A stretch of 64,000 nt of DNA, from assembly GCA_001507425.1 (NCBI GenBank), contig LMAJ01000002.1:124001-188000 (forward strand), in the 5' to 3' direction. The notes beneath the pieces are model-generated. The model did not search any database, was not told where the DNA came from, and saw only the letters and a list, made by a program, of their open reading frames with translations. The position numbers and the translations under genes were made by a program. Shown one piece after another: positions 1 to 64,000 of the stretch (the stretch's first letter is position 1; every line of letters starts with the position of its first letter). This DNA is from Flavobacteriaceae bacterium CRH (GTDB lineage Bacteria; Bacteroidota; Bacteroidia; Flavobacteriales; Flavobacteriaceae).

Positions 1-1
1 T

Positions 2-1351
2 GTAAAATTCACAAAAGAAATCTTTTTGTCTTTTATTGAATATGCGAAAGACGGCGGCTACAATTATACTTTTGAAACTTCTGATGAAGAAATCCTGGTT
101 TATTTTGATCGCTATAAATTAGAACGTGTTTTTTATAATTTGATTTCGAATGCTTTTCGTTATACTCCAAAAGGCGGAAACATCAACATTAAAATAAATC
201 ACGATCACGAAAATCTTTTTATTGCGGTTGAAGATTCAGGAGTTGGTATCGCAGATGAACATATTGATAAAATTTTCGATTTATTTTTTGAAGTTCCGTT
301 GCACAATAACGTTCAGAAAAACTACAATAAAGGAACCGGAATTGGATTGTCTATCGTAAAAAACATCGTCAAACTGCATAAAGGAACGATTGATGTCACG
401 AATAAAAAAACAGGCGGTGTTGTTTTTAAAGTCGCACTCCCTTTGGGCAGAGCGCATCTTTTGGATGATGAAATTATTCCCGATTTTAAAATAAGCGATG
501 ATATTGCGCAATATACGGCTCAGCTCGAAACTGCAGAAATAACAGAACATGAAGATATTGACGATTTTGTAGTAAATGCCGAAAAACAAACGATTTTGAT
601 TGTCGAAGATCATAAGGTTTTACGATCGTTTATGAAAAATTTGCTCAAAAAAGAATACAATATTATTGAAGCCGAAAACGGAAAAATTGCTTTCGAAAAA
701 GCATTGCAATATGTTCCCAATTTAATTATCAGCGATGTTATCATGCCTGAAATGGTTGGAACAGAACTTTGCTCAAAAATTAAAGAGAATTTAAAAACAA
801 GCCATATTCCGGTCATTCTGTTAACGTCGAGATCTTCTTTGGTTTATAAATTTGAAGGACTCGAAAGCGGTGCCGATGATTATATCAGTAAACCTTTCAA
901 TTTAATTGAATTTAAACTTCGTGTTAAAAACCTTTTGAATTCAACCGAGAGATTAAAAAATAAATTTACCAGCGAAGACAGTTTTGTTCCGTCAGAAATC
1001 ACCGTTTCTTCTCTTGATGAAGAATTGTTGAAAAAAGCATTCAAAATTGTAGAAGAAAATATCTCAAACGAACAATTTGATATTCCGTATTTCTGTTCAG
1101 AATTAGGTGTTAGCCGCACGATGTTATTCTTAAAAATAAAAGCGTGGACGAATTATACGCCAAACGAATTTATTCATGAAATACGTTTAAAACGTGCTGC
1201 TCAATTGTTAGAACAAAACAAACTTAATATTGCTGAAGTGAGTTATAAAGTTGGTTTTAACAATCCGAAATACTTTAGTAAATGTTTCCAAAAAAGATAC
1301 GGAGAAACGCCGTCGCAATTTGCTGATAAATTTTACGAAAAAACCTTGTGA
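2..1351 (+). CDS. Hybrid two-component sensor/AraC regulator (HTCS), 5' truncated by window edge
   Basis: C-terminal part of a one-protein phosphorelay of the kind that senses glycan fragments in the periplasm and switches on a PUL. The frame is open to the first bases, so the sensor, membrane and HisKA parts lie outside the window. Visible in order: a histidine-kinase ATPase domain (N box around [15 protein letters not shown], then [11 protein letters not shown]), a receiver domain (acidic VEDH, phosphoacceptor Asp in ISDVIMP, Lys in ISKPF), and a C-terminal AraC-type double helix-turn-helix ending near PSQF. It sits directly upstream and co-directional with susC/susD, so it probably activates that PUL in response to one of its oligosaccharides. 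The ligand cannot be read from this part. Confidence 0.93.
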
Positions 1352-1358
1352 TGCATTC

Positions 1359-1451
1359 CTGCAAGGTTTTCAAAACCTTGTAGGTATTAATTCAGCGCTT
1401 GCTAAATAACTACACGAGTGTTATACCTACAAGGTTTTGAAAACCTTGCAG
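1359..1451. repeat. Perfect 29-bp inverted repeat (REP-like hairpin)
   Basis: The arms 1359-1387 and 1423-1451 are exact reverse complements around a 35-bp loop. Each arm also holds a near-palindrome, AAGGTTTTCAAAACCTT. It lies just after the HTCS stop codon and could act as a terminator or mRNA end. The sequence looks like a dispersed intergenic palindrome rather than a simple terminator, because no T-tract follows. Confidence 0.8.
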
Positions 1452-1495
1452 AATTAATACTCATACATTTAAAAAACCTCGGCTTTTAAGGCTTT

Positions 1496-1531
1496 AAAAA
1501 GGGTATCTGTATTTTTAGATACCCTTTTTTG
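1496..1531 (+). terminator. Rho-independent terminator after HTCS
   Basis: A hairpin with stem AAAAAGGGTATCT / AGATACCCTTTTT and a short loop, followed by more T. It separates the regulator transcript from the susC operon. Confidence 0.75.
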
Positions 1532-1555
1532 TATTTCTATATCGTTTGCGCCCTA

Positions 1556-1563
1556 TACATTTG
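1556..1563 (+). promoter_or_regulatory. Candidate -7 element for the first susC operon
   Basis: TACATTTG fits the Bacteroidota -7 consensus TAnnTTTG exactly and lies between the HTCS terminator and susC. A TTG for the -33 element is present at 1529-1531, slightly far at 24 bp. Transcription would start near 1570, giving susC a leader of about 115 nt. Confidence 0.45.
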
Positions 1564-1567
1564 CGAT

Positions 1568-1660
1568 ATGAAAATCAGAAAAACAAAATTCATGTTGCTG
1601 CAAATTCTATTAGTCATGCTTATCATCGGAATGTGTTTATTGCTTTTCTACTTTATCTAA
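1568..1660 (+). CDS. Possible 30-aa single-span membrane peptide in the susC leader
   Basis: ATG at 1568 opens a 30-codon frame, MKIRKTKF followed by about 20 strongly hydrophobic residues, ending TAA at 1660. It has a basic start and one membrane span, like a tiny membrane protein. Against it: the best promoter candidate ends only 5 bp upstream, so a transcript from there would start inside or after the ATG. It may be chance, a leader peptide, or a gene read from another start site. Confidence 0.25.
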   Translation: MKIRKTKFMLLQILLVMLIIGMCLLLFYFI

Positions 1661-1686
1661 CTATTAACCTTAAAACCAAAAAATGA

Positions 1687-4600
1687 ATGTTTACAAACCA
1701 CAAATTTAAATCGCTTAAATGGTGTTTTCTGGTACTCTTTTTACTAGGAAATATTGTTATGAATGCACAGGACAAAAAAGTCACCGGAAGAATAACTTCC
1801 AGCGAAGATTTACTTGGGCTTCCTGGTGCTAATGTTTACATCAAAGGATCTTCTGTTGGATCCTCTGCAGATATGGATGGAAATTATACCGTTATAGTTT
1901 CAGAAAAAAATGCTGTTTTAGTTTTCAACTTTGTAGGATATCAAACTGTAGAAATTCCGTTAGGCAATAAAACGGTAGTCAATGTAAGTTTAAAACCGGA
2001 CACAAAAGCACTTGATGAAGTAATTGTGGTAGGTTACGGAACCCGTAAAAAGAGCGACATTACAGGATCTGTATCTTCGGTAACAGCAAAAGAATTAACG
2101 GCTTATCCAACATTAAGTGCAGAACAGGCTTTGCAAGGCCGTGCTGCCGGAGTTTCGGCACAATCGAATAATGGTGGTGAACCTGGCGCTCCGGTAAAAA
2201 TCAGGGTTCGTGGAGGAACGTCGATCAATGCGAGCGGAGATGCGCTTATTGTTGTAGATGGTTTTGCAGGAGCTTCTATGCCTCAGCCTCAGGATATTGC
2301 TTCTATTGAGGTTTTAAAAGATGCTTCGGCAACGGCAATTTACGGATCAAGAGGTTCAAACGGGGTTATCATGGTGACGACCAAAAAAGGAAAACCTGGA
2401 AAACCGGTCATTGAATTTAGCAATTCGACTTCGGTGCAATCCGTAAACAATAAACTGGATTTATTAGATGCGCAGCAATTTGTGGCTTACCGAAAAAGTT
2501 TTACGACACATACTGATGGCGGTGCAAACACAGATTGGCAGGACGTAATTTATCGCGAAGGAATGATTTCGAATACCTCATTATCATTTTCCGGTGGTTC
2601 TGATGCCATTAAATATTATGTTTCAGGAAATTATTTCAACCAAAATGGTGTTGTTATCAATTCAGCAATCGATAAATACACTATTGTAAGTAATTTGGAA
2701 GCTGATTTATCAGACCGTTTTAAAGTCGGTTTAAATTTATTTCAAAGTAAACAAAACAAAGAAGGAATTATCAGCCAGACGGGCGCCGGAGGAACTGGTG
2801 CAGCAGGCGTAATTGCAGCGGCGTATCGTTTTATGCCGGACAAAGGAATTTACAATGCCGATGGAACTTTCACCTCTACAGCTCCAATTGGAGATGATAT
2901 CGATAATCCGTACGCAACAGCAATGGAAAATGTTTTAGAAACGGTTTCTATTGTAAACAGATCGAATTTCTTTGCTCAATATAAAATTACGAAAGACCTT
3001 GATTTTAAAACTACTTTAGGATTAACAGATAATAATTCGCAAACCGGACGATTTATTCCGTCAACTTTAATTGCAGGAAAAAATATCAAAGGAGAAGCTT
3101 CTGTAAACAATACCCGATTTTCTTCTTTCCTGACAGAAAACTATCTAACCTATAAAAAAGAAATTATAGAAAAAGGAATTTTGACGGTTCTTGGAGGTTA
3201 TTCGTATCAAAAAAACAAAAACGAAAGTTCTTACGCAGCTTCAAGAGGTTTTTTGACCAATACAAATTCATACCGTAATTTGGGCGCCGGAACTGTATTC
3301 TTAAAACCGGATTCGAATTTATCTGAAACCGAATTAATTTCTGCTTTCGGAAGGCTGAATTTTGATTATGATGATAAATATTTATTCACCTTTACAGCAC
3401 GTCGTGACGGCTCTTCAAGTTTTAGTAAAAACTACAAATACGGAACTTTTCCTTCTGGAGCAATTGGCTGGAATATTGGTAAAGAAAATTTCTTAAAAGA
3501 CAGCAAAACAGTTTCAAACCTTAAATTGAGAGCAAGTTACGGAGCAACAGGAAATCCATCAATTGGTGCCTACTCTACTTTATCAAGATTTTCAGAAATT
3601 TATGATGTGAGCGGCGACGTTATTGTAAATGCGGTTCAGTTGACTTCTTTGGATAATCCTAATTTAAAATGGGAAACGTCATACCAACAGGATTACGGAA
3701 TTGATTTAGGTTTATTTGATAACAGAATCAGTATTACGGCAGATTATTACAAAACAATTACTAAAGATTTATTATTTAACAGGCCTTTACCGGGAATTTC
3801 AGGAATTGGTTCACAGCTGCAAAACGTTGGAGAACTGGAAAACAAAGGCTGGGAATTGGGCATTAATTCTAAAAACTTTATTGGCGCTGATTTTACCTGG
3901 TCGACAAACTTCAATATTTCTTCAAACAAAAACAAAGTATTAAAATTAGCCGACAACAAAGATCTTTTAATCAACTCGACGCCAGGACATTTCCTTGCTA
4001 CAGATTCTCAAATTTTAAGAGTTGGGCAACCTGTTGGTTCATTTTTCGGATTTATTTATGATGGTGTAATTCAGCAAGGCGAAACGGTTCTTCCGGGCAA
4101 TTTTGAAACTATTGCCGGTGGAGAAAAATTCAGAGATGTAAACGGTGACGGAAAACTGGATTCTCAGGATAAAACAATTATCGGAAACCCAAATCCTGAT
4201 TTCATTTTTGGTTTAAATAATGATTTCACTTATAAAAATATCGACCTGAATATCTTCTTTCAGGGTTCAGAAGGCAATCAAATCTTAAACTATACTTTGA
4301 TGGAATTGGCGTCAGGAAACAACAATGCAACTACTGAAGTTTTAGATGCATGGACACCAACAAACACAGATACAAATGTGCCAATAAATGCGGCAAGAAC
4401 AAAAAGAGTTACATCAAGATTTGTTTATGATGCAAGTTATATACGTCTAAAAAACATTTCTATCGGATATAGTTTAGATGAAAAAGTGGTGTCGAAAATT
4501 GGATTAAACAAAGTGCGTTTTTACATCAGTGCACAAAATTTATGGACAATTACAGATTATCCGGGATCTGATCCTGAAGTAAATTACCTGAACGATACCA

Positions 4601-4689
4601 ACGCCAGAAGTAATACCAATCTAGGTTTAGATTACGGAAGTTATCCTAATGTAAGAACCTTCACTTTTGGTTTTAATTTAAAATTCTAG
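1687..4689 (+). CDS. SusC-family TonB-dependent outer-membrane glycan transporter (first PUL)
   Basis: A 1000-residue outer-membrane barrel that, with its SusD lid, imports oligosaccharides using TonB energy. Visible: signal peptide ending near MNAQ (about residue 28), a carboxypeptidase-regulatory-like beta-sandwich (about 33-115, VTGRI..LPGANVYIKG), the SusC signature DEVIVVGYGT before the plug (about 120-240, containing SIEVLKDASATAIYGSRGSNGVI), then the long beta-barrel ending in F (TFGFNLKF). ATG at 1687 is used; the ATG four bases upstream is out of frame and stops quickly. It is followed by susD. The glycan cannot be told from the sequence, but the linked GH88 and GH2 genes suggest a uronic-acid-containing oligosaccharide. 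Confidence 0.96.
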   Translation: MFTNHKFKSLKWCFLVLFLLGNIVMNAQDKKVTGRITSSEDLLGLPGANVYIKGSSVGSSADMDGNYTVIVSEKNAVLVFNFVGYQTVEIPLGNKTVVNVSLKPDTKALDEVIVVGYGTRKKSDITGSVSSVTAKELTAYPTLSAEQALQGRAAGVSAQSNNGGEPGAPVKIRVRGGTSINASGDALIVVDGFAGASMPQPQDIASIEVLKDASATAIYGSRGSNGVIMVTTKKGKPGKPVIEFSNSTSVQSVNNKLDLLDAQQFVAYRKSFTTHTDGGANTDWQDVIYREGMISNTSLSFSGGSDAIKYYVSGNYFNQNGVVINSAIDKYTIVSNLEADLSDRFKVGLNLFQSKQNKEGIISQTGAGGTGAAGVIAAAYRFMPDKGIYNADGTFTSTAPIGDDIDNPYATAMENVLETVSIVNRSNFFAQYKITKDLDFKTTLGLTDNNSQTGRFIPSTLIAGKNIKGEASVNNTRFSSFLTENYLTYKKEIIEKGILTVLGGYSYQKNKNESSYAASRGFLTNTNSYRNLGAGTVFLKPDSNLSETELISAFGRLNFDYDDKYLFTFTARRDGSSSFSKNYKYGTFPSGAIGWNIGKENFLKDSKTVSNLKLRASYGATGNPSIGAYSTLSRFSEIYDVSGDVIVNAVQLTSLDNPNLKWETSYQQDYGIDLGLFDNRISITADYYKTITKDLLFNRPLPGISGIGSQLQNVGELENKGWELGINSKNFIGADFTWSTNFNISSNKNKVLKLADNKDLLINSTPGHFLATDSQILRVGQPVGSFFGFIYDGVIQQGETVLPGNFETIAGGEKFRDVNGDGKLDSQDKTIIGNPNPDFIFGLNNDFTYKNIDLNIFFQGSEGNQILNYTLMELASGNNNATTEVLDAWTPTNTDTNVPINAARTKRVTSRFVYDASYIRLKNISIGYSLDEKVVSKIGLNKVRFYISAQNLWTITDYPGSDPEVNYLNDTNARSNTNLGLDYGSYPNVRTFTFGFNLKF

Positions 4690-4703
4690 TTTAAAAATGA
4701 TCT

Positions 4704-4867
4704 TAAACACATAGAAACATAGATTTTTCTTTGTCAAAAAGAAGAAATAAAAAAAACTAGTTTTCACACATAGCTATACGCAAAATGCTATGAATATTAA
4801 TGCAAGTGAAACGCCTTATTTAGCGTTCCTAAAAGCTATCCCGAAGCTTCGGGACTATGTGTTAAAT
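4704..4867. repeat. Dispersed intergenic element, copy 1 (ACACATAGAAACATAG ends)
   Basis: It begins TAAACACATAGAAACATAG and ends CTATGTGTTAAAT, with an inner block containing ACTAG, CACATAGCTAT and TTAATGCAAGTGAAACGCC. The same parts occur at 27804-27940 and, inverted, at 30166-30303. This copy carries an extra palindrome (CCCGAAGCTTCGGG) near its right end and is about 25 bp longer. It fills the gap between susC and susD. Confidence 0.75.
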
Positions 4868-4897
4868 TATTACATCCAATACCTAAAAATTAATATT

Positions 4898-6412
4898 ATG
4901 AAAAAATATATAGCCTTATTTTGCTTGGGAATATTCGCTTTTGGATGCTCTGATCTTGAAGAACATCCGGTAGGAATCATTCGCCCTGACAACTTTTTTA
5001 ACAATACAGACGACTTACAAGCCGCTGTAAACGGAAGTTTTGCCAACATCGCCCACAATAATTATTGGGGAAGAGAATTTACAATTGCCTTAATGCTTCG
5101 CGACGACATGGCCGATATTGGTGACAGAACCACTCAGGCTGCCCGTATTGATGTTAATGATATGAATATGAATGATACAAACGCACTTGTTGCCAATTTT
5201 TGGCCGCAATCGTATATCATTATAACAGCGGCGAATCAAGCGATTGAAGGTGCTAAAAAAACACCCGGAGATCCTGCAAAAGTAAATGCAATTGTGGCTC
5301 AGGCTTATTTTGCAAGAGCATTTGCTTACTATCATTTGGTTCGCATTTTTGGAGATATTCCGTATGTTGATTTTATCGTTAACGACGTTTCGCAGGTAAA
5401 TTCACTAAGCAGAACCAAAGAAGCAGATGTGTACCCAAAAATTATTGCCGATTTAGAATTTGCAAAACAATGGCTGGAAGACAAACCAAAAGTAAAAGCA
5501 GTTCCCGGAAAAGGTACAGCTGCAGGTTATTTGGCATCGGTTTATCTGACTTTAGGAAACTATCAAAAAGCGTATGATGAAGCCAAATATGTGATTACAA
5601 ATGAGGCTAAATTTGGATTAGGTTTAGATGCTGATTTTCAGGATTTATTCAATGCTACAAAAGCAGCAACATTAAAAGAACCTTTGTTTACAATTGACTT
5701 TAATAACCTGGTTTCAGGAAATTACGGTCAGGATTATACAGCGTTTTTTACAGGTTCTTTAAAAGATGATAGCTACAGCTATGGGCAGGGGTTTTCTGTA
5801 GCTGTGCCATCTCTGAAAGTTTTTAACGACTGGGACCAAAGAGATTACAGAAGAGCGGTAAGTTTTGATACTATTATCAGAAAGAAAACCGGTCCGGGCG
5901 GCGCTTTACAGATTTTTCCATCAAGTGATAACGAAAAAGCGCCAAGACCGCATATCGCCAAATATTACCGTTTTCCCGGAAAAGCCGGAGCAAACGGAAG
6001 AACTTCTCAACACAATTACATCACCATGCGTTACGCTGAAGTTTTATTAACCGCTGCTGAAGCTTTAAATGAAATTACACCCGGAACTCTAGAAGCTGAT
6101 GGTTATGTAAACCGAGTTCGTGCAAGAGCGAGAAACAAAGCCGGTAAACAAGTTTCGTTTCCTGCCAATGTTGCGCCAGGTTTATCTCAGGCCGATTTTA
6201 GAAAAATGGTTATTGATGAAAGACGTTTAGAACTAGCTTTTGAATACATCAGATGGTATGACATTAAAAGATTGAAAAACGGGCCTGAAGTATTTGGTCC
6301 AAATGGTTTTGAACCGCACACTTTTAATCCAAATAAAGATTATTTATTCCCGTTGCCTGGAACTGAGTTGGCGATTAATCCTAATTTAAAACCAAATAAT
6401 CCCGGGTATTAA
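4898..6412 (+). CDS. SusD/RagB-family glycan-binding lipoprotein (first PUL)
   Basis: A 504-residue surface lipoprotein that caps the SusC barrel and binds the incoming glycan. Start chosen at 4898 (MKKYIALF) because the signal peptide begins there and its lipobox reads AFGC (Cys17). The in-frame upstream extension to 4790 runs through repeat DNA and has no signal. Visible: RagB N-terminal TPR-like region (PDNFFNNTDDLQAAVNGSF) and the C-terminal SusD region with RYAEVLLTAAEALN, RRLELAFEYIRWYDIKR and FPLPGTEL. It is co-directional with susC and should be in the same operon despite the intervening repeat. Confidence 0.95.
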   Translation: MKKYIALFCLGIFAFGCSDLEEHPVGIIRPDNFFNNTDDLQAAVNGSFANIAHNNYWGREFTIALMLRDDMADIGDRTTQAARIDVNDMNMNDTNALVANFWPQSYIIITAANQAIEGAKKTPGDPAKVNAIVAQAYFARAFAYYHLVRIFGDIPYVDFIVNDVSQVNSLSRTKEADVYPKIIADLEFAKQWLEDKPKVKAVPGKGTAAGYLASVYLTLGNYQKAYDEAKYVITNEAKFGLGLDADFQDLFNATKAATLKEPLFTIDFNNLVSGNYGQDYTAFFTGSLKDDSYSYGQGFSVAVPSLKVFNDWDQRDYRRAVSFDTIIRKKTGPGGALQIFPSSDNEKAPRPHIAKYYRFPGKAGANGRTSQHNYITMRYAEVLLTAAEALNEITPGTLEADGYVNRVRARARNKAGKQVSFPANVAPGLSQADFRKMVIDERRLELAFEYIRWYDIKRLKNGPEVFGPNGFEPHTFNPNKDYLFPLPGTELAINPNLKPNNPGY

Positions 6413-6452
6413 AAAGTTTCGATTAATTAAAAATTAAAAATCTGACGCTGTT

Positions 6453-6566
6453 TTGTCATCTCGACGGAGGATACCCGAGCGATAGAGAACAAGCGAAACT
6501 CGACAAAGATTAGCGATTCTGCGTGCGGAGTTTCTAGTGTGATCCTTCCTTTGTCAGGATGACAAA
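6453..6566. repeat. ~100-bp palindromic intergenic element, copy 1
   Basis: Starts TTGTCATCTCGACGGAGG and ends CCTTTGTCAGGATGACAA. Its core contains CTCGACAAAGATTAGCGATT and GCGGAGTTTCTAGTGTGATC. The outer arms are inverted repeats. Seven further copies occur in the window, all between genes. Confidence 0.8.
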
Positions 6567-6580
6567 AATGTGCTTAATTT

Positions 6581-6638
6581 TTTTCTCGCAGATTCTGCAG
6601 ATTAAGCAGATTTTCTTTTTAATCCTTTAATCTGTGGC
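6581..6638. repeat. Dispersed repeat block (GCAGATTCTGCAGATT / TTAATCTGTGGC)
   Basis: CTCGCAGATTCTGCAGATTAAGCAGATTTT-type sequence (6585-6614) recurs with one change at 24873-24904. CTTTTTAATCCTTTAATCTGTGGC (6615-6638) recurs exactly at 24649-24672. These blocks are joined in a different order at the two sites, so intergenic DNA here is a mosaic of repeats. Confidence 0.65.
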
Positions 6639-6696
6639 AAACTTTTTAATTTTTAATTCTCAATTTTTAATTTTCATTAAAAAGCAAATAATAAAT

Positions 6697-7875
6697 ATGA
6701 ATAAAGTTAGTTTCATTTGTTTAGTTCTTGGGTTTGCACTGCTTGGGACAGCGTGCAAATCCGGAATTAATTCTCCGACAAAAGCTACAGCAGCAAGCTC
6801 AAAAAATCTTCTGGAAAACCGATACAAAATGCTGCTCGATTATCCTGTAGATTCGATGTCGATGCCGAGAAGCATGAGCATCAAAACCAATTTAATTAAA
6901 AAAGTGCCATCGAGAGACTGGACAAGCGGATTTTTTGCCGGAAACTTATGGCAATTGTACCGACTTACGGGCAACGACAGCTATAAAAAACAAGCAGAAA
7001 AATGGACGCCTTTTAGCAAAAAAGAAAGCGTTAATAATAATTCACACGATGTTGGGTTCAAAGTGTTTTGCAGTTTTGGAGAAGCGCTAAAAGTGGAAAA
7101 CAAACAAGAATACAAAGACGTGATTATTAAAGGTGCCGAAACTTTATGCACTCGTTTTAACGCCAAAGTTGGCGCAATAAGATCCTGGGATTTCAACAAG
7201 GAAATTTGGGATTATCCTGTTATCATCGATAATATGATGAACCTTGAATTACTTTTTGAAGCCAGTAAATTATCAGGCAATAAAAAGTATGAAAACATTG
7301 CCATTCAACACGCTAATACCACTTTAAAAAATCAATTTAGAGAAGACAACAGCTGTTATCATGTTATTGATTATGACCCTGTAACTGGAGCAGTTCGTAA
7401 AAAAACGACACTTCAGGGTTACAATGATGATTCGGTTTGGGCACGCGGGCAAGGCTGGGCGGTTTATGGTTTTACGATGTCATATCGTTACACCAAAGAT
7501 CCTGCTTATTTAAAACAGGCTGAGGCAACGGCGCAGTTTTTCATCAATAATAAAAACCTGCCAGAAGACGGGATTCCGTATTGGGATTTTAAAGATCCAA
7601 GCATTCCAAATTCGCCACGTGATGTTTCTGCTGCAACCGTTATGGCTTCTGCTTTGTATGAACTTTACGGTTACACCAAAAATAAAAGTTATTTGGCTTT
7701 CGCCGATAAAGTAATCAACTCCTTAAGCTCTGATCAATACATTTTAAGTGACGCTGTAAAAGCGCCTTTTATTTTGGATCACAGCACCGGAAACTGGCCA
7801 AAACATGACGAGATCGACGAGCCAATCATCTACGCCGATTATTATTTTCTGGAAGCGTTACTTAGAAAAAAGTAA
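6697..7875 (+). CDS. GH88 unsaturated glucuronyl hydrolase, lipoprotein
   Basis: A 392-residue enzyme of the (alpha/alpha)6-barrel GH88 family, which removes the 4,5-unsaturated uronic acid left at the non-reducing end by polysaccharide lyases. Start chosen at 6697 (MNKVSFIC) because it gives a clean lipoprotein signal, LLGTAC with Cys at about 20; the upstream frame extends only into repeat sequence. Family signs: HDVGFKVF and IIDNMMNLELLFEA, each carrying one of the two catalytic Asp, and RGQGWAVYGF. These fit GH88 better than GH105. It acts in the periplasm or on a membrane surface, on oligosaccharides imported by the upstream SusC/D. A lyase partner is not in this PUL within the window. 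Confidence 0.88.
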   Translation: MNKVSFICLVLGFALLGTACKSGINSPTKATAASSKNLLENRYKMLLDYPVDSMSMPRSMSIKTNLIKKVPSRDWTSGFFAGNLWQLYRLTGNDSYKKQAEKWTPFSKKESVNNNSHDVGFKVFCSFGEALKVENKQEYKDVIIKGAETLCTRFNAKVGAIRSWDFNKEIWDYPVIIDNMMNLELLFEASKLSGNKKYENIAIQHANTTLKNQFREDNSCYHVIDYDPVTGAVRKKTTLQGYNDDSVWARGQGWAVYGFTMSYRYTKDPAYLKQAEATAQFFINNKNLPEDGIPYWDFKDPSIPNSPRDVSAATVMASALYELYGYTKNKSYLAFADKVINSLSSDQYILSDAVKAPFILDHSTGNWPKHDEIDEPIIYADYYFLEALLRKK

Positions 7876-7879
7876 TTAT

Positions 7880-7965
7880 AAGGTGCAAAGGTTCAGAGGT
7901 ACAAAGCGACAAAGGTTTAGCCTTTGAGACTGAGAACCTTTGAGCCTTTGAACCTCTTAACCTAA
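7880..7965. repeat. Imperfect inverted repeat (AAAGGTTCAGAGG / CCTTTGAACCTCT)
   Basis: The gap between the GH88 and GH2 genes is almost wholly an imperfect palindrome. GCAAAGGTTCAGAGG at the left faces GAGCCTTTGAACCTCTTAAC at the right. It is likely another small dispersed element. No promoter or terminator T-run is evident, so the two genes may still be co-transcribed. Confidence 0.5.
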
Positions 7966-7984
7966 AAAAAAATCTTTATAATCT

Positions 7985-10405
7985 ATGAAGAATTACCAAC
8001 ATAATACATTTTCAACTTTTGCGCTTTTTGTTTTTTTTCATCTTTGTCTGAGCAGCAGTTTTGCTCAGACAAAGATGAATATCAATGAAAACTGGCTGTA
8101 TTTAGAAAACAATACATCAAATCTAAATGATGCTCAAAAAGCTTCAAACTGGATTTCCTTAAATTTACCACACACTTGGAATGCCGAAGATGCAACGGAT
8201 TTAAATCCGGGTTACAGGCGCGATGCAAGCTGGTATCAAAAAAAACTCAATATTCCCCAAATAGATAAAAACCGTCGTTATTCTTTGTATTTTGAAGGAT
8301 CGAATGTAACTACAAAAGTATATGTAAACGGTAAAGAAGCCGGCGGACATATTGGCGGTTATATTGGTTTTACCATCGACGTAACGAATTTTATAAAAGA
8401 GGGAAACAACGCTATTTTTGTACGCGTTGATAATAGTTACGACATCGAAATAATTCCGTCGCAAAAAAGTGATTTCTTTATTTATGGGGGAATTACAAGA
8501 GATGTCTGGTTAGTATCTCAATACAAAAATCATATTGATAATCTGAAAATTACAACGCCTGAGGTTTCTGCTAAAAAAGCTTCGATACAAATTATTTCTT
8601 CAATAGTAAATCCTGACAATTCGAAAGATTTATCGTTAACGGTAATTCTTAAAAATCCAAAAGGAAAAAAAGTAGCGAGTAAAACGATTTCAGTTTCAGA
8701 TCAAACATCAAACATAACTTTCGAAAATATCAGAAACCCTGAACTTTGGGATACTGATAATCCGAATTTATATGCTGTTTCTGCAATTTTATCAGAGCAA
8801 AATCAAATCAGAGACAGCATTTCTGAAAAAATAGGTTTTAGATGGTTTGAGTTTAAAGATCACGGTCCGTTTTTCCTTAACGGAAAAAGATTGCTTCTTC
8901 GAGGTACACATCGCCATGAAGAACAAGCCGGAGTTGGTGCCGCCATGAGCAATGCACAACATCGCGCTGATATGGAATCAATCAAAAAAATGGGTGCAAA
9001 TTTTGTTCGTCTGGCGCATTATCCGCAAGATCCTGAAATTTATAAAGCCTGCGATGAACTTGGTTTATTGGTTTGGGATGAATTGCCGTGGTGCCGCGGT
9101 GGAATTGGTGATGAACTCTGGCAAACGAATACTAAAAACATGCTGACTGAAATCATCAATCAAAACTACAATCATCCGAGTATTATAATCTGGTCACTTG
9201 GCAATGAAATGAATTGGTTACCTGATTTTCCTGACGGAGATAATACGGAGAGAACGAATGTATTTTTAACCGAATTAAACAACATCGCACATAAACTAGA
9301 TCCGACCCGAAAAACGGCGATTAGAAAATATTACGAAGGCTCGCAAATTGTCGATGTCTTCTCCCCTTCTATCTGGTCCGGCTGGTATTCCGGAAGTTAT
9401 AAAAGCTACCAAAAAGCTATTGATGTTTACAAAAAAGAATACAAACATTTTATTCACGCCGAATATGGCGGCGATAGTCATGTGGGGCGTCACAGCGAAA
9501 ATCCCGTTACAAGCGAAGGTGTTATAAAAGCCGAAGGCTGGGAAGAAGCGATTGTACAAACTAAAGTCGCAAATGTGGCTCAAATTGGCGATTGGAGCGA
9601 AAACTACATCGTCGATTTATTCGATTGGCATTTGCATATATCCGAGAACGATCCAACATTTGTGGGTAATGTTCAATGGGCGTTTAAGGATTTTGCAACG
9701 CCATTGCGCCCCGAAGATGATATTCCGTATATGAATCAAAAAGGACTTGTGGATAGGAATGGGAATCCTAAAGATGCTTATTATGTTTTTAAAAGTTATT
9801 GGAGCAAAGAGCCTTTCGCCTACATCGAATCGCATACCTGGACAGAACGCCAAGGTCCTGAAAATACGCCAAGAACGATTAATATTTTTAGCAATTGCGA
9901 AAAAGTAACCTTGTATCATGAAGGAAAGTCGCTTGGAGAAAAACAAAGAAATCTTTCTCTATATCCTGCAAATGGCTTAACTTGGGATGTTAATTTTATT
10001 AAAGGAGAAAATAAACTGATTGCAATCGGAAAAACGAAAGACGGTAAAACGGTTTCAGATACGTTAAAAGTAAACTATCGTTTCAACAAAAATGATACGG
10101 CAACTTCGTTACAATTATCCGCAGAAAAACTGAAAAATGGTCATTATCTCGTAACCGCAATTGCCATTGATAATAACAATTTGCGTTGTCTGGATTATGA
10201 AGAAAGTGTTTATTTTCAATGTCTGAAAGGTGGCAAAACCATGAAAAACCAGGGAACGCCAACGGGAAGCGAATCAATAAAAATGGCAAACGGAAAGGCT
10301 TCAATTGAAGTTGTTCCGGATGGTTCTGGTGTACCAATTGAAATGACGGCTTTGAATCAGAGTTTTAAGGGGGAGTATTTAAAAATAATGCCACAAAGTC
10401 GCTAA
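7985..10405 (+). CDS. GH2 family exo-glycosidase (beta-galactosidase/glucuronidase type), 806 aa
   Basis: Secreted retaining beta-glycosidase. The signal peptide ends near SSFAQ (about residue 28). Order: GH2 sugar-binding jelly roll (about 40-185, LPHTWNAEDA and FIYGGITRDVWL), immunoglobulin-like domain (about 190-290), TIM barrel (about 295-600) and a C-terminal beta domain. Acid/base Glu408 lies in WSLGNEMNW and the nucleophile Glu493 in HAEYGGDS. GH2 specificity (galactose, glucuronic acid, mannose) cannot be fixed by eye. The C-terminal Ig-like part (YLVTAIAIDNN) is common in Bacteroidota beta-galactosidases. It sits in the PUL with GH88 and another GH2. Confidence 0.92.
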   Translation: MKNYQHNTFSTFALFVFFHLCLSSSFAQTKMNINENWLYLENNTSNLNDAQKASNWISLNLPHTWNAEDATDLNPGYRRDASWYQKKLNIPQIDKNRRYSLYFEGSNVTTKVYVNGKEAGGHIGGYIGFTIDVTNFIKEGNNAIFVRVDNSYDIEIIPSQKSDFFIYGGITRDVWLVSQYKNHIDNLKITTPEVSAKKASIQIISSIVNPDNSKDLSLTVILKNPKGKKVASKTISVSDQTSNITFENIRNPELWDTDNPNLYAVSAILSEQNQIRDSISEKIGFRWFEFKDHGPFFLNGKRLLLRGTHRHEEQAGVGAAMSNAQHRADMESIKKMGANFVRLAHYPQDPEIYKACDELGLLVWDELPWCRGGIGDELWQTNTKNMLTEIINQNYNHPSIIIWSLGNEMNWLPDFPDGDNTERTNVFLTELNNIAHKLDPTRKTAIRKYYEGSQIVDVFSPSIWSGWYSGSYKSYQKAIDVYKKEYKHFIHAEYGGDSHVGRHSENPVTSEGVIKAEGWEEAIVQTKVANVAQIGDWSENYIVDLFDWHLHISENDPTFVGNVQWAFKDFATPLRPEDDIPYMNQKGLVDRNGNPKDAYYVFKSYWSKEPFAYIESHTWTERQGPENTPRTINIFSNCEKVTLYHEGKSLGEKQRNLSLYPANGLTWDVNFIKGENKLIAIGKTKDGKTVSDTLKVNYRFNKNDTATSLQLSAEKLKNGHYLVTAIAIDNNNLRCLDYEESVYFQCLKGGKTMKNQGTPTGSESIKMANGKASIEVVPDGSGVPIEMTALNQSFKGEYLKIMPQSR

Positions 10406-10428
10406 GACACAAAGTTTTTTAGTGTAGT

Positions 10429-10671
10429 TTGTCATCCTGACGAAGGAAGGATGACACAAGCAGCTCGACAAAGAGTGGCGAATACGTTTCGATGGACGGA
10501 TTAAAATCCATCCCTACAAAATTGGTCAAGCCGCTCTTTTGCTAAAGTTCCAGAGGAACGATTTATATTGTAGCCAGGGATTTTAATCCCTGAAAATGTT
10601 GAAAATCGACAAAGATTGGCGATTTCGCTTGCGGAGTTTCTAGTGTGATCCTTCCTCCGTCAGGATGACAA
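10429..10671. repeat. Nested intergenic repeat: ~100-bp palindrome split by a second element (copy 2)
   Basis: Outer parts match the 100-bp family: TTGTCATCCTGACGAAGG at the left, and GACAAAGATTGGCGATT plus GCGGAGTTTCTAGTGTGATC...GTCAGGATGACAA at the right. Between them (about 10490-10605) is a different sequence with its own inverted ends, GGATTAAAATCCATCCCT versus GCCAGGGATTTTAATCCCTG, and an inner CCAGAGGAACG. This looks like one repeat inserted into, or recombined with, another. Confidence 0.65.
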
Positions 10672-10718
10672 AAATGAAAATTCAAAAACACAACGAATTA
10701 AAATAAATAACATATAAA

Positions 10719-12527
10719 ATGAAAAAAACAATAACATTTTTGCCCCTAATATTTTCATTTCTTGTACAGGCACAAGGCTTGATCTCCAACGTTCCAAACC
10801 GCAATACAACCTCTTTAAACGGTGTTTGGAATTACATCGTCGATCCTTACGAAACGGGTTATTACAGTTTTCACCACGATGAATACGACAAACAGGCAAA
10901 ACCTTCAAATGGTGCTTATTTTAATAATTATCATGCAGTCAACAAACAGGAATTGGTAGAATATGATTTTGATAAATCACCAAAAATCAATATTCCGGGC
11001 GATTGGACTTCGCAGGTCCCGGAACTTAAATATTATGAAGGAAATGTTTGGTTCAAGAAATCCTTTGATTATAATTTAGCAGCTAAAAAACGCCTTTTTC
11101 TTTATTTGGGCGCGATCAATTATAAAGCTGATGTTTATTTGAACAGCAAGAAACTGGGCAGGCATGAAGGCGGTTTTACACCATTTAATTATGAAGTGAC
11201 ATCGATTGTAAAACCAAAAGACAATTATTTGGTTATTAAAGTTGATAATACACGCCACAAAGAAGATGTTCCGACATTGAATACCGATTGGTGGAATTAT
11301 GGTGGAATTACGCGCGATGTGACTTTAATTAAAGAAGAGGCTTCATTTATAGAAGATTATAATATTCAGCTTAAAAAGAATAATGCAGCTCTACTTTCAG
11401 GTTTTATCAAAATCAATAATCCTGATGCAACTCAAAATCAGGTTTCGATTTCTATTCCGGAATTGAAAATTAATTATAAAGGAAAAATTGGTGCTGACGG
11501 GATTTTGAACTTTGAAATTCCGGCGAAAAAAATCTCGTATTGGTCTCCGGAAAATCCGAAATTGTATGATGTTACAATCGATTATAACGGGCAAAAATTA
11601 AAAGATAATATTGGTTTCAGAACGATTGAAACGAAGGAAGACAAAATTTTATTAAACGGAAAACCAATCTTTTTACGCGGAATTTCGATTCACGAAGAAA
11701 ATGCAAAAGGCGGACGCGCGAATTCTGAAGAAGATGCTTTACGTTTATTAAACTGGGCGAAAGAATTGGGTTGTAATTACGTTCGTCTGGCACATTATCC
11801 GCATAATGAAAACATTATCAGAACGGCTGATAAAATGGGATTAATGGTTTGGGAAGAAATTCCGGTGTACTGGACAGTTGAATTTACCAATAAAAGCACG
11901 TATCAAAACGCTGAAGATCAATTGACGGCCGCAATTACAAGGGATAAAAACAGAGCTTGTATTATCATTTGGTCGATGGCCAATGAAACGCCAATTTCTG
12001 AGGCGAGAAATAACTTCATCAAAAGTTTAGTCGATCACACAAAATCTTTAGATAATACAAGATTAATCAGCGCGGCATTATTAACGCAAAGCGGTGACGG
12101 ATTTGGAACCATAAATGATGCCATTGGCGAATACCTTGACATTATTTCGTTTAATCAATATTTAGGCTGGTACGGCGGAAACCTTGAAGATGCTGAAAAA
12201 ATAGTATGGAAAACGAAATACAACAAACCAGTAATTGTATCTGAATTTGGAGGCGATGCCAAACAAGGTTTTCATGGAGAAAAAAATGAACGCTGGACAG
12301 AGGAATTTCAGGAATACTTATATATTCAGAATTTGAAAATGATCGAAAAGATACCTCATCTTAGCGGTTTAAGCCCGTGGATTCTGGTTGATTTCAGATC
12401 TCCAAGAAGACTTCTTCCGGGAATTCAGGACGAATATAACCGTAAAGGATTAATTTCAAACGACGGTGCCAAAAAGAAAGCCTTTTATATCATGCAGAGT
12501 TGGTACGAAAAAAAGAAAAAAGAATAA
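10719..12527 (+). CDS. GH2 family beta-glycosidase (beta-glucuronidase-like), 602 aa
   Basis: Secreted GH2 enzyme. Signal peptide MKKTITFLPLIFSFLVQAQ. Compact beta-glucuronidase-type layout: jelly roll (about 25-205, with WWNYGGITRDVTLI), Ig-like domain (about 210-305) and TIM barrel (about 310-600) with no long C-terminal extension. Acid/base Glu423 in WSMANETP, nucleophile Glu509 in SEFGGDAKQG. The NETP..EAR and FGGDA..GFHG contexts resemble bacterial beta-glucuronidases, but galactosidase activity is possible. Last gene of the first PUL. Together with GH88 it points to a glucuronic-acid-decorated glycan. Confidence 0.9.
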   Translation: MKKTITFLPLIFSFLVQAQGLISNVPNRNTTSLNGVWNYIVDPYETGYYSFHHDEYDKQAKPSNGAYFNNYHAVNKQELVEYDFDKSPKINIPGDWTSQVPELKYYEGNVWFKKSFDYNLAAKKRLFLYLGAINYKADVYLNSKKLGRHEGGFTPFNYEVTSIVKPKDNYLVIKVDNTRHKEDVPTLNTDWWNYGGITRDVTLIKEEASFIEDYNIQLKKNNAALLSGFIKINNPDATQNQVSISIPELKINYKGKIGADGILNFEIPAKKISYWSPENPKLYDVTIDYNGQKLKDNIGFRTIETKEDKILLNGKPIFLRGISIHEENAKGGRANSEEDALRLLNWAKELGCNYVRLAHYPHNENIIRTADKMGLMVWEEIPVYWTVEFTNKSTYQNAEDQLTAAITRDKNRACIIIWSMANETPISEARNNFIKSLVDHTKSLDNTRLISAALLTQSGDGFGTINDAIGEYLDIISFNQYLGWYGGNLEDAEKIVWKTKYNKPVIVSEFGGDAKQGFHGEKNERWTEEFQEYLYIQNLKMIEKIPHLSGLSPWILVDFRSPRRLLPGIQDEYNRKGLISNDGAKKKAFYIMQSWYEKKKKE

Positions 12528-12588
12528 AAATTGTATGATTTCTCTTTGTTATTCTCTTACTTTGTAGTAATCCAAATAAATTAATCTT

Positions 12589-13149
12589 ATGAAAAAATTT
12601 AGTTTACTGGCAGTTGTTTTATTTGCTGCCTTTTCAGTTCAAGCACAAGAAGTAAAATTTGCGCCTCTTGATGCAAGTCCGGTTGATATTGCTTATTTCC
12701 CAAATAAAGCTGTTAAATTCAAAAAAACAGATACTCCATCGCCTTCTATTAAGGTTATTTATTCAAGACCTTCTGCAAAAGGACGTGCGATTTTTGGCGA
12801 ATTAATTCCTTTTAACGAAGTGTGGCGTGTAGGTGCTAACGAAAATACAGAAATCAAATTCTATAAACCAGCCACTATAAACGGTGTTGCAATTCCTGCA
12901 GGAACGTATAGTTTATTTGCTATTCCTGAAAAAGATAAGTGGACAATCATTATCAATAAAGAAGTTGATTTATGGGGAGCTTATCCTTATGATGCAAGCA
13001 AAGATTTAGTAAAAATTTCTGTTCCGGTAAAAGCTTTGGCTACTCCGGTTGAAGCTTTATCTATTGCTTTTACTTCAAAAGATAATGTTGCTAATTTGGT
13101 TATTGGCTGGGACAAAACATCTGTTGAAGTGCCTATTACAATTAAATAA
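12589..13149 (+). CDS. DUF2911 secreted protein
   Basis: A 186-residue protein with signal peptide MKKFSLLAVVLFAAFSVQAQ and one DUF2911 domain (typical run SPSIKVIYSRPSAKGRAIFGELIPF, then PAGTYSLFAIPEKDKWTIIIN and a C-terminal beta-strand region). The family is common in Bacteroidota as exported proteins of unknown function. It has its own terminator downstream and stands apart from the PUL, so a link to glycan use is not implied. Confidence 0.85.
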   Translation: MKKFSLLAVVLFAAFSVQAQEVKFAPLDASPVDIAYFPNKAVKFKKTDTPSPSIKVIYSRPSAKGRAIFGELIPFNEVWRVGANENTEIKFYKPATINGVAIPAGTYSLFAIPEKDKWTIIINKEVDLWGAYPYDASKDLVKISVPVKALATPVEALSIAFTSKDNVANLVIGWDKTSVEVPITIK

Positions 13150-13170
13150 TAGCATTTATAATAAGAAACA

Positions 13171-13200
13171 AAAAAGGATGGGTTTTAGCTCATCCTTTTT
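13171..13200. terminator. Bidirectional terminator between convergent genes
   Basis: The hairpin AAAAAGGATGGG...CTCATCCTTTTT has A-rich and T-rich flanks. It serves the DUF2911 gene on the plus strand and probably the lipoprotein gene on the minus strand. Confidence 0.75.
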
Positions 13201-13222
13201 CGTTTTTATAATGTTTTTAAAA

Positions 13223-14128
13223 TCATTGCAATTCAACCATTTTACCATTGCTCGTAATACGATATGATTTCCATTTAGCACTATTATTGGAAACATCTTT
13301 TCTTTTAAGGCTAATAATATCGTCTTTTTTTACCTCTAACTGATTTAGAAATTCTCCATTTTTTAAATCAATTTCCAAAGTTGAAATTATTTTATTGTCT
13401 CTGGTTACAATTACACTGTAGAGTTCAGTATCAGTCTTGCTATCAGATGCTATTTTAGATCTGTTTTTGTTTACTTTCTGTAAGTATAAATAATTATTAG
13501 CGTTAAAATTTTTCCCTGAACCCTTGGGAAGAGTATCTCCAGTTGCAAAAAAATATTTGAAGTAATTATTACTTTTCAAAGTATTAGATTGATATGTATT
13601 TTTACCATAATATTTGTTAGAAATTTCAGTTAGAAAAGGATTTTTTAAATATATTTCTACAATCTCTTTATTCCTTTTGGGAATGCGGCATAAATCAAAT
13701 ATATTCCTTTCTACTATAATATTTCTATCAAAATTTAATTCAATAGGTTTTTCCCTTTCAACTGTTGTATCATACAATTTTACCTTAACAGGATCAAATG
13801 AGATCCATGCAATTGTGTTTTCTACAACTTTTAGTTGTTTTGAATTATCTGATAAAATATTTTTCGCATACACATGAGCAGTTATAAAATTATCAGTAAT
13901 TTCATGAATACTGATAAAATAATTTATATAGTTTTTAAAATCTAAATTACTTGATTTAATTATTGCTTGTAGTACTTCATCACAAGTCCAATCTTTTTGA
14001 ATTCTTACTATATTTTTATATCCATCTTTTTCGACTAAAACAGATACCTTTTTTTTAATTTTCAGATCGTTTTTACAGCTTAATGTTAAAAAAAACAAGA
14101 CAGATAAATACATCAAAATCCTTTTCAT
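13223..14128 (-). CDS. Hypothetical lipoprotein, 301 aa
   Basis: Unrecognised protein. Start taken at 14128 (MKRILMYL) because it gives a lipoprotein signal with lipobox TLSC; an in-frame ATG eight codons earlier would add residues before the signal. The body is polar, beta-rich looking and lysine-rich, with no motif I can name. The C-terminal half has strand-like segments (SVIVTRDNKIISTLEIDLKNG). It is convergent with the DUF2911 gene and isolated. Confidence 0.7.
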   Translation of the reverse strand: MKRILMYLSVLFFLTLSCKNDLKIKKKVSVLVEKDGYKNIVRIQKDWTCDEVLQAIIKSSNLDFKNYINYFISIHEITDNFITAHVYAKNILSDNSKQLKVVENTIAWISFDPVKVKLYDTTVEREKPIELNFDRNIIVERNIFDLCRIPKRNKEIVEIYLKNPFLTEISNKYYGKNTYQSNTLKSNNYFKYFFATGDTLPKGSGKNFNANNYLYLQKVNKNRSKIASDSKTDTELYSVIVTRDNKIISTLEIDLKNGEFLNQLEVKKDDIISLKRKDVSNNSAKWKSYRITSNGKMVELQ

Positions 14129-14508
14129 AATCATAAAAATTAATATTGTCAAAACCTTACTAAATCGTGTACAATATAGTTTTATAATTTCACATATAAT
14201 AATATTTTTCCTACATATTTATTTGGTAAAGAAAAAAATTTAATAACAAACTGATTTACAATTTATAAACAAACATTTAAGTTTCTGGGGAGATTAAATA
14301 ATTTTATTTCACCATTCAAAAAAAAAAATAATTTAAACACTTATTTTAATAAATTAGTATCGCGTTTTTATTTTATAAAACAATAAGAACCAAGCAGGTA
14401 AATTAATTTCTGATTTATAATCTGAAATTTCGTTACAACATAAGTAACCTTGTGTCTTTTGAAAAAATAATTTAATGAGCTAAACCAAACCACATTCAAA
14501 ACTAAAGT
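14129..14508. other. AT-rich intergenic region, divergent promoters only
   Basis: About 380 bp between divergently transcribed genes, very A/T rich with several A tracts. I see no ORF with coding character, no RNA gene and no clear hairpin. It should hold the promoters for both flanking genes; TAACCTTG near 14446 is one base off the -7 consensus for the plus-strand gene. Confidence 0.5.
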
Positions 14509-15909
14509 ATGAAAAAGCACTATTTACTTCTCCTGTTTTTTATGTCTGCTTATTTTGGACATTCACAGCAAAAAAACAAAATTACTTATGAACAGCTAAA
14601 AGAGTATGAAGGCAGTTATGAATATATTAACAAAACCACACTAAAAATTGCTGCTTCTCCAAAAGATACTACTTTATATGCCATAATAAATGAAAGTAAA
14701 TATCCTTTGAAGGCTACTGAAAAAGATATTTTTCAAAATATGTTAAAAGAAAATGTGACATTTTTGAGAAATAAAACAGGCGCAATTACAGGTTATTCTT
14801 CTGAGGGAAATACTTATAATTTACTCAACAAAAAAGTGATTTTCCCTAAAGAAATGTGGTATCCGAGATTAAATGTCACCAAAGATTACAAATACGCTTA
14901 TGTTGCTCCCAAAAAAGATCCTCTTGATGGTTTAGCAACTGGAACAATTGAAAATTCAGGATTAGATAAAGCATTATTGAATGAGATGATGCAAAAAATC
15001 GTAAACGGTTCTTATCCTAACGTTCATAGTGTTTTGATCATTAAAGATGGTAAACTTATATTTGAAGAATATTTTTATGAATATAACAAAACCAAGTTAC
15101 ACGAACTTCGATCTGCTACTAAAAGTTTTGTATCAGCTCTTGCGGGAATTGCGATTGATAAACGTTTGATTAAAAGTAAAGATGAAACGGTTCTTTCTTA
15201 TTTTCCTGATTATACTTTTAAAAATCTTACCGATGATAAAAAGGAAATCACAATTGAAGATTTACTGACCAATGAAAGTGGGTTGGATTGTGATGTAAGC
15301 AATCCGAAGGCGGAAGGAAATGAAACGGCAATGAATAATTCTGATGACTGGATTCAGTATACTTTAGATCTCCCAATGATTTCAACTCCAGGCGGAAACG
15401 GAATGTATTGCTCTGGAAACCCGATTATAATGGGAAGAATTATCGAAAGGGCTACAAAAATGACTTTGCCTGATTTTGCGAAACAAACGCTTTTTAAGGA
15501 TCTTGGAATTAAAAATTTTCAATGGAATTTTAAACCTAATGCTTCGAGTGCTGAAACCTTTTGCCAACTTTATCTGAATTCGAGAGATATGGCAAAATTA
15601 GGTTTGCTTTATCTTAATAAAGGTTCTTATAACGGAAAACAGGTTATTTCTAAAGATTGGATAAAAGAATCTTTTACCAAACATTCTGATGTTCAAGGTG
15701 TTCATTATGGCTATTTGTGGTGGCTTAAATATCTTGAGGTCAACGGCGTTCGTTTTCAAGGAAAAGTAGCGCAGGGAAATGGCGGACAAAAAATTTATGT
15801 TTGGGAAGATCAAAACATGATAACCGTTATTACCGGCGGAAATTATAACGCACAATCGTCAAGCGACGAATTGATTCAGAAATATATTTTACCATCGTTT
15901 AAGAAGTAA
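14509..15909 (+). CDS. Serine beta-lactamase-family (class C-like) hydrolase, 466 aa
   Basis: Exported protein of the beta-lactamase/penicillin-binding-protein fold. Signal peptide MKKHYLLLLFFMSAYFGHSQ. An N-terminal 130 residues (beta-rich, unassigned) precede the serine-hydrolase domain. Catalytic SxxK motif is S202-A-T-K205, a YxxxN-type second motif occurs in YCSGNPIIMG, and a GNGGQ box near the C-terminus replaces KTG. These proteins are often esterases or peptidases rather than antibiotic-resistance enzymes. Resistance is not implied. Substrate unknown. Confidence 0.85.
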   Translation: MKKHYLLLLFFMSAYFGHSQQKNKITYEQLKEYEGSYEYINKTTLKIAASPKDTTLYAIINESKYPLKATEKDIFQNMLKENVTFLRNKTGAITGYSSEGNTYNLLNKKVIFPKEMWYPRLNVTKDYKYAYVAPKKDPLDGLATGTIENSGLDKALLNEMMQKIVNGSYPNVHSVLIIKDGKLIFEEYFYEYNKTKLHELRSATKSFVSALAGIAIDKRLIKSKDETVLSYFPDYTFKNLTDDKKEITIEDLLTNESGLDCDVSNPKAEGNETAMNNSDDWIQYTLDLPMISTPGGNGMYCSGNPIIMGRIIERATKMTLPDFAKQTLFKDLGIKNFQWNFKPNASSAETFCQLYLNSRDMAKLGLLYLNKGSYNGKQVISKDWIKESFTKHSDVQGVHYGYLWWLKYLEVNGVRFQGKVAQGNGGQKIYVWEDQNMITVITGGNYNAQSSSDELIQKYILPSFKK

Positions 15910-15922
15910 CTATTAATTTATA

Positions 15923-15963
15923 AAATATCCCTTTTAGAACTTATTATTCTAAAAGGGATATTT
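15923..15963. terminator. Strong bidirectional terminator
   Basis: The 17-bp arms 15923-15939 and 15947-15963 are perfect reverse complements (AAATATCCCTTTTAGAA) around a 7-bp loop, between two convergent genes. Confidence 0.8.
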
Positions 15964-15997
15964 ATTTTATTGAACTAGCGATTACATTTTTTTTAAA

Positions 15998-16492
15998 TCA
16001 TAGTTGCTTGTTTTTTAATGTCAAAAAATAATTTAGTCCTGATTTAATAATTTCTCTTTTATTATTTAATAAATAAATCTTTTCGGGATTTCCACTTTTA
16101 TATCCGTAATAAATTCGCTCACATTCGGGTTTTTCCCAATTAAGTACATAAATTGTTCCGTCAGGATCATTTTCTAATCCTCTTTCATAATCAAAATTGC
16201 CTTTTTGAGTGAACATTTTTTCCGGTTTTTTGCTTTTATAAATAGTTGTCAATTCAAACGTATGGCTTTCTATTGTTCCGTCTCCTTCATAAATTTTCAA
16301 GACAGTTTCAATTCCACTACAGTCCGCGCAAGGTAAAAGTCCTTCGTAAATATTTACTTTAAATAAACTGTCGGTTTCTGCGATTATATTTCCAGAATCA
16401 TTTGAGAGAACCTTAGTTATATGCTCGTTTTTTTTAGAATTACAAGACATTAACTGATATGCTAAGGCAAATATAAATACTAAATTTCTCAT
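15998..16492 (-). CDS. NlpE-like lipoprotein
   Basis: About 164 residues, starting MRNLVFIFALAYQLMSCNS, with lipobox QLMSC. An alternative ATG four codons upstream (16504) is possible. The central part carries the NlpE N-terminal signature, YEGLLPCADCSGIET, with a CxxC pair, followed by a small beta-barrel-like stretch. NlpE domains in enterobacteria sense envelope and copper stress. In Bacteroidota many short NlpE-like lipoproteins exist with no tested role. It is isolated and convergent with the beta-lactamase-fold gene. Confidence 0.75.
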   Translation of the reverse strand: MRNLVFIFALAYQLMSCNSKKNEHITKVLSNDSGNIIAETDSLFKVNIYEGLLPCADCSGIETVLKIYEGDGTIESHTFELTTIYKSKKPEKMFTQKGNFDYERGLENDPDGTIYVLNWEKPECERIYYGYKSGNPEKIYLLNNKREIIKSGLNYFLTLKNKQL

Positions 16493-16719
16493 GTTTTTCA
16501 GCAAATATATTAAATATCCTATTAAATAATTTTACTGTTTATTTAATAAAGCTCAAAAGCATGAAATTGCACAACAATTATTTAACATTAACCCCTTTAA
16601 AACAGGTAAAAGTACGGTAAACCAAGACATTAGCTTTTTTTAAATTTCACTTTGAATAAGAAGCTATTTCTTAAACCTTATAAATAAGTTATTTAGGAAC
16701 AATAAAAAAAATTGATATT

Positions 16720-17253
16720 ATGAGAATAGGAATTATTGGAACCGGTTTTATTACTTTGGATTTTGCTCACAGAGCCGCTGAATCCGGACATGAAGTATTA
16801 ATTAGTAATCCGCGTGGTACAAACACTTTAAAGGAAATTGCTCAAAAAATGGGCAAAAATGTAAAACTGGTGAGTACACACGAAGCTGCAGAGGCCGAGA
16901 TTATAATTCTTTTTATTCCTCGCGAAGATCTTGAAGTTTCTATTGTTAGTCTGCCTGACATGACGGGAAAAACAGTATTACATACAAACAACCCAATTTT
17001 TAACCTGAAATCTTTTTTATCTACTGTATCAGGACAATCCTCTTGTGATATCGTAACTTCTTTATTACCAGATGCGCATATTGTAAAAATATTCAATACA
17101 ATACAACCGCCGGTAATTGCAGAGAATAAAAAAAATCAGGAAAGGCCTAAAATATTTTATGCAGGAGATAATCGAAGAGCGAAAAATAATGTAAAGGTAT
17201 TTTTAGAAACACTAAATTTTTCGGGGGTTGATCTTGCGAGTTACGTTAATTAA
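16720..17253 (+). CDS. NAD(P)-binding oxidoreductase, F420:NADPH reductase-like
   Basis: A 177-residue single Rossmann domain. Dinucleotide-binding loop GIIGTGFITLDFA at residues 3-15, then SNPRGTNTL consistent with NADP preference, and a mid-domain HTNNPIFNL. This resembles the N-terminal domain of the NADP-oxidoreductase coenzyme-F420-dependent family, found widely in bacteria without F420 and often called NADPH-dependent reductases. Shorter than usual (about 200-220), with the C-terminus reduced. Substrate unknown. No operon partner. Confidence 0.75.
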   Translation: MRIGIIGTGFITLDFAHRAAESGHEVLISNPRGTNTLKEIAQKMGKNVKLVSTHEAAEAEIIILFIPREDLEVSIVSLPDMTGKTVLHTNNPIFNLKSFLSTVSGQSSCDIVTSLLPDAHIVKIFNTIQPPVIAENKKNQERPKIFYAGDNRRAKNNVKVFLETLNFSGVDLASYVN

Positions 17254-17354
17254 TTACTATAAAACAATTATTTTTTCCCACAATATATTTTATATAATGA
17301 AGTTTTGTATTTTTATAATTTAATAAACTAATACACAACCTAAACCAAAAAACT

Positions 17355-17687
17355 ATGGGAAAATTTGTAATTACTAAAAGAGCAAACGGAGAATTTCAAT
17401 TCAATTTAAAGGCAGGAAACGGACAAACTATTTTAACTAGTGAGGGATATTCTTCAAAAGCTGGTGCTACTAACGGAATCGAATCTGTAAAAACAAATTC
17501 GCAGGATGATTCTCGTTTTGACAGAAAAGAATCTAGCAGCGGAAAACCGTTTTTCAATTTAAAAGCTTCTAACGGGCAAATAATTGGTGCAAGCGAAATG
17601 TATGAAAGTACTGCTGCCAGAGATAACGGAATTGAGTCAGTAAAAACAAATGCTCCGGAAGCTACTACAGATGATCAAACTGTATAA
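17355..17687 (+). CDS. DUF1508 (YegP-like) protein with two tandem repeats
   Basis: A 110-residue cytoplasmic protein made of two DUF1508 units. The first is FVITKRANGEFQFNLKAGNG..GIESVKTN (about 4-50), the second is PFFNLKASNGQIIGASEMY..GIESVKTN (about 63-103). Both end in the same NGIESVKTN. The family is usually a 50-60 aa unit in one or two copies and has no firm function. It has its own terminator. Confidence 0.85.
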   Translation: MGKFVITKRANGEFQFNLKAGNGQTILTSEGYSSKAGATNGIESVKTNSQDDSRFDRKESSSGKPFFNLKASNGQIIGASEMYESTAARDNGIESVKTNAPEATTDDQTV

Positions 17688-17715
17688 ATATATATATTGT
17701 TAATTTCTTTTACAT

Positions 17716-17750
17716 AAAAAAGGGTATCCAAAATATTGGATACCCTTTTT
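17716..17750 (+). terminator. Terminator after DUF1508 gene
   Basis: The hairpin AAAAAGGGTATCCA / TGGATACCCTTTTT is followed by T. The GGGTATC stem is close to that of the terminator at 1496-1531. Confidence 0.75.
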
Positions 17751-17927
17751 TGTATCCTCGTATAATTTAATTACTTCTACAAAAAACAAATTCATTACAC
17801 GCTTCATTTCCTCTTGAAGTTTTGATCCTGAGCCTTAATTTGTACTTCATTTCATAATACAAACCATCAGGAAAATAACAACTGTGCTTATTTTTTATTT
17901 ATCATCGTATTTTACACTAAACAATTA

Positions 17928-18842
17928 TTAAAAAAATCTTGGTGTTACCAATCTCGCCTGAGATCTGCTAATTAAGTCAAATCTTAAAAATATTTCATGA
18001 GAACCCGAGTTATAATTGCCAATACTCGTTGTATCATAATCATATCCGTATCCAATTTGTATTCCGTCTGTAACCTGAAATCCTGCCAATACACTAAAAG
18101 CAGCATCCCAGCGGTAAGCCCCACCAACAGTAAATTTGTCGTTAATTAAAAAGCTAACAGAAACATCGACTCCTAATGGAGCTCCGTTTACTGCTTTTAC
18201 CAAAGCGGCGGGCTTAAGTTTTAGATAAGGATTAAGATCGAATACATAACCTAGAATAAGATAAAATTGCGATGACTGAGAATAGGTAGTTTCCTTTACA
18301 TCATCATAAAAATTGGTTTTTAATAATCTTGGAGCAGATATACCTACATACCAATTATGAGAATGAACGTAAAAACCAGCTCCTATATTGGGAGAAAACT
18401 GAGACATTTCGCCAACAAAATTCGGATCGGGATTTTCAATATTTAATATGGAGTAATCAACACTAAAATTGTCGAAGCCTCCGGAAATACCAAACGAATA
18501 TTTTACATCTGTACTGCCCAAAATAGTGTAGGCAAAACTTGCCATAAGACTGATATTTTTCGCTGGCCCGATTTGATCGCTTACAACATCTAGTCCAATA
18601 CCATTACTACGGGATCCTACCGGAGTTTGTATTGAAAAGTTCATAGTTGTTGGCGCACCATCTAATCCTACCCATTGCGTCCTGTATAACCCCAATATGC
18701 TCACCACTCCTCTTGAACCTGTATAACCAGCATTAAAAGCCATAGTATTATACATATATTGTGAATATTGTGACTGTTGTTGGGCCAAAGCGCTAAAAGT
18801 CCAAAACAGTAATAAAGATAAAAAGAGTACTTTATTCTTCAT
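17928..18842 (-). CDS. PorP/SprF-family type IX secretion system membrane protein (orphan)
   Basis: A 304-residue outer-membrane beta-barrel. Signal peptide ends at ALAQQ; then the family opening QYSQYMYNTMAFNAGYTGSRG, a central FSPNIGAGFYVHSHNWYVGISAPRLL and a C-terminal strand HEIFLRFDL. PorP/SprF proteins help secrete or attach gliding and adhesion proteins, and most lie directly downstream of a very large partner gene on the same strand. Here the upstream neighbour on this strand is a small XRE regulator, so no partner is visible. It may act with an adhesin encoded elsewhere. Confidence 0.9.
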   Translation of the reverse strand: MKNKVLFLSLLLFWTFSALAQQQSQYSQYMYNTMAFNAGYTGSRGVVSILGLYRTQWVGLDGAPTTMNFSIQTPVGSRSNGIGLDVVSDQIGPAKNISLMASFAYTILGSTDVKYSFGISGGFDNFSVDYSILNIENPDPNFVGEMSQFSPNIGAGFYVHSHNWYVGISAPRLLKTNFYDDVKETTYSQSSQFYLILGYVFDLNPYLKLKPAALVKAVNGAPLGVDVSVSFLINDKFTVGGAYRWDAAFSVLAGFQVTDGIQIGYGYDYDTTSIGNYNSGSHEIFLRFDLISRSQARLVTPRFF

Positions 18843-19223
18843 AAGATCTACTTATTAGAGTTATCGAAAAATCAATAATTAGAGAAATAGAAAACACCTG
18901 ATAAAAATGTTTATTAAAAATTAAACACTTTTTTAGTAGTTTTTTAAAAGGCGAAGAATTAGATAACGGCTGAACAAAAAATATTACCTGTAACAATGTC
19001 ATTAAGAAACATGTTAAGGTTGTAGGTTAACGAAAAATATACTTTTTATTGGCTTGAATTAATTAAAGAAGGGTTTAATGCTAATTAATGCACTAAGTTG
19101 TTTATAGGGGTAAAACAATCTTCTTTTAATTTAATATATGCAAAGATACTAAATTACAAAACACTAATAATCAATTACTTATTTTTATTTTTAAAACAAT
19201 TTATAAAGTCTGAGATCCGTTTT
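18843..19223. other. Intergenic region upstream of PorP/SprF, possible promoter
   Basis: 381 bp with no coding frame or RNA gene that I can support. On the minus strand, TATCTTTG (19148-19141) fits the -7 consensus with a TTG 23 bp further upstream (19174-19172), a possible promoter for the PorP/SprF gene with a leader near 290 nt. The rest is AT-rich and unremarkable. Confidence 0.35.
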
Positions 19224-19607
19224 TTAAATTTGTCCGAATTTCTTTTTATAGCGAAATAACTCTTCTTCTGTTTTTTTTAGAAGTTTTTCAAGTAGTTTTA
19301 TTTTATCTTCATAAAGCGTTTTCAAGGTTTCATTATCAGCATTAATCATGATGCTGCCATTATTGTTTCCGTTTACATTATTGAAATTATTGAAGTATTT
19401 CTGACTGTCAAAACTAATAATATCTTCTACGCTGACTTCTAAGATTTTGGCAATTTCAACTAATTTTACATAAGAAAGGATCGTTTTTCCTTTTTCAATT
19501 TTACTATAACCTGCCTGCGTGACACCTAGTTGATCTGCCATATATTCCTGCGTATAATTTTTAAGCTCTCTTATGCTTTTAATTTTATTTTTTATTGAAG
19601 TGGCCAT
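19224..19607 (-). CDS. XRE-family helix-turn-helix regulator with coiled-coil tail
   Basis: 127 residues. An XRE-type HTH spans about 9-63 (KSIRELKNYTQEYMADQLGV..AGYSKIEKGKT..LVEIAKILEVSVEDI). After an Asn-rich linker (NNVNGNNNGS) comes a coiled coil of about 33 residues (LYEDKIKLLEKLLKKTEEEL), probably for dimerisation. This layout is common for small Bacteroidota regulators. It follows the two small membrane-protein genes on the same strand. Target genes unknown. Confidence 0.85.
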   Translation of the reverse strand: MATSIKNKIKSIRELKNYTQEYMADQLGVTQAGYSKIEKGKTILSYVKLVEIAKILEVSVEDIISFDSQKYFNNFNNVNGNNNGSIMINADNETLKTLYEDKIKLLEKLLKKTEEELFRYKKKFGQI

Positions 19608-19686
19608 AAACTTTATTTGGGGGATGGTATAGCTATTACTACAATGGAATTTTATAAACTACTAAATTTGTAGGATGATGAAGCAG

Positions 19687-19794
19687 TTATTTCTTTTTCT
19701 GTTTTCTTTTATTGATGATGATAAAACCATAAACAATTGCAATAAACATAAATGCAAAATCGAAATTTGATATTCCGAATATTAATTTATTCAT
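19687..19794 (-). CDS. 35-aa single-span membrane protein with cationic tail
   Basis: A short frame from ATG at 19794 to TAA at 19687: MNKLIFGISNFDFAFMFIAI, then VYGFIIIN and the tail KRKQKKK. One clear transmembrane segment (about 13-28) with a strongly positive C-terminus, as in many genuine small membrane proteins. It begins 14 bp after the stop of the 133-aa membrane-protein gene and precedes the XRE gene, all on one strand, suggesting translation coupling. No function known. Conservation has not been checked. Confidence 0.5.
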   Translation of the reverse strand: MNKLIFGISNFDFAFMFIAIVYGFIIINKRKQKKK

Positions 19795-19808
19795 TTTATT
19801 TTGAAGCT

Positions 19809-20210
19809 TTATGTAATTTGTAAAATTCGGTCAAACTTCAAATTCAAATACTGATCAATTTGTTTTCCGATAGCTGGTCGATCGAAAGCTTTAATTTTAA
19901 CCTTAATTTCTTTATTATAAATATCTTTTACAATAACATAATAGTCGAATTCTGCATCATTATGAAAGCGCAAAATGATTAAAATTGTGTAACATAGTAA
20001 AGCCGGTATAATGTAATACAACTCGACTAAATTTGAAAACATCATAAAATAATAAGCTAAAGCTGTTACTGCTACAAAAGCGGTGTTTTCAAGAAGGTAG
20101 GATTTCTTTTTTTTAAGTAATCCGAGTTCTACAATTTCATTAAAATTGTATTGCCAGTGTTTTGATCCGTAGTAAAACTGGACTTTGTCATGCGTAAGGG
20201 TAATGAACAT
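19809..20210 (-). CDS. Hypothetical protein with two membrane spans, 133 aa
   Basis: Unrecognised. An N-terminal beta-like segment of about 38 residues (FITLTHDKVQFYYGSKHWQYNFNEIVELGLLKKKK, here described by its ends) is followed by two adjacent hydrophobic spans (about 43-60 and 64-82, with a short loop), then a soluble C-terminal region rich in Lys and Asp. The layout resembles small PH-like or YcxB-like membrane proteins that put a beta domain beside two spans, but I cannot confirm it. Probably in one unit with the 35-aa gene and the XRE gene. Confidence 0.65.
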   Translation of the reverse strand: MFITLTHDKVQFYYGSKHWQYNFNEIVELGLLKKKKSYLLENTAFVAVTALAYYFMMFSNLVELYYIIPALLCYTILIILRFHNDAEFDYYVIVKDIYNKEIKVKIKAFDRPAIGKQIDQYLNLKFDRILQIT

Positions 20211-20738
20211 AGTAATTAATCGTTATTTTATAACACAATGAATTTATTGCGAAAAACTTAGACCAAGTGGCAACTCTAAAAATCAATTTCATTTTTAAAT
20301 TTTGCGAAAAAAAACGAAAAATTTAAACAAATCTTGGAGTCGCAATATTACGCATAATCTGCTATCTGATTCTTACAAACCAACTTATAGAATATAACTA
20401 TACGTTGTAATTCAATCTAAATATCAATTTTTACTTATTTATTTATAATTCAGATTAGGGATTTACTTATGTTAATTTTTTTTGCTCAACCCTTGAAATT
20501 AGTGCGTCTTTAAAAAAAAATAGTAAAATTCTTAGATAGTAAAAAGCAGTTTAAAAATTAACCAGCTGTTTTATAGATTTTTACTGAATCATATAAAAAG
20601 GATTCTCGCTATTACTATTTAAAAAAAACTCGTTTCCTACTTAAAAAATCAATTTTGAATGTTATTTTTTTACTTCTACTGTCATAAGTAAGAATTAACT
20701 TCTGATCTTTTTTGTATAATTTATAATGGCATATAATC
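20211..20738. other. AT-rich intergenic region without a recognisable gene
   Basis: About 530 bp between the minus-strand membrane-protein gene start and the terminator of the kinase gene. Frames are all under 20 codons, there is no tRNA-like cloverleaf, and no strong hairpin apart from the terminator at its right end. It should contain the promoter of the three-gene XRE unit. An unannotated small RNA cannot be excluded. Confidence 0.4.
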
Positions 20739-20771
20739 AAAATGCCCGCAATAAATTCCTGCGGGCATTTT
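20739..20771 (-). terminator. Terminator of the rhamnose catabolic cluster
   Basis: Arms AAAATGCCCGCA and TGCGGGCATTTT (12 bp, perfect) with a 9-bp loop, next to the kinase stop codon. This marks the downstream end of the long minus-strand rhamnose unit. Confidence 0.85.
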
Positions 20772-20772
20772 T

Positions 20773-21669
20773 TTATTTATGAATCATATCTTCAATTCTG
20801 GAAAATGAAATTTTCGGATTTGCTCCCGGAGCTGCAGCAACTAAAGCTCCTACGGCACAAGCAAAATCAATTGCTTTTTGAGGATCTTCATCTTTAAGTA
20901 AATACGTTATCAACGTTGCTAAAAATGAATCCCCTGCTCCTACCGTATCTGCTACTTTAACAGGATAACCTTCGTTTTCATAAAATTTTCCTTTCCATAA
21001 TAACAAAGCTCCGTCCTTGCCTCTGGTTACACAAATAGCTTTCGTGTTGGTTTTTACTGAGATAAAATTCACATTTTCTTCAATAGTTGTAAAAGACGAT
21101 CCCAAGGCTGTCGCAATTTCAATTATTTCCTCATCATTAAACTTAATAAAATCTGCAGAAAGCATCAGTTGCTCCAGAATTTCGTACGAATAATGAGGTT
21201 TCCTTAAATTGACATCAAAAACCTTAAATACATCAGTTTCCAATAATTCTTCAAGCGATTTTCTCGAAACTTTATCACGGCAAACCAAACTTCCATAAAT
21301 TAAAACATCAGCATTACTAACCAGATCTTTAGCCGAATCGTTTAGCATAATTTTATCCCAGGCCGATGGATAATTAATCTCATAACTTGCAGAACCGGTT
21401 TCGTTTAAAGTAACATTTACCAATCCTGTCGGAAATGAATCTGATTGCATAATAGCATTCGTTTCAAGTCCTAATTGTTTTACATGATCTAATATGGCGC
21501 CTCCATCTTCATCTTTTCCAACGCAGCTAATCATAGCAACTTCGCAGCCTAATGTTTTCATACGCAAAGCCACATTTAGCGGTGCTCCGCCAATCTTTTT
21601 TTCATTGCCAAAAACATCCCAAAGTACTTCTCCGTAAGCTACTGCTTTAAGGTTTTTATCGTTATTCAT
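20773..21669 (-). CDS. PfkB-family sugar kinase (fructokinase-like)
   Basis: A 298-residue ribokinase-fold kinase. Start taken at 21669 (MNNDKNLK), just before the first strand AVAYGEVLWDVFG; the upstream frame adds a hydrophobic 17-residue stretch unlike the family. Visible: GGAPLNVALRMKTLG (PfkB signature 1 region, about 32-46) and DTVGAGDSFLATL near the C-terminus, with the catalytic Asp in GAGD. Closest in look to Bacteroidota fructokinases; KDG kinases are related. It is the last gene of the rhamnose cluster, although L-rhamnose breakdown does not need a second hexokinase, so its substrate is open. Confidence 0.85.
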   Translation of the reverse strand: MNNDKNLKAVAYGEVLWDVFGNEKKIGGAPLNVALRMKTLGCEVAMISCVGKDEDGGAILDHVKQLGLETNAIMQSDSFPTGLVNVTLNETGSASYEINYPSAWDKIMLNDSAKDLVSNADVLIYGSLVCRDKVSRKSLEELLETDVFKVFDVNLRKPHYSYEILEQLMLSADFIKFNDEEIIEIATALGSSFTTIEENVNFISVKTNTKAICVTRGKDGALLLWKGKFYENEGYPVKVADTVGAGDSFLATLITYLLKDEDPQKAIDFACAVGALVAAAPGANPKISFSRIEDMIHK

Positions 21670-21768
21670 ACTAAAAATATTTGTTTCCTTTATTATATAA
21701 ACAAAAAAAAGGGCGATCAATTGCCCTCTTCCCTGATATCTTATAAAGATAAATATTTTTTGAATTAT

Positions 21769-22356
21769 TTAATCTAATAAAAACACAATTAATCCCCTTG
21801 CTCCGTGCGCTCCTAAAACCAGAGATTGCTCAATATCTGCCGTTTTTGATGGGCCTGCGATAAAAGTTCCAAAACCATATTCCTGATTTCCAATTCTTTC
21901 ATAAGCCTGATGCATTGTTGCTACAAGATCTTTTTTATGCACAATTATGGCCAAATATTGTGCAATAAAAGGCGAAATACGCTGTCCTAACAAATCATCG
22001 GTTACCCAAAGTGCACTATTTTCTGCAACACCAAAATGTGCTTTTACAATCGTTAATTCAACATTTTGAAGCGAATGCGAATCATCATTTGTCCAGTCTA
22101 ATCTGGCAATTTCAGAAAGCTCGGAAATTGTTGAAATGATTCTTTTTTCAACTGCATAATTGGTTTTTATATAATTGATGATCTCATCGTAATTGGCAAC
22201 TTCTACTGAATCTCCCCCAATATTTTTCAATACGGTTTTATAGGTTTGAAGAATATCAAAATGTTCAGATCCCAAGACATTTAAGCTTGGAAGATCGGTA
22301 ACGAAACCCAGTTGATTCTGTTTTATTTTTTTTAGAATTTCAGCTTTACTGCTCAT
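21769..22356 (-). CDS. lutC: LutC-like LUD-domain lactate utilisation protein
   Basis: 195 residues, LUD/AKR-type domain ending GAHGARGLIVFLLD. Partner of LutA and LutB in the iron-sulfur L-lactate oxidation complex that turns lactate into pyruvate. The start codon overlaps the end of lutB by 11 bp, a clear operon sign. In this cluster it should deal with the lactate made from rhamnose-derived lactaldehyde. Confidence 0.88.
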   Translation of the reverse strand: MSSKAEILKKIKQNQLGFVTDLPSLNVLGSEHFDILQTYKTVLKNIGGDSVEVANYDEIINYIKTNYAVEKRIISTISELSEIARLDWTNDDSHSLQNVELTIVKAHFGVAENSALWVTDDLLGQRISPFIAQYLAIIVHKKDLVATMHQAYERIGNQEYGFGTFIAGPSKTADIEQSLVLGAHGARGLIVFLLD

Positions 22357-23749
22357 CTTTTTTCGCTTTAGATTCTCTCGAATTTTTCTTGTACCATTCT
22401 CTAAAAGATTCCTCAGGAACAGCCGGCATTTCGCGCTGGTCGTACCATTTGTTCATTTTGTTTTTGACTAATAAAGGAATATTTTTCATTACAAATCTTC
22501 CTGATTTTCCGGCAATATTAAAAATCGTCGGATTTGCCAAAACCGTTGCCATTGTTTTCATCGCAATTGTTTTTACCGCTGGCGTGTGTCCTTCTTTAAC
22601 CAAAACCTGACGCCATTTGTACAATTGGTCGTGAATATCAATTTTTACCGGGCAAACATTGGTGCAAGAGCCACAAAGTGTACTCGCAAATGGTAAATCG
22701 GCATTTTTGCTCATGTCCAGATTTGGTGCCAAAATAGCTCCAATTGGTCCTGCAACGGCATTATGGTAACTGTGTCCGCCACTTCTTCTGTAAACCGGGC
22801 ACGTATTCATACACGCACCACAACGAATGCATTTTAGGGAATTTCTAAAATCTTCTCTTCCTAATTGTGTGCTTCTTCCGTTATCGACAATTACGATATG
22901 AATTTCTTTTCCTTCTCTTGGTTTTTTAAAATGACTTGAAAATGTTGTTATTGGTTGTCCTGTTGCACTTCTGGCCAATAATCTCAGGAAAACACCGAGA
23001 TGTTTTCGTTGCGGAATCAGTTTTTCGAATCCCATACAAGCAATATGAACATCGGCTAAATGTGCGCCCATATCTGCGTTTCCTTCATTGGTACAAACTA
23101 CAATTTCACCCGTTTCTGCAATCGCAAAATTAACTCCCGTTAAAGCTACTTTTCGTGTTAAGAAAGTATTTCTTAAACTTAAACGTGCAGATTCCGTTAA
23201 ATATTGAGGATCAATGTTTCCTTTTTCAGTACCCAGATATTCGTGAAAAGTTTCGCTAACATCTTCTTTTTTAAGGTGAATTGCCGGTAAAACAATATGG
23301 CTTGGCGGTTCTTTACGAAGTTGAACAATATACTCTCCTAAATCAGAATCAATAACTTCAATTCCTTTTTCGGCTAAATAATCATTTAAATGACATTCTT
23401 CCGTAAGCATCGATTTTGATTTCACCATTTGCTTAACGTCATGTTTTGCCATAATCGAATGCACAATTTCGTTATGCTCTTTGGCGTCTGCGGCCCAATG
23501 CACTATAATGCCGTTTTTTTGAGCATTAGCTTCAAATTCAATTAAATAATCATGAATATTTGATAGTACATTATTTTTTATTTGTGAAGCTGTTTCACGA
23601 AGCAATTCCCAATCCGGAATTTGATGTGCCGCTCTGTCACGTTTTTCACGAACAAACCAAAGCGTTTCATCATGCCAGTTTACACGTTCTACGTCTTTAT
23701 TAAAACGTACTGCAGCTTCGCTATGTTCGATTGTTTTTTTTGAAGACAT
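22346..23749 (-). CDS. lutB: LutB-like iron-sulfur lactate utilisation protein
   Basis: About 467 residues. N-terminal LUD domain (about 60-290) followed by two [4Fe-4S] ferredoxin motifs, CIRCGACMNTCPV and CGSCTNVCPVKI, and a C-terminal helical tail (LutB_C). This is the electron-transfer core of LutABC. I prefer the start at 23749 (MSSKKTIEHSEAAV). An in-frame ATG eight codons upstream (23773) lies inside a large inverted repeat, which could hide it or control it. It overlaps lutC. Confidence 0.92.
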   Translation of the reverse strand: MSSKKTIEHSEAAVRFNKDVERVNWHDETLWFVREKRDRAAHQIPDWELLRETASQIKNNVLSNIHDYLIEFEANAQKNGIIVHWAADAKEHNEIVHSIMAKHDVKQMVKSKSMLTEECHLNDYLAEKGIEVIDSDLGEYIVQLRKEPPSHIVLPAIHLKKEDVSETFHEYLGTEKGNIDPQYLTESARLSLRNTFLTRKVALTGVNFAIAETGEIVVCTNEGNADMGAHLADVHIACMGFEKLIPQRKHLGVFLRLLARSATGQPITTFSSHFKKPREGKEIHIVIVDNGRSTQLGREDFRNSLKCIRCGACMNTCPVYRRSGGHSYHNAVAGPIGAILAPNLDMSKNADLPFASTLCGSCTNVCPVKIDIHDQLYKWRQVLVKEGHTPAVKTIAMKTMATVLANPTIFNIAGKSGRFVMKNIPLLVKNKMNKWYDQREMPAVPEESFREWYKKNSRESKAKKDEQ

Positions 23750-23770
23750 CTTTTCTCTTGTTTGTTTTAC

Positions 23771-23824
23771 CATTAAGACATTAAGTCCATAAAGCTCTTA
23801 AATTACTTAATCTCTTAATGGTGA
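23771..23824. repeat. 17-bp inverted repeat between lutA and lutB
   Basis: ACCATTAAGACATTAAG (23771-23787) faces CTTAATCTCTTAATGGT (23808-23824), with one mismatch. It covers the alternative upstream start codon of lutB. It may be a dispersed palindrome or a folded mRNA structure that tunes lutB translation. Confidence 0.55.
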
Positions 23825-23860
23825 AAAGAAAATTAAGTTTAATTTTTAAAAATCACTTAC

Positions 23861-24601
23861 TTAGTTTTCGAACGAATTTAAAATTTCGGCAATATGAATG
23901 GTTTTTATGTTGCTCTTTTGTCTTTTGAGAATTCCTTCTAAATGCATTAAACACGACATATCACCACCTGTTATATAATCAACATGATGGTTTTCATGAT
24001 CTTTGATTCGGTCTTGTCCCATTTTTACAGAAACGGCTTCTTCGGTAACACAAAATGTTCCGCCGAAACCACAACATTCATCTTTTCTTGCCAGCGAAAC
24101 CAAATCCAGCCCTTTTATATTGCTTAATAATTGTTCCGGTTTTGAGAAAAATGGCGCGTTTAATTCCGTCATCTGCGAAAGCTTTAAGCCGCGTTGACCG
24201 TGACAGCTTATGTGCATTCCTACTTTATACGGAAAACTTGCCTCAATATGATCTACTTTAAGAATATCGGTAATAAACTCCGTTAATTCAAAAACTCTTT
24301 TTCTCATTTCTGTCGCCAAATCTTCCAGTTTTTCATCGTGCAAATGTTCTTTTACATGCAAAACACAACTTCCTGACGGACAAACGATATAATCGAAACC
24401 GGCAAAATTTGATATAAAATTAGCATCGCATCCTTTAGTTAAATGTTGATAGCCACTATTGGCCATCGGTTGTCCGCAACAGGTTTGCCCCATTGGAAAA
24501 TGAACTTCACATCCTAATTTCTGCAAAAGTTCATAGGTTGCAATACCTACTTTTGGATAAAACTGGTCGACATAGCACGGTATAAAAAGTCCGATTTTCA
24601 T
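23861..24601 (-). CDS. lutA: LutA-like (Fe-S)-binding CCG-domain protein
   Basis: 246 residues with the two cysteine-rich CCG motifs, TCCGQPMANSGY in the first half and DECCGFGGTFCV in the second, as in LutA and GlpC/HdrB-type subunits. The start MKIGLFIPCYVDQFYP is typical of the family. First gene of the lutABC trio. It probably passes electrons from lactate to the quinone pool with LutB and LutC. A repeat-filled gap of 326 bp separates it from rhaB upstream. Confidence 0.92.
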   Translation of the reverse strand: MKIGLFIPCYVDQFYPKVGIATYELLQKLGCEVHFPMGQTCCGQPMANSGYQHLTKGCDANFISNFAGFDYIVCPSGSCVLHVKEHLHDEKLEDLATEMRKRVFELTEFITDILKVDHIEASFPYKVGMHISCHGQRGLKLSQMTELNAPFFSKPEQLLSNIKGLDLVSLARKDECCGFGGTFCVTEEAVSVKMGQDRIKDHENHHVDYITGGDMSCLMHLEGILKRQKSNIKTIHIAEILNSFEN

Positions 24602-24705
24602 ATTACTTTATTATTATTTGAACACATAGGACAAAACTATGTGTTTATCTTTTTAATCCTTTAATCTGTGGCTATTATCATTTCACGCAGATTTTATTCT
24701 CATTT

Positions 24706-24807
24706 TTGTCATCCTGACGGAGGAAGTATCACACTAGAAAATCTACACGCAAAATCGCCAATCTTTGTCGAGTTACTAGTGTGATACTTCCTCCGTCAGG
24801 ATGACAA
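24706..24807. repeat. ~100-bp palindromic intergenic element, copy 3
   Basis: TTGTCATCCTGACGGAGGAAG at the left and its reverse complement at the right, with core CGCCAATCTTTGTCGAGTTAC, i.e. the family core on the opposite strand to copy 1. It lies between rhaB and lutA, with other repeat pieces on both sides (24618-24672 and 24873-24904). Confidence 0.8.
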
Positions 24808-24872
24808 TACTAACGTATTTCAGAAAGATTAAAAAAATCCATTTTAATCTTGTAATCTGTGGCTATTTTTTC

Positions 24873-24904
24873 TCTCGCAGATTCTGCAGATTGAGCAGAT
24901 TTTT
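24873..24904. repeat. Second copy of the GCAGATTCTGCAGATT block
   Basis: TCTCGCAGATTCTGCAGATT followed by GAGCAGATTTT, matching 6583-6614 with one change. Together with 24649-24672 it shows that the rhaB-lutA gap was assembled from the same pieces as the susD-GH88 gap. Confidence 0.6.
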
Positions 24905-24927
24905 AATTATAAATTTTTAATTCAATT

Positions 24928-26289
24928 TCAGTGCTTGTAAAATTTCAAATCAATCAAATCATTCTGAATTGGTTTTGGATTCCAGTTTTGATGAATTGCG
25001 AACGCAGCTCCCAAAGCACTTGCCTGCGCCATTGATGCGGCGTAAACTTCTACATCCGGAAAAGCTTCTGCAAGCAAATTCATAAAAATGGAGTTTTTAC
25101 TAAAACCACCATCCACAAAGATCTTTTTTACAGGACTATTATGAATCACTAAATTAGTTGAAAAAACCTGTTGTTCGACCAAATCCAACATCAATTGATG
25201 ATAGGCAATGTCATAACTTTTAAAAGTCTTCAAATCTCTTTTTTGAAACGGACATTCCTTAAGAATATCAAAGTCGTATTTCTTTGGATAAATAATCTGA
25301 AAGTTTAAAGCTCTAAGGTTTGAAACTATCTTTTTATCAAAATAAACCTCTTTAAAAGTATCAAACGGAACATTGAAATGTTCTGCTAATCTTTTGGCCT
25401 GTAATTCATGTTCATTTCCCGAAAATAAACGGGCTGCTTTTACCGGTTTTTCGGTGTATTGCATATAACACAAACAATCGTTTTGAAGTTCTTCGAAGGT
25501 TAATTGTTTGTTATTGAAAGGATTTAATGAAATACTCCAGGTTCCTGTCGATAACAAAACAAAAGGTTCTGTAAAGTTGATCGTATAAGGAATAATCGCT
25601 GATGAACTATCATGCAAACCTATTCCGACAGCAATATCATTTTCTTTTTTGATAATATCTTTTCCGTAATGAAGCGGAGCGAGTTTTGGCAATATATCTT
25701 CCGTTTTAAGCCATTTATGATATTTTGCTTTTTTAAAATTCCAAAGATTGGTATGGCATCCAATACTTGTGATATCGGTGTAAGCCTCTCCCGTTAAAAG
25801 AAAACTCAGGTATTGTGGCAAATGCAGGCAATACTCTACTTTATCAAATAATTCCGGATTTTCTTCTTTTAAACGGTAAATCTGCATTCCTGAATTCAGG
25901 CTTCCTAAAACAGGAGAAGCTGTTTTTACTGCAAAAACTTCTTCTCCTTTGTATTTGTTATAGAAATTACTTTTTAAAGCTGCCGGATACTCTTTCAAAT
26001 AATTATATAAAGGCGTTAAAACGTTGCCTTCTTTATCGATGTAAACAAAACTTGCTCCGTAAGTGCTAAAATTAATCGCTTTTAGAACATAGTTTTCCAA
26101 TTTTTTTATTTCTGATAATCGATCGAAAATCCAGTTTTTCAGCACTTCAATATCTTCACAGGGAAAACCGTCTTCGTCTACTGTCTCGTCAAGATTTACC
26201 GATTTTTCCCAGACAATTTTATAATTTTCATTAAATAAAAATACCTTTTTGTTGGTTTTACCAATATCAAAAATTGCAACTACATTCAT
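24928..26289 (-). CDS. rhaB: L-rhamnulokinase (FGGY family)
   Basis: A 453-residue FGGY carbohydrate kinase that phosphorylates L-rhamnulose to L-rhamnulose-1-phosphate. N-terminal phosphate loop VVAIFDIGKTNKKVFLF, mid-domain GLHDSSSA, and the C-terminal domain with FVDGGFSKNSIFMNLLAEAFPD and AQASALGAAFA. Length and position in the cluster between the isomerase and the lut genes support RhaB over other FGGY kinases. Start ATG 26289 immediately precedes the first strand. Confidence 0.88.
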   Translation of the reverse strand: MNVVAIFDIGKTNKKVFLFNENYKIVWEKSVNLDETVDEDGFPCEDIEVLKNWIFDRLSEIKKLENYVLKAINFSTYGASFVYIDKEGNVLTPLYNYLKEYPAALKSNFYNKYKGEEVFAVKTASPVLGSLNSGMQIYRLKEENPELFDKVEYCLHLPQYLSFLLTGEAYTDITSIGCHTNLWNFKKAKYHKWLKTEDILPKLAPLHYGKDIIKKENDIAVGIGLHDSSSAIIPYTINFTEPFVLLSTGTWSISLNPFNNKQLTFEELQNDCLCYMQYTEKPVKAARLFSGNEHELQAKRLAEHFNVPFDTFKEVYFDKKIVSNLRALNFQIIYPKKYDFDILKECPFQKRDLKTFKSYDIAYHQLMLDLVEQQVFSTNLVIHNSPVKKIFVDGGFSKNSIFMNLLAEAFPDVEVYAASMAQASALGAAFAIHQNWNPKPIQNDLIDLKFYKH

Positions 26290-26320
26290 TTTAGTTAATT
26301 GTAAATTGTGAGTTGTGAGT

Positions 26321-26449
26321 TGTGAATTATAAATTATGAGTTATAAATAGTGAGTTATGATTTTCTTTTAAACGTTCGATGTAAGTCTTTTGGTTTTTAT
26401 CTCAAACAACTAATACAAACAACAATAGTTTATTAATTTATAATTCACA
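26321..26449. repeat. 16-bp perfect inverted repeat plus GTGAGTT tandem copies
   Basis: TGTGAATTATAAATTA (26321-26336) and its exact reverse complement (26434-26449) flank about 97 bp in the rhaI-rhaB gap. Next to the rhaB-proximal arm are short tandem copies of GAGTTGT and GAGTTAT. The style resembles the element at 52061-52139. Confidence 0.55.
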
Positions 26450-26457
26450 ATTCATAA

Positions 26458-27732
26458 TTATAGTCCTGTTGCCATCGTTTTTAATCCTCTTTCTCCAATT
26501 AGATTTTTTCTAACGGTAAGACTGCGGTATAATGCAACCGGATTTAATGCTGCGCCGGAACGCAAACGAGCTTCAGCTACTAAAGCGCGAACATCGGTAC
26601 GGAAGGCGTTTTGCAGAATTTCCTGTGCTTTAACCACATCATTTTCATCCTGTGCAATTTCCAATGCTTTTCTGTCTACCAAAAGTGCCTGCGCATACGC
26701 AATCATAATGGCTTCAACTGATTGCAATAAATCTTCTAAAGGATCTTTGATGTTGTGAGAAGCATCGATCATCCAGCCTAAATCTTTGGCGTGATTCATT
26801 CCTCTGGCGTCCATTCCTTCTACAAGTTCATTAAAAATCAGGAATAATTGGTATGGTTTTAAAGCTCCGGCTGTTAAATCGTCATCGCCATATTTGGAGT
26901 CATTAAAGTGGAAACCTCCTAATTTGTTTTCCATTAATAATAAAGAAACTATTTGCTCAATATTTGCATTTGGCAAATGATGTCCTAAATCGACTAATGT
27001 CTGCGCCTTATCGCCTAATTTTTTTACATACGAATATGACTGTCCCCAATCGGCCACTGTCGTTGAATAAAAATTAGGCTCAGCACATTTATATTCTAAA
27101 AATAATTTCCAGTTTGAAGGCAATGCATCGTATATTTCTTCTAAACTTTCTAATGTATTTTGGTATGCTTTACGGAAATTTAATTGTCCCGGAAACGAAG
27201 ATCCGTCTGCTAACCAAACGGTTAACGATTCTGATCCTAATTCAATTCCGTGTTTGATAACTTCTATGTTATGCGCGATTGCTTGTTTACGAATCGCTTT
27301 ATTTGCGTTTTGTAAAGAACCAAATTTATACGAATGCTCCTGGTTTGCCTGATCCTGAAACGTATTCGAGTTCATGGCATCAAATTTTAATCCGTGTTGT
27401 CCGGCTAAATTTTTAATGGCTTGATAATCTGTTGGAATATCCCACGGAATATGTAGAGAGATTGCTCCGGAAGCATTGTTTAAAGCGTGAAGCAAACCTA
27501 CATCTTCGATTTTTTCTTCTAATGATCTTGGTTCTCCGCCTCCTGCAAAACGTCCGAATCGTGTTCCTCCTGTTCCTAAAGCCCAAGACGGAATTGCGAT
27601 TTGAAAATCGATTAATTTTCGAATAATTAATTCTGTTTCAACAACTTCTGATGCTGTATACGCCAATTTATTTTGGTGTTTTTTTAATAACTCATCATTA
27701 TGAGATTCTATTTTGTTTGATCCAATTAACAT
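26458..27732 (-). CDS. rhaI: L-rhamnose isomerase, RhaI (Pseudomonas-type) family
   Basis: A 424-residue TIM-barrel isomerase converting L-rhamnose to L-rhamnulose. Start taken at 27732 (MLIGSNKIESHN); the frame upstream encodes a hydrophobic extension not seen in the family. Visible: ALGTGGTRFGRFAGGGEPR near the N-terminus and the metal-site segments LEYKCAEPNFYSTTVADWG, LVDLGHHLPNANIE and GGFHFNDSKYGDDDL, which hold the expected Glu, Asp and His ligands. It differs from enterobacterial RhaA, with which it shares reaction but little sequence. Confidence 0.9.
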   Translation of the reverse strand: MLIGSNKIESHNDELLKKHQNKLAYTASEVVETELIIRKLIDFQIAIPSWALGTGGTRFGRFAGGGEPRSLEEKIEDVGLLHALNNASGAISLHIPWDIPTDYQAIKNLAGQHGLKFDAMNSNTFQDQANQEHSYKFGSLQNANKAIRKQAIAHNIEVIKHGIELGSESLTVWLADGSSFPGQLNFRKAYQNTLESLEEIYDALPSNWKLFLEYKCAEPNFYSTTVADWGQSYSYVKKLGDKAQTLVDLGHHLPNANIEQIVSLLLMENKLGGFHFNDSKYGDDDLTAGALKPYQLFLIFNELVEGMDARGMNHAKDLGWMIDASHNIKDPLEDLLQSVEAIMIAYAQALLVDRKALEIAQDENDVVKAQEILQNAFRTDVRALVAEARLRSGAALNPVALYRSLTVRKNLIGERGLKTMATGL

Positions 27733-27803
27733 ATTTTTTTCTTTTAATGGAATTACAATGCTAAATATATACATTGAATTCCTGTTTTACTTAAAAAATT
27801 AAT

Positions 27804-27940
27804 TAAACACATAGAAACATAGACTTTATACTTTCGAAAAAAGAAATCAAAAAGAAACTAGTTTCTCACACATAGCTATGTTTGTTAATGCAAGTGAAAC
27901 GCCTTTATTCACTTTTATAAGCTATGTTTCTATGTGTTTA
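27804..27940. repeat. Dispersed intergenic element, copy 2
   Basis: 137 bp with terminal inverted repeats, TAAACACATAGAAACATAG at the left and CTATGTTTCTATGTGTTTA at the right. The inner part holds GAAACTAGTTTC, CACATAGCTATG and TGTTAATGCAAGTGAAACGCC. It fills the rhaEW-rhaI gap. Same orientation as copy 1. Confidence 0.8.
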
Positions 27941-27961
27941 AAATCACACCCAAAGGTTTAT

Positions 27962-30103
27962 TTATCTATAAAAACCCATTGATACTCCGCCGTCTACGTT
28001 TAGTGCGTTTCCTGTTGACTTACTCAACAATCCTCCTGTAAACGCAAAACACGCATTGGCAATATCATCAGGCAATATGATTTCGTTTAATAAGGTACGT
28101 TTGGCGTAGTATGCCGGTAATTCTGCTACCGTAATACCATACGCTTTGGCTCGTCCTTCTGCCCAGCCTCCAGACCAAATGTTGGAGTCTGAGATTACGG
28201 CATCTGGATTTACAGTATTTACACGGATTTTATCCGGTCCCAATTCTGCTGCCATCAGGCGTGTTAAATGTGCCTGTGCTGCTTTCGCTGATCCGTAACC
28301 TGGGTTGTTTGGCCCTGCAACAACAGCATTTTTCGATACGATGTTTACAATATCACCTCCAAATCCCTGTTTGCGCATTACTTCTATTCCGGCTTTTGAA
28401 ACAATAAATTGTCCTTTTACCAGAATGTCGTACAATCTGTCCCATTCTTCAAGGCTATGTTCCGCTATCGATTTTGAGATGCTAATTCCGGCATTGTTCA
28501 CAATAATATCAGCTCCACCAAAAGCCAAACAAGCCTGGTCTAATGCTTTTTCTGTACTTGCTTCGTTTGTTACATTTAGCAGTGTACTTGAAATCGCATC
28601 TTTTCCGAAGGTTTTAATAAAGTCGGCTGTTGCTTCTTCCAATCGTTCTTCGTTGATGTCATTTATCACGACACAAGCACCTTCCTGAGCAAATTTCTTG
28701 GCAATTGCTTTTCCTATTCCTCCGGCTGATCCGGTAATTATGGCAACTCTTCCTGAAAGTGCTTTTGGTTTTGGCATTCTTTGCAATTTAGCTTCTTCGA
28801 GTAACCAATATGCAATATCAAAAGCTTCCTGATGTGGAAGTGAAGTATATTCCGATACGGCTTCTGCACCTTTCATTACATTAACAGCATTCACATAATA
28901 TTCTGATGCCAGTCTTGCCATGGTTTTATCTTTGGCAAAAGTGAACATTCCAACTCCGGGATATAAAATTACCACAGGATTTGGGTCGCGCATTGCAGGT
29001 GAATTATCTTTTTTGCATTTGTTGTAATAATCCCTGTACATCGCTCTGTAGGCTTCAAAAGCAGGTTGCAATTTTGCTTTGATGGCATTTACATCTGATA
29101 AATCTTCGTTTGGATCAAGTTCTAAAACAAGCGGACTTATTTTAGTTCTTAAAAAGTGGTCCGGACAAGATGTTCCAAGTGGAGCCAGTTTTTCAAGATC
29201 ATTAGAATTGATGAATTCCAAAACTCTTTGATCATCCGTATAATGTCCAATCATCTGGCGCTCTGACGAGCAGAATCCTCTTAAAATTGGAGCTACTTTT
29301 GCTGCTTTTAGTTTTCTTGCTTCTTCAGGCAGGCTTTCTATTTTTTGTCCTCCAAAAACAGGACGTTTTTTTCCGTAGTTATTCTCCAGATATGTTGCAC
29401 ATTTCTCAATTACTTCAAGGGTATTGATGTAACTTTCGTATGCTGTATCGCCCCAGGTGAAAAGTCCGTGAGAACCCAACATGATGCCTTTTAGTTTTTT
29501 GCCTTTTTTTTCTGCTTCTTCCAAGCAAGATCTTAACTGAAGTCCCAAATCGAAACCCGGGCGCTGCCAGCCTACCCAGCCGATTTCGCCATCAAATAAT
29601 TCTTCGGTGATTTTTGCTCCGTCTTTGGCTGCTGCGATTGCAATGGCCGCATCGGGATGCAAATGGTCAATATGTTTGAAGGGTAAAAATCCGTGTAAAG
29701 GTGTGTCGATTGATGGCGCTTTTGAAGCCAGATCAAAAATACAATGGTTGAACAATTCTACCATTTCATCTTCGAATTCGATGCCTTTGTAAACGTTTTC
29801 AAGATTGCGTAATCGGTCTAAATACAATGCAGCACAACCTGATTTTGTTAATGTTCCGATATCACCTCCCGAACCTTTGATCCACATTACCTCTGAACTT
29901 GCTCCGGTTAACGGATCTTTATCAGTAATTTTTACCGAGGTGTTTCCGCCTCCGTAATTTGTTAATCGCAAATCGGCTCCAAGTAAATTAGAACGATAAA
30001 TGAAAAGCCCAACTTCATCTCCTGCCAATGCGGCCGCTTTAGACTCATCCCAAAGATAGCTTACATGCTTAAAATTCATATCTACAGTATTTTTATTCGA
30101 CAT
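27962..30103 (-). CDS. rhaEW: Bifunctional L-rhamnulose-1-phosphate aldolase / L-lactaldehyde dehydrogenase
   Basis: A 713-residue fusion. Residues about 1-430 form a class II aldolase domain with zinc-site histidines in DTPLHGFLPFKHIDHLHPDA and GSHGLFTWGD; it splits L-rhamnulose-1-phosphate into DHAP and L-lactaldehyde. Residues about 450-713 are a short-chain dehydrogenase: nucleotide loop ITGSAGGIGKAIA, NNAG, and catalytic Y-G-S-A-K, expected to oxidise lactaldehyde to lactate. This two-domain protein is known as RhaEW (YuxG type). Its product fits the lutABC genes downstream in the same cluster. Confidence 0.93.
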   Translation of the reverse strand: MSNKNTVDMNFKHVSYLWDESKAAALAGDEVGLFIYRSNLLGADLRLTNYGGGNTSVKITDKDPLTGASSEVMWIKGSGGDIGTLTKSGCAALYLDRLRNLENVYKGIEFEDEMVELFNHCIFDLASKAPSIDTPLHGFLPFKHIDHLHPDAAIAIAAAKDGAKITEELFDGEIGWVGWQRPGFDLGLQLRSCLEEAEKKGKKLKGIMLGSHGLFTWGDTAYESYINTLEVIEKCATYLENNYGKKRPVFGGQKIESLPEEARKLKAAKVAPILRGFCSSERQMIGHYTDDQRVLEFINSNDLEKLAPLGTSCPDHFLRTKISPLVLELDPNEDLSDVNAIKAKLQPAFEAYRAMYRDYYNKCKKDNSPAMRDPNPVVILYPGVGMFTFAKDKTMARLASEYYVNAVNVMKGAEAVSEYTSLPHQEAFDIAYWLLEEAKLQRMPKPKALSGRVAIITGSAGGIGKAIAKKFAQEGACVVINDINEERLEEATADFIKTFGKDAISSTLLNVTNEASTEKALDQACLAFGGADIIVNNAGISISKSIAEHSLEEWDRLYDILVKGQFIVSKAGIEVMRKQGFGGDIVNIVSKNAVVAGPNNPGYGSAKAAQAHLTRLMAAELGPDKIRVNTVNPDAVISDSNIWSGGWAEGRAKAYGITVAELPAYYAKRTLLNEIILPDDIANACFAFTGGLLSKSTGNALNVDGGVSMGFYR

Positions 30104-30165
30104 TTTTGATATTATATATTTGGTTGTCTATTGTGTACTTATAAATCCATTGAGCGCAATTAATT

Positions 30166-30303
30166 TTAACACATAGAAACATAGATTTTGTTAACTAAAA
30201 ATAGACGTTTCACTTGCATTAACAAACATAGCTATGTGTTAGAAACGAGTTTCTTTTAATATTCTTTTTCTAAAAAATAACATCTATGTTTCTATGTGTT
30301 AAA
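30166..30303. repeat. Dispersed intergenic element, copy 3 (inverted)
   Basis: Same terminal inverted repeats, TTAACACATAGAAACATAG and CTATGTTTCTATGTGTTAA. The inner block (GTTTCACTTGCATTAACAAACATAGC) is the reverse complement of that in copy 2, so this copy is inserted the other way round. It fills the rhaT-rhaEW gap. Confidence 0.8.
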
Positions 30304-30331
30304 CATTTTTCATGAACTTAACTCAACTAAT

Positions 30332-31381
30332 TTATAATGAATTTCCTATTCCGACTAAAACAATCGAAAACATAATCAGCCCAATTCCCCACAAAAAAGT
30401 ATTGAAGGTTTTTTTAGAAACTCCACTCCATTCTTTCAAATAAAATCCCCAGAAATTGGCAGTTAAAATGATAGTCGACATGTGCAGAATCCAGGAGCTG
30501 GCTCCGTTTCCTAGTTTACTTTCGCCCATTCCGTAAAAGAAAAATTGTAGAAACCACATGGTTCCGGCGAGCGCAGAAAAAAGGATGTTTTTTGTAATAG
30601 GTGTTTGTTTATTAGTATAATCGCTAAATGTTTTATTCTTAAAATTAAGATACAAACACCAAATAAAGTTCGTTGTAAGTCCGCCCCAAAGTAAAACGAT
30701 ATAAGTTACATTATTCTGAAAAAGCGGATTGCAACCTGATACTACGGCAGCTTCAGCCATAGGTTTTCCGGCTTCGATTCCATAATTAAAAAATGAACTT
30801 AAAATTCCTGATACTACCGCAATAATAAGTCCTTTTACCAGATTAAAATCTTTGTCTTTATTTTCGTGTCCTACTGCAAAATCTTTTTCTTTTAGAATTC
30901 CGGCTTTCCCTGAAATCGCAATTCCCAAAAGACAAACCGCAACACCTAGTAAAACTAATTGTCCTCCGGTGCTTTGAAGCATATCGGTAAAAGAAATTTT
31001 TCCTTCAGTTGGATGAAAATTATAATAAATAGAAGGAACTAAAGCTCCAAAAGCGGAACAAAAGCCCAGTACTATGGAATTTCCTAATGACATTCCTAAA
31101 TACCTAACGCCCAGCCCGTAAGTCAAACCTCCAATTCCCCAAATAAGTCCCATGGAGAAAGTAAAGGCTTTAATTGTAGGAGAAGCTGCAGCAATAATTT
31201 CTGCAAAATTCGGAATTGTTAAATAAGCAGCAATTGGCGGTACGATAAGCCAGGAAAAAAAACCTCCTACGAGCCAGTAGCTTTCCCAAGCCCAACTTTT
31301 AACTTTTTTGAATGGCATATAAAAACTCCCTGAAGAAAATCCTCCTATGGAGTGAAAAATAATTCCTAATAATGATTCCAT
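30332..31381 (-). CDS. rhaT: L-rhamnose/H+ symporter
   Basis: A 349-residue integral membrane permease with about ten hydrophobic spans, of the RhaT family in the drug/metabolite transporter superfamily. Family traits: SIGGFSSGSFYMPFKKVKSWAWESYWLVGG at the start, described here by its ends, WGIGGLTYGLGVRYLGMSLG in the middle and a glycine-rich C-terminal half. It takes up the L-rhamnose released by periplasmic enzymes. First gene of the minus-strand cluster, with the 18-bp operator-like motif 69 bp upstream of its start. Confidence 0.93.
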   Translation of the reverse strand: MESLLGIIFHSIGGFSSGSFYMPFKKVKSWAWESYWLVGGFFSWLIVPPIAAYLTIPNFAEIIAAASPTIKAFTFSMGLIWGIGGLTYGLGVRYLGMSLGNSIVLGFCSAFGALVPSIYYNFHPTEGKISFTDMLQSTGGQLVLLGVAVCLLGIAISGKAGILKEKDFAVGHENKDKDFNLVKGLIIAVVSGILSSFFNYGIEAGKPMAEAAVVSGCNPLFQNNVTYIVLLWGGLTTNFIWCLYLNFKNKTFSDYTNKQTPITKNILFSALAGTMWFLQFFFYGMGESKLGNGASSWILHMSTIILTANFWGFYLKEWSGVSKKTFNTFLWGIGLIMFSIVLVGIGNSL

Positions 31382-31449
31382 TTATAATTTATTTGTGGTT
31401 ATGCGATAGTTAATCTCGTTTTGTAAAATAAGAAAATGTAAAAAACAAA

Positions 31450-31467
31450 ACTATCCTGTACTATCCT
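31450..31467 (-). promoter_or_regulatory. Operator-like motif, rhaT copy
   Basis: On the rhaT sense strand the site reads AGGATAGTACAGGATAGT, the best match to the consensus shared with four other upstream regions and with 63897-63914. It lies in the region between divergent rhaT and the GntR regulator gene, so it could control both. A weak -7 (TATTTTAC, 31430-31423) lies 19 bp downstream in the rhaT direction. The remaining 31468-31746 is AT-rich with no other feature I can support. Confidence 0.65.
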
Positions 31468-31746
31468 TTAATTTATATGTTAAATACACCTGTTATTGCA
31501 AAGAAGAGTATCTTTAAATTGAAAAAATAAATTTAAAATTTCTATTTTAGCAATCGATTTCGCAATTACTAAAATCTCATTTATTTGATGAATAAAAAAT
31601 CAGATTAGAAATTCGGAAAGATAAAATAAGACTATTCTTGTTATTTAAATATCATTGTAACAGTCGTTTGTTAGCTCAAAACTATTTATAAAAATATAAT
31701 TTAAAATTGCGTTTTATAAAAGAATCGTAATTTGAAAAACAAAAAC

Positions 31747-32787
31747 ATGATCAAACTTATCAAGATAGATGAAGATTCAAGAGTTCCTAAATACAAACAA
31801 ATTGTAGACTCCATTTTGCAAAATATTGCCAACGGAAATTTGAAAATAAATCAAAAAATACCTTCTATTAACAGTTTTAGTGAAGAATTTTATATGTCAA
31901 GGGATACGGTAGAGAAAGCTTATAATATTTTAAAAGAGCGAAAAATAATTTCATCTATTCGAGGAAAAGGCTACTATATTACCCGCACAAAGCTTGAATC
32001 TAAAGTCAATATATTGTTTTTGTTTAATAAACTGAGTGCGTATAAAATGAAAACGTACAACTCATTTATTAATACCGTGGGCGCAAATGCTCATGTAGAT
32101 TTACATATCTATCATTGCGACGAAACCTTGTTTTTGAACCTATTAGACAAATTTGAGGGGGTTTACGATTATTATGTAATCACAACACACTTTAAGACAG
32201 ATGAACTGAAACATTTGAGTTTTACGGACGATGTTGTAAAAGCGATTCAAAGAATTCCGCAGGAAAAACTGGTTATCATGGATAATATTAAATTATCTAT
32301 GGAAGGCGAGGTTATCAAAATATATCAGGATTTTGAAAATGATATTTACAATGCCTTAAAGGAAGGAATTGCTAAAATATCTAAATACAAACGATTGATT
32401 TTAATCTATCCTGAAAAAGCGGTTTATCCTTATCCCAGAAGGATTTTGCACGGATTTAAAAAGTTTTGTGTGGAGCACGAAATTAATTTTGAGATTCTAA
32501 GCGAGGTTTATGATGATATGATTTTGAAAAAAGGCGATTTATTTATTACCATTGAAGAATCGGATCTGGTGAATTTAATGAAACAAATTCGCGATGAAGA
32601 GTATGTTTTGGGCAAAGATATTGGCGTGATTTCGTATAATGATACACCTCTGAAAGAACTTTTGGGAATAACCGTAATGTCAACGGATTTTAATGTTATG
32701 GGAGAAACTGCTGCGCGAATGATTCTGAATAAAGAAAAAGGATCGGTTAAAGTACCTTTTAATTTTATTGACAGGAATTCGATTTAG
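31747..32787 (+). CDS. GntR-family regulator with LacI-type sugar-sensing domain, candidate rhamnose/rhamnogalacturonan regulator
   Basis: 346 residues. Start taken at ATG 31747 (MIKLIKIDEDSRVPKYKQI) rather than the TTG five codons upstream. N-terminal winged helix typical of GntR (about 8-78): VDSILQNIANGNLKINQKIPSINSFS, MSRDTVEKAYNILKERKII and GKGYYI, here given as parts. The rest (about 85-346) is a periplasmic-binding-protein-like effector domain (DIGVISYNDTPLKELL, VMGETAARMI). Divergent from rhaT, so it probably senses rhamnose or an intermediate and binds the shared 18-bp motif. It is not an AraC-type RhaR/RhaS. Confidence 0.85.
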   Translation: MIKLIKIDEDSRVPKYKQIVDSILQNIANGNLKINQKIPSINSFSEEFYMSRDTVEKAYNILKERKIISSIRGKGYYITRTKLESKVNILFLFNKLSAYKMKTYNSFINTVGANAHVDLHIYHCDETLFLNLLDKFEGVYDYYVITTHFKTDELKHLSFTDDVVKAIQRIPQEKLVIMDNIKLSMEGEVIKIYQDFENDIYNALKEGIAKISKYKRLILIYPEKAVYPYPRRILHGFKKFCVEHEINFEILSEVYDDMILKKGDLFITIEESDLVNLMKQIRDEEYVLGKDIGVISYNDTPLKELLGITVMSTDFNVMGETAARMILNKEKGSVKVPFNFIDRNSI

Positions 32788-32995
32788 GAATTTGTGAAGT
32801 TATTGAATGCTGATTTCTTATCCTTTATAATTATTCTAAGGGATTCATCTGCTGTTAACTATATATAAAATTGAAGTTATTCCTGTTAATGTAGTGTAAA
32901 AATTCGATTAAACTACTCCAAATAATTTTCTAAAAACAGACCATTAAACTAATAATCAATTAGTTATTAAATTAATTATTCTGCATCAATATCTT

Positions 32996-33031
32996 TTGTA
33001 ACCTTATATCTAAAAATTATATTTAATTTTG
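32996..33031 (+). promoter_or_regulatory. Candidate promoter of the sensor-kinase/exopolysaccharide operon
   Basis: TAATTTTG (33024-33031) matches the -7 consensus TAnnTTTG and ends 19 bp before the hybrid kinase ATG. A TTTTG lies upstream at 32994-32998, with a spacing of 25 bp, a little longer than usual. Confidence 0.45.
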
Positions 33032-33050
33032 CAATTCACTTTTTGACAGA

Positions 33051-35039
33051 ATGAATAGTAAAGATCAACCCATACCACATAACGAAATACAGCGTCTTGC
33101 AGCACTAAAACGTTATAATATTCTTGACTCGCTTCCTGAGAATGCTTTTGATGATGCCACAAAACTCGTTTCTTATATTTGTGGCGTGCCCATTGCGCAT
33201 ATTTCCTTTATAGACGAGAACAGGCAATGGTTTAAATCTGAAATTGGAGTTGGCGTATCTGAAGTACCCAGAGAAATTACTTTCTGCAGATATGCTATTA
33301 TGGATACTGAAATGCTTGAAGTACCGGATACTCATTTAGACGATCGTTTTAAAGATGATGATAATGTTACAGGTGGTTATAAAGTAAGATTTTATGCTGG
33401 TGTTCCCCTTACAACACCTGATGGTTACAATATAGGAACTATTTGTGCTGTAGACCATGTTTCTAAAGAACTTAATGAAAATCAGAAGAATGCGCTTTCA
33501 ATTATTGCAAAGCACGTCATAAATCTATTAGAATTAAGAATTAAAAATATTGAACTAAATGTTCAGAAAAAAATTGCTGAACGCGCAATACATGCAAAAG
33601 ATAGTTTTCTTGCCAATATGAGCCATGAGATCAGAACACCTCTGAATGCTATTATTGGTTTTACAGACCTTCTTGCCCAAACAAAATTAGACACTAATCA
33701 AACTGATTATATTGATAGTGTACAAATTGCAGGAGAAAACCTGCTCCTTATCGTAAATGATATTCTGGATCTTTCTAAAATAGAATCAGGTAATTTAACT
33801 ATTGATGCTCAGCCATTCAATTTACAAAAAACACTTAAGCATATTTATAACCTGCTAAAGGTAAAAGTTTCTTCAGGTGTTGAATTTAATTTGTTTCTGG
33901 ATGCCGATTTGCCTGAAATGGTAATTGGCGATCACGGAAGACTAAATCAAATATTAGTTAACCTTACAGGTAATGCACTTAAATTTACTAAAGAAGGTGA
34001 AGTTACTGTTTCTGTAAAAAAAGTGGACGAAACTGATGATGAATATTCAATTCGGTTTTCAGTTAAAGATACCGGAATAGGCATACCCAACAACAAGCTT
34101 AAAACTATTTTTGACCGATTTACGCAAGCAGAAGAAAGCACTACGCGAAGATTTGGCGGTACTGGGCTTGGTCTTAGTATTGTAAAACAGCTTGTTGAAT
34201 TGCAAAAATCCGAAATTCACATAAAAAGCCAACAAGGACGAGGTTCTGAATTTTTCTTTGTACTTAATTATAAAAAAGCAAATCAAACGGAAACAGAGAT
34301 TAAAACAGTATCAGAAGAAAATTTAGGTAAACTAAAAATATTGCTTTGTGAAGACAATCTTTTAAATCAAAAACTCGTTAAAAGCGTTATTGATAATTTT
34401 GGATTTGAATTGGATATTGCTGAAAATGGTGAAACAGGAATAGCGCTTTTATCAAATAATAAATATGACCTGGTACTGATGGATCTTCAGATGCCTGTTA
34501 AAGACGGATACCAAACGACAGAATATATTAGGAATGAAATGAATTTAGCCATTCCTATTATTGCCATGACGGCACACTCACTTGCCGGCGAACAGGAACG
34601 CTGTTACAGTGTAGGAATGAATGCTTATGTGCCAAAACCTTTTAAGCAGGGAATGCTTTTAGAGGCAATAAAAAAAGTACTAAGCAAAGATATTCAGCTT
34701 GCGCAGAAGCGAAAACTGGATTTGTCTTATTTGGATGAAATGTCCTGTGGTGATGCAAAATTTAAACAGGAAATGATCGATATTTTTGTAGAGACAATTC
34801 CAAATCAGGCGGCTCAACTCGAAAAAGCTTTTCATGAGAATAACATTGAAAACGTTAAAAAATTGTCGCACCATATGAAATCAAGTTTAGATATATTTTT
34901 GCTTAATGACCTTTCTAACTCTTTATCTGTTGTAGAAGAAGAAGCTTATATTGGAGCATTTACTTCTGAAAGTGCGGATAAAATAAATATAATACATTGT
35001 GGGATCGTTGAAGTAGTTAAAATTTTGAAGGAGCTATGA
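33051..35039 (+). CDS. Cytoplasmic GAF hybrid histidine kinase with receiver and Hpt domains
   Basis: A 662-residue multi-step phosphorelay protein with no signal peptide or membrane span. Order: GAF domain (about 25-165; DENRQWFKSEIGV and FYAGVPLTTPDGYNIGTICAVD), HisKA (about 185-250; phospho-His in ANMSHEIRTPLNAIIGF), HATPase (about 295-410; NLTGNALKF, DTGIGIP, FGGTGLGLSIV), receiver (about 425-545; acceptor Asp in LVLMDLQMP, KPF) and C-terminal Hpt (about 560-660; HHMKSSLD). It therefore holds every relay station except the final receiver, which the next gene supplies. First gene of a five-gene unit. Confidence 0.93.
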   Translation: MNSKDQPIPHNEIQRLAALKRYNILDSLPENAFDDATKLVSYICGVPIAHISFIDENRQWFKSEIGVGVSEVPREITFCRYAIMDTEMLEVPDTHLDDRFKDDDNVTGGYKVRFYAGVPLTTPDGYNIGTICAVDHVSKELNENQKNALSIIAKHVINLLELRIKNIELNVQKKIAERAIHAKDSFLANMSHEIRTPLNAIIGFTDLLAQTKLDTNQTDYIDSVQIAGENLLLIVNDILDLSKIESGNLTIDAQPFNLQKTLKHIYNLLKVKVSSGVEFNLFLDADLPEMVIGDHGRLNQILVNLTGNALKFTKEGEVTVSVKKVDETDDEYSIRFSVKDTGIGIPNNKLKTIFDRFTQAEESTTRRFGGTGLGLSIVKQLVELQKSEIHIKSQQGRGSEFFFVLNYKKANQTETEIKTVSEENLGKLKILLCEDNLLNQKLVKSVIDNFGFELDIAENGETGIALLSNNKYDLVLMDLQMPVKDGYQTTEYIRNEMNLAIPIIAMTAHSLAGEQERCYSVGMNAYVPKPFKQGMLLEAIKKVLSKDIQLAQKRKLDLSYLDEMSCGDAKFKQEMIDIFVETIPNQAAQLEKAFHENNIENVKKLSHHMKSSLDIFLLNDLSNSLSVVEEEAYIGAFTSESADKINIIHCGIVEVVKILKEL

Positions 35040-35117
35040 TAAAACAAAAATTAAGTATAGCTTTACGATAATTACCAATGTTGTAAGATTATTTGCCCTA
35101 TACAAAAATTTAAACCA

Positions 35118-35483
35118 ATGAGAATAATTTTAGCAGAAGATAACGATATCCTACGCAAATCATTATCTTTTTTTTTAGAATCTAAAGGATTTACTGTTGA
35201 CCAATTTTCTGATGGTAAAGAAGCACTGGAAGCCATCGAAGCAAATAGCTACGACCTGATATTAACCGATATAAATATGCCCGGCATAAGCGGAATGGAA
35301 ATTACGCAGTATGTAAGACAAACCATTGGCTCTGATATTCCGATCATTATACTTACTTCTTCAGGAGTAGAACAAACCGAACTCGATTCTTTTGATATAG
35401 GTGCAAACGAATTTATTGCCAAACCTGTTAGTCCGAATGTGCTGTTGGTGAGAATTAATAAATTACTAAATACACGCGCTTAA
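35118..35483 (+). CDS. Single-domain response regulator
   Basis: 121 residues, one receiver domain only: acidic AEDND at the N-terminus, phosphoacceptor Asp in LILTDINMPGISG, Thr in ILTSSG, Lys in AKPVSPN. There is no output domain, so it should act by protein contact. It follows the Hpt-containing kinase and overlaps the YaiO gene by one base (TAATG), so it is a good candidate for the terminal receiver that controls the synthase encoded downstream. Confidence 0.93.
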   Translation: MRIILAEDNDILRKSLSFFLESKGFTVDQFSDGKEALEAIEANSYDLILTDINMPGISGMEITQYVRQTIGSDIPIIILTSSGVEQTELDSFDIGANEFIAKPVSPNVLLVRINKLLNTRA

Positions 35484-36700
35484 TGAAGTTTCTATATTAT
35501 ACTATTTTCTTACTGTTCATCTCTCACACTGTATTGGGGCAGGAAATTAATTTTGATGCAGCAATGTCTGAGGCAAAGCAGGAAGTTGAAAAAGGGAATT
35601 ACGATAAAGCATTATCAATTCTTGAACCTTTAAGCGTTAAGTTTCCTGAGAATGAAGATGTAAAAATTTATACTGGGCGTATATACAGCTGGAAAAAAGA
35701 TTATAATACGGCTATAAAAATTCTTTCACCAATGGCAGACAGGGCAAATCCTGATGCTGAAGCTTTGCTAGCCATAATTAATGTATACTTTTGGTCTGAA
35801 CAATTTGACAAATGCATTTTTTATTGTGACAAGTATCTGGTTATTAATCCTAATTCTACTGATGTAATACTCATTAAGGCCAATTGCCTCGAAAAACTGG
35901 GCCGTGATAAAGAAGCATTAGAAACAGTCGAAAAAATATCCCTAACAGAAAACAATACTCAGGCAATTACAGGCCTCAGAACACTTATTGGGCGTAAGGT
36001 AAAAAATGCAATAGCCGTTTCATACCTAAATGTTTCTACCTCCAGTCCGGGACAGTCGCCATTACATTATGGATATGTTGAATATTCTCATAAGTTTACC
36101 AAGTCAGCACTTGTAGGACGTGCCAATGTGGGATATGCAAACAACGACACGCAAATGTTATTTGAAGCCGATTATTATCAAACATTTTCAAAAAGAAATT
36201 ATTTATATGTTAATGCCGGCGTATCTACAGGACAAACTATATTTCCTGTTGCAAAGGCAGGTGTAGAATATTATTTTACTCCCTATAAAAGATTCGATTA
36301 TTCTCTTGGCCTAAAGTATATGCATTTTGAAACAGAAGATGTAACATTGCTTACCGGACAATTATCGTATAGAATTGGAACTACTCATACCCTCGCCTAC
36401 AGACCTTTTTATGATACAGGCAACGAACTGTTTTCTCATGTTTTAAGTCTACAAACTACAAATGAGGAAAAAGAAAGTTTACTACGATTAGAACTTCAAT
36501 ACGGAAATGTTCCATACCTCTATCTTTACAACAACTTTACTCAGCCTTTAAAGGCTTACAGAGTAGGTTTACAATACCAGCAACGTATTGGAAAGTCATT
36601 TTTTATAAGACCTATTTTCTTATACGAGTATGAAGAATATTTACCTGAACAATACAGAAACCGATTTAACGCTCAAATAATTATTACTATACGCTTTTAA
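35483..36700 (+). CDS. TPR + YaiO-type outer-membrane beta-barrel protein
   Basis: 405 residues. Signal peptide ending VLGQ (about 20). TPR-like helical repeats (about 25-170: GNYDKALSILEPLSVKFPENEDVKIYTGR, described by its ends; later INPNSTDVILIKANCLEKLG), then a YaiO-family beta-barrel (about 175-405: GQSPLHYGYVEYSHKF, AGVEYYF, ending NAQIIITIRF). The mix of periplasmic TPR and barrel is like the AlgK/AlgE or PgaA export proteins for exopolysaccharides, so it probably forms the outer-membrane exit. It sits between the receiver and the anchor and GT2 genes in one operon. Confidence 0.85.
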   Translation: MKFLYYTIFLLFISHTVLGQEINFDAAMSEAKQEVEKGNYDKALSILEPLSVKFPENEDVKIYTGRIYSWKKDYNTAIKILSPMADRANPDAEALLAIINVYFWSEQFDKCIFYCDKYLVINPNSTDVILIKANCLEKLGRDKEALETVEKISLTENNTQAITGLRTLIGRKVKNAIAVSYLNVSTSSPGQSPLHYGYVEYSHKFTKSALVGRANVGYANNDTQMLFEADYYQTFSKRNYLYVNAGVSTGQTIFPVAKAGVEYYFTPYKRFDYSLGLKYMHFETEDVTLLTGQLSYRIGTTHTLAYRPFYDTGNELFSHVLSLQTTNEEKESLLRLELQYGNVPYLYLYNNFTQPLKAYRVGLQYQQRIGKSFFIRPIFLYEYEEYLPEQYRNRFNAQIIITIRF

Positions 36701-36702
36701 AT

Positions 36703-37524
36703 ATGAGAAAGCTATGGGAACTTTACAAAAGTGGTGTTTGGGTAGAGCCTTTTCTGACGCTGTCTATAATCTTGTTTATAACCACATCAATAATTTTGTA
36801 TTTGTTGATTATCAGAAGCCGCAGCAAGAATATCAGAAATGAAAGACTTCGCATAGAATATGGTAATGTTATTGAAAAATTAATGTTCTCGATTGTTTTT
36901 GAGGATATCCCTTTTTCTACAACTAGCCAAAATCCGGAATATGTGAGACTTTCTAAAACAACCTTTTTTAGAGAAGTTTTAATGGAATCTATTATTAACC
37001 TTCATAAAAACTACGAAGGTGTTCACGCACAAAAGCTTGAAGAATTTTATAAAGAATCCGGGTTAATAAATGACTCCCTTAAAAAACTCAAGAACCTGAA
37101 ATGGGAATTAAAATGTAAAGGAATTACCGAACTTGCCGAACTCAATATTACTGACGCATTCAAGAGCATAATAAAAGTTTCTAAAGGGCGAAATAAAACC
37201 TTAAAAATCACAGCCTTAAATGCCGGCATCAAGCTTGCGGGAACAAAAGGAATAATACATCTTACAAAACACACTCATCCTATTGATGACTGGACACAAA
37301 TAAATATTATAAACGCTTTTAAAAAACATGATATAGGAGATACTGAAGGTGTAGAACTTTTGCTGGAATCTCAAAATACAACTGTTGTTACACTAGGACT
37401 CAAACTTATAAAAGAACTAAAGCTTACTCAAAAAATTCCTTACATCACACAATTAGTTAACAGAGCTCCAAATACGCTGATTAAATATGAGGCACAAAAT
37501 GTATTGCAGTTATTAACAGTTTAA
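36703..37524 (+). CDS. Membrane-anchored HEAT-like repeat protein
   Basis: 273 residues, begins 2 bp after the YaiO gene. One N-terminal span (about 16-38, FLTLSIILFITTSIILYLLII), then a basic juxtamembrane stretch and an all-alpha cytoplasmic domain. Its C-terminal half shows HEAT/armadillo-like periodicity (LKITALNAGIKLAGTKGI, INAFKKHDIGDTEGVELLLES, TVVTLGLKLIKELK). No catalytic motif. In this operon it could be the scaffold linking the receiver to the glycosyltransferase, an inference with no direct proof. Confidence 0.75.
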   Translation: MRKLWELYKSGVWVEPFLTLSIILFITTSIILYLLIIRSRSKNIRNERLRIEYGNVIEKLMFSIVFEDIPFSTTSQNPEYVRLSKTTFFREVLMESIINLHKNYEGVHAQKLEEFYKESGLINDSLKKLKNLKWELKCKGITELAELNITDAFKSIIKVSKGRNKTLKITALNAGIKLAGTKGIIHLTKHTHPIDDWTQINIINAFKKHDIGDTEGVELLLESQNTTVVTLGLKLIKELKLTQKIPYITQLVNRAPNTLIKYEAQNVLQLLTV

Positions 37525-37536
37525 ACAATATTGGCA

Positions 37537-38967
37537 ATGACTTTTTTTAATACTGAAATAACTTTATTCACTCACATCTATCTAATTCTTATACTTGGTT
37601 ATGCGATATTAATTATGTCGTCGTATCTTATATTGGCCCATCTTTCTACAAGAGCACTAAGAGAATATCTTAAAAAAAACAGTTTTGTAGATTATAATGT
37701 GTTGCTTACAAGTCAGTTTGCACCTAAACTTTCCCTAATTGCACCTGCTTATAATGAAGCCTTTACGATTGAAGAAAATGTGAAATCTTTACTTTCCCTG
37801 AATTATAACAATTACGATGTAATTCTTGTAAACGACGGCAGTAAAGACAATTCAATGGAAATCCTCATTAAAACCTATGATCTTGTTTTAACGGAACTTG
37901 ATATTCTTCCAAAAATTAAGACAAAAAAAATTAAAGGTATTTACACCTCCAGAAATGCCGCTTATAAAAAATTAATCGTTGTTGACAAAGAAAATGGCGG
38001 CAAAGCCGATGCCCTTAATGTTGGTCTTAATATTGCTCAACATCCTTATGTGGTATGCATTGACGTTGATTGTATTTTGGATAAAGACTCACTTCTTAAA
38101 CTAGCGAAACCTTTTCTCGAATCGCACGGAAAGCGTATTATTGCCACGGGCGGTGTCGTAAGAATAGCCAACCAGTGTATCATTAAGAACGGACGTTTGG
38201 TCGAAGTAAATATCCCGGATCTTATGTTGCCAAGAATACAGGTTTTAGAATACCTAAGAGCGTTTCTTTTAGGAAGAATGGCTTGGGGCAGACTTGATGG
38301 ATTATTGTTAATTAGCGGCGCGTTTGGTGCATTTGATAAAGAAATAGCTTTACTCGCAGGTGGTTACGACACAAAAACAGTAGGTGAAGACATGGAATTG
38401 GTAGTGAGAATGCGTCGTTACATGCTGGAAAACAAAATTCCTTATGCCATTAGTTATATTCCTGACCCGCTTTGCTGGACCGAAGCACCGGAAGATTTTA
38501 AAATTTTCAAAAAACAACGCAGTCGTTGGATGAGAGGAACTATTGAAACCCTGAGCCTTCACAAAAAAATGTTCTTAAATCCTAAATATAAGCTATTAGG
38601 AATGCTTAGTATACCATATTGGACTTTGTTTGAATTCCTGGCACCCGGCATAGAATTTATTGGTATTGCAATTACAGTTGTATTTTTTGTTTTCGGATTA
38701 ATTCACTGGCATTTTTTCTTTTTGCTTTTGCTTTTTGTTTACTTTTTTGCTGTTTTGTTTTCCGTAATTGCGCTGTATAGTGAAGAACGCACGTACCACA
38801 AATATCCCAAACAAGCCGATTTTTTCAAGCTTCTTTTGGCCGCTTTCATAGAGCCTTTTTATTTCCATCCAATGGCGGTATATGCTGCTTTAGTTGGTTA
38901 CAAAGAAAAAATCATGGGAACCAAAGGCTGGGGCGAAATGACAAGAAAAGGTTTTACGAAGAAATAA
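37537..38967 (+). CDS. Processive GT2 glycosyltransferase, exopolysaccharide synthase
   Basis: 476 residues, start at ATG 37537 (a TTG lies two codons upstream). N-terminal span (about 12-33), a GT2 domain (about 60-330) and a cluster of C-terminal spans (about 345-435). Synthase motifs: APAYNEA, VNDGSKDNS, DVDC (DxD), GEDMEL (ED) and QRSRW (QxxRW). QxxRW with flanking spans marks a processive enzyme such as PgaC or cellulose/hyaluronan synthases. The product sugar cannot be read off. It completes the sensor-to-polymer operon, 12 bp after the HEAT gene. Confidence 0.9.
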   Translation: MTFFNTEITLFTHIYLILILGYAILIMSSYLILAHLSTRALREYLKKNSFVDYNVLLTSQFAPKLSLIAPAYNEAFTIEENVKSLLSLNYNNYDVILVNDGSKDNSMEILIKTYDLVLTELDILPKIKTKKIKGIYTSRNAAYKKLIVVDKENGGKADALNVGLNIAQHPYVVCIDVDCILDKDSLLKLAKPFLESHGKRIIATGGVVRIANQCIIKNGRLVEVNIPDLMLPRIQVLEYLRAFLLGRMAWGRLDGLLLISGAFGAFDKEIALLAGGYDTKTVGEDMELVVRMRRYMLENKIPYAISYIPDPLCWTEAPEDFKIFKKQRSRWMRGTIETLSLHKKMFLNPKYKLLGMLSIPYWTLFEFLAPGIEFIGIAITVVFFVFGLIHWHFFFLLLLFVYFFAVLFSVIALYSEERTYHKYPKQADFFKLLLAAFIEPFYFHPMAVYAALVGYKEKIMGTKGWGEMTRKGFTKK

Positions 38968-39008
38968 TTGTATTGCCCAAATTAAGAAATAATATTTTCC
39001 ATTTGTAA

Positions 39009-39362
39009 TTATTTATCACAAAAATATTCCACAGGAAACAAACCCGTAGGATTCACTTTAAGAATTTTGCTGTACTTTCCCATCATATTTTTTTTGTAAA
39101 CATACATGTATTTCGAATAACTTTTCTTGTGTAACAAATCTCCTGCTTTCACTCCCTGCCTGTCCGAAATAATATAATTCCAAAACCTTATTTTCTTTTT
39201 GTTATTATAAAGAATCAGCTTGTTGGTAGGGCTAACTTCTATTTTTGTTATCACAAAATTATAATTTGCCTTACATTCGATATAAGATTGGATGAAATTA
39301 TTCAATAAAATACATAAAACGAAGCCACTAAAAACCAAAACCGGTATATTTTTCTTTTTCAT
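39009..39362 (-). CDS. Small membrane-anchored hypothetical protein, 117 aa
   Basis: Unrecognised. N-terminal KKK followed by a hydrophobic span (about 8-27) acts as uncleaved anchor or signal. The remaining 90 residues are basic and Tyr-rich with beta-like stretches (NYNFVITKIEVSP, KLILYNNKKKIRFWNYI). Similar short anchored proteins are common in Flavobacterium without known role. Convergent with the GT2 gene (41 bp apart). Confidence 0.6.
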   Translation of the reverse strand: MKKKNIPVLVFSGFVLCILLNNFIQSYIECKANYNFVITKIEVSPTNKLILYNNKKKIRFWNYIISDRQGVKAGDLLHKKSYSKYMYVYKKNMMGKYSKILKVNPTGLFPVEYFCDK

Positions 39363-39487
39363 GGCAGCGGATCATTTTTTAAAAGAGAACTAATGAATTT
39401 GTAACCTAACAAATATACACAAGTTGATCTACGGTTTTTCAGATTTAAAAAAAGTATTGTTTCTTAAAAGAATATATCTTTTGTACC

Positions 39488-41341
39488 TCACTCTCTTTGC
39501 ACCTTTACTAAAACAATATTCGGTTTTGGCGCTGGTTCCATATCCTTTCCCATATAAAAACTCGTATGTGGAGGCTGATTATAACCAACATTTTGCCATG
39601 CAATACTGAGCCTATATTGCGGATCGTGCATTAAAGTATATTGTCTGATTTCGGTTGGAATTGTAGTGGAGTAAATCCTCAATTCTTTATTATCTTCAGA
39701 TCTTAAAATCAGTTCTTCTCTCCAGTCACCCAGAATATCTGCAGAAAGTGCCGGTGTAGATTTTGTGCCATTATTTGATGCTGCTCCGGTTGCCGTAAAC
39801 AATCTGCCTTGATTGTATTTATCAATATAATTTGAATTTAAAAGTTCTCGTGAAGAGTCCCCATCCCAATAAATTAAAAAATTAGTTGATGTTGGCGCTT
39901 TTCCAATTTTATTTCCCTTAATATCATGCAAATCAGGAGATCCTGACCACCAACATTGCGCGCCTTTTCTACTCGGATCTATATTATCTGCCACACCCCG
40001 ACCCACATCTTCATTAAGAGAATCGGTGAATAAAACTTTTCCGTCGGCTGCTGAAAATAATGTTACGCCCGGGCCTTTTGTTCCGTTTTCTATTTCATGA
40101 ATTCCAAAAACTTCCAAACCCGGAATATCAGGATCAAGATCAGAAACATGCAAGGCATCACCATGCCTAAAACCGGTTGTGTACAGACCTTTTCCATCAT
40201 CGTTGACGCACATAGAACCGTAGATAATTTCATCTTTTCCGTCGTTATCAACATCCGCAACCGTAAGTCCATGATTTCCCATTCCAGAGTATGGATTTTC
40301 AGCATCTTTACTGTCAAAGATCCATCTTGAAGTGAGTTTGTTATTTTTAAAATCCCATGCCGCTAAAACCGTTCTTCCGTAATAACCACGACACATTATT
40401 ACGCTCGGATGAATTCCATCTAAATACGCAATACAAGCTGTAAAGCGATCTATTCTGTTTCCTTTGGTATCATTTCCTCCGCTTCCACCTCTTCCGCCCC
40501 AGCCTGCGAGATCTCCTCGTTCAGGAATGTAATCGACAGTTGTTATTACTTTACCGGTTCTTCCGTCAAAAACAGAAAGATATTCAGGGCCTTTTAGAAT
40601 TTTACCAAACACAGGAGAATCCGGATCTCGATCTACCCAATCTTTTGAGGCATCTCCAACAACATTATTTTGACTATCAATTGTTCCGTCAGCCGTTTTG
40701 CAGACAAATTCAGCAATACCGTCACCATCTAAATCATACACCATAAACTGCGTGTAATGTGCGCCTTCGCGGATGTTCTTTCCGAGATTAATCTGCCACA
40801 AAAACTTCCCTTCTAAAGTATAAGCCTGAAATATAGGCGGATCTGTAATTCCTTTAAAAGAATTATCAAGACTTTTTCCTGTCATATGAACAATCAAATC
40901 GTATTTTCCGTCTCCATCTAAATCACCGACAGAAAGATCATTCGGAATATAGCCTTCGATTTCCTTCAGTTTAATCGACACATAATCTTTATCCTGACTT
41001 TGAGCAGCAATTGTAAAGCTTCCTTGCGTAACCTGTTCTTTTCCTTTTAAAACCGTTTTTACAAACCACGTATTTTCTTCATTCGCAATTGCTTTGCTGT
41101 CAAGAAAATTAGCGGCACCAAGAATGGGTTTATCATTCAATTTGATTGCTTTTTTCGTACCGCTTTTTCTGTATAAATTAAAACCCAAATCATCAGGATC
41201 AGTTCCTAAAACACGCCATCCAATAAAAAAATATCCTTTGTCTTTTATAGCGATTATGCCTCGGTCTAAGTTTTCCATTTGTCTTTGCGCGAAAATGGAA
41301 TAGGAGAAAAATAAGAGCAGGAATAAAATTCTATTTTTCAT
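39488..41341 (-). CDS. PL11 rhamnogalacturonan lyase
   Basis: 617 residues with signal peptide ending IFAQ (about 19). PL11 beta-propeller lyase that cuts the rhamnogalacturonan-I backbone between rhamnose and galacturonic acid by beta-elimination, leaving unsaturated ends. Family signs: RQMENLDRGIIAIKDKGYFFIGWRVLGTD at the start, described by its ends, then repeated Ca-binding-like DGDGKYD, DLDGDG and DVDNDGKDE turns along the propeller, and VVGDASKDWVDRDPDSP-type loops. It sits downstream of two large hydrolase genes on the same strand and anchors the assignment of this PUL to rhamnogalacturonan-I. Confidence 0.92.
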   Translation of the reverse strand: MKNRILFLLLFFSYSIFAQRQMENLDRGIIAIKDKGYFFIGWRVLGTDPDDLGFNLYRKSGTKKAIKLNDKPILGAANFLDSKAIANEENTWFVKTVLKGKEQVTQGSFTIAAQSQDKDYVSIKLKEIEGYIPNDLSVGDLDGDGKYDLIVHMTGKSLDNSFKGITDPPIFQAYTLEGKFLWQINLGKNIREGAHYTQFMVYDLDGDGIAEFVCKTADGTIDSQNNVVGDASKDWVDRDPDSPVFGKILKGPEYLSVFDGRTGKVITTVDYIPERGDLAGWGGRGGSGGNDTKGNRIDRFTACIAYLDGIHPSVIMCRGYYGRTVLAAWDFKNNKLTSRWIFDSKDAENPYSGMGNHGLTVADVDNDGKDEIIYGSMCVNDDGKGLYTTGFRHGDALHVSDLDPDIPGLEVFGIHEIENGTKGPGVTLFSAADGKVLFTDSLNEDVGRGVADNIDPSRKGAQCWWSGSPDLHDIKGNKIGKAPTSTNFLIYWDGDSSRELLNSNYIDKYNQGRLFTATGAASNNGTKSTPALSADILGDWREELILRSEDNKELRIYSTTIPTEIRQYTLMHDPQYRLSIAWQNVGYNQPPHTSFYMGKDMEPAPKPNIVLVKVQRE

Positions 41342-41419
41342 AATTGCTTTTTTATGTTGAATTGTAATGGAACGCTGATGACGCTGATTTTGGAGGCTTT
41401 TTTGTTTTTTTTTGCAATC

Positions 41420-41521
41420 TTGTCATCCTGAGGAACGAAGGATCACACAAGAAACTCCGCAAACAAAATCGCCAATCTTTGTCGAGTTACGTGTGTGATC
41501 CTTCGTTCCTCAGGATGACAA
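41420..41521. repeat. ~100-bp palindromic intergenic element, copy 4
   Basis: TTGTCATCCTGAGGAACGAAG and its inverted copy flank CGCCAATCTTTGTCGAGTTACG. It lies between the PL11 and 708-aa hydrolase genes. Its arms use the GAGGAACGAAG variant. Confidence 0.8.
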
Positions 41522-41551
41522 ACTAGACGTTTCATTCTAATGACCAAAAAT

Positions 41552-43678
41552 TTAAAACATCTTCTTAAACCCCTCACTTTGTACTTTCCATGTTCCGTCT
41601 TTTGGGAAGCCCGGATTTTCATCTGTCGATCCGTCCCAACCGCCGCACATCATGGCAACCGCCGTTAACAATCCGCCGTTTCCGGGAAGATAAAGCGTTA
41701 ATCTTTCTGCCTGATAATTATGTCCGTTTTTTAAATACGTGTTTGTAGTAACATTCATAAATAAGGCATCAATTGCTTTTTCCGGCATTTGCAAACGTGC
41801 CGCGGACATGGCTGTCATCGGGAAATCCCAACCCCAGGTTTTATCCCAAGACCAGGTTTTCCAAACCAGATCAAACGTATTTTTCATGATTTTTTTATCT
41901 AAAAGCGATGTTTCAGGCAACATCCCAAAAGTTCCTAGTACCGATGGATGATCGGTTTTGAATTCCGGATTGGTATACGAATCTGTGGCGCTTTCTGTTG
42001 CCAGATACACATTATTTGCAACTGGTAACGGAGATAATTTAGCCAAAACGGTTTCCCATTTTTCAGGCACTTTTTGGTTTAATTTTTTCTTCCATGAAAT
42101 TGCGGTTTTCAAAGCCCAATTCCAATACGCTAATTCATAAGTCGGGTTAAAAGTTTCCATCGCCTTAAAGCGTTCTTGCGCCGGAATTACTCCGGGTCCC
42201 AAAACATAACGGTCGTTTTTGGCATCATAATTGGCAAACGAAGCCATAAAATCAGCCGTTGCAAAAACGCGCTCGCTGTATAAATTTAAAGTTTTATTTG
42301 TTGGATTTGCCCTGTACATTAATTCAGCATAAGTTATAAAATGCGGTTGTTGCCAAATCAAAAAAGAGCCTACAGATGAAGGACTTTCATTTCCATCAGT
42401 ATCAGTCATTTTTTGCCATCTTGCGCCTTCAAAACCCTGCCTTTTGGCTATTTTTTTTGCTTTATCAAAAACTTTTTGATACCACGGAAGGCTTTTCTCT
42501 AATAATTCCGGTCTGTTCCATAATGCGAAATGAACGCCATGCCACCAATGCATTTCTAAATGCGGTTTTCCGTACCAACTGTTATACGTTAAGCCTGTTT
42601 CCTGCGGAGGAACTTTCCCTGTACATTGTACTTTAGTCAAATATTGCGACAGAATTACTCTTCGTTCTAATTCCTTAGCGCGCGGGTCTGTACTTCCTGA
42701 AAAATCTACGGCAGCCCCACTTTTCCAGAATTGCTCCCAGCCTTTTATACTGCTGTTTTCAATTTCTGTAAAAGAAGAATTAGTTATTTTTTTATCTGCT
42801 AAAGCAAAAAGACAACTTAATTCTAAAGTATTTGTATTCAATGCTTCAACCACAAAATAATGATCTCCAGTCTTTTTAATTTGCGCATTTCCTTTCCAGT
42901 TTAAATTGACGTTATAAGAAATGCTATCCATTACATGTGTTACAATTACCTCTGTTTTAGACTTTTCTAAAAGCGTACTTTTATAATCCTGTTTTCCTTC
43001 CCATTTTGTTCCCATATCTGACCAGTCTCCTGTTGGAAACGGAATTCTCAAACTAATTTTTAAACGTTTCTGTAGCAATAAATCTGATTTTACTTTTACC
43101 CCGATCGCATCTTTTTCCTGATGTGAAACTGTGAAAACGGTTACCGGAATTCCTTCTACTTCAAAAGAACTTTCAATTTCTCCCGTCCATAAATTTAATT
43201 TTTGAGCAATCGATTTAATGTCTTCCGGTTTTGCAGCGCTCCCGTCTTTTTTGGTAATTTCAAAACCTAAATTTCCTAATTGCAATAAATGCGGATTTTG
43301 TCTTAACCAGTTTACCGCTTCCACTTTTCTGGCGGGCTCTTTTATTTGAACCGTGTATGAAATGTCTCTTCCGTACTGCTTGTAATCTCGTAATGTTTCT
43401 GAGAATTTATAATTGTTCGTGTTTTTATAGCTGTCCCAACCCCATTCTGACTGTGTTCCAAGCGGAATTCCATTTTCATATTTTTTGGGAAAAGTTTGTA
43501 ATCCGGTAGCATCAACGGTAAAAGCAAAAGCACCATTTCCAACAGTCAAAGATGCCAAAGTATCTATCGCTGAAATTTGAACATTGTGCCTCGTTACCAA
43601 TGCTTTTCGATCTATTTTTTGTTGCGCCAATACTGAAAACGAGAATAGAATTGCAATAATTAATTGATATTTTTTCAT
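41552..43678 (-). CDS. Secreted (alpha/alpha)6-barrel-type hydrolase, family not assigned, 708 aa
   Basis: Signal peptide MKKYQLIIAILFSFSVLAQQ. The N-terminal 300 residues look like a large beta-sandwich (LVTRHNVQISAIDTLASLTVGNGAFAF, described by ends; GIPVTVFTVSHQEKDAIGVKV). The C-terminal 380 look like a six-hairpin (alpha/alpha)6 barrel with HWWHGVHFALWNRPELLEKSLPWY, GARWQKMTD, SFLIWQQPHFITYAELMYR and WSWDKTWGWDFPMTAMSAARL. This layout is shared by GH65/GH95-type glycosidases. Acidic candidates near GARWQ and WGWDFP could be catalytic. Placed between PL11 and DUF4450 genes, it likely trims rhamnogalacturonan oligosaccharides. The exact bond is unknown. Confidence 0.8.
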   Translation of the reverse strand: MKKYQLIIAILFSFSVLAQQKIDRKALVTRHNVQISAIDTLASLTVGNGAFAFTVDATGLQTFPKKYENGIPLGTQSEWGWDSYKNTNNYKFSETLRDYKQYGRDISYTVQIKEPARKVEAVNWLRQNPHLLQLGNLGFEITKKDGSAAKPEDIKSIAQKLNLWTGEIESSFEVEGIPVTVFTVSHQEKDAIGVKVKSDLLLQKRLKISLRIPFPTGDWSDMGTKWEGKQDYKSTLLEKSKTEVIVTHVMDSISYNVNLNWKGNAQIKKTGDHYFVVEALNTNTLELSCLFALADKKITNSSFTEIENSSIKGWEQFWKSGAAVDFSGSTDPRAKELERRVILSQYLTKVQCTGKVPPQETGLTYNSWYGKPHLEMHWWHGVHFALWNRPELLEKSLPWYQKVFDKAKKIAKRQGFEGARWQKMTDTDGNESPSSVGSFLIWQQPHFITYAELMYRANPTNKTLNLYSERVFATADFMASFANYDAKNDRYVLGPGVIPAQERFKAMETFNPTYELAYWNWALKTAISWKKKLNQKVPEKWETVLAKLSPLPVANNVYLATESATDSYTNPEFKTDHPSVLGTFGMLPETSLLDKKIMKNTFDLVWKTWSWDKTWGWDFPMTAMSAARLQMPEKAIDALFMNVTTNTYLKNGHNYQAERLTLYLPGNGGLLTAVAMMCGGWDGSTDENPGFPKDGTWKVQSEGFKKMF

Positions 43679-43728
43679 TTGATTTAATTGTATAGTTTCG
43701 TTTTTGATAGTTTAAATTCAACGTGTTT

Positions 43729-43830
43729 TTGTCATCCTGAAGAAGGAAGTATCACACTCGTAACTCGACAAAGATTGGCGACTTTCTGTGCGGAGCTTCT
43801 TGTGTGATCCTTCCTTGGTCAGGATGACAA
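43729..43830. repeat. ~100-bp palindromic intergenic element, copy 5
   Basis: TTGTCATCCTGAAGAAGGAAG at the left, TTCCTTGGTCAGGATGACAA at the right, core CTCGACAAAGATTGGCGACTT. It lies between the 708-aa and DUF4450 genes. Confidence 0.8.
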
Positions 43831-43882
43831 GATTGAGAATAAAACTCCAAAACATCAGTTTTTAAAGTTTACGATTTTATAA

Positions 43883-46800
43883 TTATCTGCTTAACGTCAT
43901 GCTCATCAAACCAATCACCACATCATTAGCAATTGTTTTCAAAGTCATACTTTTCAGCGTTTTATTTTTATCCAGAGGCAATTCTAAAATAGTTCCCGCT
44001 CCGCCATCAATTCCATAATTTGAATATCCTTTTATGCTTATAAAATTTTTGAAATCTCTTGAAATCTCTCCTGTTTTAAAATACACTCTTGGAGGTTTCG
44101 GCGCATCTGTCGTAAATGCCAATCCATCAATAAAATAATCCTGTTCTATTGGCCACCAGTTCTCAGGATTTTTTAAGGGCAAAATATCTGAAGTTCCATC
44201 GGTATAATTGACTTTAATTTCGCCATTTATCATTCGGCTTTGCATTGGGTTTGTCGTTCCGGCCATCATAAAATAAATATGAGAAGCTTTTCCGTTTAAA
44301 GGAATACTGATACTTTCCGGAAAATTATCCCACATCGATGTGAAGATTATATTTTTCTGATTTTCATCAGAAGGTGTTTGAAACCGAATTCCGTTTGGAG
44401 TTGTAATTTCTCCAGTTTGTTTTGCTTTTTCACGCAAACCTTTATCATCAATTTTTACCGAAACATTAGGATAACACCAATTCCCAATTCCTTGTTTTGG
44501 AAGCTGTAAAGTTGTCGTTTTAGGTCTTGGCGATACATATTCGTAATTAAAAATGTCGGTTACTTTTGAATTAAAAAAAGAGGAAAGCGAAACTGTTTCA
44601 AAGCGTATTGATTTATCTAACGGAATATCCCAATTAATTTCTCTCTTATCTGATTCTATGATAGGTTTGATATTCAACTGAATTGGTTTCCACCATGATA
44701 ATTCACCTTGATTTAATTCGATAAAAAAGACTTTATTACCTACCGAATTCACTTTCGCCTTGAGCAAATTATGTGTTTTTGAAATATCCGTTAGTATGTT
44801 TTGTGGATCGTAAATTGAAATAATCTTGGCATGAGAAGTTTTAATGTCTAAAATTTCATTGGCACCATAATCTAGTTTTGAATGTATATCTTCTAAATAA
44901 TTTCCTTTCCACTTAATGGAAATATCATAATTAGCACTATACGAAACTTCAATACTGATTTTTGGAGTTCCAATGCTTTCGGGAATGGCTTTCCAGGAAA
45001 CATTTTTTCCGTTAACGGAAATAGTTTCTACAGTTTCAAAAGATGCACTTACAATCAATTTTAGATTCATTTTTGATACCAAACGATTTTCAATATGATA
45101 ATTGTCTTCTTTATTTTCTCTTTTAAAATCAATTGAAATATCAGGAATTTCTAAAGAAGCATAATTCCAATTTGAAGGAAAACCGGGTTTAATGGTTAGG
45201 GTTTCTGCGAGCGCGTCCGGCTGAATTCCAAAAAGTCCTTCGACTAGAGTTCGCGACGCCATACCAATTGGGTCCGCAAAATCACGGTACAATTCGCCAC
45301 GAATTGCATCCTGATATAAAAGTTGTTCAAAACCGCCCGGAGAAGCGCCCAAATACATACTTTCAATCAAAGCACTTTCCCACATTTTAAAAGCTTTGTC
45401 AGATTGTCCGCCTTGCCAAAAAGCCAGCGAAGTATGCAATTGTTCCGCTAAAGCCACATTATTTACCGACCAGGTATAAGGCTGCCAGTTGGTTGTGCTT
45501 ATTACATACAAATCTTTTTTATCAAGTCCTTCTGCAGAAATAGGAATATGCGGAATTTGCGTATCTACATAATTCAACATTTGATAACTCTCAAAAGGAG
45601 TTGATAATTCAGAATCAATAGTATGATAAATGCTCCAAATTCCGGGTGTTTCATGCAATAATTTGTTTCCGAGTGCATCTTTATATTCTGCAAAAATTCC
45701 TTTATTCGGAATCCAAAGTTGAGCGTTTGTAGCTTTCAGAATTTTATCTGCTTCTTTCGAAAAAGGTATTGGATCTTCTTGTATTTTTTTAGCTGTTTCA
45801 GCAACCATTTTATTTGCATAATAATTATATGCCGAAGAATGAATCACACCTCCGCCGCTATATTGCAACGCGTCGCTTGCCCAGATACAAGCGTAAGCGT
45901 CGTAAATTCCGTCATTATCTGCATCAAAATTTCTTTTTTCCCATTTTAAATGTCTTTGAATTGTGGGCCACATTTCTTTCATAAACGAAATATCTCCGGT
46001 CCATTTAAAATGTCGTAGCATCTCATCTATAAAAACCAGATTCATATCATAATGATGTGCCACTGTGTTTTTATTTGGACTTCGACTGATGTAACCACTG
46101 CTGAACATTGACGTCCCTATTTCTTCTTTTTGTCGAGCCAAATTTCGAATGGAATCAAATACAACCGGACCACTTTCCGGAGTTAGAACCTGCGAATTGC
46201 TGTAACTCTTAAAATGGGATTTTGCACGGTCATGCCATCCCAAAGGATCTGCCGTATAAGCTCCACGCCAAGCATTTAGATACATTCTCCAGGCAATGGC
46301 TCCATGAAGATACGCCGGACTTTCCCATATTCCATCAGAGGCAATTGCAAGTGCCGATCCTAAAGTATTGATATAAGGATCTGGAGTTGTAACCTTAACC
46401 CGATTGGCTAACAGCTGTGTTTCTCCAACTGATTTTTCAAAAAGTGCCACCAAACCATCCTGAGAAACATCTAATTTTGGGTCTTCGGTTGCAAAGAGCC
46501 AATAGCTTCCTTTTTCAGTGATTTTTTTGATATTCCCTGTTATAACGGGCAACGATTCCTGATTTGAATTGTAAAGTTCTAAAGGCGAAGTTTGTTGTTT
46601 TGCATTGGCTAAATGTGTTGAAGATTCAGGAAAAAATCCAACCAGACTTTTATTATTTCCTGATTTTTGTTTGTTACTTTCAGAACCATATTCCAATAAA
46701 AATGATTGCTTTTTTAAAGTATATTTATTACCCAAACAATATTCTGGCTGCAAATAAAATACCGATTCCGGATCAGCTCCAATATCGCCATCGCGGCTAA

Positions 46801-47287
46801 ACTTTTTGCCCGTTGCTCCGCCAAAAGCCCAAATTATATTTGTGTTTTGTGATATCTTTTTGCCATAGACTTTCACAATAAAACCTTCTTTTTCTTTTAA
46901 GGCAACAACATCAATATATAAGGTTCCTGTTTCTAAAATGGCATCCTGAATTTCATAATGCATGGTTCCCAAAATATATCTTGTATCAATTTTAGAAGCT
47001 TCGGTAATCCATTTGCTGGATTTGCCATTTACAATTCCGAGTTTAAAGTTGCCTCCCATTCCCGGCATGTACATGGCAAACTCGGGTAAATCACCTGTTT
47101 CAACCCGAAATCCGGTATTGGAACCATAAAGTGCGCGATTGAATTTTCGGGTACCGTTTTTTAATACGAAACTATTTCCCTCCGGTGCATAATGAATTTT
47201 ACGCAAGGCTTGTTTTTCCTGTCCAAATAGTACAATGGAACAAAAAAGGAATAGTAAGGCCAAAAAACATGTTTTTTTTAATTTCAT
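43883..47287 (-). CDS. DUF4450-containing six-hairpin glycosidase-like protein, 1134 aa
   Basis: Very large exported enzyme candidate. Signal peptide ends LFGQEK (about 24). N-terminal DUF4450 region (about 30-210: IHYAPEGNSFVLKNGTRKFNRALYG, described by ends). A central (alpha/alpha)6 domain (about 310-720: AWRGAYTADPLGWHDRAKSHF, DADNDGIYDAYACIWASDAL, HSSAYNYYANKM, WSVNNVALAEQL) resembles GH78/GH95-type barrels. C-terminal beta domains follow. The AYNYYANKM and NNVALAEQLHTSLAFWQGG boxes are typical of PUL-encoded DUF4450 proteins, whose activity I do not know. It heads a minus-strand unit with the 708-aa hydrolase and PL11, with an operator-like site upstream. Confidence 0.82.
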   Translation of the reverse strand: MKLKKTCFLALLFLFCSIVLFGQEKQALRKIHYAPEGNSFVLKNGTRKFNRALYGSNTGFRVETGDLPEFAMYMPGMGGNFKLGIVNGKSSKWITEASKIDTRYILGTMHYEIQDAILETGTLYIDVVALKEKEGFIVKVYGKKISQNTNIIWAFGGATGKKFSRDGDIGADPESVFYLQPEYCLGNKYTLKKQSFLLEYGSESNKQKSGNNKSLVGFFPESSTHLANAKQQTSPLELYNSNQESLPVITGNIKKITEKGSYWLFATEDPKLDVSQDGLVALFEKSVGETQLLANRVKVTTPDPYINTLGSALAIASDGIWESPAYLHGAIAWRMYLNAWRGAYTADPLGWHDRAKSHFKSYSNSQVLTPESGPVVFDSIRNLARQKEEIGTSMFSSGYISRSPNKNTVAHHYDMNLVFIDEMLRHFKWTGDISFMKEMWPTIQRHLKWEKRNFDADNDGIYDAYACIWASDALQYSGGGVIHSSAYNYYANKMVAETAKKIQEDPIPFSKEADKILKATNAQLWIPNKGIFAEYKDALGNKLLHETPGIWSIYHTIDSELSTPFESYQMLNYVDTQIPHIPISAEGLDKKDLYVISTTNWQPYTWSVNNVALAEQLHTSLAFWQGGQSDKAFKMWESALIESMYLGASPGGFEQLLYQDAIRGELYRDFADPIGMASRTLVEGLFGIQPDALAETLTIKPGFPSNWNYASLEIPDISIDFKRENKEDNYHIENRLVSKMNLKLIVSASFETVETISVNGKNVSWKAIPESIGTPKISIEVSYSANYDISIKWKGNYLEDIHSKLDYGANEILDIKTSHAKIISIYDPQNILTDISKTHNLLKAKVNSVGNKVFFIELNQGELSWWKPIQLNIKPIIESDKREINWDIPLDKSIRFETVSLSSFFNSKVTDIFNYEYVSPRPKTTTLQLPKQGIGNWCYPNVSVKIDDKGLREKAKQTGEITTPNGIRFQTPSDENQKNIIFTSMWDNFPESISIPLNGKASHIYFMMAGTTNPMQSRMINGEIKVNYTDGTSDILPLKNPENWWPIEQDYFIDGLAFTTDAPKPPRVYFKTGEISRDFKNFISIKGYSNYGIDGGAGTILELPLDKNKTLKSMTLKTIANDVVIGLMSMTLSR

Positions 47288-47337
47288 TCAAATTGTCACG
47301 TTAAAATAATTAATTATAAATCCCGATATTTACGTAC

Positions 47338-47353
47338 CAATCAATATTGATTG
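47338..47353. promoter_or_regulatory. 16-bp perfect palindrome upstream of DUF4450 gene
   Basis: CAATCAATATTGATTG is fully self-complementary, centred 58 bp before the DUF4450 start codon and downstream of the operator-like site. It could be a second regulator's site. Its A/T content makes chance possible. Confidence 0.3.
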
Positions 47354-47390
47354 ATTATTTAATTGCAATTTCATTGTTATTTTGCGATTT

Positions 47391-47408
47391 ACTATCCTGT
47401 ACCTACCT
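47391..47408 (-). promoter_or_regulatory. Operator-like motif, DUF4450-operon copy
   Basis: On the sense strand of the DUF4450 gene it reads AGGTAGGTACAGGATAGT, 104 bp from the start codon. The CAGGA core and right arm match the rhaT copy exactly. It is the left member of a pair in the 227-bp divergent gap; the other copy faces the GH2 gene. Confidence 0.6.
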
Positions 47409-47451
47409 GATTTTATTAATATAATAATTTAATATTTTTCAATATTTTAAC

Positions 47452-47495
47452 ATCATAGTACAGGATACTATATAAAGTAAGAACTACTAGTTTTG
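47452..47495 (+). promoter_or_regulatory. Operator-like motif plus -7 element of the GH2 operon
   Basis: The motif ATCATAGTACAGGATACT (47452-47469) contains a perfect AGTA-CAGGA-TACT palindrome. A consensus -7, TAGTTTTG, follows at 47488-47495, 19 bp before the GH2 ATG. The motif occupies the place where a -33 element would be, 18 bp upstream of the -7, so the bound protein should directly affect polymerase. Confidence 0.65.
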
Positions 47496-47514
47496 AAATA
47501 CGATCAAATTAACT

Positions 47515-50361
47515 ATGACATTAAAAAACAAATTTCACCTATTTATTATTGCTGCAATTTTTACTCAAAGTATTACAGCGCAACAAACCGACAAAATTTT
47601 TCTATCAGGAAAAGATTTTGAACATCCTGTGCAATGGGATTTTTATTGTACTGCCGGAAATAACAGTAAAATTTGGTCTAAAATAAATGTTCCGTCGCAA
47701 TGGGAATTAGAAGGTTTTGGCGAATATACGTATGGCCGCTGGTATAAGGAACTGAACCAGAAAGAACCTAGCAAGGAAGAAGGTTTGTATAAATATGAAT
47801 TTGAAGTTCCTGCAAATTATAAAGACAAAACTATTTTGATTGCTTTTGGTGGTGCTATGACGGATACTGAAGTTAAAATCAATGGAAAATTAGCCGGCCC
47901 CGTTCATCAGGGTGGTTTTTATGAATTTAAGTATGATGTTTCTTCTTTATTGAAATTCGGCTCTAAAAATATTCTTGAGGTTCATGTTTGGAAACACTCG
48001 GCTAATAAATCTGTAAATGCAGCCGAACGACGAGCAGACTGGTGGTTGTTTGGCGGCATTTATCGTCCGGTTTGGTTAGAGGTTTCTCCTAAAACACACA
48101 TTCAAAATATTGCCGTAAATCCTAAAATGGATGGTTCTGTTACGATTGATTTGAATCTTAAAAATATTCCTAAAAACACCTTTTTAGAAGCTACAATTAA
48201 AGGTTTAAATGTAGAAAACTTCGAGACTTTTACTTTTCCGATTAAAGCAAAAAGTACCAAAGAATCAATTACAGCACAATGGAAAAATGTAAAACCGTGG
48301 AATCCTGAAACTCCCAATTTATATGAGTTGAATTTGGTTTTAAAACAAAACGGAATTGTACTTCATCAATACACTAAAAAAATAGGGTTCAGAACTTTAG
48401 CATTTAAAAAACAGGACGGTATTTATGTAAATGACACCAAAATTATTATGAAAGGAATTAACCGCCATTCGTTTTGGCCGGAAGGAGGTCGAAGCACTAG
48501 CAAACGCATTAGCGAATTGGATGTCAAATTAATGAAAGACATGAATATCAATGCCGTGCGTGGCCATTATCCGCCGGACGAACATTTTCTGGAGGTTTGT
48601 GATTCGCTCGGACTTTTTGTTTTGGATGAATTGGCTGGCTGGCAAAACGCTTACGATACAGAAACGGGAGCCAAACTAGCGACGGAAATGATAACACGAG
48701 ATGTCAATCATCCGTCGATCATTATTTGGGATAATGGCAATGAAGGCGGATGGAATTATACTACTGATAACGTTTTTGCCAAAAATGATCCTCAAAAAAG
48801 AATTGTGATTCATCCGTGGGCTGATTTTAATGGCTGGGACACGCATCATTATCCAACATATTTAACGGGAATGCATCGGTTTAATTCGGGTGAAAATGTA
48901 TTTTTTCCGACGGAATTTATGCACGGAACGTATGACAATGGTCACGGTGCGGCTTTAGAAGATTTCTGGAATCGGTATAAGGAAAGTCCACTTTTTGCGG
49001 GAGGATTTATGTGGGCACTTTTAGATGAAGCGGTAAAACGATCTGACTGGACCGGAGATGTGAAATTTGATTCGAAAGGTTCGCTTGCCGCGGATGGAAT
49101 TCTTGGACCTCATCGCGAAAGAGAAGGAAGTTATTATACGGTGAAAGAAGTTTGGGCGCCGATTCAGTTTCAACCAAAACAAGTTACTAATGATTTTGAT
49201 GGAACATTTTTAATTACAAATGATTATCTTTTTTCTAATTTGAATTCTTGTAAAATGGAATTTAAAATCCTGAAAGCTGCTAATGACATTCTTTATAATA
49301 ATGGAATTGCAAAAGAAATCAATTCAGGAAAAATCGAAATTCCGAGTACTGAACCCGGAGAAACCCGAAAAATTAAATTCGATATTCCAAAGAACTTTTC
49401 AGATGGAGATATTTTGTCCATATCGGCTTACGATCAATTTGATAAAGAAATTTATACCTGGACATGGCCGATTCATAAAGCAAAATATTATGCTTCTAAA
49501 TTTCTAAACGTTCAAAACACAAAAACTAAAGCTTCGGTAACTAAAACCGAAAAAGAAATTACTTTAAAAGGAAATGATATAACGGTTATTTTTGATACTT
49601 CAACAGGCGAAATTTCATCTATAAAAAACAGAACCTCAACTATTCCGCTCAAAAATGGCCCGCGACCAATTGGAATGAAAGCCAAGTTAAAAGATATTCA
49701 GATTGCTCAGGAAGGTGAAAAAGCGATTTGTACCGTTTTCTACACTGGAGGTTTATCTTCTATAAAATGGATTATGGAACCTGACGGAAGGTTTAAAATG
49801 GAACTACTTGCCTTAAAAAATGCTTCGGGCGGAGAAGGTTTTGACGGTGCTTTTTTTGAAGATAAAATCAATGCTTTCGGGATTACTTTTAGTTTTCCTG
49901 AGAAAGAAGTGACGGGTATAAAATGGTTTGGAAGAGGTCCGTATCGTGTTTGGAAAAACAGAATTAAAGGAACAACGTATGGTTTTTGGGAGAAAGATTA
50001 TAACAATACCATAACGGGAGAAAGCTTTGAGAATTTGATTTATCCTGAATTTAAAGGCTATCATGCTAATGTTTTGGGAGCGAATTTAAAAGCAGGAACT
50101 TCATCTTTTAAGGTTTTTAGTGAATCTGATAATTTGTTTTTGAGACTATTTACGCCCGATTTGCCCAAAAATGCTTTTTCGGGAAGTTATCCGCAACCGG
50201 CATTTCCTGAAGGAGATATTTCGTTTATGTATGAAATTCCGGCGATGCGTGATTTTAAGCCATTAGAACAACAAGGTCCACAAAGTCAGCCAACAAATAT
50301 TCGTATAAAAAGTGGCGATGACGGAATTTCGATGAATTTGTGGTTTGATTTTAGGGGTTAA
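47515..50361 (+). CDS. GH2 beta-galactosidase-like enzyme, 948 aa
   Basis: Exported LacZ-type enzyme. Signal peptide ends SITAQQ (about 23). Order: GH2 jelly roll (about 35-200: VPSQWELEGFGEYTYGRWY, WWLFGGIYRPVWLE), Ig-like domain (about 200-300), TIM barrel (about 305-560), further beta domains and a C-terminal lyase-fold-like beta-galactosidase small-chain domain (about 690-948: GRGPYRVWKNRIKGTTYGFW). Acid/base Glu410 in WDNGNEGGW, nucleophile Glu467 in FPTEFMHG. It probably removes galactose from rhamnogalacturonan-I side chains or a related beta-sugar. Divergent from the DUF4450 unit. Confidence 0.92.
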   Translation: MTLKNKFHLFIIAAIFTQSITAQQTDKIFLSGKDFEHPVQWDFYCTAGNNSKIWSKINVPSQWELEGFGEYTYGRWYKELNQKEPSKEEGLYKYEFEVPANYKDKTILIAFGGAMTDTEVKINGKLAGPVHQGGFYEFKYDVSSLLKFGSKNILEVHVWKHSANKSVNAAERRADWWLFGGIYRPVWLEVSPKTHIQNIAVNPKMDGSVTIDLNLKNIPKNTFLEATIKGLNVENFETFTFPIKAKSTKESITAQWKNVKPWNPETPNLYELNLVLKQNGIVLHQYTKKIGFRTLAFKKQDGIYVNDTKIIMKGINRHSFWPEGGRSTSKRISELDVKLMKDMNINAVRGHYPPDEHFLEVCDSLGLFVLDELAGWQNAYDTETGAKLATEMITRDVNHPSIIIWDNGNEGGWNYTTDNVFAKNDPQKRIVIHPWADFNGWDTHHYPTYLTGMHRFNSGENVFFPTEFMHGTYDNGHGAALEDFWNRYKESPLFAGGFMWALLDEAVKRSDWTGDVKFDSKGSLAADGILGPHREREGSYYTVKEVWAPIQFQPKQVTNDFDGTFLITNDYLFSNLNSCKMEFKILKAANDILYNNGIAKEINSGKIEIPSTEPGETRKIKFDIPKNFSDGDILSISAYDQFDKEIYTWTWPIHKAKYYASKFLNVQNTKTKASVTKTEKEITLKGNDITVIFDTSTGEISSIKNRTSTIPLKNGPRPIGMKAKLKDIQIAQEGEKAICTVFYTGGLSSIKWIMEPDGRFKMELLALKNASGGEGFDGAFFEDKINAFGITFSFPEKEVTGIKWFGRGPYRVWKNRIKGTTYGFWEKDYNNTITGESFENLIYPEFKGYHANVLGANLKAGTSSFKVFSESDNLFLRLFTPDLPKNAFSGSYPQPAFPEGDISFMYEIPAMRDFKPLEQQGPQSQPTNIRIKSGDDGISMNLWFDFRG

Positions 50362-50369
50362 TGTTTTTG

Positions 50370-50437
50370 TTTCAGGTTTCAGGTTTCAGGTTTCAGGTTT
50401 CAGGTTTCAGGTTTCAGGTTTCAGGTTTCAGGTTTCA
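50370..50437. repeat. 7-bp tandem repeat TTTCAGG, 9.7 units
   Basis: Nine perfect units of TTTCAGG followed by TTTCA, in the 206-bp gap between the GH2 stop and the acetylesterase start. Perfect identity suggests recent slippage. A truncated copy of the 100-bp palindrome (GTCATCCTGAGC...CCTCGGG) follows at 50491-50521. Copy number may vary between strains and alter the leader length of the downstream gene. Confidence 0.9.
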
Positions 50438-50567
50438 CTGCATAGGGCTTCGACTTCGCTCAGCCTGACTAGAGATCATTTTGAAAATAATTGTCATCCT
50501 GAGCATCCCGAGGCCTCGGGAGAAGGCTTGTTTTACGTTTATTTCTTTTAATAATACTTTTACAAAT

Positions 50568-52067
50568 ATGAAATCAATTAAGTTATTTTCTATTTTATTT
50601 TTAACGCTGCTATTCTCCAATTTTACTTCCAGCCAAAACAACAAACCTACTGTTTTTCTGGTTGGCGATTCAACCGTAAAAAATGGCAAAGGCGACGGTA
50701 TTGGCGGACTTTGGGGCTGGGGCGATTATATTGGGCAGTTTCTTGATACTACAAAAGTTAGTATTGAGAATCATGCTTTGGGCGGAACAAGCAGCAGAAC
50801 TTTTCAGGATAAGGGTTTGTGGACTGCGGTTTTGAATAAACTTAAAAAAGGTGATTATGTTTTAATTCAGTTTGGACATAATGACGACGGACCAATAAAC
50901 GATAGTATTCGAGCCAGAGGAACAATAAAAGGCATTGGAAATGAAACTCAGGAAATCGACAATATCCTTACAAAAAAGCATGAAGTTATACACAGTTATG
51001 GCTGGTATATTCAGAAAATTATTAAGGAAGCAAAATCAAAAGGAGCTATTCCGATTGTTTGTTCTCCAATTCCGAGAAATGACTGGAAGGACGGAAAAGT
51101 TCCTCGAAATAATACTTCTTACAGATTATGGGCAAAACAAATTGCTGAAAAAGAGAAAGCAACTTTTATCGATTTAAATGATAAAATGGCTGTTGAAATG
51201 GAAAAGTTGGGCGAAACAAAAATTACCGGAACTTATTTCTATAAACGTGATCACACACATACATCTGCAAAAGGAGCTGTACTTGCGGCTTTGGTTATTA
51301 TTAATGAACTAAAATCCAGCAAGAATTCTTTAAAGAACTATGTTTTAGATCATCCGAAAATTGTATTTCCTGCTAAGCAAAAAGTGTTTTTAATTGGAGA
51401 TTCTACAATGGCGAATAATGATAATCCTGATGCTGTTGGCTGGGGCGTTGTATTTCCAACGTATTGTGATACAACAAGAATTGAGGTGATCAACAAAGCG
51501 CGAGGCGGACGAAGTACCAGAACGTTTGATTATGAAGGGCTTTGGAATGAAGTTAAAAACCAACTGCAGCCCGGAGATTTTATTCTGATTCAGTTTGGAC
51601 ATAATGATGCGGGCGCTGTAGACAAAGAAAAATTCAGAGGTTCACTCCCGGGAAATGGCGATGAAACCCAAGAAGTTATTCGGCCGGATGGTGCAAAAGA
51701 GATTGTACATACTTTTGGCTGGTATATGGAAAAATTTATTCGGGAAGCTAAAGAAAAAGGCGCTATACCCATTGTTTTAAGTCAGACGCCAAGAGATGCC
51801 TGGCCGAATGAAAAGGTAGAACGAAGAACTGATACTTACGTAAAATGGTCTAAAGAAGCTGCAGATAAAGAAAGTGCTTATTATATTGACCTTCACGAAA
51901 TTGTAGCGCTAAAATATGAAGCTTTGGGAAAGGAAAAAGTAAAAGCCTTTTTCCCTAAAGATCATACCCATACCGGTTTTGAAGGTGCAAAATTAAATGC
52001 CCTTACCGCAGCTGAAAGCATTAAAAATTTAAAAGAATGTGGTTTGAAGAATTACATTGAGTTATGA
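50568..52067 (+). CDS. Tandem CE12 rhamnogalacturonan acetylesterase (two SGNH domains)
   Basis: 499 residues from ATG 50568 (MKSIKLFSILF), which gives a signal peptide ending near TSSQ; the upstream in-frame extension passes through repeat DNA and is rejected. It contains two complete SGNH hydrolase domains of CE12 type. Domain 1 has VGDST with Ser35, QFGHND and D228-H-T-H; domain 2 has IGDST with Ser279, QFGHND and D465-H-T-H. Both keep Ser, Asn and Asp/His catalytic residues, so both should remove acetyl groups from galacturonate or rhamnose of rhamnogalacturonan. A single CE12 domain is the usual form. Downstream of the GH2 gene. Confidence 0.93.
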   Translation: MKSIKLFSILFLTLLFSNFTSSQNNKPTVFLVGDSTVKNGKGDGIGGLWGWGDYIGQFLDTTKVSIENHALGGTSSRTFQDKGLWTAVLNKLKKGDYVLIQFGHNDDGPINDSIRARGTIKGIGNETQEIDNILTKKHEVIHSYGWYIQKIIKEAKSKGAIPIVCSPIPRNDWKDGKVPRNNTSYRLWAKQIAEKEKATFIDLNDKMAVEMEKLGETKITGTYFYKRDHTHTSAKGAVLAALVIINELKSSKNSLKNYVLDHPKIVFPAKQKVFLIGDSTMANNDNPDAVGWGVVFPTYCDTTRIEVINKARGGRSTRTFDYEGLWNEVKNQLQPGDFILIQFGHNDAGAVDKEKFRGSLPGNGDETQEVIRPDGAKEIVHTFGWYMEKFIREAKEKGAIPIVLSQTPRDAWPNEKVERRTDTYVKWSKEAADKESAYYIDLHEIVALKYEALGKEKVKAFFPKDHTHTGFEGAKLNALTAAESIKNLKECGLKNYIEL

Positions 52068-52139
52068 GTCATGCGTTATGAGTTAGATGTAAAATGTTAG
52101 ATGTAAAAGTAAGCATACTCATAACCCATAACTTATAAC
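52061..52139. repeat. Imperfect 23-bp inverted repeat with inner ATGTTAGATGTAAA copies
   Basis: Arms 52061-52083 (GTTATGAGTCATGCGTTATGAGT-like) and 52117-52139 match at about 20 of 23 positions. The left arm overlaps the stop codon of the acetylesterase. Similar in style to 26321-26449. Confidence 0.5.
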
Positions 52140-52153
52140 TACTTTTTAAACAT

Positions 52154-52182
52154 AAAAAAACCCCGTTTAGAACGGGGTTTTA
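52154..52182. terminator. Bidirectional terminator
   Basis: AAAAACCCCGTT / AACGGGGTTTT with a tiny loop. GC-rich stem, T-rich on both strands, between the convergent acetylesterase and histone-like genes. Confidence 0.85.
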
Positions 52183-52196
52183 TCTTTTTTCAAAGA

Positions 52197-52373
52197 TTAT
52201 TTTTTTGATTCTTCGATAGAAACTTTTCTAAACTCTTTTAAAAGTTTTTCAATTTCTAAAGTAGCTTTACGTGCTCTTGCTCCTGCAGCTTTAACTCCTT
52301 TTTCAGTTAATGACTCAGATTCAGTTTTGAATGTTTCGATTTCGGCGTTGATTTTTACTAATAGATCTTTCAT
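52197..52373 (-). CDS. Histone H1-like (Hc1-type) small protein
   Basis: 58 residues from ATG 52373 (MKDLLVKINAEIETFK). The frame continues upstream, but that part has no resemblance to the family. One amphipathic helix followed by a lysine/alanine-rich stretch (GVKAAGARARKATLEIEKLLKEFRK). This matches the short histone H1-like proteins found near-universally in Flavobacteriia, thought to bind DNA. It is housekeeping in look and sits inside the PUL region on its own, with its own terminator. The 284 bp upstream (52374-52657) hold no other gene that I can see. Confidence 0.85.
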   Translation of the reverse strand: MKDLLVKINAEIETFKTESESLTEKGVKAAGARARKATLEIEKLLKEFRKVSIEESKK

Positions 52374-52657
52374 GCTTATACTTGTTAAATTAAGGCGCAA
52401 AAATAAAAGTTTGCTTGAAACATAACGCAAGTTTATTGTTAAAATTATAGTCGCTTTTGGCAATAAAGATAATATTTAATTAACCGTTCTTCTTCACTAT
52501 TCATAATCAACCCATTACAAACAATACTGTTAAAATATTTTTTTTATTATTACTTCATAATCATTGTACAATAATCGTTTTCGCTTGTTTTTCTTACGTC
52601 GAAATCCAGCACCAAGAACTTAAAAAAGACAATCCTATGAGTTTGTTCCTGTGTTAC

Positions 52658-53986
52658 TTAATCAACTAACTGTTTATTTACATGAACATTTTTAAATGTA
52701 ATACCTTTTATAATAGTTTTGTCAATACTGGTTTTACCAGCTTCGATATTTAAGTTTTCGAAAGTAAAATTCGACAAACGAACATTTGGATCATTTTCTA
52801 CTCCATAAAAAGTTTCGCATTTAAGTTCGATGTTTTTCAATGTAATATTATCTCCGTAAGATAACGGAATATCAGATCGCCCTTTTAAATCAAAAAATTG
52901 TTTCCAGGCAAAAACAGCCAGACAAGTTTTGGCTTCTCCCTTAATATCTTCAACTCTTATATATTCATATTTTTGAGGCGTATCCGGGCGCATTTTAAGC
53001 CACAATAATCTCGAAGCGCCATCGATTTTGCAATTACGCATAATTACATTTCTGTTATGAATAGATTCGCTGCCGTTGGTCAACGCCGAATGGCAAAACC
53101 CGAAATTGCAATCTTCAATAATAATATTGGCATTTGGACCATTGTTTTTATCCTGATCGGCATAAGGGCCTTTTCCGCCTTTTAAAGCAATTGCATCGTC
53201 GTTTACAGACATGTAACAGCCTTTTACTAAAAAGTTGGTGCAAATATCGATATCAATGGCATCTGTACTTGGCGCTTTTACACCAATGTGTGGTGAGAAG
53301 ATGTACAAATCTAACATTTTTACATTATTGCATTTATAAAAATGATTCGTCCAAAAACCGGAATTAATCAATTTTACATCCTGTAGCTGTACATTATTAG
53401 AGTTCCATATAAAAACCAATCTTGGCCTAGAAACTTCAAGGTTGGTACATTTTGGATTCTCTTTTCGTCTTTGCCAGAAAGCTTCCCAATATTTTAAACC
53501 GTTTCCGTTAATGGTTCCTTTACCGGAAATAGAGAAATTATCTACTCCGTAAGCATTGACCAAAGCTGGAAAATAATCCAGGTTTTGACCTTCCATTCTT
53601 GATGGCATAATAGGGAAATCGGCAATATTATCAGATCCTTTCAAAACGCCGCCTTCTGCAACATATAAAGCAGTTTTGGGTTTAAAGAATAATGCACCGC
53701 TCAAATAAACGCCTTTCGGAATCACGATAACTCCGCCTCCATTTGCTGCGGCTTTATCAATCACTTTTTGAATGGCAATGGTTTGAATTTTAGTGCTGTC
53801 TTTACTGACACCAAAATCGGTTATAGTGTATTTTTTGCCTAAATCTTTTAATTGAATTTTAGTGTAATCTTTAAACCAATTCGGAATTGCAGTTCCGTCT
53901 GGAAATGTGTCGTTTTTATAATTTTGCGAGAATGCCAGTTGTGTAAACGTAACGATGCAAATGAGAATTCTTAAAATATTTTTCAT
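52658..53986 (-). CDS. GH28 polygalacturonase/rhamnogalacturonan hydrolase-like
   Basis: 442-residue right-handed beta-helix enzyme. Signal peptide ends LAFSQ (about 20). GH28 layout: ITDFGVSKDST start, GGGVIVIPKGVYLSG, ISGKGTINGNG, then the active-site strand. Motifs are divergent: STDAIDID replaces NTDGxD, VNDDAIALKGG supplies the DD pair, FCHSALTNGSES stands in for GHG, and LWLKMRP for RIK. Such variants occur in rhamnogalacturonan-acting GH28 enzymes, so it probably releases galacturonic acid from rhamnogalacturonan rather than homogalacturonan. Confidence 0.88.
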   Translation of the reverse strand: MKNILRILICIVTFTQLAFSQNYKNDTFPDGTAIPNWFKDYTKIQLKDLGKKYTITDFGVSKDSTKIQTIAIQKVIDKAAANGGGVIVIPKGVYLSGALFFKPKTALYVAEGGVLKGSDNIADFPIMPSRMEGQNLDYFPALVNAYGVDNFSISGKGTINGNGLKYWEAFWQRRKENPKCTNLEVSRPRLVFIWNSNNVQLQDVKLINSGFWTNHFYKCNNVKMLDLYIFSPHIGVKAPSTDAIDIDICTNFLVKGCYMSVNDDAIALKGGKGPYADQDKNNGPNANIIIEDCNFGFCHSALTNGSESIHNRNVIMRNCKIDGASRLLWLKMRPDTPQKYEYIRVEDIKGEAKTCLAVFAWKQFFDLKGRSDIPLSYGDNITLKNIELKCETFYGVENDPNVRLSNFTFENLNIEAGKTSIDKTIIKGITFKNVHVNKQLVD

Positions 53987-54011
53987 TTTTGGTTTTTGTT
54001 AGTTTTTTAAC

Positions 54012-54112
54012 TTGTCATCCTGACGAAGGAAGGATCACACTCGTAAATCGACAAGGATTGGCGACTTTCTGCGCGGAGTTCCTTGTGTGATCCTTCCTTC
54101 GTCAGGATGACA
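54012..54112. repeat. ~100-bp palindromic intergenic element, copy 6
   Basis: TTGTCATCCTGACGAAGGAAG with its reverse complement at the right end and core ATCGACAAGGATTGGCGACTT. It lies between the DUF4861 and GH28 genes. Confidence 0.8.
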
Positions 54113-54161
54113 TGATTGTGAGAACATTACGGATTTAGGGTTCGTTGCTCTCTGAATGTGG

Positions 54162-55442
54162 TTAATTTACCTCAACCTTAATTTTAACCGAAAGCTGTTT
54201 TGCCAGTGTCGTTACATAAGTGGTGAAATATGCAGAATCTTTAAAGTTTTTATCAGCACTCAGTTCCCAGCCTGCAATTGGGTAATAGCTTACTTCCTTA
54301 TTGTTTTTTACTGACAATTTTATCAAAAAAGAATCTGTCAATTGTCCTGTTTTAGGTGCTTCGATATAACCTTTGTAAACGTTTTTCGGAATAATTATAG
54401 CGGTTCCTAAAATCCATTGGCGCTCGTAGGTTAATTTGTCATGTTGAATAAAACAGACAAAATCTCCTGCGTTTATGACTTGTAAAGGATTTTTATTATT
54501 AAGATTTGAAAGTGCAATTAATAATGTTTCATTTCCTTTTAAGCCATTCAGCGAAACCGTGTTTTTATAACCGTACATTCCCGGCCAGATCGAAGTGGTT
54601 TCCTGCGCCTGATACTTATTTCCTGAAGCTTCCCAATTTTGGTAGTGATAACTTAAAACCGAATTTACCGGACCTTCGCTAACAATTTTAAAAGTTGTTT
54701 TTTCAATATTATTTAAAGTATCGCTGGCAATAATACCCAGCCTGTTGATTTTATTGTCTGTAAATATAGCGAAACCTCCTAGTCCGGCTGAATTTCCAAC
54801 AGGAAAAATATCTCTTCCCCAATCGTACATAACATGATAATTATCTTCAACGGCACCTTTACTGTTTATGCCGACATCTTCAGGGGTAATTCCTGGTAAT
54901 TTTTTTCCGAAGACATCTTTTGAATTTCTTCCATCCAGATAATGCCTGAAACCTACTTTGTCATTTTCCCAGGTTGGCCCGTCCGTCTGGTATTTTTGAT
55001 AGCCTAATTTTTTATGTACCTGATTAGCCAATAAAACTTCTTGTGTATCTGGGTGAACCGGAAGATTTTTGCCTTCTCTTTTTCCGAATCTTACGCTCGT
55101 TTTTATGGGGAATTTAGGAGTGTTTTTTGACCATTTCAAGTCAAGTTTTTTTATTTCTTTTGGAGAAAAATCAGTAACTAAAAACAGTTCATCCCATTTT
55201 CCGTCTCCATTCAAATCATTTACCTGCGTCGGAATTGTATCGGTTTTATTAATTAGAATAGGAAAATCATTTACTTCTTTTCCGCCAAAAACATTTCTTT
55301 TGATTGAAATAGCTTTTTGGGATAATTCTAAATTTGAAGTGTTTTTTAAAACAATTAATTTTCCGATGGCTTTTTTCTGTGCATTACAGCTTGCAAAAAT
55401 TACAACTGATATGGCAATTGACAAATAGATTTTTGTTTTCAT
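54162..55442 (-). CDS. DUF4861 lipoprotein
   Basis: 426 residues. Signal peptide with lipobox FASC (Cys19), so membrane-attached. The DUF4861 domain covers most of the protein: VNDLNGDGKWDELFLVTDF near the start, FGKREGKNLPVHPDTQ, a central GFRHYLDGRNSKDVFGKKLPG and MYDWGRDIFPVGNSAGLGGF, then beta strands to the end. The family is common in PULs for pectin and other acidic glycans, and I know of no firm activity. It is adjacent to rhaM and GH28 on the same strand, so a role in rhamnogalacturonan breakdown is likely. Confidence 0.85.
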   Translation of the reverse strand: MKTKIYLSIAISVVIFASCNAQKKAIGKLIVLKNTSNLELSQKAISIKRNVFGGKEVNDFPILINKTDTIPTQVNDLNGDGKWDELFLVTDFSPKEIKKLDLKWSKNTPKFPIKTSVRFGKREGKNLPVHPDTQEVLLANQVHKKLGYQKYQTDGPTWENDKVGFRHYLDGRNSKDVFGKKLPGITPEDVGINSKGAVEDNYHVMYDWGRDIFPVGNSAGLGGFAIFTDNKINRLGIIASDTLNNIEKTTFKIVSEGPVNSVLSYHYQNWEASGNKYQAQETTSIWPGMYGYKNTVSLNGLKGNETLLIALSNLNNKNPLQVINAGDFVCFIQHDKLTYERQWILGTAIIIPKNVYKGYIEAPKTGQLTDSFLIKLSVKNNKEVSYYPIAGWELSADKNFKDSAYFTTYVTTLAKQLSVKIKVEVN

Positions 55443-55486
55443 GTTTAAGCTTTTTATTCTTTTTCTTTTTTAAACAATTTAATCAT

Positions 55487-55813
55487 TTAATCGATATGAA
55501 ATACCTCTTTTAAAGAAACTGCAACGGGCGAATTATCCGGATTTGTTTCCATAATATCAGCCATGTACGCCCACCATTTTTTTACAACGGGATGATTTGG
55601 TAAATAATTGAAATCGAAATCCGGGCTTATTTTCTGAACTCCAAAAAGCGTCAGTGTTTCTTCATCCAAAAAAATACTGTAATCCTGAATTCCGGTTTCT
55701 GAAAGTAATGTTTGTAATTCCGGCCAAATTTGATCGTGTCGTTTTTTATATTCTGCTTCAAAACCTGGCTTTAATTTCATTTTGAATGCATTTCTAATAA
55801 AGGTATTTTTCAT
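55487..55813 (-). CDS. rhaM: L-rhamnose mutarotase
   Basis: 108 residues from ATG 55813 (MKNTFIRNAFKMKL), close to the usual 104. An ATG at 55867 would overlap the upstream gene by 4 bp but adds an unfamiliar N-terminus. Dimeric alpha/beta barrel family: AFKMKLKPGFEAEYKKRH, the conserved IWPEL, YSIFLDEETLTLFG and a C-terminal WWAYMADIMETNPDNSP. It interconverts alpha and beta L-rhamnose, feeding the isomerase. Its presence in the glycan PUL confirms rhamnose as a released sugar. Confidence 0.9.
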   Translation of the reverse strand: MKNTFIRNAFKMKLKPGFEAEYKKRHDQIWPELQTLLSETGIQDYSIFLDEETLTLFGVQKISPDFDFNYLPNHPVVKKWWAYMADIMETNPDNSPVAVSLKEVFHID

Positions 55814-55863
55814 TTTTGAGTGTTTATTTAATTTTGTCAAACTTTCAAACTTTAACAAAGTTG

Positions 55864-56937
55864 TCATGATATAATTTTAAAAATAAATGCCGAAGCTGTT
55901 TCGTACTTTCCGCCTTGAGAAGCTGTAAATAAATAGGTTGCTTTTCCGTTTTGAAACAATAATTGCGGACGCTCGGCACGACCGTATCGGTTTAAATGTT
56001 TGGGAGCTTCGGGCAGTGTTACATACTTATTTAAGGGTTGATAAGAAATTGAAGGTTTGCTCCAGTGAATTCCATCATCAGAATCCATGTATAAACCATT
56101 ATCACTTCCGAAAACGCCCATATCCCTGGCCAACATCTTGAATTTCTTGTTTTCGTACCAGACAAAAGCATCTTCGCATTGTTTGTTGTCTCCCAGTTTT
56201 GAGAAATCTATTAAAGGGTTATTTTCATATTTGATATAAGGTCCGTGAAGCGATTTTGAAATGGCTAAACCGTATTTTCTATTTCCTTTAATTGGGAATT
56301 TTGGATGCACATAATTGTCGGTATCTAACGATTTATAATACAACCAATATTCTCCGTTTGGATGTTTTAAAAAAGAAGGATTTGTGGTTAAAAGATCATC
56401 CCAACTGCCATTTTCTCCTGGTAATAATAATGGTTTATCTGGCCTTTCCCACGGACCGTAAAGCGAATCTGAAGTGGCTAAACCAATACGTTTGGTATCC
56501 ATTTTTCCATTTGAATTTCCTATGAAAAACAACGCATATTTTCCATCTACAAAATGAATACTTGGATTATGACAAGTTGTAGCATCCCAAAAACCTGCTC
56601 CGCGAGGCGCCAAAATAGTGCTTATATATTCGTATGGCCCTTCGGGATTATTAGCAACGGCGTGTGCAATTTCAGAACTGCTGATCCAGCCGCTCATTCC
56701 TTTTGCTTTTGGCCAGCGGGAAAAAAAGACATGAATTTTTCCATCCGGTCCTTCTATAGGGCTGTTGCACCAAACATAATAATCTTCAAATTCAAGCGCA
56801 CGTCCAACGGGTCGAAGCTTTTTTTCGAAATCAGAAAGGTTCGGATCATTTGGAAAATTGTTGCTTCTAATGGGAAATGGCAGGCATAAGGCCATTAAAG
56901 CAAGTGAATTTCCAATTATAAATTTTCTTCGGTTCAT
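55864..56937 (-). CDS. GH43/GH117-like five-bladed propeller glycosidase with twin-arginine start
   Basis: 357 residues. The N-terminus MNRRKFIIGNSLALMALCLPF has a twin-arginine motif before the hydrophobic core, suggesting export by Tat as a folded protein. Propeller blades show typical clan-F repeats: SPIEGPDGKIHVFFSRW, TTCHNPSIHFVDGKYALFFIGN, TTNPSFLKHPNGEYWLYYKS, CEDAFVWYENKKFKMLARD and RYGRAERPQLLFQNGKATYLF. The acidic positions in EGPDG and CEDA are catalytic candidates. Exact family and sugar not certain. It sits just upstream of rhaM on the same strand. Confidence 0.8.
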   Translation of the reverse strand: MNRRKFIIGNSLALMALCLPFPIRSNNFPNDPNLSDFEKKLRPVGRALEFEDYYVWCNSPIEGPDGKIHVFFSRWPKAKGMSGWISSSEIAHAVANNPEGPYEYISTILAPRGAGFWDATTCHNPSIHFVDGKYALFFIGNSNGKMDTKRIGLATSDSLYGPWERPDKPLLLPGENGSWDDLLTTNPSFLKHPNGEYWLYYKSLDTDNYVHPKFPIKGNRKYGLAISKSLHGPYIKYENNPLIDFSKLGDNKQCEDAFVWYENKKFKMLARDMGVFGSDNGLYMDSDDGIHWSKPSISYQPLNKYVTLPEAPKHLNRYGRAERPQLLFQNGKATYLFTASQGGKYETASAFIFKIIS

Positions 56938-56974
56938 ATTAATTTTAAAATTTCGGTAATCTTATTACCAGTAA

Positions 56975-57076
56975 TTGTCATCCCGAGGAACGAGGGATCA
57001 CACTAGAAACTCCGCAATCAAAATCACCAATCTATGTCGAGTTGCGCGTGTGATCCCTCGTTCCTCGGAATGACAA
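56975..57076. repeat. ~100-bp palindromic intergenic element, copy 7
   Basis: TTGTCATCCCGAGGAACGAGG and the inverse at the right end (CGTTCCTCGGAATGACAA), core CACCAATCTATGTCGAGTTGC. Three degenerate direct repeats of its right-hand part follow (see 57050-57217). Confidence 0.8.
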
Positions 57077-57217
57077 ACTTTGCGTCTAGTTTGTTAAATT
57101 TTAGTGAGGTTATTTCATTCCTCGCATTGACAAAATTTGTGGTTACTTTGTCGAATTTAATGAGGTTGCTTCGTTCTTCACATTGACGTACTTTGTTATC
57201 TTTATATTGTTATACTT
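57050..57217. repeat. Degenerate 55-56 bp tandem repeat derived from the palindromic element
   Basis: TGAGGTTATTTCATTCCTCG (57105) and TGAGGTTGCTTCGTTCTTCA (57161) are 56 bp apart, and the first unit, TGATCCCTCGTTCCTCGG (57051), is 54 bp earlier. Each is followed by CATTGAC or AATGAC and an ACTTTG-rich tail. This looks like decayed tandem copies of the element's right arm. Confidence 0.5.
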
Positions 57218-58759
57218 TCAATGCTTTTTCTCTGTTTTGATTTCCCAATCATCTGTTCTAAAGGGTGAAGCAGGTAAATTTTCCTTATTGAATAAATTAG
57301 GTTCCGGCACTGCTTTCCAGGCAAATCGAACGGCTACAGGATCTTTTACTTGTGAGGCAGAAACGACCACTGTTTTTCCATCAATTTTAGCATTTGCAGG
57401 ATAAAAAACCTGATCATTTCCTGCTATTTCGAATTCTTTCAGCAACTCTCCATTTTGCTTTAATCCAGATTCGGCATAATCAAAAAACAACTGAATTTTT
57501 TGTTTCTTAATTTTCATATGATTGTAAATGGGTCCTGAATACACCAATTTATTTTCGCCATAGGTTTTAGCGCGGGCGATTAAAGCCAATCGGTGACCAA
57601 CCGTTTGTTTGTCTATGGGGTGAATATTTTGTGCGTCGCCAACATCTGTGGTTACAACCATTCCGCTGTTTGGGATGGTTTTTAACGACAATAATTGTGC
57701 TTCTCGTATGGCTGCATTTTGTCCTTTATGAGGTGTAATCTGTACGTAATAAAAAGGGAAATCGCCTTGCTTCCATTCTGCTCTCCAGCTTTTTACCATT
57801 GCGGGAAATAAAGTACGGTACAAATAAGCTTTTCCTGCATTACTTTCGCCCTGATACCAAATCGCACCTTTTATGGTGTAATTTACCAGAGGATGCAACA
57901 TGGCATTGTATAACACATACGAAGTTTTATTGGGTTCTTTTTTAGGCTTTTTTAATTGTGCTTTTGGTGCGTTTTCAGCGCTTGTAATTTGTTCGTTTGT
58001 TAAACTCAAATAATAAGCTTCTAGTTTTTCCTGATGTACTTTTTCGTTTTTGGCATCTTCCTCAAGAATGGGTAAAAAAGCAACATCTTCTTCTAAAATA
58101 TTTTGAGCTGTCCAGGCTTCGGCTTTTGTTCCTCCCCACGAAGTCGAAATTAACCCAATTGGAACATTTAATTTTTGGTATAAATCCCTTCCGAAAAAGT
58201 AAGCTACGGCTGAGAATGTTTTGATTCTTTCCGGCGTACATACTTTCCAGCTTCCTACAACATTTTCAAGTGGTTGCGGCGCTGCATTAAGGGCAACTGT
58301 AAAAAATCTGATCGTATTGTAAGAAGCATTTTTTACTTCTTCTTCGTAATTTTTAACTCCGGTTTTCCAGGTGCCTTCTTCTCTTCCAACAGGAAAAAAC
58401 ATATTCGATTGTCCTGAACAAAGCCAAACTTCTCCGATTAAAACATTATTAAGTACAATTTTATTACTTGCTGTTATGGTAATCGTATAGTTTTTATCGC
58501 TTCCGTTTGGTGTATCGACAGTTGTTTTCCAATTCCCTTCTGCATTTGCCTGAATTTCAATTGGGGCATTTAGCCAATCTAACTGAATGTTTATTTTTTC
58601 GTTTGGTGATGCCCAACCCCATAAATTGACTTTTGCATTTTGCTGCAAAACCATATTATCACTCACTAATGCGGGCAATTTTACCTGAGCTGACAGCGAA
58701 AATTCTACCATTAAAAGGAATAAAAACAGCAGGCGTTTTTTTAAGTAAATCATTGGCAT
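57218..58759 (-). CDS. Sialate O-acetylesterase-like (SASA/SGNH) acetylesterase
   Basis: 513 residues; signal peptide from MIYLKKRLLFLFLLMVEF to SLSAQ (an ATG two codons later, 58753, is equally possible). Layout of the sialate 9-O-acetylesterase-like family: N-terminal beta domain (VSDNMVLQQNAKVNLWGWA), then an SGNH domain split by an insertion, with Ser in GEVWLCSGQSNM, a WYQGESNA block and His in DAQNIHPIDK. PUL members often act on acetylated plant glycans, so here it should be a second deacetylation activity beside the CE12 protein. An operator-like site lies 49 bp upstream. Confidence 0.88.
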   Translation of the reverse strand: MPMIYLKKRLLFLFLLMVEFSLSAQVKLPALVSDNMVLQQNAKVNLWGWASPNEKINIQLDWLNAPIEIQANAEGNWKTTVDTPNGSDKNYTITITASNKIVLNNVLIGEVWLCSGQSNMFFPVGREEGTWKTGVKNYEEEVKNASYNTIRFFTVALNAAPQPLENVVGSWKVCTPERIKTFSAVAYFFGRDLYQKLNVPIGLISTSWGGTKAEAWTAQNILEEDVAFLPILEEDAKNEKVHQEKLEAYYLSLTNEQITSAENAPKAQLKKPKKEPNKTSYVLYNAMLHPLVNYTIKGAIWYQGESNAGKAYLYRTLFPAMVKSWRAEWKQGDFPFYYVQITPHKGQNAAIREAQLLSLKTIPNSGMVVTTDVGDAQNIHPIDKQTVGHRLALIARAKTYGENKLVYSGPIYNHMKIKKQKIQLFFDYAESGLKQNGELLKEFEIAGNDQVFYPANAKIDGKTVVVSASQVKDPVAVRFAWKAVPEPNLFNKENLPASPFRTDDWEIKTEKKH

Positions 58760-58807
58760 TAATTTATTAAGTATAAAACATTAAATTTAAAATAACTGAA
58801 TCCAAAA

Positions 58808-58825
58808 AGCATCCTGTGCTTTCCT
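58808..58825 (-). promoter_or_regulatory. Operator-like motif, acetylesterase copy
   Basis: Sense strand reads AGGAAAGCACAGGATGCT, with a perfect AGCA-CAGGA-TGCT palindrome. 49 bp before the acetylesterase start. A near -7 (TAAATTTA at about 58782-58789) lies some 18 bp downstream, as in the GH2 and susC copies. Confidence 0.6.
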
Positions 58826-58845
58826 GTTTTTTGTAGGAAAATGAA

Positions 58846-58873
58846 AAAATGCTGTCTCAAAAGACAGCATTTT
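58846..58873 (-). terminator. Terminator of the second susCD operon
   Basis: AAAATGCTGTCT / AGACAGCATTTT with a 4-bp loop, followed on the minus strand by T-rich DNA. It stands 42 bp after the susD stop, so the acetylesterase needs its own promoter. Confidence 0.8.
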
Positions 58874-58914
58874 CAAAAAATAAAAAAAATAAAAAAAATT
58901 GGAGGCAAAGTCTT

Positions 58915-60453
58915 TTAATCATAACCGATATTCTGGTCGTAAAGTCCGGGAACGGCTAAAATTTCTTGTAATGGAATTGGATAAATTAAGGCATTATTAT
59001 CAATAGTTCTGATTTTTCCGTCGGTATCTTCAACTGCTTTCCAGGCATTCATGGTTTCTACGGCTTTACCTGATCTTATCAAATCAAACCATCTTGTACC
59101 TTCTGAAAAGAATTCCTTTCTTCTTTCTTCAAATAATTGATCTAAAGTAATATTTAGTGCATCTGCAGGAAGTCCGGCCCTCGTTCTTACCTGATTTACA
59201 ATGGCATCAACATCTGCCTGGGTACCTCCACCGCCGTGAAGCGTACATTCTGCCATCATCATTAAAACATCTGTGTAACGTATTACCATAAAATCTACAC
59301 CCCAGTCTTCGCGACCGTTTCCGTATCTGGCCGGGTCGATGTATTTTTTGTAAACAGGAAGTGTGTAACTTCCTTTATAGGTTCCGGTTGCAACGGTGTA
59401 ATTTGTGGCAATTCCGAAAATTTTTCTCTTATCTATTACATCAAATTTATTTACAAATTCAGTAGATACTGGTTTTGCTTCTAAAGATCCTTGTGCAGAA
59501 TTTATATTTACCGAAGCAAAATAAGGCTCATAGCCCACTTCTACCATAAAGTTTCCTCCAACAGCAAGTGGAAGGTTTTGAGTATACTGAATCGTTAAAA
59601 CATTTTCTTTATTTGTAAGTCCCTCCACTTTAAAAATAGCTTCGTAATCTGTTCCAAATACATATAATCCACTTGTTTCAACATCACTTAATTGCTGATA
59701 GGCTTTATCCCATTCGTTTAAGCCAAGTGTCGCACCATCAATTCCGTAGGTTGGACTTGAACGTGTCATGTATACAAGTCCTAAAAATGCTTTTGCTCCG
59801 TACTGAGAAACTCTTCCGTAATTGGCGGCATCGTATGAGGGAAGAAGATCAGGAATAGCCACTTCAAGATCTGCAATAATAAAATCATAAACTTCTTTAA
59901 CCGCAGTTCTTGGTATTTTTGCAGCTTCCGGTGATGTCATTGTTCTTTTAATTAACGGAACTCTTCCAAACCATCTGATTAAATCAAAATAACAGAATGC
60001 TCTAAGAAAACGCGCTTCGGCAGCCATCGCGGTTTTATCAGCAGGATTGGTGAAAATTGCATCTCCTTTTTCGGCTATTTTTTCCAGTAACTGATTTGCT
60101 TTATTGATCGCATTATAATTTGTTACATAGGCTTCTCTTATGTAGGTATTAGAGCTTATATTGGTATAAAAACTATTAATTCCTTCCCATTCTCTTGATG
60201 CTGTAGTGGTTGCATACAAATTATCGGATCTGGTTTCGCTTAAATTCAAAACTCTGTTAGCATAACCATAGACGCTGGCACCGTGAAAAGCCATAGAATA
60301 AGTCGCATTTCTAGCCTGGGCAAAATCGCCCGGAGTAGCATAAAAATTCTCAATTGTTCCTGAAGACAAAGGCAACTGCGTTAATTCATCATCGCAAGAG
60401 GTAAAGGCAAATACTGCCAAAACGGTTGCTGCTAAATAAATATATTTTTTCAT
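58915..60453 (-). CDS. SusD/RagB-family glycan-binding lipoprotein (rhamnogalacturonan PUL)
   Basis: 512 residues with lipoprotein signal MKKYIYLAATVLAVFAFTSC (Cys20). Family features: SSGTIENFYATPGDFAQARNATY near the N-terminus (described by ends), AEARFLRAFCYFDLIRWFG, a C-terminal VIRYTDVLMMMAECTLHGG, then FEERRKEFFSEGTRWFDLIRSG and NALIYPIPLQEI. It caps the SusC partner encoded 6 bp upstream and should bind rhamnogalacturonan fragments at the surface. It differs clearly from the first SusD, so the two PULs have different ligands. Confidence 0.96.
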   Translation of the reverse strand: MKKYIYLAATVLAVFAFTSCDDELTQLPLSSGTIENFYATPGDFAQARNATYSMAFHGASVYGYANRVLNLSETRSDNLYATTTASREWEGINSFYTNISSNTYIREAYVTNYNAINKANQLLEKIAEKGDAIFTNPADKTAMAAEARFLRAFCYFDLIRWFGRVPLIKRTMTSPEAAKIPRTAVKEVYDFIIADLEVAIPDLLPSYDAANYGRVSQYGAKAFLGLVYMTRSSPTYGIDGATLGLNEWDKAYQQLSDVETSGLYVFGTDYEAIFKVEGLTNKENVLTIQYTQNLPLAVGGNFMVEVGYEPYFASVNINSAQGSLEAKPVSTEFVNKFDVIDKRKIFGIATNYTVATGTYKGSYTLPVYKKYIDPARYGNGREDWGVDFMVIRYTDVLMMMAECTLHGGGGTQADVDAIVNQVRTRAGLPADALNITLDQLFEERRKEFFSEGTRWFDLIRSGKAVETMNAWKAVEDTDGKIRTIDNNALIYPIPLQEILAVPGLYDQNIGYD

Positions 60454-60459
60454 TTTATT

Positions 60460-63400
60460 TTAATTAAAATTAATGTTTAGACCAATTACCAGCGATTTCG
60501 CCAAAGGCGCTCCTCCATAATCTACGGGTACAGAAAAATCACTATTTGAACTTGCAGAGGTATTTACAGCCTCAGGATTAAAACCAACTTTATATTTGTT
60601 CCAGTTGAACCAGTTTTCTCCTGTTATGTATAATCTTGCATTGTCAATTCTTTTCACTCCTTTTAAAGCTTGTCGTAAATTGTATCCGAGTGAAATACTT
60701 CTGATACTTATATAATCTGATTTATACATCCAGTCTGAATTGGCCTGATATCCAAAAGAAGTTCTCCAGTTTCCTCTCACGGCAGGATCTACATCTAATG
60801 AGTTTTCTACAGATGACATTCCGGTACGGTCAATAGCTCTTCCGGTAAGTCCGTAAACACTTCCTCCGTTCTGGCCCTGCACTAAAACATTCAAATCGAT
60901 ATCTTTATATTTGAAGGTATTGGTAATTCCCCAAGTGTATTTTGGGGTTGGATTTCCTAAATCTACCCGGTCATCAGAATTGATTTTTTTATCGCCATTC
61001 TGATCCACATATCTAGGATCTCCCAAAACCAATTTGTTTCCACCAATGGTAGTTCCGCCGGCATCAATATCAGCCTGAGTTACTACGCCGTTTTGTTTCA
61101 ATCCGAATATGGTATACATTGGCTTTCCTACTTCTAATTTTATAAACGGAACTCCTCCATCAAAACTATTGCTAATCTCAATTTTAGACTGATCTGGCCC
61201 TAATGCCATAACCTTGTTTTCGTTATGGCTTAAGTTGGCCGATGTTCTCCATTCAAAGTCATTTGTTTTAACATTCAAAGAGTTTAATTCAAATTCCCAT
61301 CCCTGATTTTGAACTTCTCCAACATTGGTCAGATAACTGGTAAATCCGGTGGCTCCAACTATCGGAACTCTTAAAAGTAATTCACTATTATTTTTTCTGT
61401 ACACTTCAAATGTTCCTGAAAGCCTGTTTTTTATAAATCCAAAATCCAAACCTAAATCAATACTACGCGATTCTTCCCAGTGCAGCGAAGGATTTGCTAT
61501 TGATGATGCTCCCTGCCCAATTGCAGCAACACCGCCAATAGAATAATTATAACTTGCCAAAGTTGCATACGAAGCATAACTTCCAATATTGTTACTTCCG
61601 TTAATACCTCCACTAGCCCTTAGTTTTAAATCACTTAGCCATTCAACGTCTTTCAAAAACTCTTCTTGTTTGGCTCTCCATCCTAATGAAACAGAAGGAA
61701 AAACTCCCCATTGTCTTTCTGTTCCAAATTTTGAAGAACCATCACGTCTTACACTGGCAGAAATCAGGTATTTTTCTTTGTAATTGTATTGTAATCTGGT
61801 AAAATAAGAAAGCAATGTGCTTTTTTCCGCATTGGTAGAACCTAAAGATCCTGTTGGTAATGTCTCAACTGTTGAACTGTTGTAAAGCGCACCAGAAGAT
61901 AATGTAGATTTCATGATTTCGTAAGAACTAAACGATTGTCCTAAAAGCAAATTAACATTATGATTTCCAAATGATTTATCCCAGTTTAGTGTATTTTCAT
62001 TCACTAAATTTTGTCTTCTGTAAGTATTATAAGCTCCACGTATACTTGCCTGAACATCGTTTGGCGTATAACTTTCGTTGGTATTATCTGAGTTATCAAA
62101 GTTAATAGTCGTTTTAAAAGTCCATCCTTTAGAAAATTGATAACTGGCATAAGATGAAATCAAAGTTCTGTACATGGAATTTTTGCCTGTTCTTGCCAGT
62201 GCATTCAACATATTTGTTGTGCTGCTTCCCCATGCATATCTTGTTGTATATTGTTCTCCTGCGGCATTAGGAGCACTCTCGAAAACCGGAGTCGCCGTAA
62301 GCGCTTTAAACAATGTATTGTCTTTTCCTTCAACGCCCGGATCATTTTTAATCGAATAAGAAGGCGCAATATTAATTCCCATTTTAAAATTTTCTGAAAG
62401 CTTTACATCAACATTTGCTCTTGCAGAAAATAATGTATAATCTGTACCAATGATATATCCGGTATTTTTTTGATAGTTGGCAGATAAATAATAATTTACA
62501 GATTCTGTAGCTCCGGAGGCTGATAATTGGTAGTTGCTGAATTCTCCTGTGCGGAAAACTTTATCCTGCCAGTCTATGTAATCTAATCCCGGATGTCCCG
62601 GCATATCCCAACGGTCATCATACAGATACGTGAAATATCTGGAATTGGCTGTTGTAAGCGGTGTTGTCGGATTTACAGCGTTATAAGTTGCAATTCTTTG
62701 CGCGTTGTTCTGACTCGCAGAAGCGCCTGCAATACCAGATCCTGCCCATTGAGAATCGATCATTGTTTTGGCTCTGCCAATCCATTCTTCTGAAGATAAC
62801 ATATCAACTCTGTTGGCTTCTTTATTGACACCACCATAAGTATTAAAAGTAAATTTTGGTTTTCCGAGTCTTCCTTTTTTTGTTGTAATTAAAACAACAC
62901 CATTTGAAGCTCTTGAACCATAAATGGATGCCGCTGCAGCATCTTTTAAAACTTCTATAGAAGCTACATCGTTAGGGTTTATATTGTCGAGCGGACTTCC
63001 GTTTGCAAAAGCACCACTCGAATTTGAGCCTTCTGTGTAAATTGGGAATCCGTCAATTACATAAAGTGGTTCGTTTCCGGCAGTAATAGAACCGGCACCA
63101 CGAATTTCTATACTAAAAGGCTGGCCGGGCAAACCTGTAGTTTGTTTTACACGAACTCCGGCAACCTGCCCTACTAAGCCCTGATCGATTCTTGAAATTG
63201 GCCTTTCGGTAAAGTTCTCTGTTTTTATACCGGATATGGCACCAGTGGTTAATTTTTTCTTTTGAGTTCCGTAACCAATAACTACGACTTCATTTAAGTT
63301 AGAACTTTCAGCATCTAAAGCAACATTATAAGTATCTGAAGTTCCTACTTTTTGTTCTCTTGTCACAAATCCTATGAAAGAAAAAACTAAAGTTTCGCCT

Positions 63401-63603
63401 TCAGAGACTTTGACACTATATTTTCCGTCGAAATCAGTACTGGCTCCACGCTTTGTCCCTTTAACGAATACGTTAACTCCGGGAATAGAAAGCTTAGACG
63501 GATCAGTAACTGTTCCTGTAACCACTTTTTCTTGCGCATAACCAGCAGCCTGGAGCAATCCAAACAGGGTTATAATCAGCAAAATATTAATTTTATTTTT
63601 CAT
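60460..63603 (-). CDS. SusC-family TonB-dependent glycan transporter (rhamnogalacturonan PUL)
   Basis: 1047 residues. Signal peptide ends AAGYAQE (about 24), carboxypeptidase-regulatory-like domain (about 28-110: VTGTVTDPSKLSIPGVNVFVKGT), the SusC box LNEVVVIGYGTQKKKLTTGAI, the plug domain with NDVASIEVLKDAAAASIYGSRASNGVVLITTKKG (described by ends), and the barrel ending VIGLNINFN. First gene of the operon, with a consensus -7 (TAAATTTG) and an operator-like site upstream. Imports products of PL11 and GH28 digestion. Confidence 0.97.
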   Translation of the reverse strand: MKNKINILLIITLFGLLQAAGYAQEKVVTGTVTDPSKLSIPGVNVFVKGTKRGASTDFDGKYSVKVSEGETLVFSFIGFVTREQKVGTSDTYNVALDAESSNLNEVVVIGYGTQKKKLTTGAISGIKTENFTERPISRIDQGLVGQVAGVRVKQTTGLPGQPFSIEIRGAGSITAGNEPLYVIDGFPIYTEGSNSSGAFANGSPLDNINPNDVASIEVLKDAAAASIYGSRASNGVVLITTKKGRLGKPKFTFNTYGGVNKEANRVDMLSSEEWIGRAKTMIDSQWAGSGIAGASASQNNAQRIATYNAVNPTTPLTTANSRYFTYLYDDRWDMPGHPGLDYIDWQDKVFRTGEFSNYQLSASGATESVNYYLSANYQKNTGYIIGTDYTLFSARANVDVKLSENFKMGINIAPSYSIKNDPGVEGKDNTLFKALTATPVFESAPNAAGEQYTTRYAWGSSTTNMLNALARTGKNSMYRTLISSYASYQFSKGWTFKTTINFDNSDNTNESYTPNDVQASIRGAYNTYRRQNLVNENTLNWDKSFGNHNVNLLLGQSFSSYEIMKSTLSSGALYNSSTVETLPTGSLGSTNAEKSTLLSYFTRLQYNYKEKYLISASVRRDGSSKFGTERQWGVFPSVSLGWRAKQEEFLKDVEWLSDLKLRASGGINGSNNIGSYASYATLASYNYSIGGVAAIGQGASSIANPSLHWEESRSIDLGLDFGFIKNRLSGTFEVYRKNNSELLLRVPIVGATGFTSYLTNVGEVQNQGWEFELNSLNVKTNDFEWRTSANLSHNENKVMALGPDQSKIEISNSFDGGVPFIKLEVGKPMYTIFGLKQNGVVTQADIDAGGTTIGGNKLVLGDPRYVDQNGDKKINSDDRVDLGNPTPKYTWGITNTFKYKDIDLNVLVQGQNGGSVYGLTGRAIDRTGMSSVENSLDVDPAVRGNWRTSFGYQANSDWMYKSDYISIRSISLGYNLRQALKGVKRIDNARLYITGENWFNWNKYKVGFNPEAVNTSASSNSDFSVPVDYGGAPLAKSLVIGLNINFN

Positions 63604-63637
63604 AAAAAGTTTAATTTGGTTAATTAATTAGTTTACT

Positions 63638-63681
63638 CAAATTTATTTAGAAGCATACGCCACAGCATCCTGTAGTATCCT
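63638..63681 (-). promoter_or_regulatory. Promoter and operator-like motif of the second susC operon
   Basis: On the sense strand, AGGATACTACAGGATGCT (63681-63664) is followed 18 bp later by a consensus -7, TAAATTTG (63645-63638), 34 bp before the susC ATG. The spacing is the same as in the GH2 promoter. Confidence 0.7.
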
Positions 63682-63896
63682 GCTAGTTTTCAATATCTTA
63701 TAATTATTTTTTAGTTTTTTTTAACTTAAACGCCTTATAAGTCATTGATTTACAATGCGAAAAATGTAATTATTATATTAAAAATTTTATTCATTTATTT
63801 TTATTATTACATATTTAATTCATTAAAAAAATAAGAAATGATAAAAAAATTAACCAATTTTAAGTATATATAATTTTTGTAAAAATATTTTCAAAC

Positions 63897-63914
63897 AGGA
63901 TGCTACAGGATAGC
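63897..63914 (+). promoter_or_regulatory. Operator-like motif pointing to a gene beyond the right edge
   Basis: Plus strand AGGATGCTACAGGATAGC with a perfect GCTA-CAGGA-TAGC palindrome. By the orientation rule of the other copies it should control a plus-strand gene starting within about 100 bp, that is at or just beyond base 64000. The rest of 63604-64000 is very AT-rich with no coding frame. Confidence 0.55.
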
Positions 63915-64000
63915 AATTTCATGAAGTACTAATACTTTTACTACATAGTCTTATCGTTTTCAAAACGAATAGATAATTTTAAGCCACTATAACAATTTTG

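Follow-up and report, generated by a model that had tools for sequence, protein, structure and literature searches.

A HEAT-type partner protein of a processive GT2 synthase, encoded beside a lone receiver in a Flavobacteriaceae genome, and its possible role in phosphorelay control of exopolysaccharide synthesis

The analysed stretch of 64,000 nucleotides from Flavobacteriaceae bacterium CRH (hereafter the window) contains five consecutive plus-strand genes. The ORF list and domain searches showed that they encode, in order, a hybrid kinase, a lone receiver (REC), a TPR-YaiO protein, a HEAT-like protein, and a GT2 synthase. The features are as follows.

33024..33031, + strand, weak candidate promoter element TAATTTTG, 19 bp 5' of the kinase ATG
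33051..35039, + strand, hybrid histidine kinase GAF-HisKA-HATPase-REC-Hpt (662 aa; ORF, Pfam, and PDB match)
35118..35483, + strand, lone REC, output domain absent (121 aa; ORF and Pfam)
35483..36700, + strand, TPR and YaiO outer-membrane beta-barrel protein, probable export porin (405 aa; Pfam)
36703..37524, + strand, membrane-anchored HEAT-type alpha-solenoid protein, proposed synthase regulatory subunit (273 aa; homologues and AlphaFold2)
37537 (ATG) or 37531 (TTG)..38967, + strand, processive-type membrane GT2, predicted exopolysaccharide synthase (motifs and Pfam/NCBIfam)

The kinase and receiver genes are separated by 78 bp, the receiver and YaiO genes overlap by 1 bp, and the YaiO and HEAT genes are 2 bp apart; the gap between the HEAT and GT2 genes is 12 bp, counted from the GT2 ATG at 37537. 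The ORF coordinates and domains thus agree with a preliminary description, which had listed a kinase, a lone receiver, a TPR plus YaiO protein, a HEAT-like protein, and a GT2 with a QxxRW motif and had given the same spacing for the last four genes. Upstream of the kinase gene, TAATTTTG resembles the Bacteroidota -7 box; similar words occur at 0.77 per kb per strand across the window. An Rfam scan of positions 31300-39600 found no family at the gathering score, and the counts of terminator-like and sigma-70-like elements showed no clear excess over shuffled sequences. A GntR gene (31732-32787) was considered as the regulator of the operon and rejected, because it faces a RhaT-type transporter gene amid rhamnose/pectin genes.

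In the kinase, the HisKA, HATPase_c, and REC domains exceeded their Pfam cut-offs. Hpt scored below its cut-off of 24.6 bits when the whole protein was searched (21.6 bits) and above it when the last 100 residues were searched alone (25.7 bits). Likewise, GAF was not listed in the whole-protein search and reached 43.1 bits (cut-off 22.4) with the N-terminus alone, which also matches PDB 4zmu (E 1.9e-27). No transmembrane segment was predicted in the kinase. In the lone receiver, the acidic pair ending in D8, together with D51 and K102, is invariant among 19 homologues, and the Pfam search found no further domain in its 121 residues, in line with the earlier claim of a receiver lacking an output domain. 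The complete HisKA, REC, Hpt, REC chain is thus present with intact phospho-residues, and phosphotransfer along it is predicted from the domains.

The third gene product exceeded the cut-offs for TPR and YaiO (the latter 123.2 bits against 23.9), carries an N-terminus that resembles a signal peptide by eye, and showed no match to NfrA_C at E <= 0.05. The operon therefore contains the TPR plus outer-membrane beta-barrel protein that marks a synthase-dependent system. In the GT2, a 17-row homologue alignment showed invariant N99 D100 G101 S102 (NDGS), D176-x-D178, G283-E284-D285, and QR-x-RW (Q327 R328 R330 W331), which make up the D, DxD, xED, and QxxRW set of processive membrane GT2s; hydrophobic segments lie at 7-29 and 364-416. 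Its top NCBIfam match is of the PgaC type at 130.7 bits, far under the PgaC_IcaA (TIGR03937) cut-off of 422.3. The HEAT protein of the window had no Pfam or NCBIfam match, while homologues adjoining the same GT2 family exceed the HEAT_2 cut-off. Its AlphaFold2 model (mean pLDDT 89.7) consists of helices throughout, the N-terminal one being long, and the Foldseek matches of this model were HEAT/armadillo-type repeats (one at E <= 0.001, TM about 0.3); the protein is thus predicted to be a helical solenoid of HEAT repeats.

The pairing of the HEAT and GT2 genes was examined from both sides. A HEAT-first search of Bacteroidota genomes found GT2 directly after HEAT in 63 of 65 loci, many of the pairs overlapping by a few bases. 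These 65 include the window itself and G018, G040, and G053, whose HEAT proteins were in the seed alignment, and leave out six narrow loci (L125, L144, L145, L147, L148, and L150), for which wider versions were used. The corresponding genome survey matched 81 of 392 genomes, a number that includes weak matches, which need not be family members. Among the 61 wide loci, three had no GT2 after HEAT: L036 with an 81-aa HEAT fragment, L165 with no GT2, and L169, whose long HEAT protein is probably unrelated to the family. In the GT2-first search, the best 80 of 444 relatives, which span about ten phyla by record title, gave 80 loci: HEAT lay immediately upstream in 74 and was fused in 3 (77 in all), and the remaining three begin at contig ends. 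Eight of the 77 rest on a re-check, of which L074 is weak (E 8.6e-4) and L098 partial, with a HEAT profile whose training set included some members of these 80 loci. In a specificity comparison of 30 GT2 loci, where HEAT was sought with profile A1 alone within short flanks, it accompanied 5/5 family members and lay upstream of 0/25 other GT2s. Gene-order conservation, the check proposed in the preliminary description, was thus borne out for HEAT and GT2, and the pattern is wider than supposed there. Three proteins (L111, L112, and L122) carry HEAT and GT2 in gene order in a single ORF, indicating that HEAT and GT2 are physically joined in at least these three cases. All three fusions and many of the non-Bacteroidota records are metagenome bins, for which the phylum assignment may be in error; the listed isolates that do not belong to Bacteroidota are Bdellovibrio, Paenibacillus, Neobacillus, and Lysobacter.

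The receiver is the next most constant neighbour. A kinase-free REC gene was present at positions -4 to +5 in 51 of the 65 Bacteroidota HEAT loci (6 of the 14 loci lacking one are narrow), while just 3 of 395 background genes at least five genes distant were kinase-free RECs, which makes chance neighbours unlikely. This result bears on the explanation that the locus is an ordinary exopolysaccharide operon under transcriptional control by a two-component system, the DNA-binding component of which is encoded elsewhere, and that co-location reflects shared regulation. Hybrid kinases and lone receivers are common, and the host genome has 74 REC matches at E <= 1e-6; however, the window receiver has no output domain, the background is nearly free of such genes, and in the fusions the pairing of HEAT with GT2 is physical. 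We consider this explanation improbable.

A single tree was built from 87 HEAT-linked RECs together with 31 REC domains from the host. The labels changed 3 times, compared with a mean of 27.6 after shuffling, and none of 500 shuffles gave a value as low as 3. The HEAT-linked RECs did not form a single clade, 9 of the 87 grouping with the host's other RECs, and the tree suggests that they are mostly a coherent subfamily across Bacteroidota. Among the 26 named loci outside Bacteroidota from the best 80 of 444 relatives, REC-bearing genes lay beside HEAT-GT2 in 16, and REC was often a C-terminal domain with nothing after it. Six multi-domain partners carry REC at their end, and none of the six keeps the GG[DE]EF motif. 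A lone or C-terminal REC is therefore the usual third partner of HEAT-GT2.

About a quarter of the loci have no nearby REC: a same-strand REC was absent at positions -3 to +5 in 9 of the 61 wide loci, and among the named loci of the best 80 of 444 relatives it was missing near GT2 from 12 of the 54 in Bacteroidota and from 10 of the 26 others, suggesting that REC may not be needed everywhere. Since HEAT-GT2 is retained in these loci, and since its pairing is tighter than the REC link (63/65 versus 51/65), HEAT could be a constitutive assembly or stability subunit with a PgaD- or BcsB-like role. REC would then act elsewhere, as a phosphate shuttle or sink or as the partner of an unlinked regulator, and the relay would control expression or another process. 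The mostly coherent REC subfamily in Bacteroidota and the adjoining, often C-terminal RECs in 16 of the 26 other loci argue against this possibility, which we regard as unlikely but deserving serious consideration.

A further possibility is that the receiver regulates YaiO export or another envelope component and that HEAT scaffolds a trans-envelope complex. YaiO sits between REC and HEAT in the window and is near HEAT in 51 of the 61 wide loci. Nevertheless, YaiO has no cytoplasmic part for REC to contact, and among the 26 non-Bacteroidota loci of the best 80 of 444 relatives, it was near GT2 in 5, compared with 16 for REC, so that this role appears very improbable. The kinase was recognised near HEAT in just 22 of the 61 wide loci. 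The phosphorelay described earlier as self-contained is so for the layout of the window only, the kinase often being encoded away from HEAT-GT2 loci.

Enzyme-level control of secreted polysaccharides is best known through c-di-GMP, which is scarce or absent in many Bacteroidota. The window GT2 showed no PilZ or MshEN at E <= 0.05, in agreement with the absence of PilZ noted previously, and the host genome gave 0 GGDEF and 0 PilZ matches (control domains were detected in 8/14 and 5/14 genomes, respectively); GGDEF was found in 1 of 31 genomes searched. The marks of c-di-GMP-controlled synthases of the BcsA and NfrB types, namely PilZ or MshEN and GGDEF, were thus not detected here.

We propose, with a probability of roughly 0.58, that these five genes specify a synthase-dependent machine for exopolysaccharide under the control of a phosphorelay rather than c-di-GMP, in which the phosphorylated receiver acts via HEAT on GT2. 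The GT2 probably has a dedicated membrane-anchored HEAT subunit that is switched by this receiver. The cytoplasmic GAF kinase would sense a presumed signal and pass phosphate to its own REC, then to Hpt, and then to the lone REC. The phosphorylated receiver would dock on the HEAT protein, at its cytoplasmic solenoid; a single N-terminal helix would hold this protein beside GT2, and in the bound state it may open or block the active site or channel of GT2. GT2 would polymerise a nucleotide-sugar into a putative polysaccharide and extrude the chain through the inner membrane, and the TPR-YaiO protein would lead it through the periplasm and across the outer membrane. A point against this mechanism is that HEAT solenoids have many kinds of binding partner. 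What varies among relatives is the input side (the kinase type, a stand-alone REC, or a larger protein ending in REC) and the genes that handle the polymer (an LtaS-like transferase or a second GT2), around a constant HEAT-GT2. More tentatively, HEAT might serve as the regulatory subunit throughout a distinct GT2 clade of many phyla, with these synthases gated by phosphorylated receivers as PilZ/MshEN synthases are gated by c-di-GMP; the simplest form would be that of Bacteroidota without c-di-GMP signalling.

The module offers a concrete candidate answer to how such Bacteroidota switch their polysaccharide synthases. It names a previously unannotated partner, the HEAT subunit, whose window copy has no family match, and a HEAT gene directly upstream of a PgaC-like GT2 serves as a marker for finding the system in about ten phyla. 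If the proposal is true, these bacteria could regulate the polysaccharides of their biofilms, capsules, or phage receptors by means of one phosphosite.

Several literature leads, among them known gliding and glycosylation loci, were set aside on partial texts: FpgA is a 319-aa GT2 in a different context (PMC4293000), Pep25/Lbp26 are polysaccharide export and Wzz-type proteins (PMC9950754), EmbRS employs a LuxR-type regulator (PMC3684757), the Tenacibaculum iridescence mutations had no link to the operon in the text available (PMC12521978), and remFGHI, a further lead, was dropped in light of part of PMC5682007. In the open-licence literature, represented mostly by titles and abstracts, we recognised no description of a HEAT-GT2 or REC-HEAT-GT2 synthase, which may exist in print, and found no phenotype of such an operon.

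Among known systems, PgaABCD/IcaADBC shares with the window a processive PgaC-type GT2, an outer-membrane TPR-barrel exporter, and a single small operon. The window operon differs in having no deacetylase and in having HEAT and REC in place of PgaD, which is part of c-di-GMP control in the Pga system. In Vibrio fischeri Syp, a phosphorelay acts via non-DNA-binding proteins on polysaccharide production at a post-transcriptional level, as is proposed for the window operon. Syp, however, employs SypE and SypA (PP2C/STAS) and a Wzx/Wzy-type locus and is not known to involve HEAT, whereas the window has HEAT and a synthase-type GT2. According to an excerpt of PMC8669469, E. coli NfrBA combines a GT2 synthase with a TPR outer-membrane protein, as the window does, and is signal-controlled at the enzyme level. 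In contrast to the window, NfrB has MshEN and binds c-di-GMP, HEAT and REC are absent, and NfrA carries NfrA_C with no YaiO at E <= 0.01; the HMMs of the window families matched neither NfrA nor NfrB. The Bcs cellulose synthase differs from the window GT2 and host genome, which lack PilZ. In the model of the natural fusion L122 (pLDDT 83.2, pTM 0.73, without inter-domain error values), the part corresponding to GT2 is similar in structure to hyaluronan and cellulose synthases (Z 25 to 28), and BcsA aligns with it at Z 21 to 25.5. Some relatives of the operon also have a phospho-group transferase-like protein, comparable to BcsG, the phospho-group transferase that acts in the cellulose system.

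The preliminary description had read five plus-strand genes as a phosphorelay and synthase operon, and re-examination of the ORFs and their spacing found all five in place as claimed:

33051-35039 (+), hybrid histidine kinase (HK)
35118-35483 (+), bare receiver (REC), 121 aa
35483-36700 (+), outer-membrane protein with TPR and YaiO barrel
36703-37524 (+), HEAT protein
37537-38967 (+), membrane GT2 carrying processive-synthase motifs

Pfam also confirmed the proposed kinase order, GAF-HisKA-HATPase-REC-Hpt; GAF and Hpt exceeded the Pfam cut-offs only when the protein ends were scanned separately. The kinase is probably cytoplasmic, since a simple scan of its sequence detected no hydrophobic segment. 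The model closest to the GT2 was PgaC_IcaA, yet the score was far under that model's cut-off.

The fourth-gene protein had no match in Pfam or NCBIfam, and its homologues pass HEAT_2. Its AlphaFold2 model (mean pLDDT 89.7, pTM 0.78, 42-row alignment) consists of a long N-terminal helix followed by a helical solenoid. A Foldseek search with this model retrieved designed armadillo and alphaRep-type repeats; of these, a single hit reached E <= 0.001, with TM near 0.3. The protein has a single hydrophobic segment (residues 12-40, simple scan), and the basic residues after this anchor suggest that the solenoid faces the cytoplasm. At five Flavobacteriaceae loci (L170-L174), the HEAT protein lying between REC and GT2 has grown to 635-931 aa through a long C-terminal extension; in a related copy (L144), HEAT_2 was the sole domain found. 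At another locus, a HEAT fragment of 81 aa (L036:5920-6162) precedes REC-HEAT-GT2 and is perhaps the remnant of a duplicated HEAT gene.

The HEAT gene and the GT2 gene are kept together. Of 60 relatives searched initially with the window HEAT protein as the query, 25 had a homologue, and all HEAT genes in 20 drawn neighbourhoods adjoin a GT2 of the window type. In a HEAT-only search of 392 Bacteroidota genomes, GT2 lay directly 3' of HEAT on the same strand for 63 of 65 genes. Starting instead from GT2, the best 80 of 444 relatives in a named collection had HEAT directly upstream in 74 cases and fused in three; the other three genes begin at a contig end. Gene-order conservation thus held for this pair (63/65; 77 of the best 80 of 444), with REC as the usual third partner. 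By their titles, the records among these best 80 of 444 included Bacteroidota, Bdellovibrio, Paenibacillus, Neobacillus, Clostridium, Myxococcota, Terriglobia, Gemmatimonadetes, Elusimicrobia, Spirochaetales, Balneolaceae, Neomarinimicrobiota, Lysobacter, and alphaproteobacteria, many being metagenome bins. In a control set of 30 GT2 loci that the PgaC_IcaA model retrieved from relatives, HEAT was present at all five loci of family members (> 700 bits) and at none of the 25 non-family loci (<= 216 bits), one of which (L207) is in the host genome itself.

In the three fusions (L111, L112, and L122), a single protein of 949-980 aa carries the domains in gene order, and the HEAT profile matched them with E values of 4e-14, 2.5e-8, and 1.3e-5, respectively. 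The L122 model (pLDDT 83.2, pTM 0.73; 29-row alignment with only three rows spanning HEAT) predicts the order anchor helix, solenoid, two helices, GT-A domain, and membrane helices. Its GT2 half aligned over 339 residues with an archaeal mannosyltransferase (Z 29.1), over 393 with Chlorella virus hyaluronan synthase (Z 27.9), and over 379 with E. coli BcsA (Z 25.5).

Around the constant HEAT-GT2 pair, the input and polymer-handling genes vary.

Layouts of the operon and related loci
Layout A: HK-REC-YaiO-HEAT-GT2 (window, L026-L030)
Layout B: HK-REC-HEAT-GT2 fused to an LtaS-like sulfatase-fold protein, YaiO on the opposite strand (L031, L033, L035)
Layout C: REC-HEAT-GT2, LtaS-like/TPR, YaiO, without an adjoining kinase (L034, L036, L038-L041)

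A second GT2 occurs at some further loci, along with a long TPR-YaiO protein. The LtaS-like proteins scored far under cut-off against models for lipoteichoic acid synthase and phosphoglycerol transferase, and the polymer of those relatives may therefore bear a phospho-group. No LtaS-like gene is present in the window operon.

For 45 of the 65 HEAT genes, a kinase-free REC gene occupied the first or second position upstream; for 51, one lay within -4 to +5. The background rate, 3 of 395 genes located five or more genes away, would amount to about 7% per locus across nine positions. With longer flanks, 52 of 61 loci had a kinase-free REC of <= 160 aa within -3 to +5. Among named loci, a same-strand REC lay within five genes of GT2 in 42 of 54 from Bacteroidota and in 16 of 26 from elsewhere. 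When 87 HEAT-linked RECs were placed in one tree with 31 other REC domains, the latter all from the host genome, three label changes were counted versus 27.6 in shuffles (0/500 as low). The HEAT-linked RECs do not form a single clade (nine group among the host's other RECs), and support in the tree is modest.

We consider the most likely reading, at a probability of about 0.6, to be a chain in which a signal would reach the kinase, the phosphorelay would pass to the lone REC, phosphorylated REC would act on HEAT, HEAT would act on GT2, and the polymer would exit through YaiO. Domain conservation points to the phosphorelay link; the pairing and the natural fusions argue for the HEAT-GT2 link; and adjacency, coherence of the REC subfamily, and the lack of another output domain are consistent with REC acting on HEAT. 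About a quarter of the loci have no REC nearby, which is more easily accounted for if HEAT is a constitutive subunit and REC acts elsewhere, the main rival explanation, which we regard as rather unlikely.

Outside Bacteroidota, the REC frequently forms the C-terminal end of a larger protein.

Multi-domain partners ending in REC
Paenibacillus (L099): Hpt-REC-GGDEF-REC
Myxococcota (L100): REC-GGDEF-REC
Clostridium (L112:4307-6349): ODP-GGDEF-REC, ODP by Pfam
L111:4903-6540: ODP-type metallo-beta-lactamase fold (by eye), degenerate GGDEF, REC

In our reading, the partners at L104, L111, and L122 also appear GGDEF-like, and the input at the L111 and L112 fusions is perhaps of an oxygen type. None of six multi-domain REC-ending partners keeps the GG[DE]EF motif, and they are therefore unlikely to be active cyclases. 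Large proteins lie upstream of HEAT-GT2 at Paenibacillus/Neobacillus loci (L104:4537-6750, L105, L107; L101:1492-6760); the 738-aa protein at L104 had no Pfam match even at E 1.

The absence of a PilZ domain, noted previously for the operon, extends to the whole host genome (5.83 Mb, 99.99% complete, window on contig C2), which had no matches to PF00990 (GGDEF) or PF07238 (PilZ). Among 31 genomes searched, GGDEF was found in one (L195, in the same-genus genome G004) and PilZ in none; of 14 well-known genomes used as positive controls, 8 matched GGDEF and 5 matched PilZ. The usual enzyme-level control would thus not be transferable, and a switch other than c-di-GMP is more likely at the host synthase.

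As read from its genes, the operon would resemble the c-di-GMP-controlled PgaCD, BcsA, and NfrB systems in pairing a synthase tuned by a signal with an exporter in the outer membrane (for NfrB, see PMC8669469 and PMC8669472). However, it lacks the features that define those systems: the window GT2 falls under the PgaC cut-off and, unlike the BcsA and NfrB types, has no PilZ or MshEN domain, and the outer-membrane protein lacks the NfrA_C of the NfrB system. Searches of open-licence literature brought up no published description of the REC-HEAT-GT2 module.

Among the best 80 of 444 relatives, the closest named GT2s belong to Flavobacterium species (86-90% identity), which makes a Flavobacterium the most likely host. 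A small ORF of 117 aa without a Pfam match (39009-39362, minus strand) faces the end of the GT2 gene. The operon lies within a rhamnose/pectin utilisation region (27962-31381 and 39488-43678, minus strand; 31732-32787, plus strand) that includes a RhaT transporter, a rhamnogalacturonan lyase family 11 protein, a GntR regulator with a periplasmic-binding-like domain, and a 713-aa protein named aldolase/dehydrogenase-like from its sequence only.
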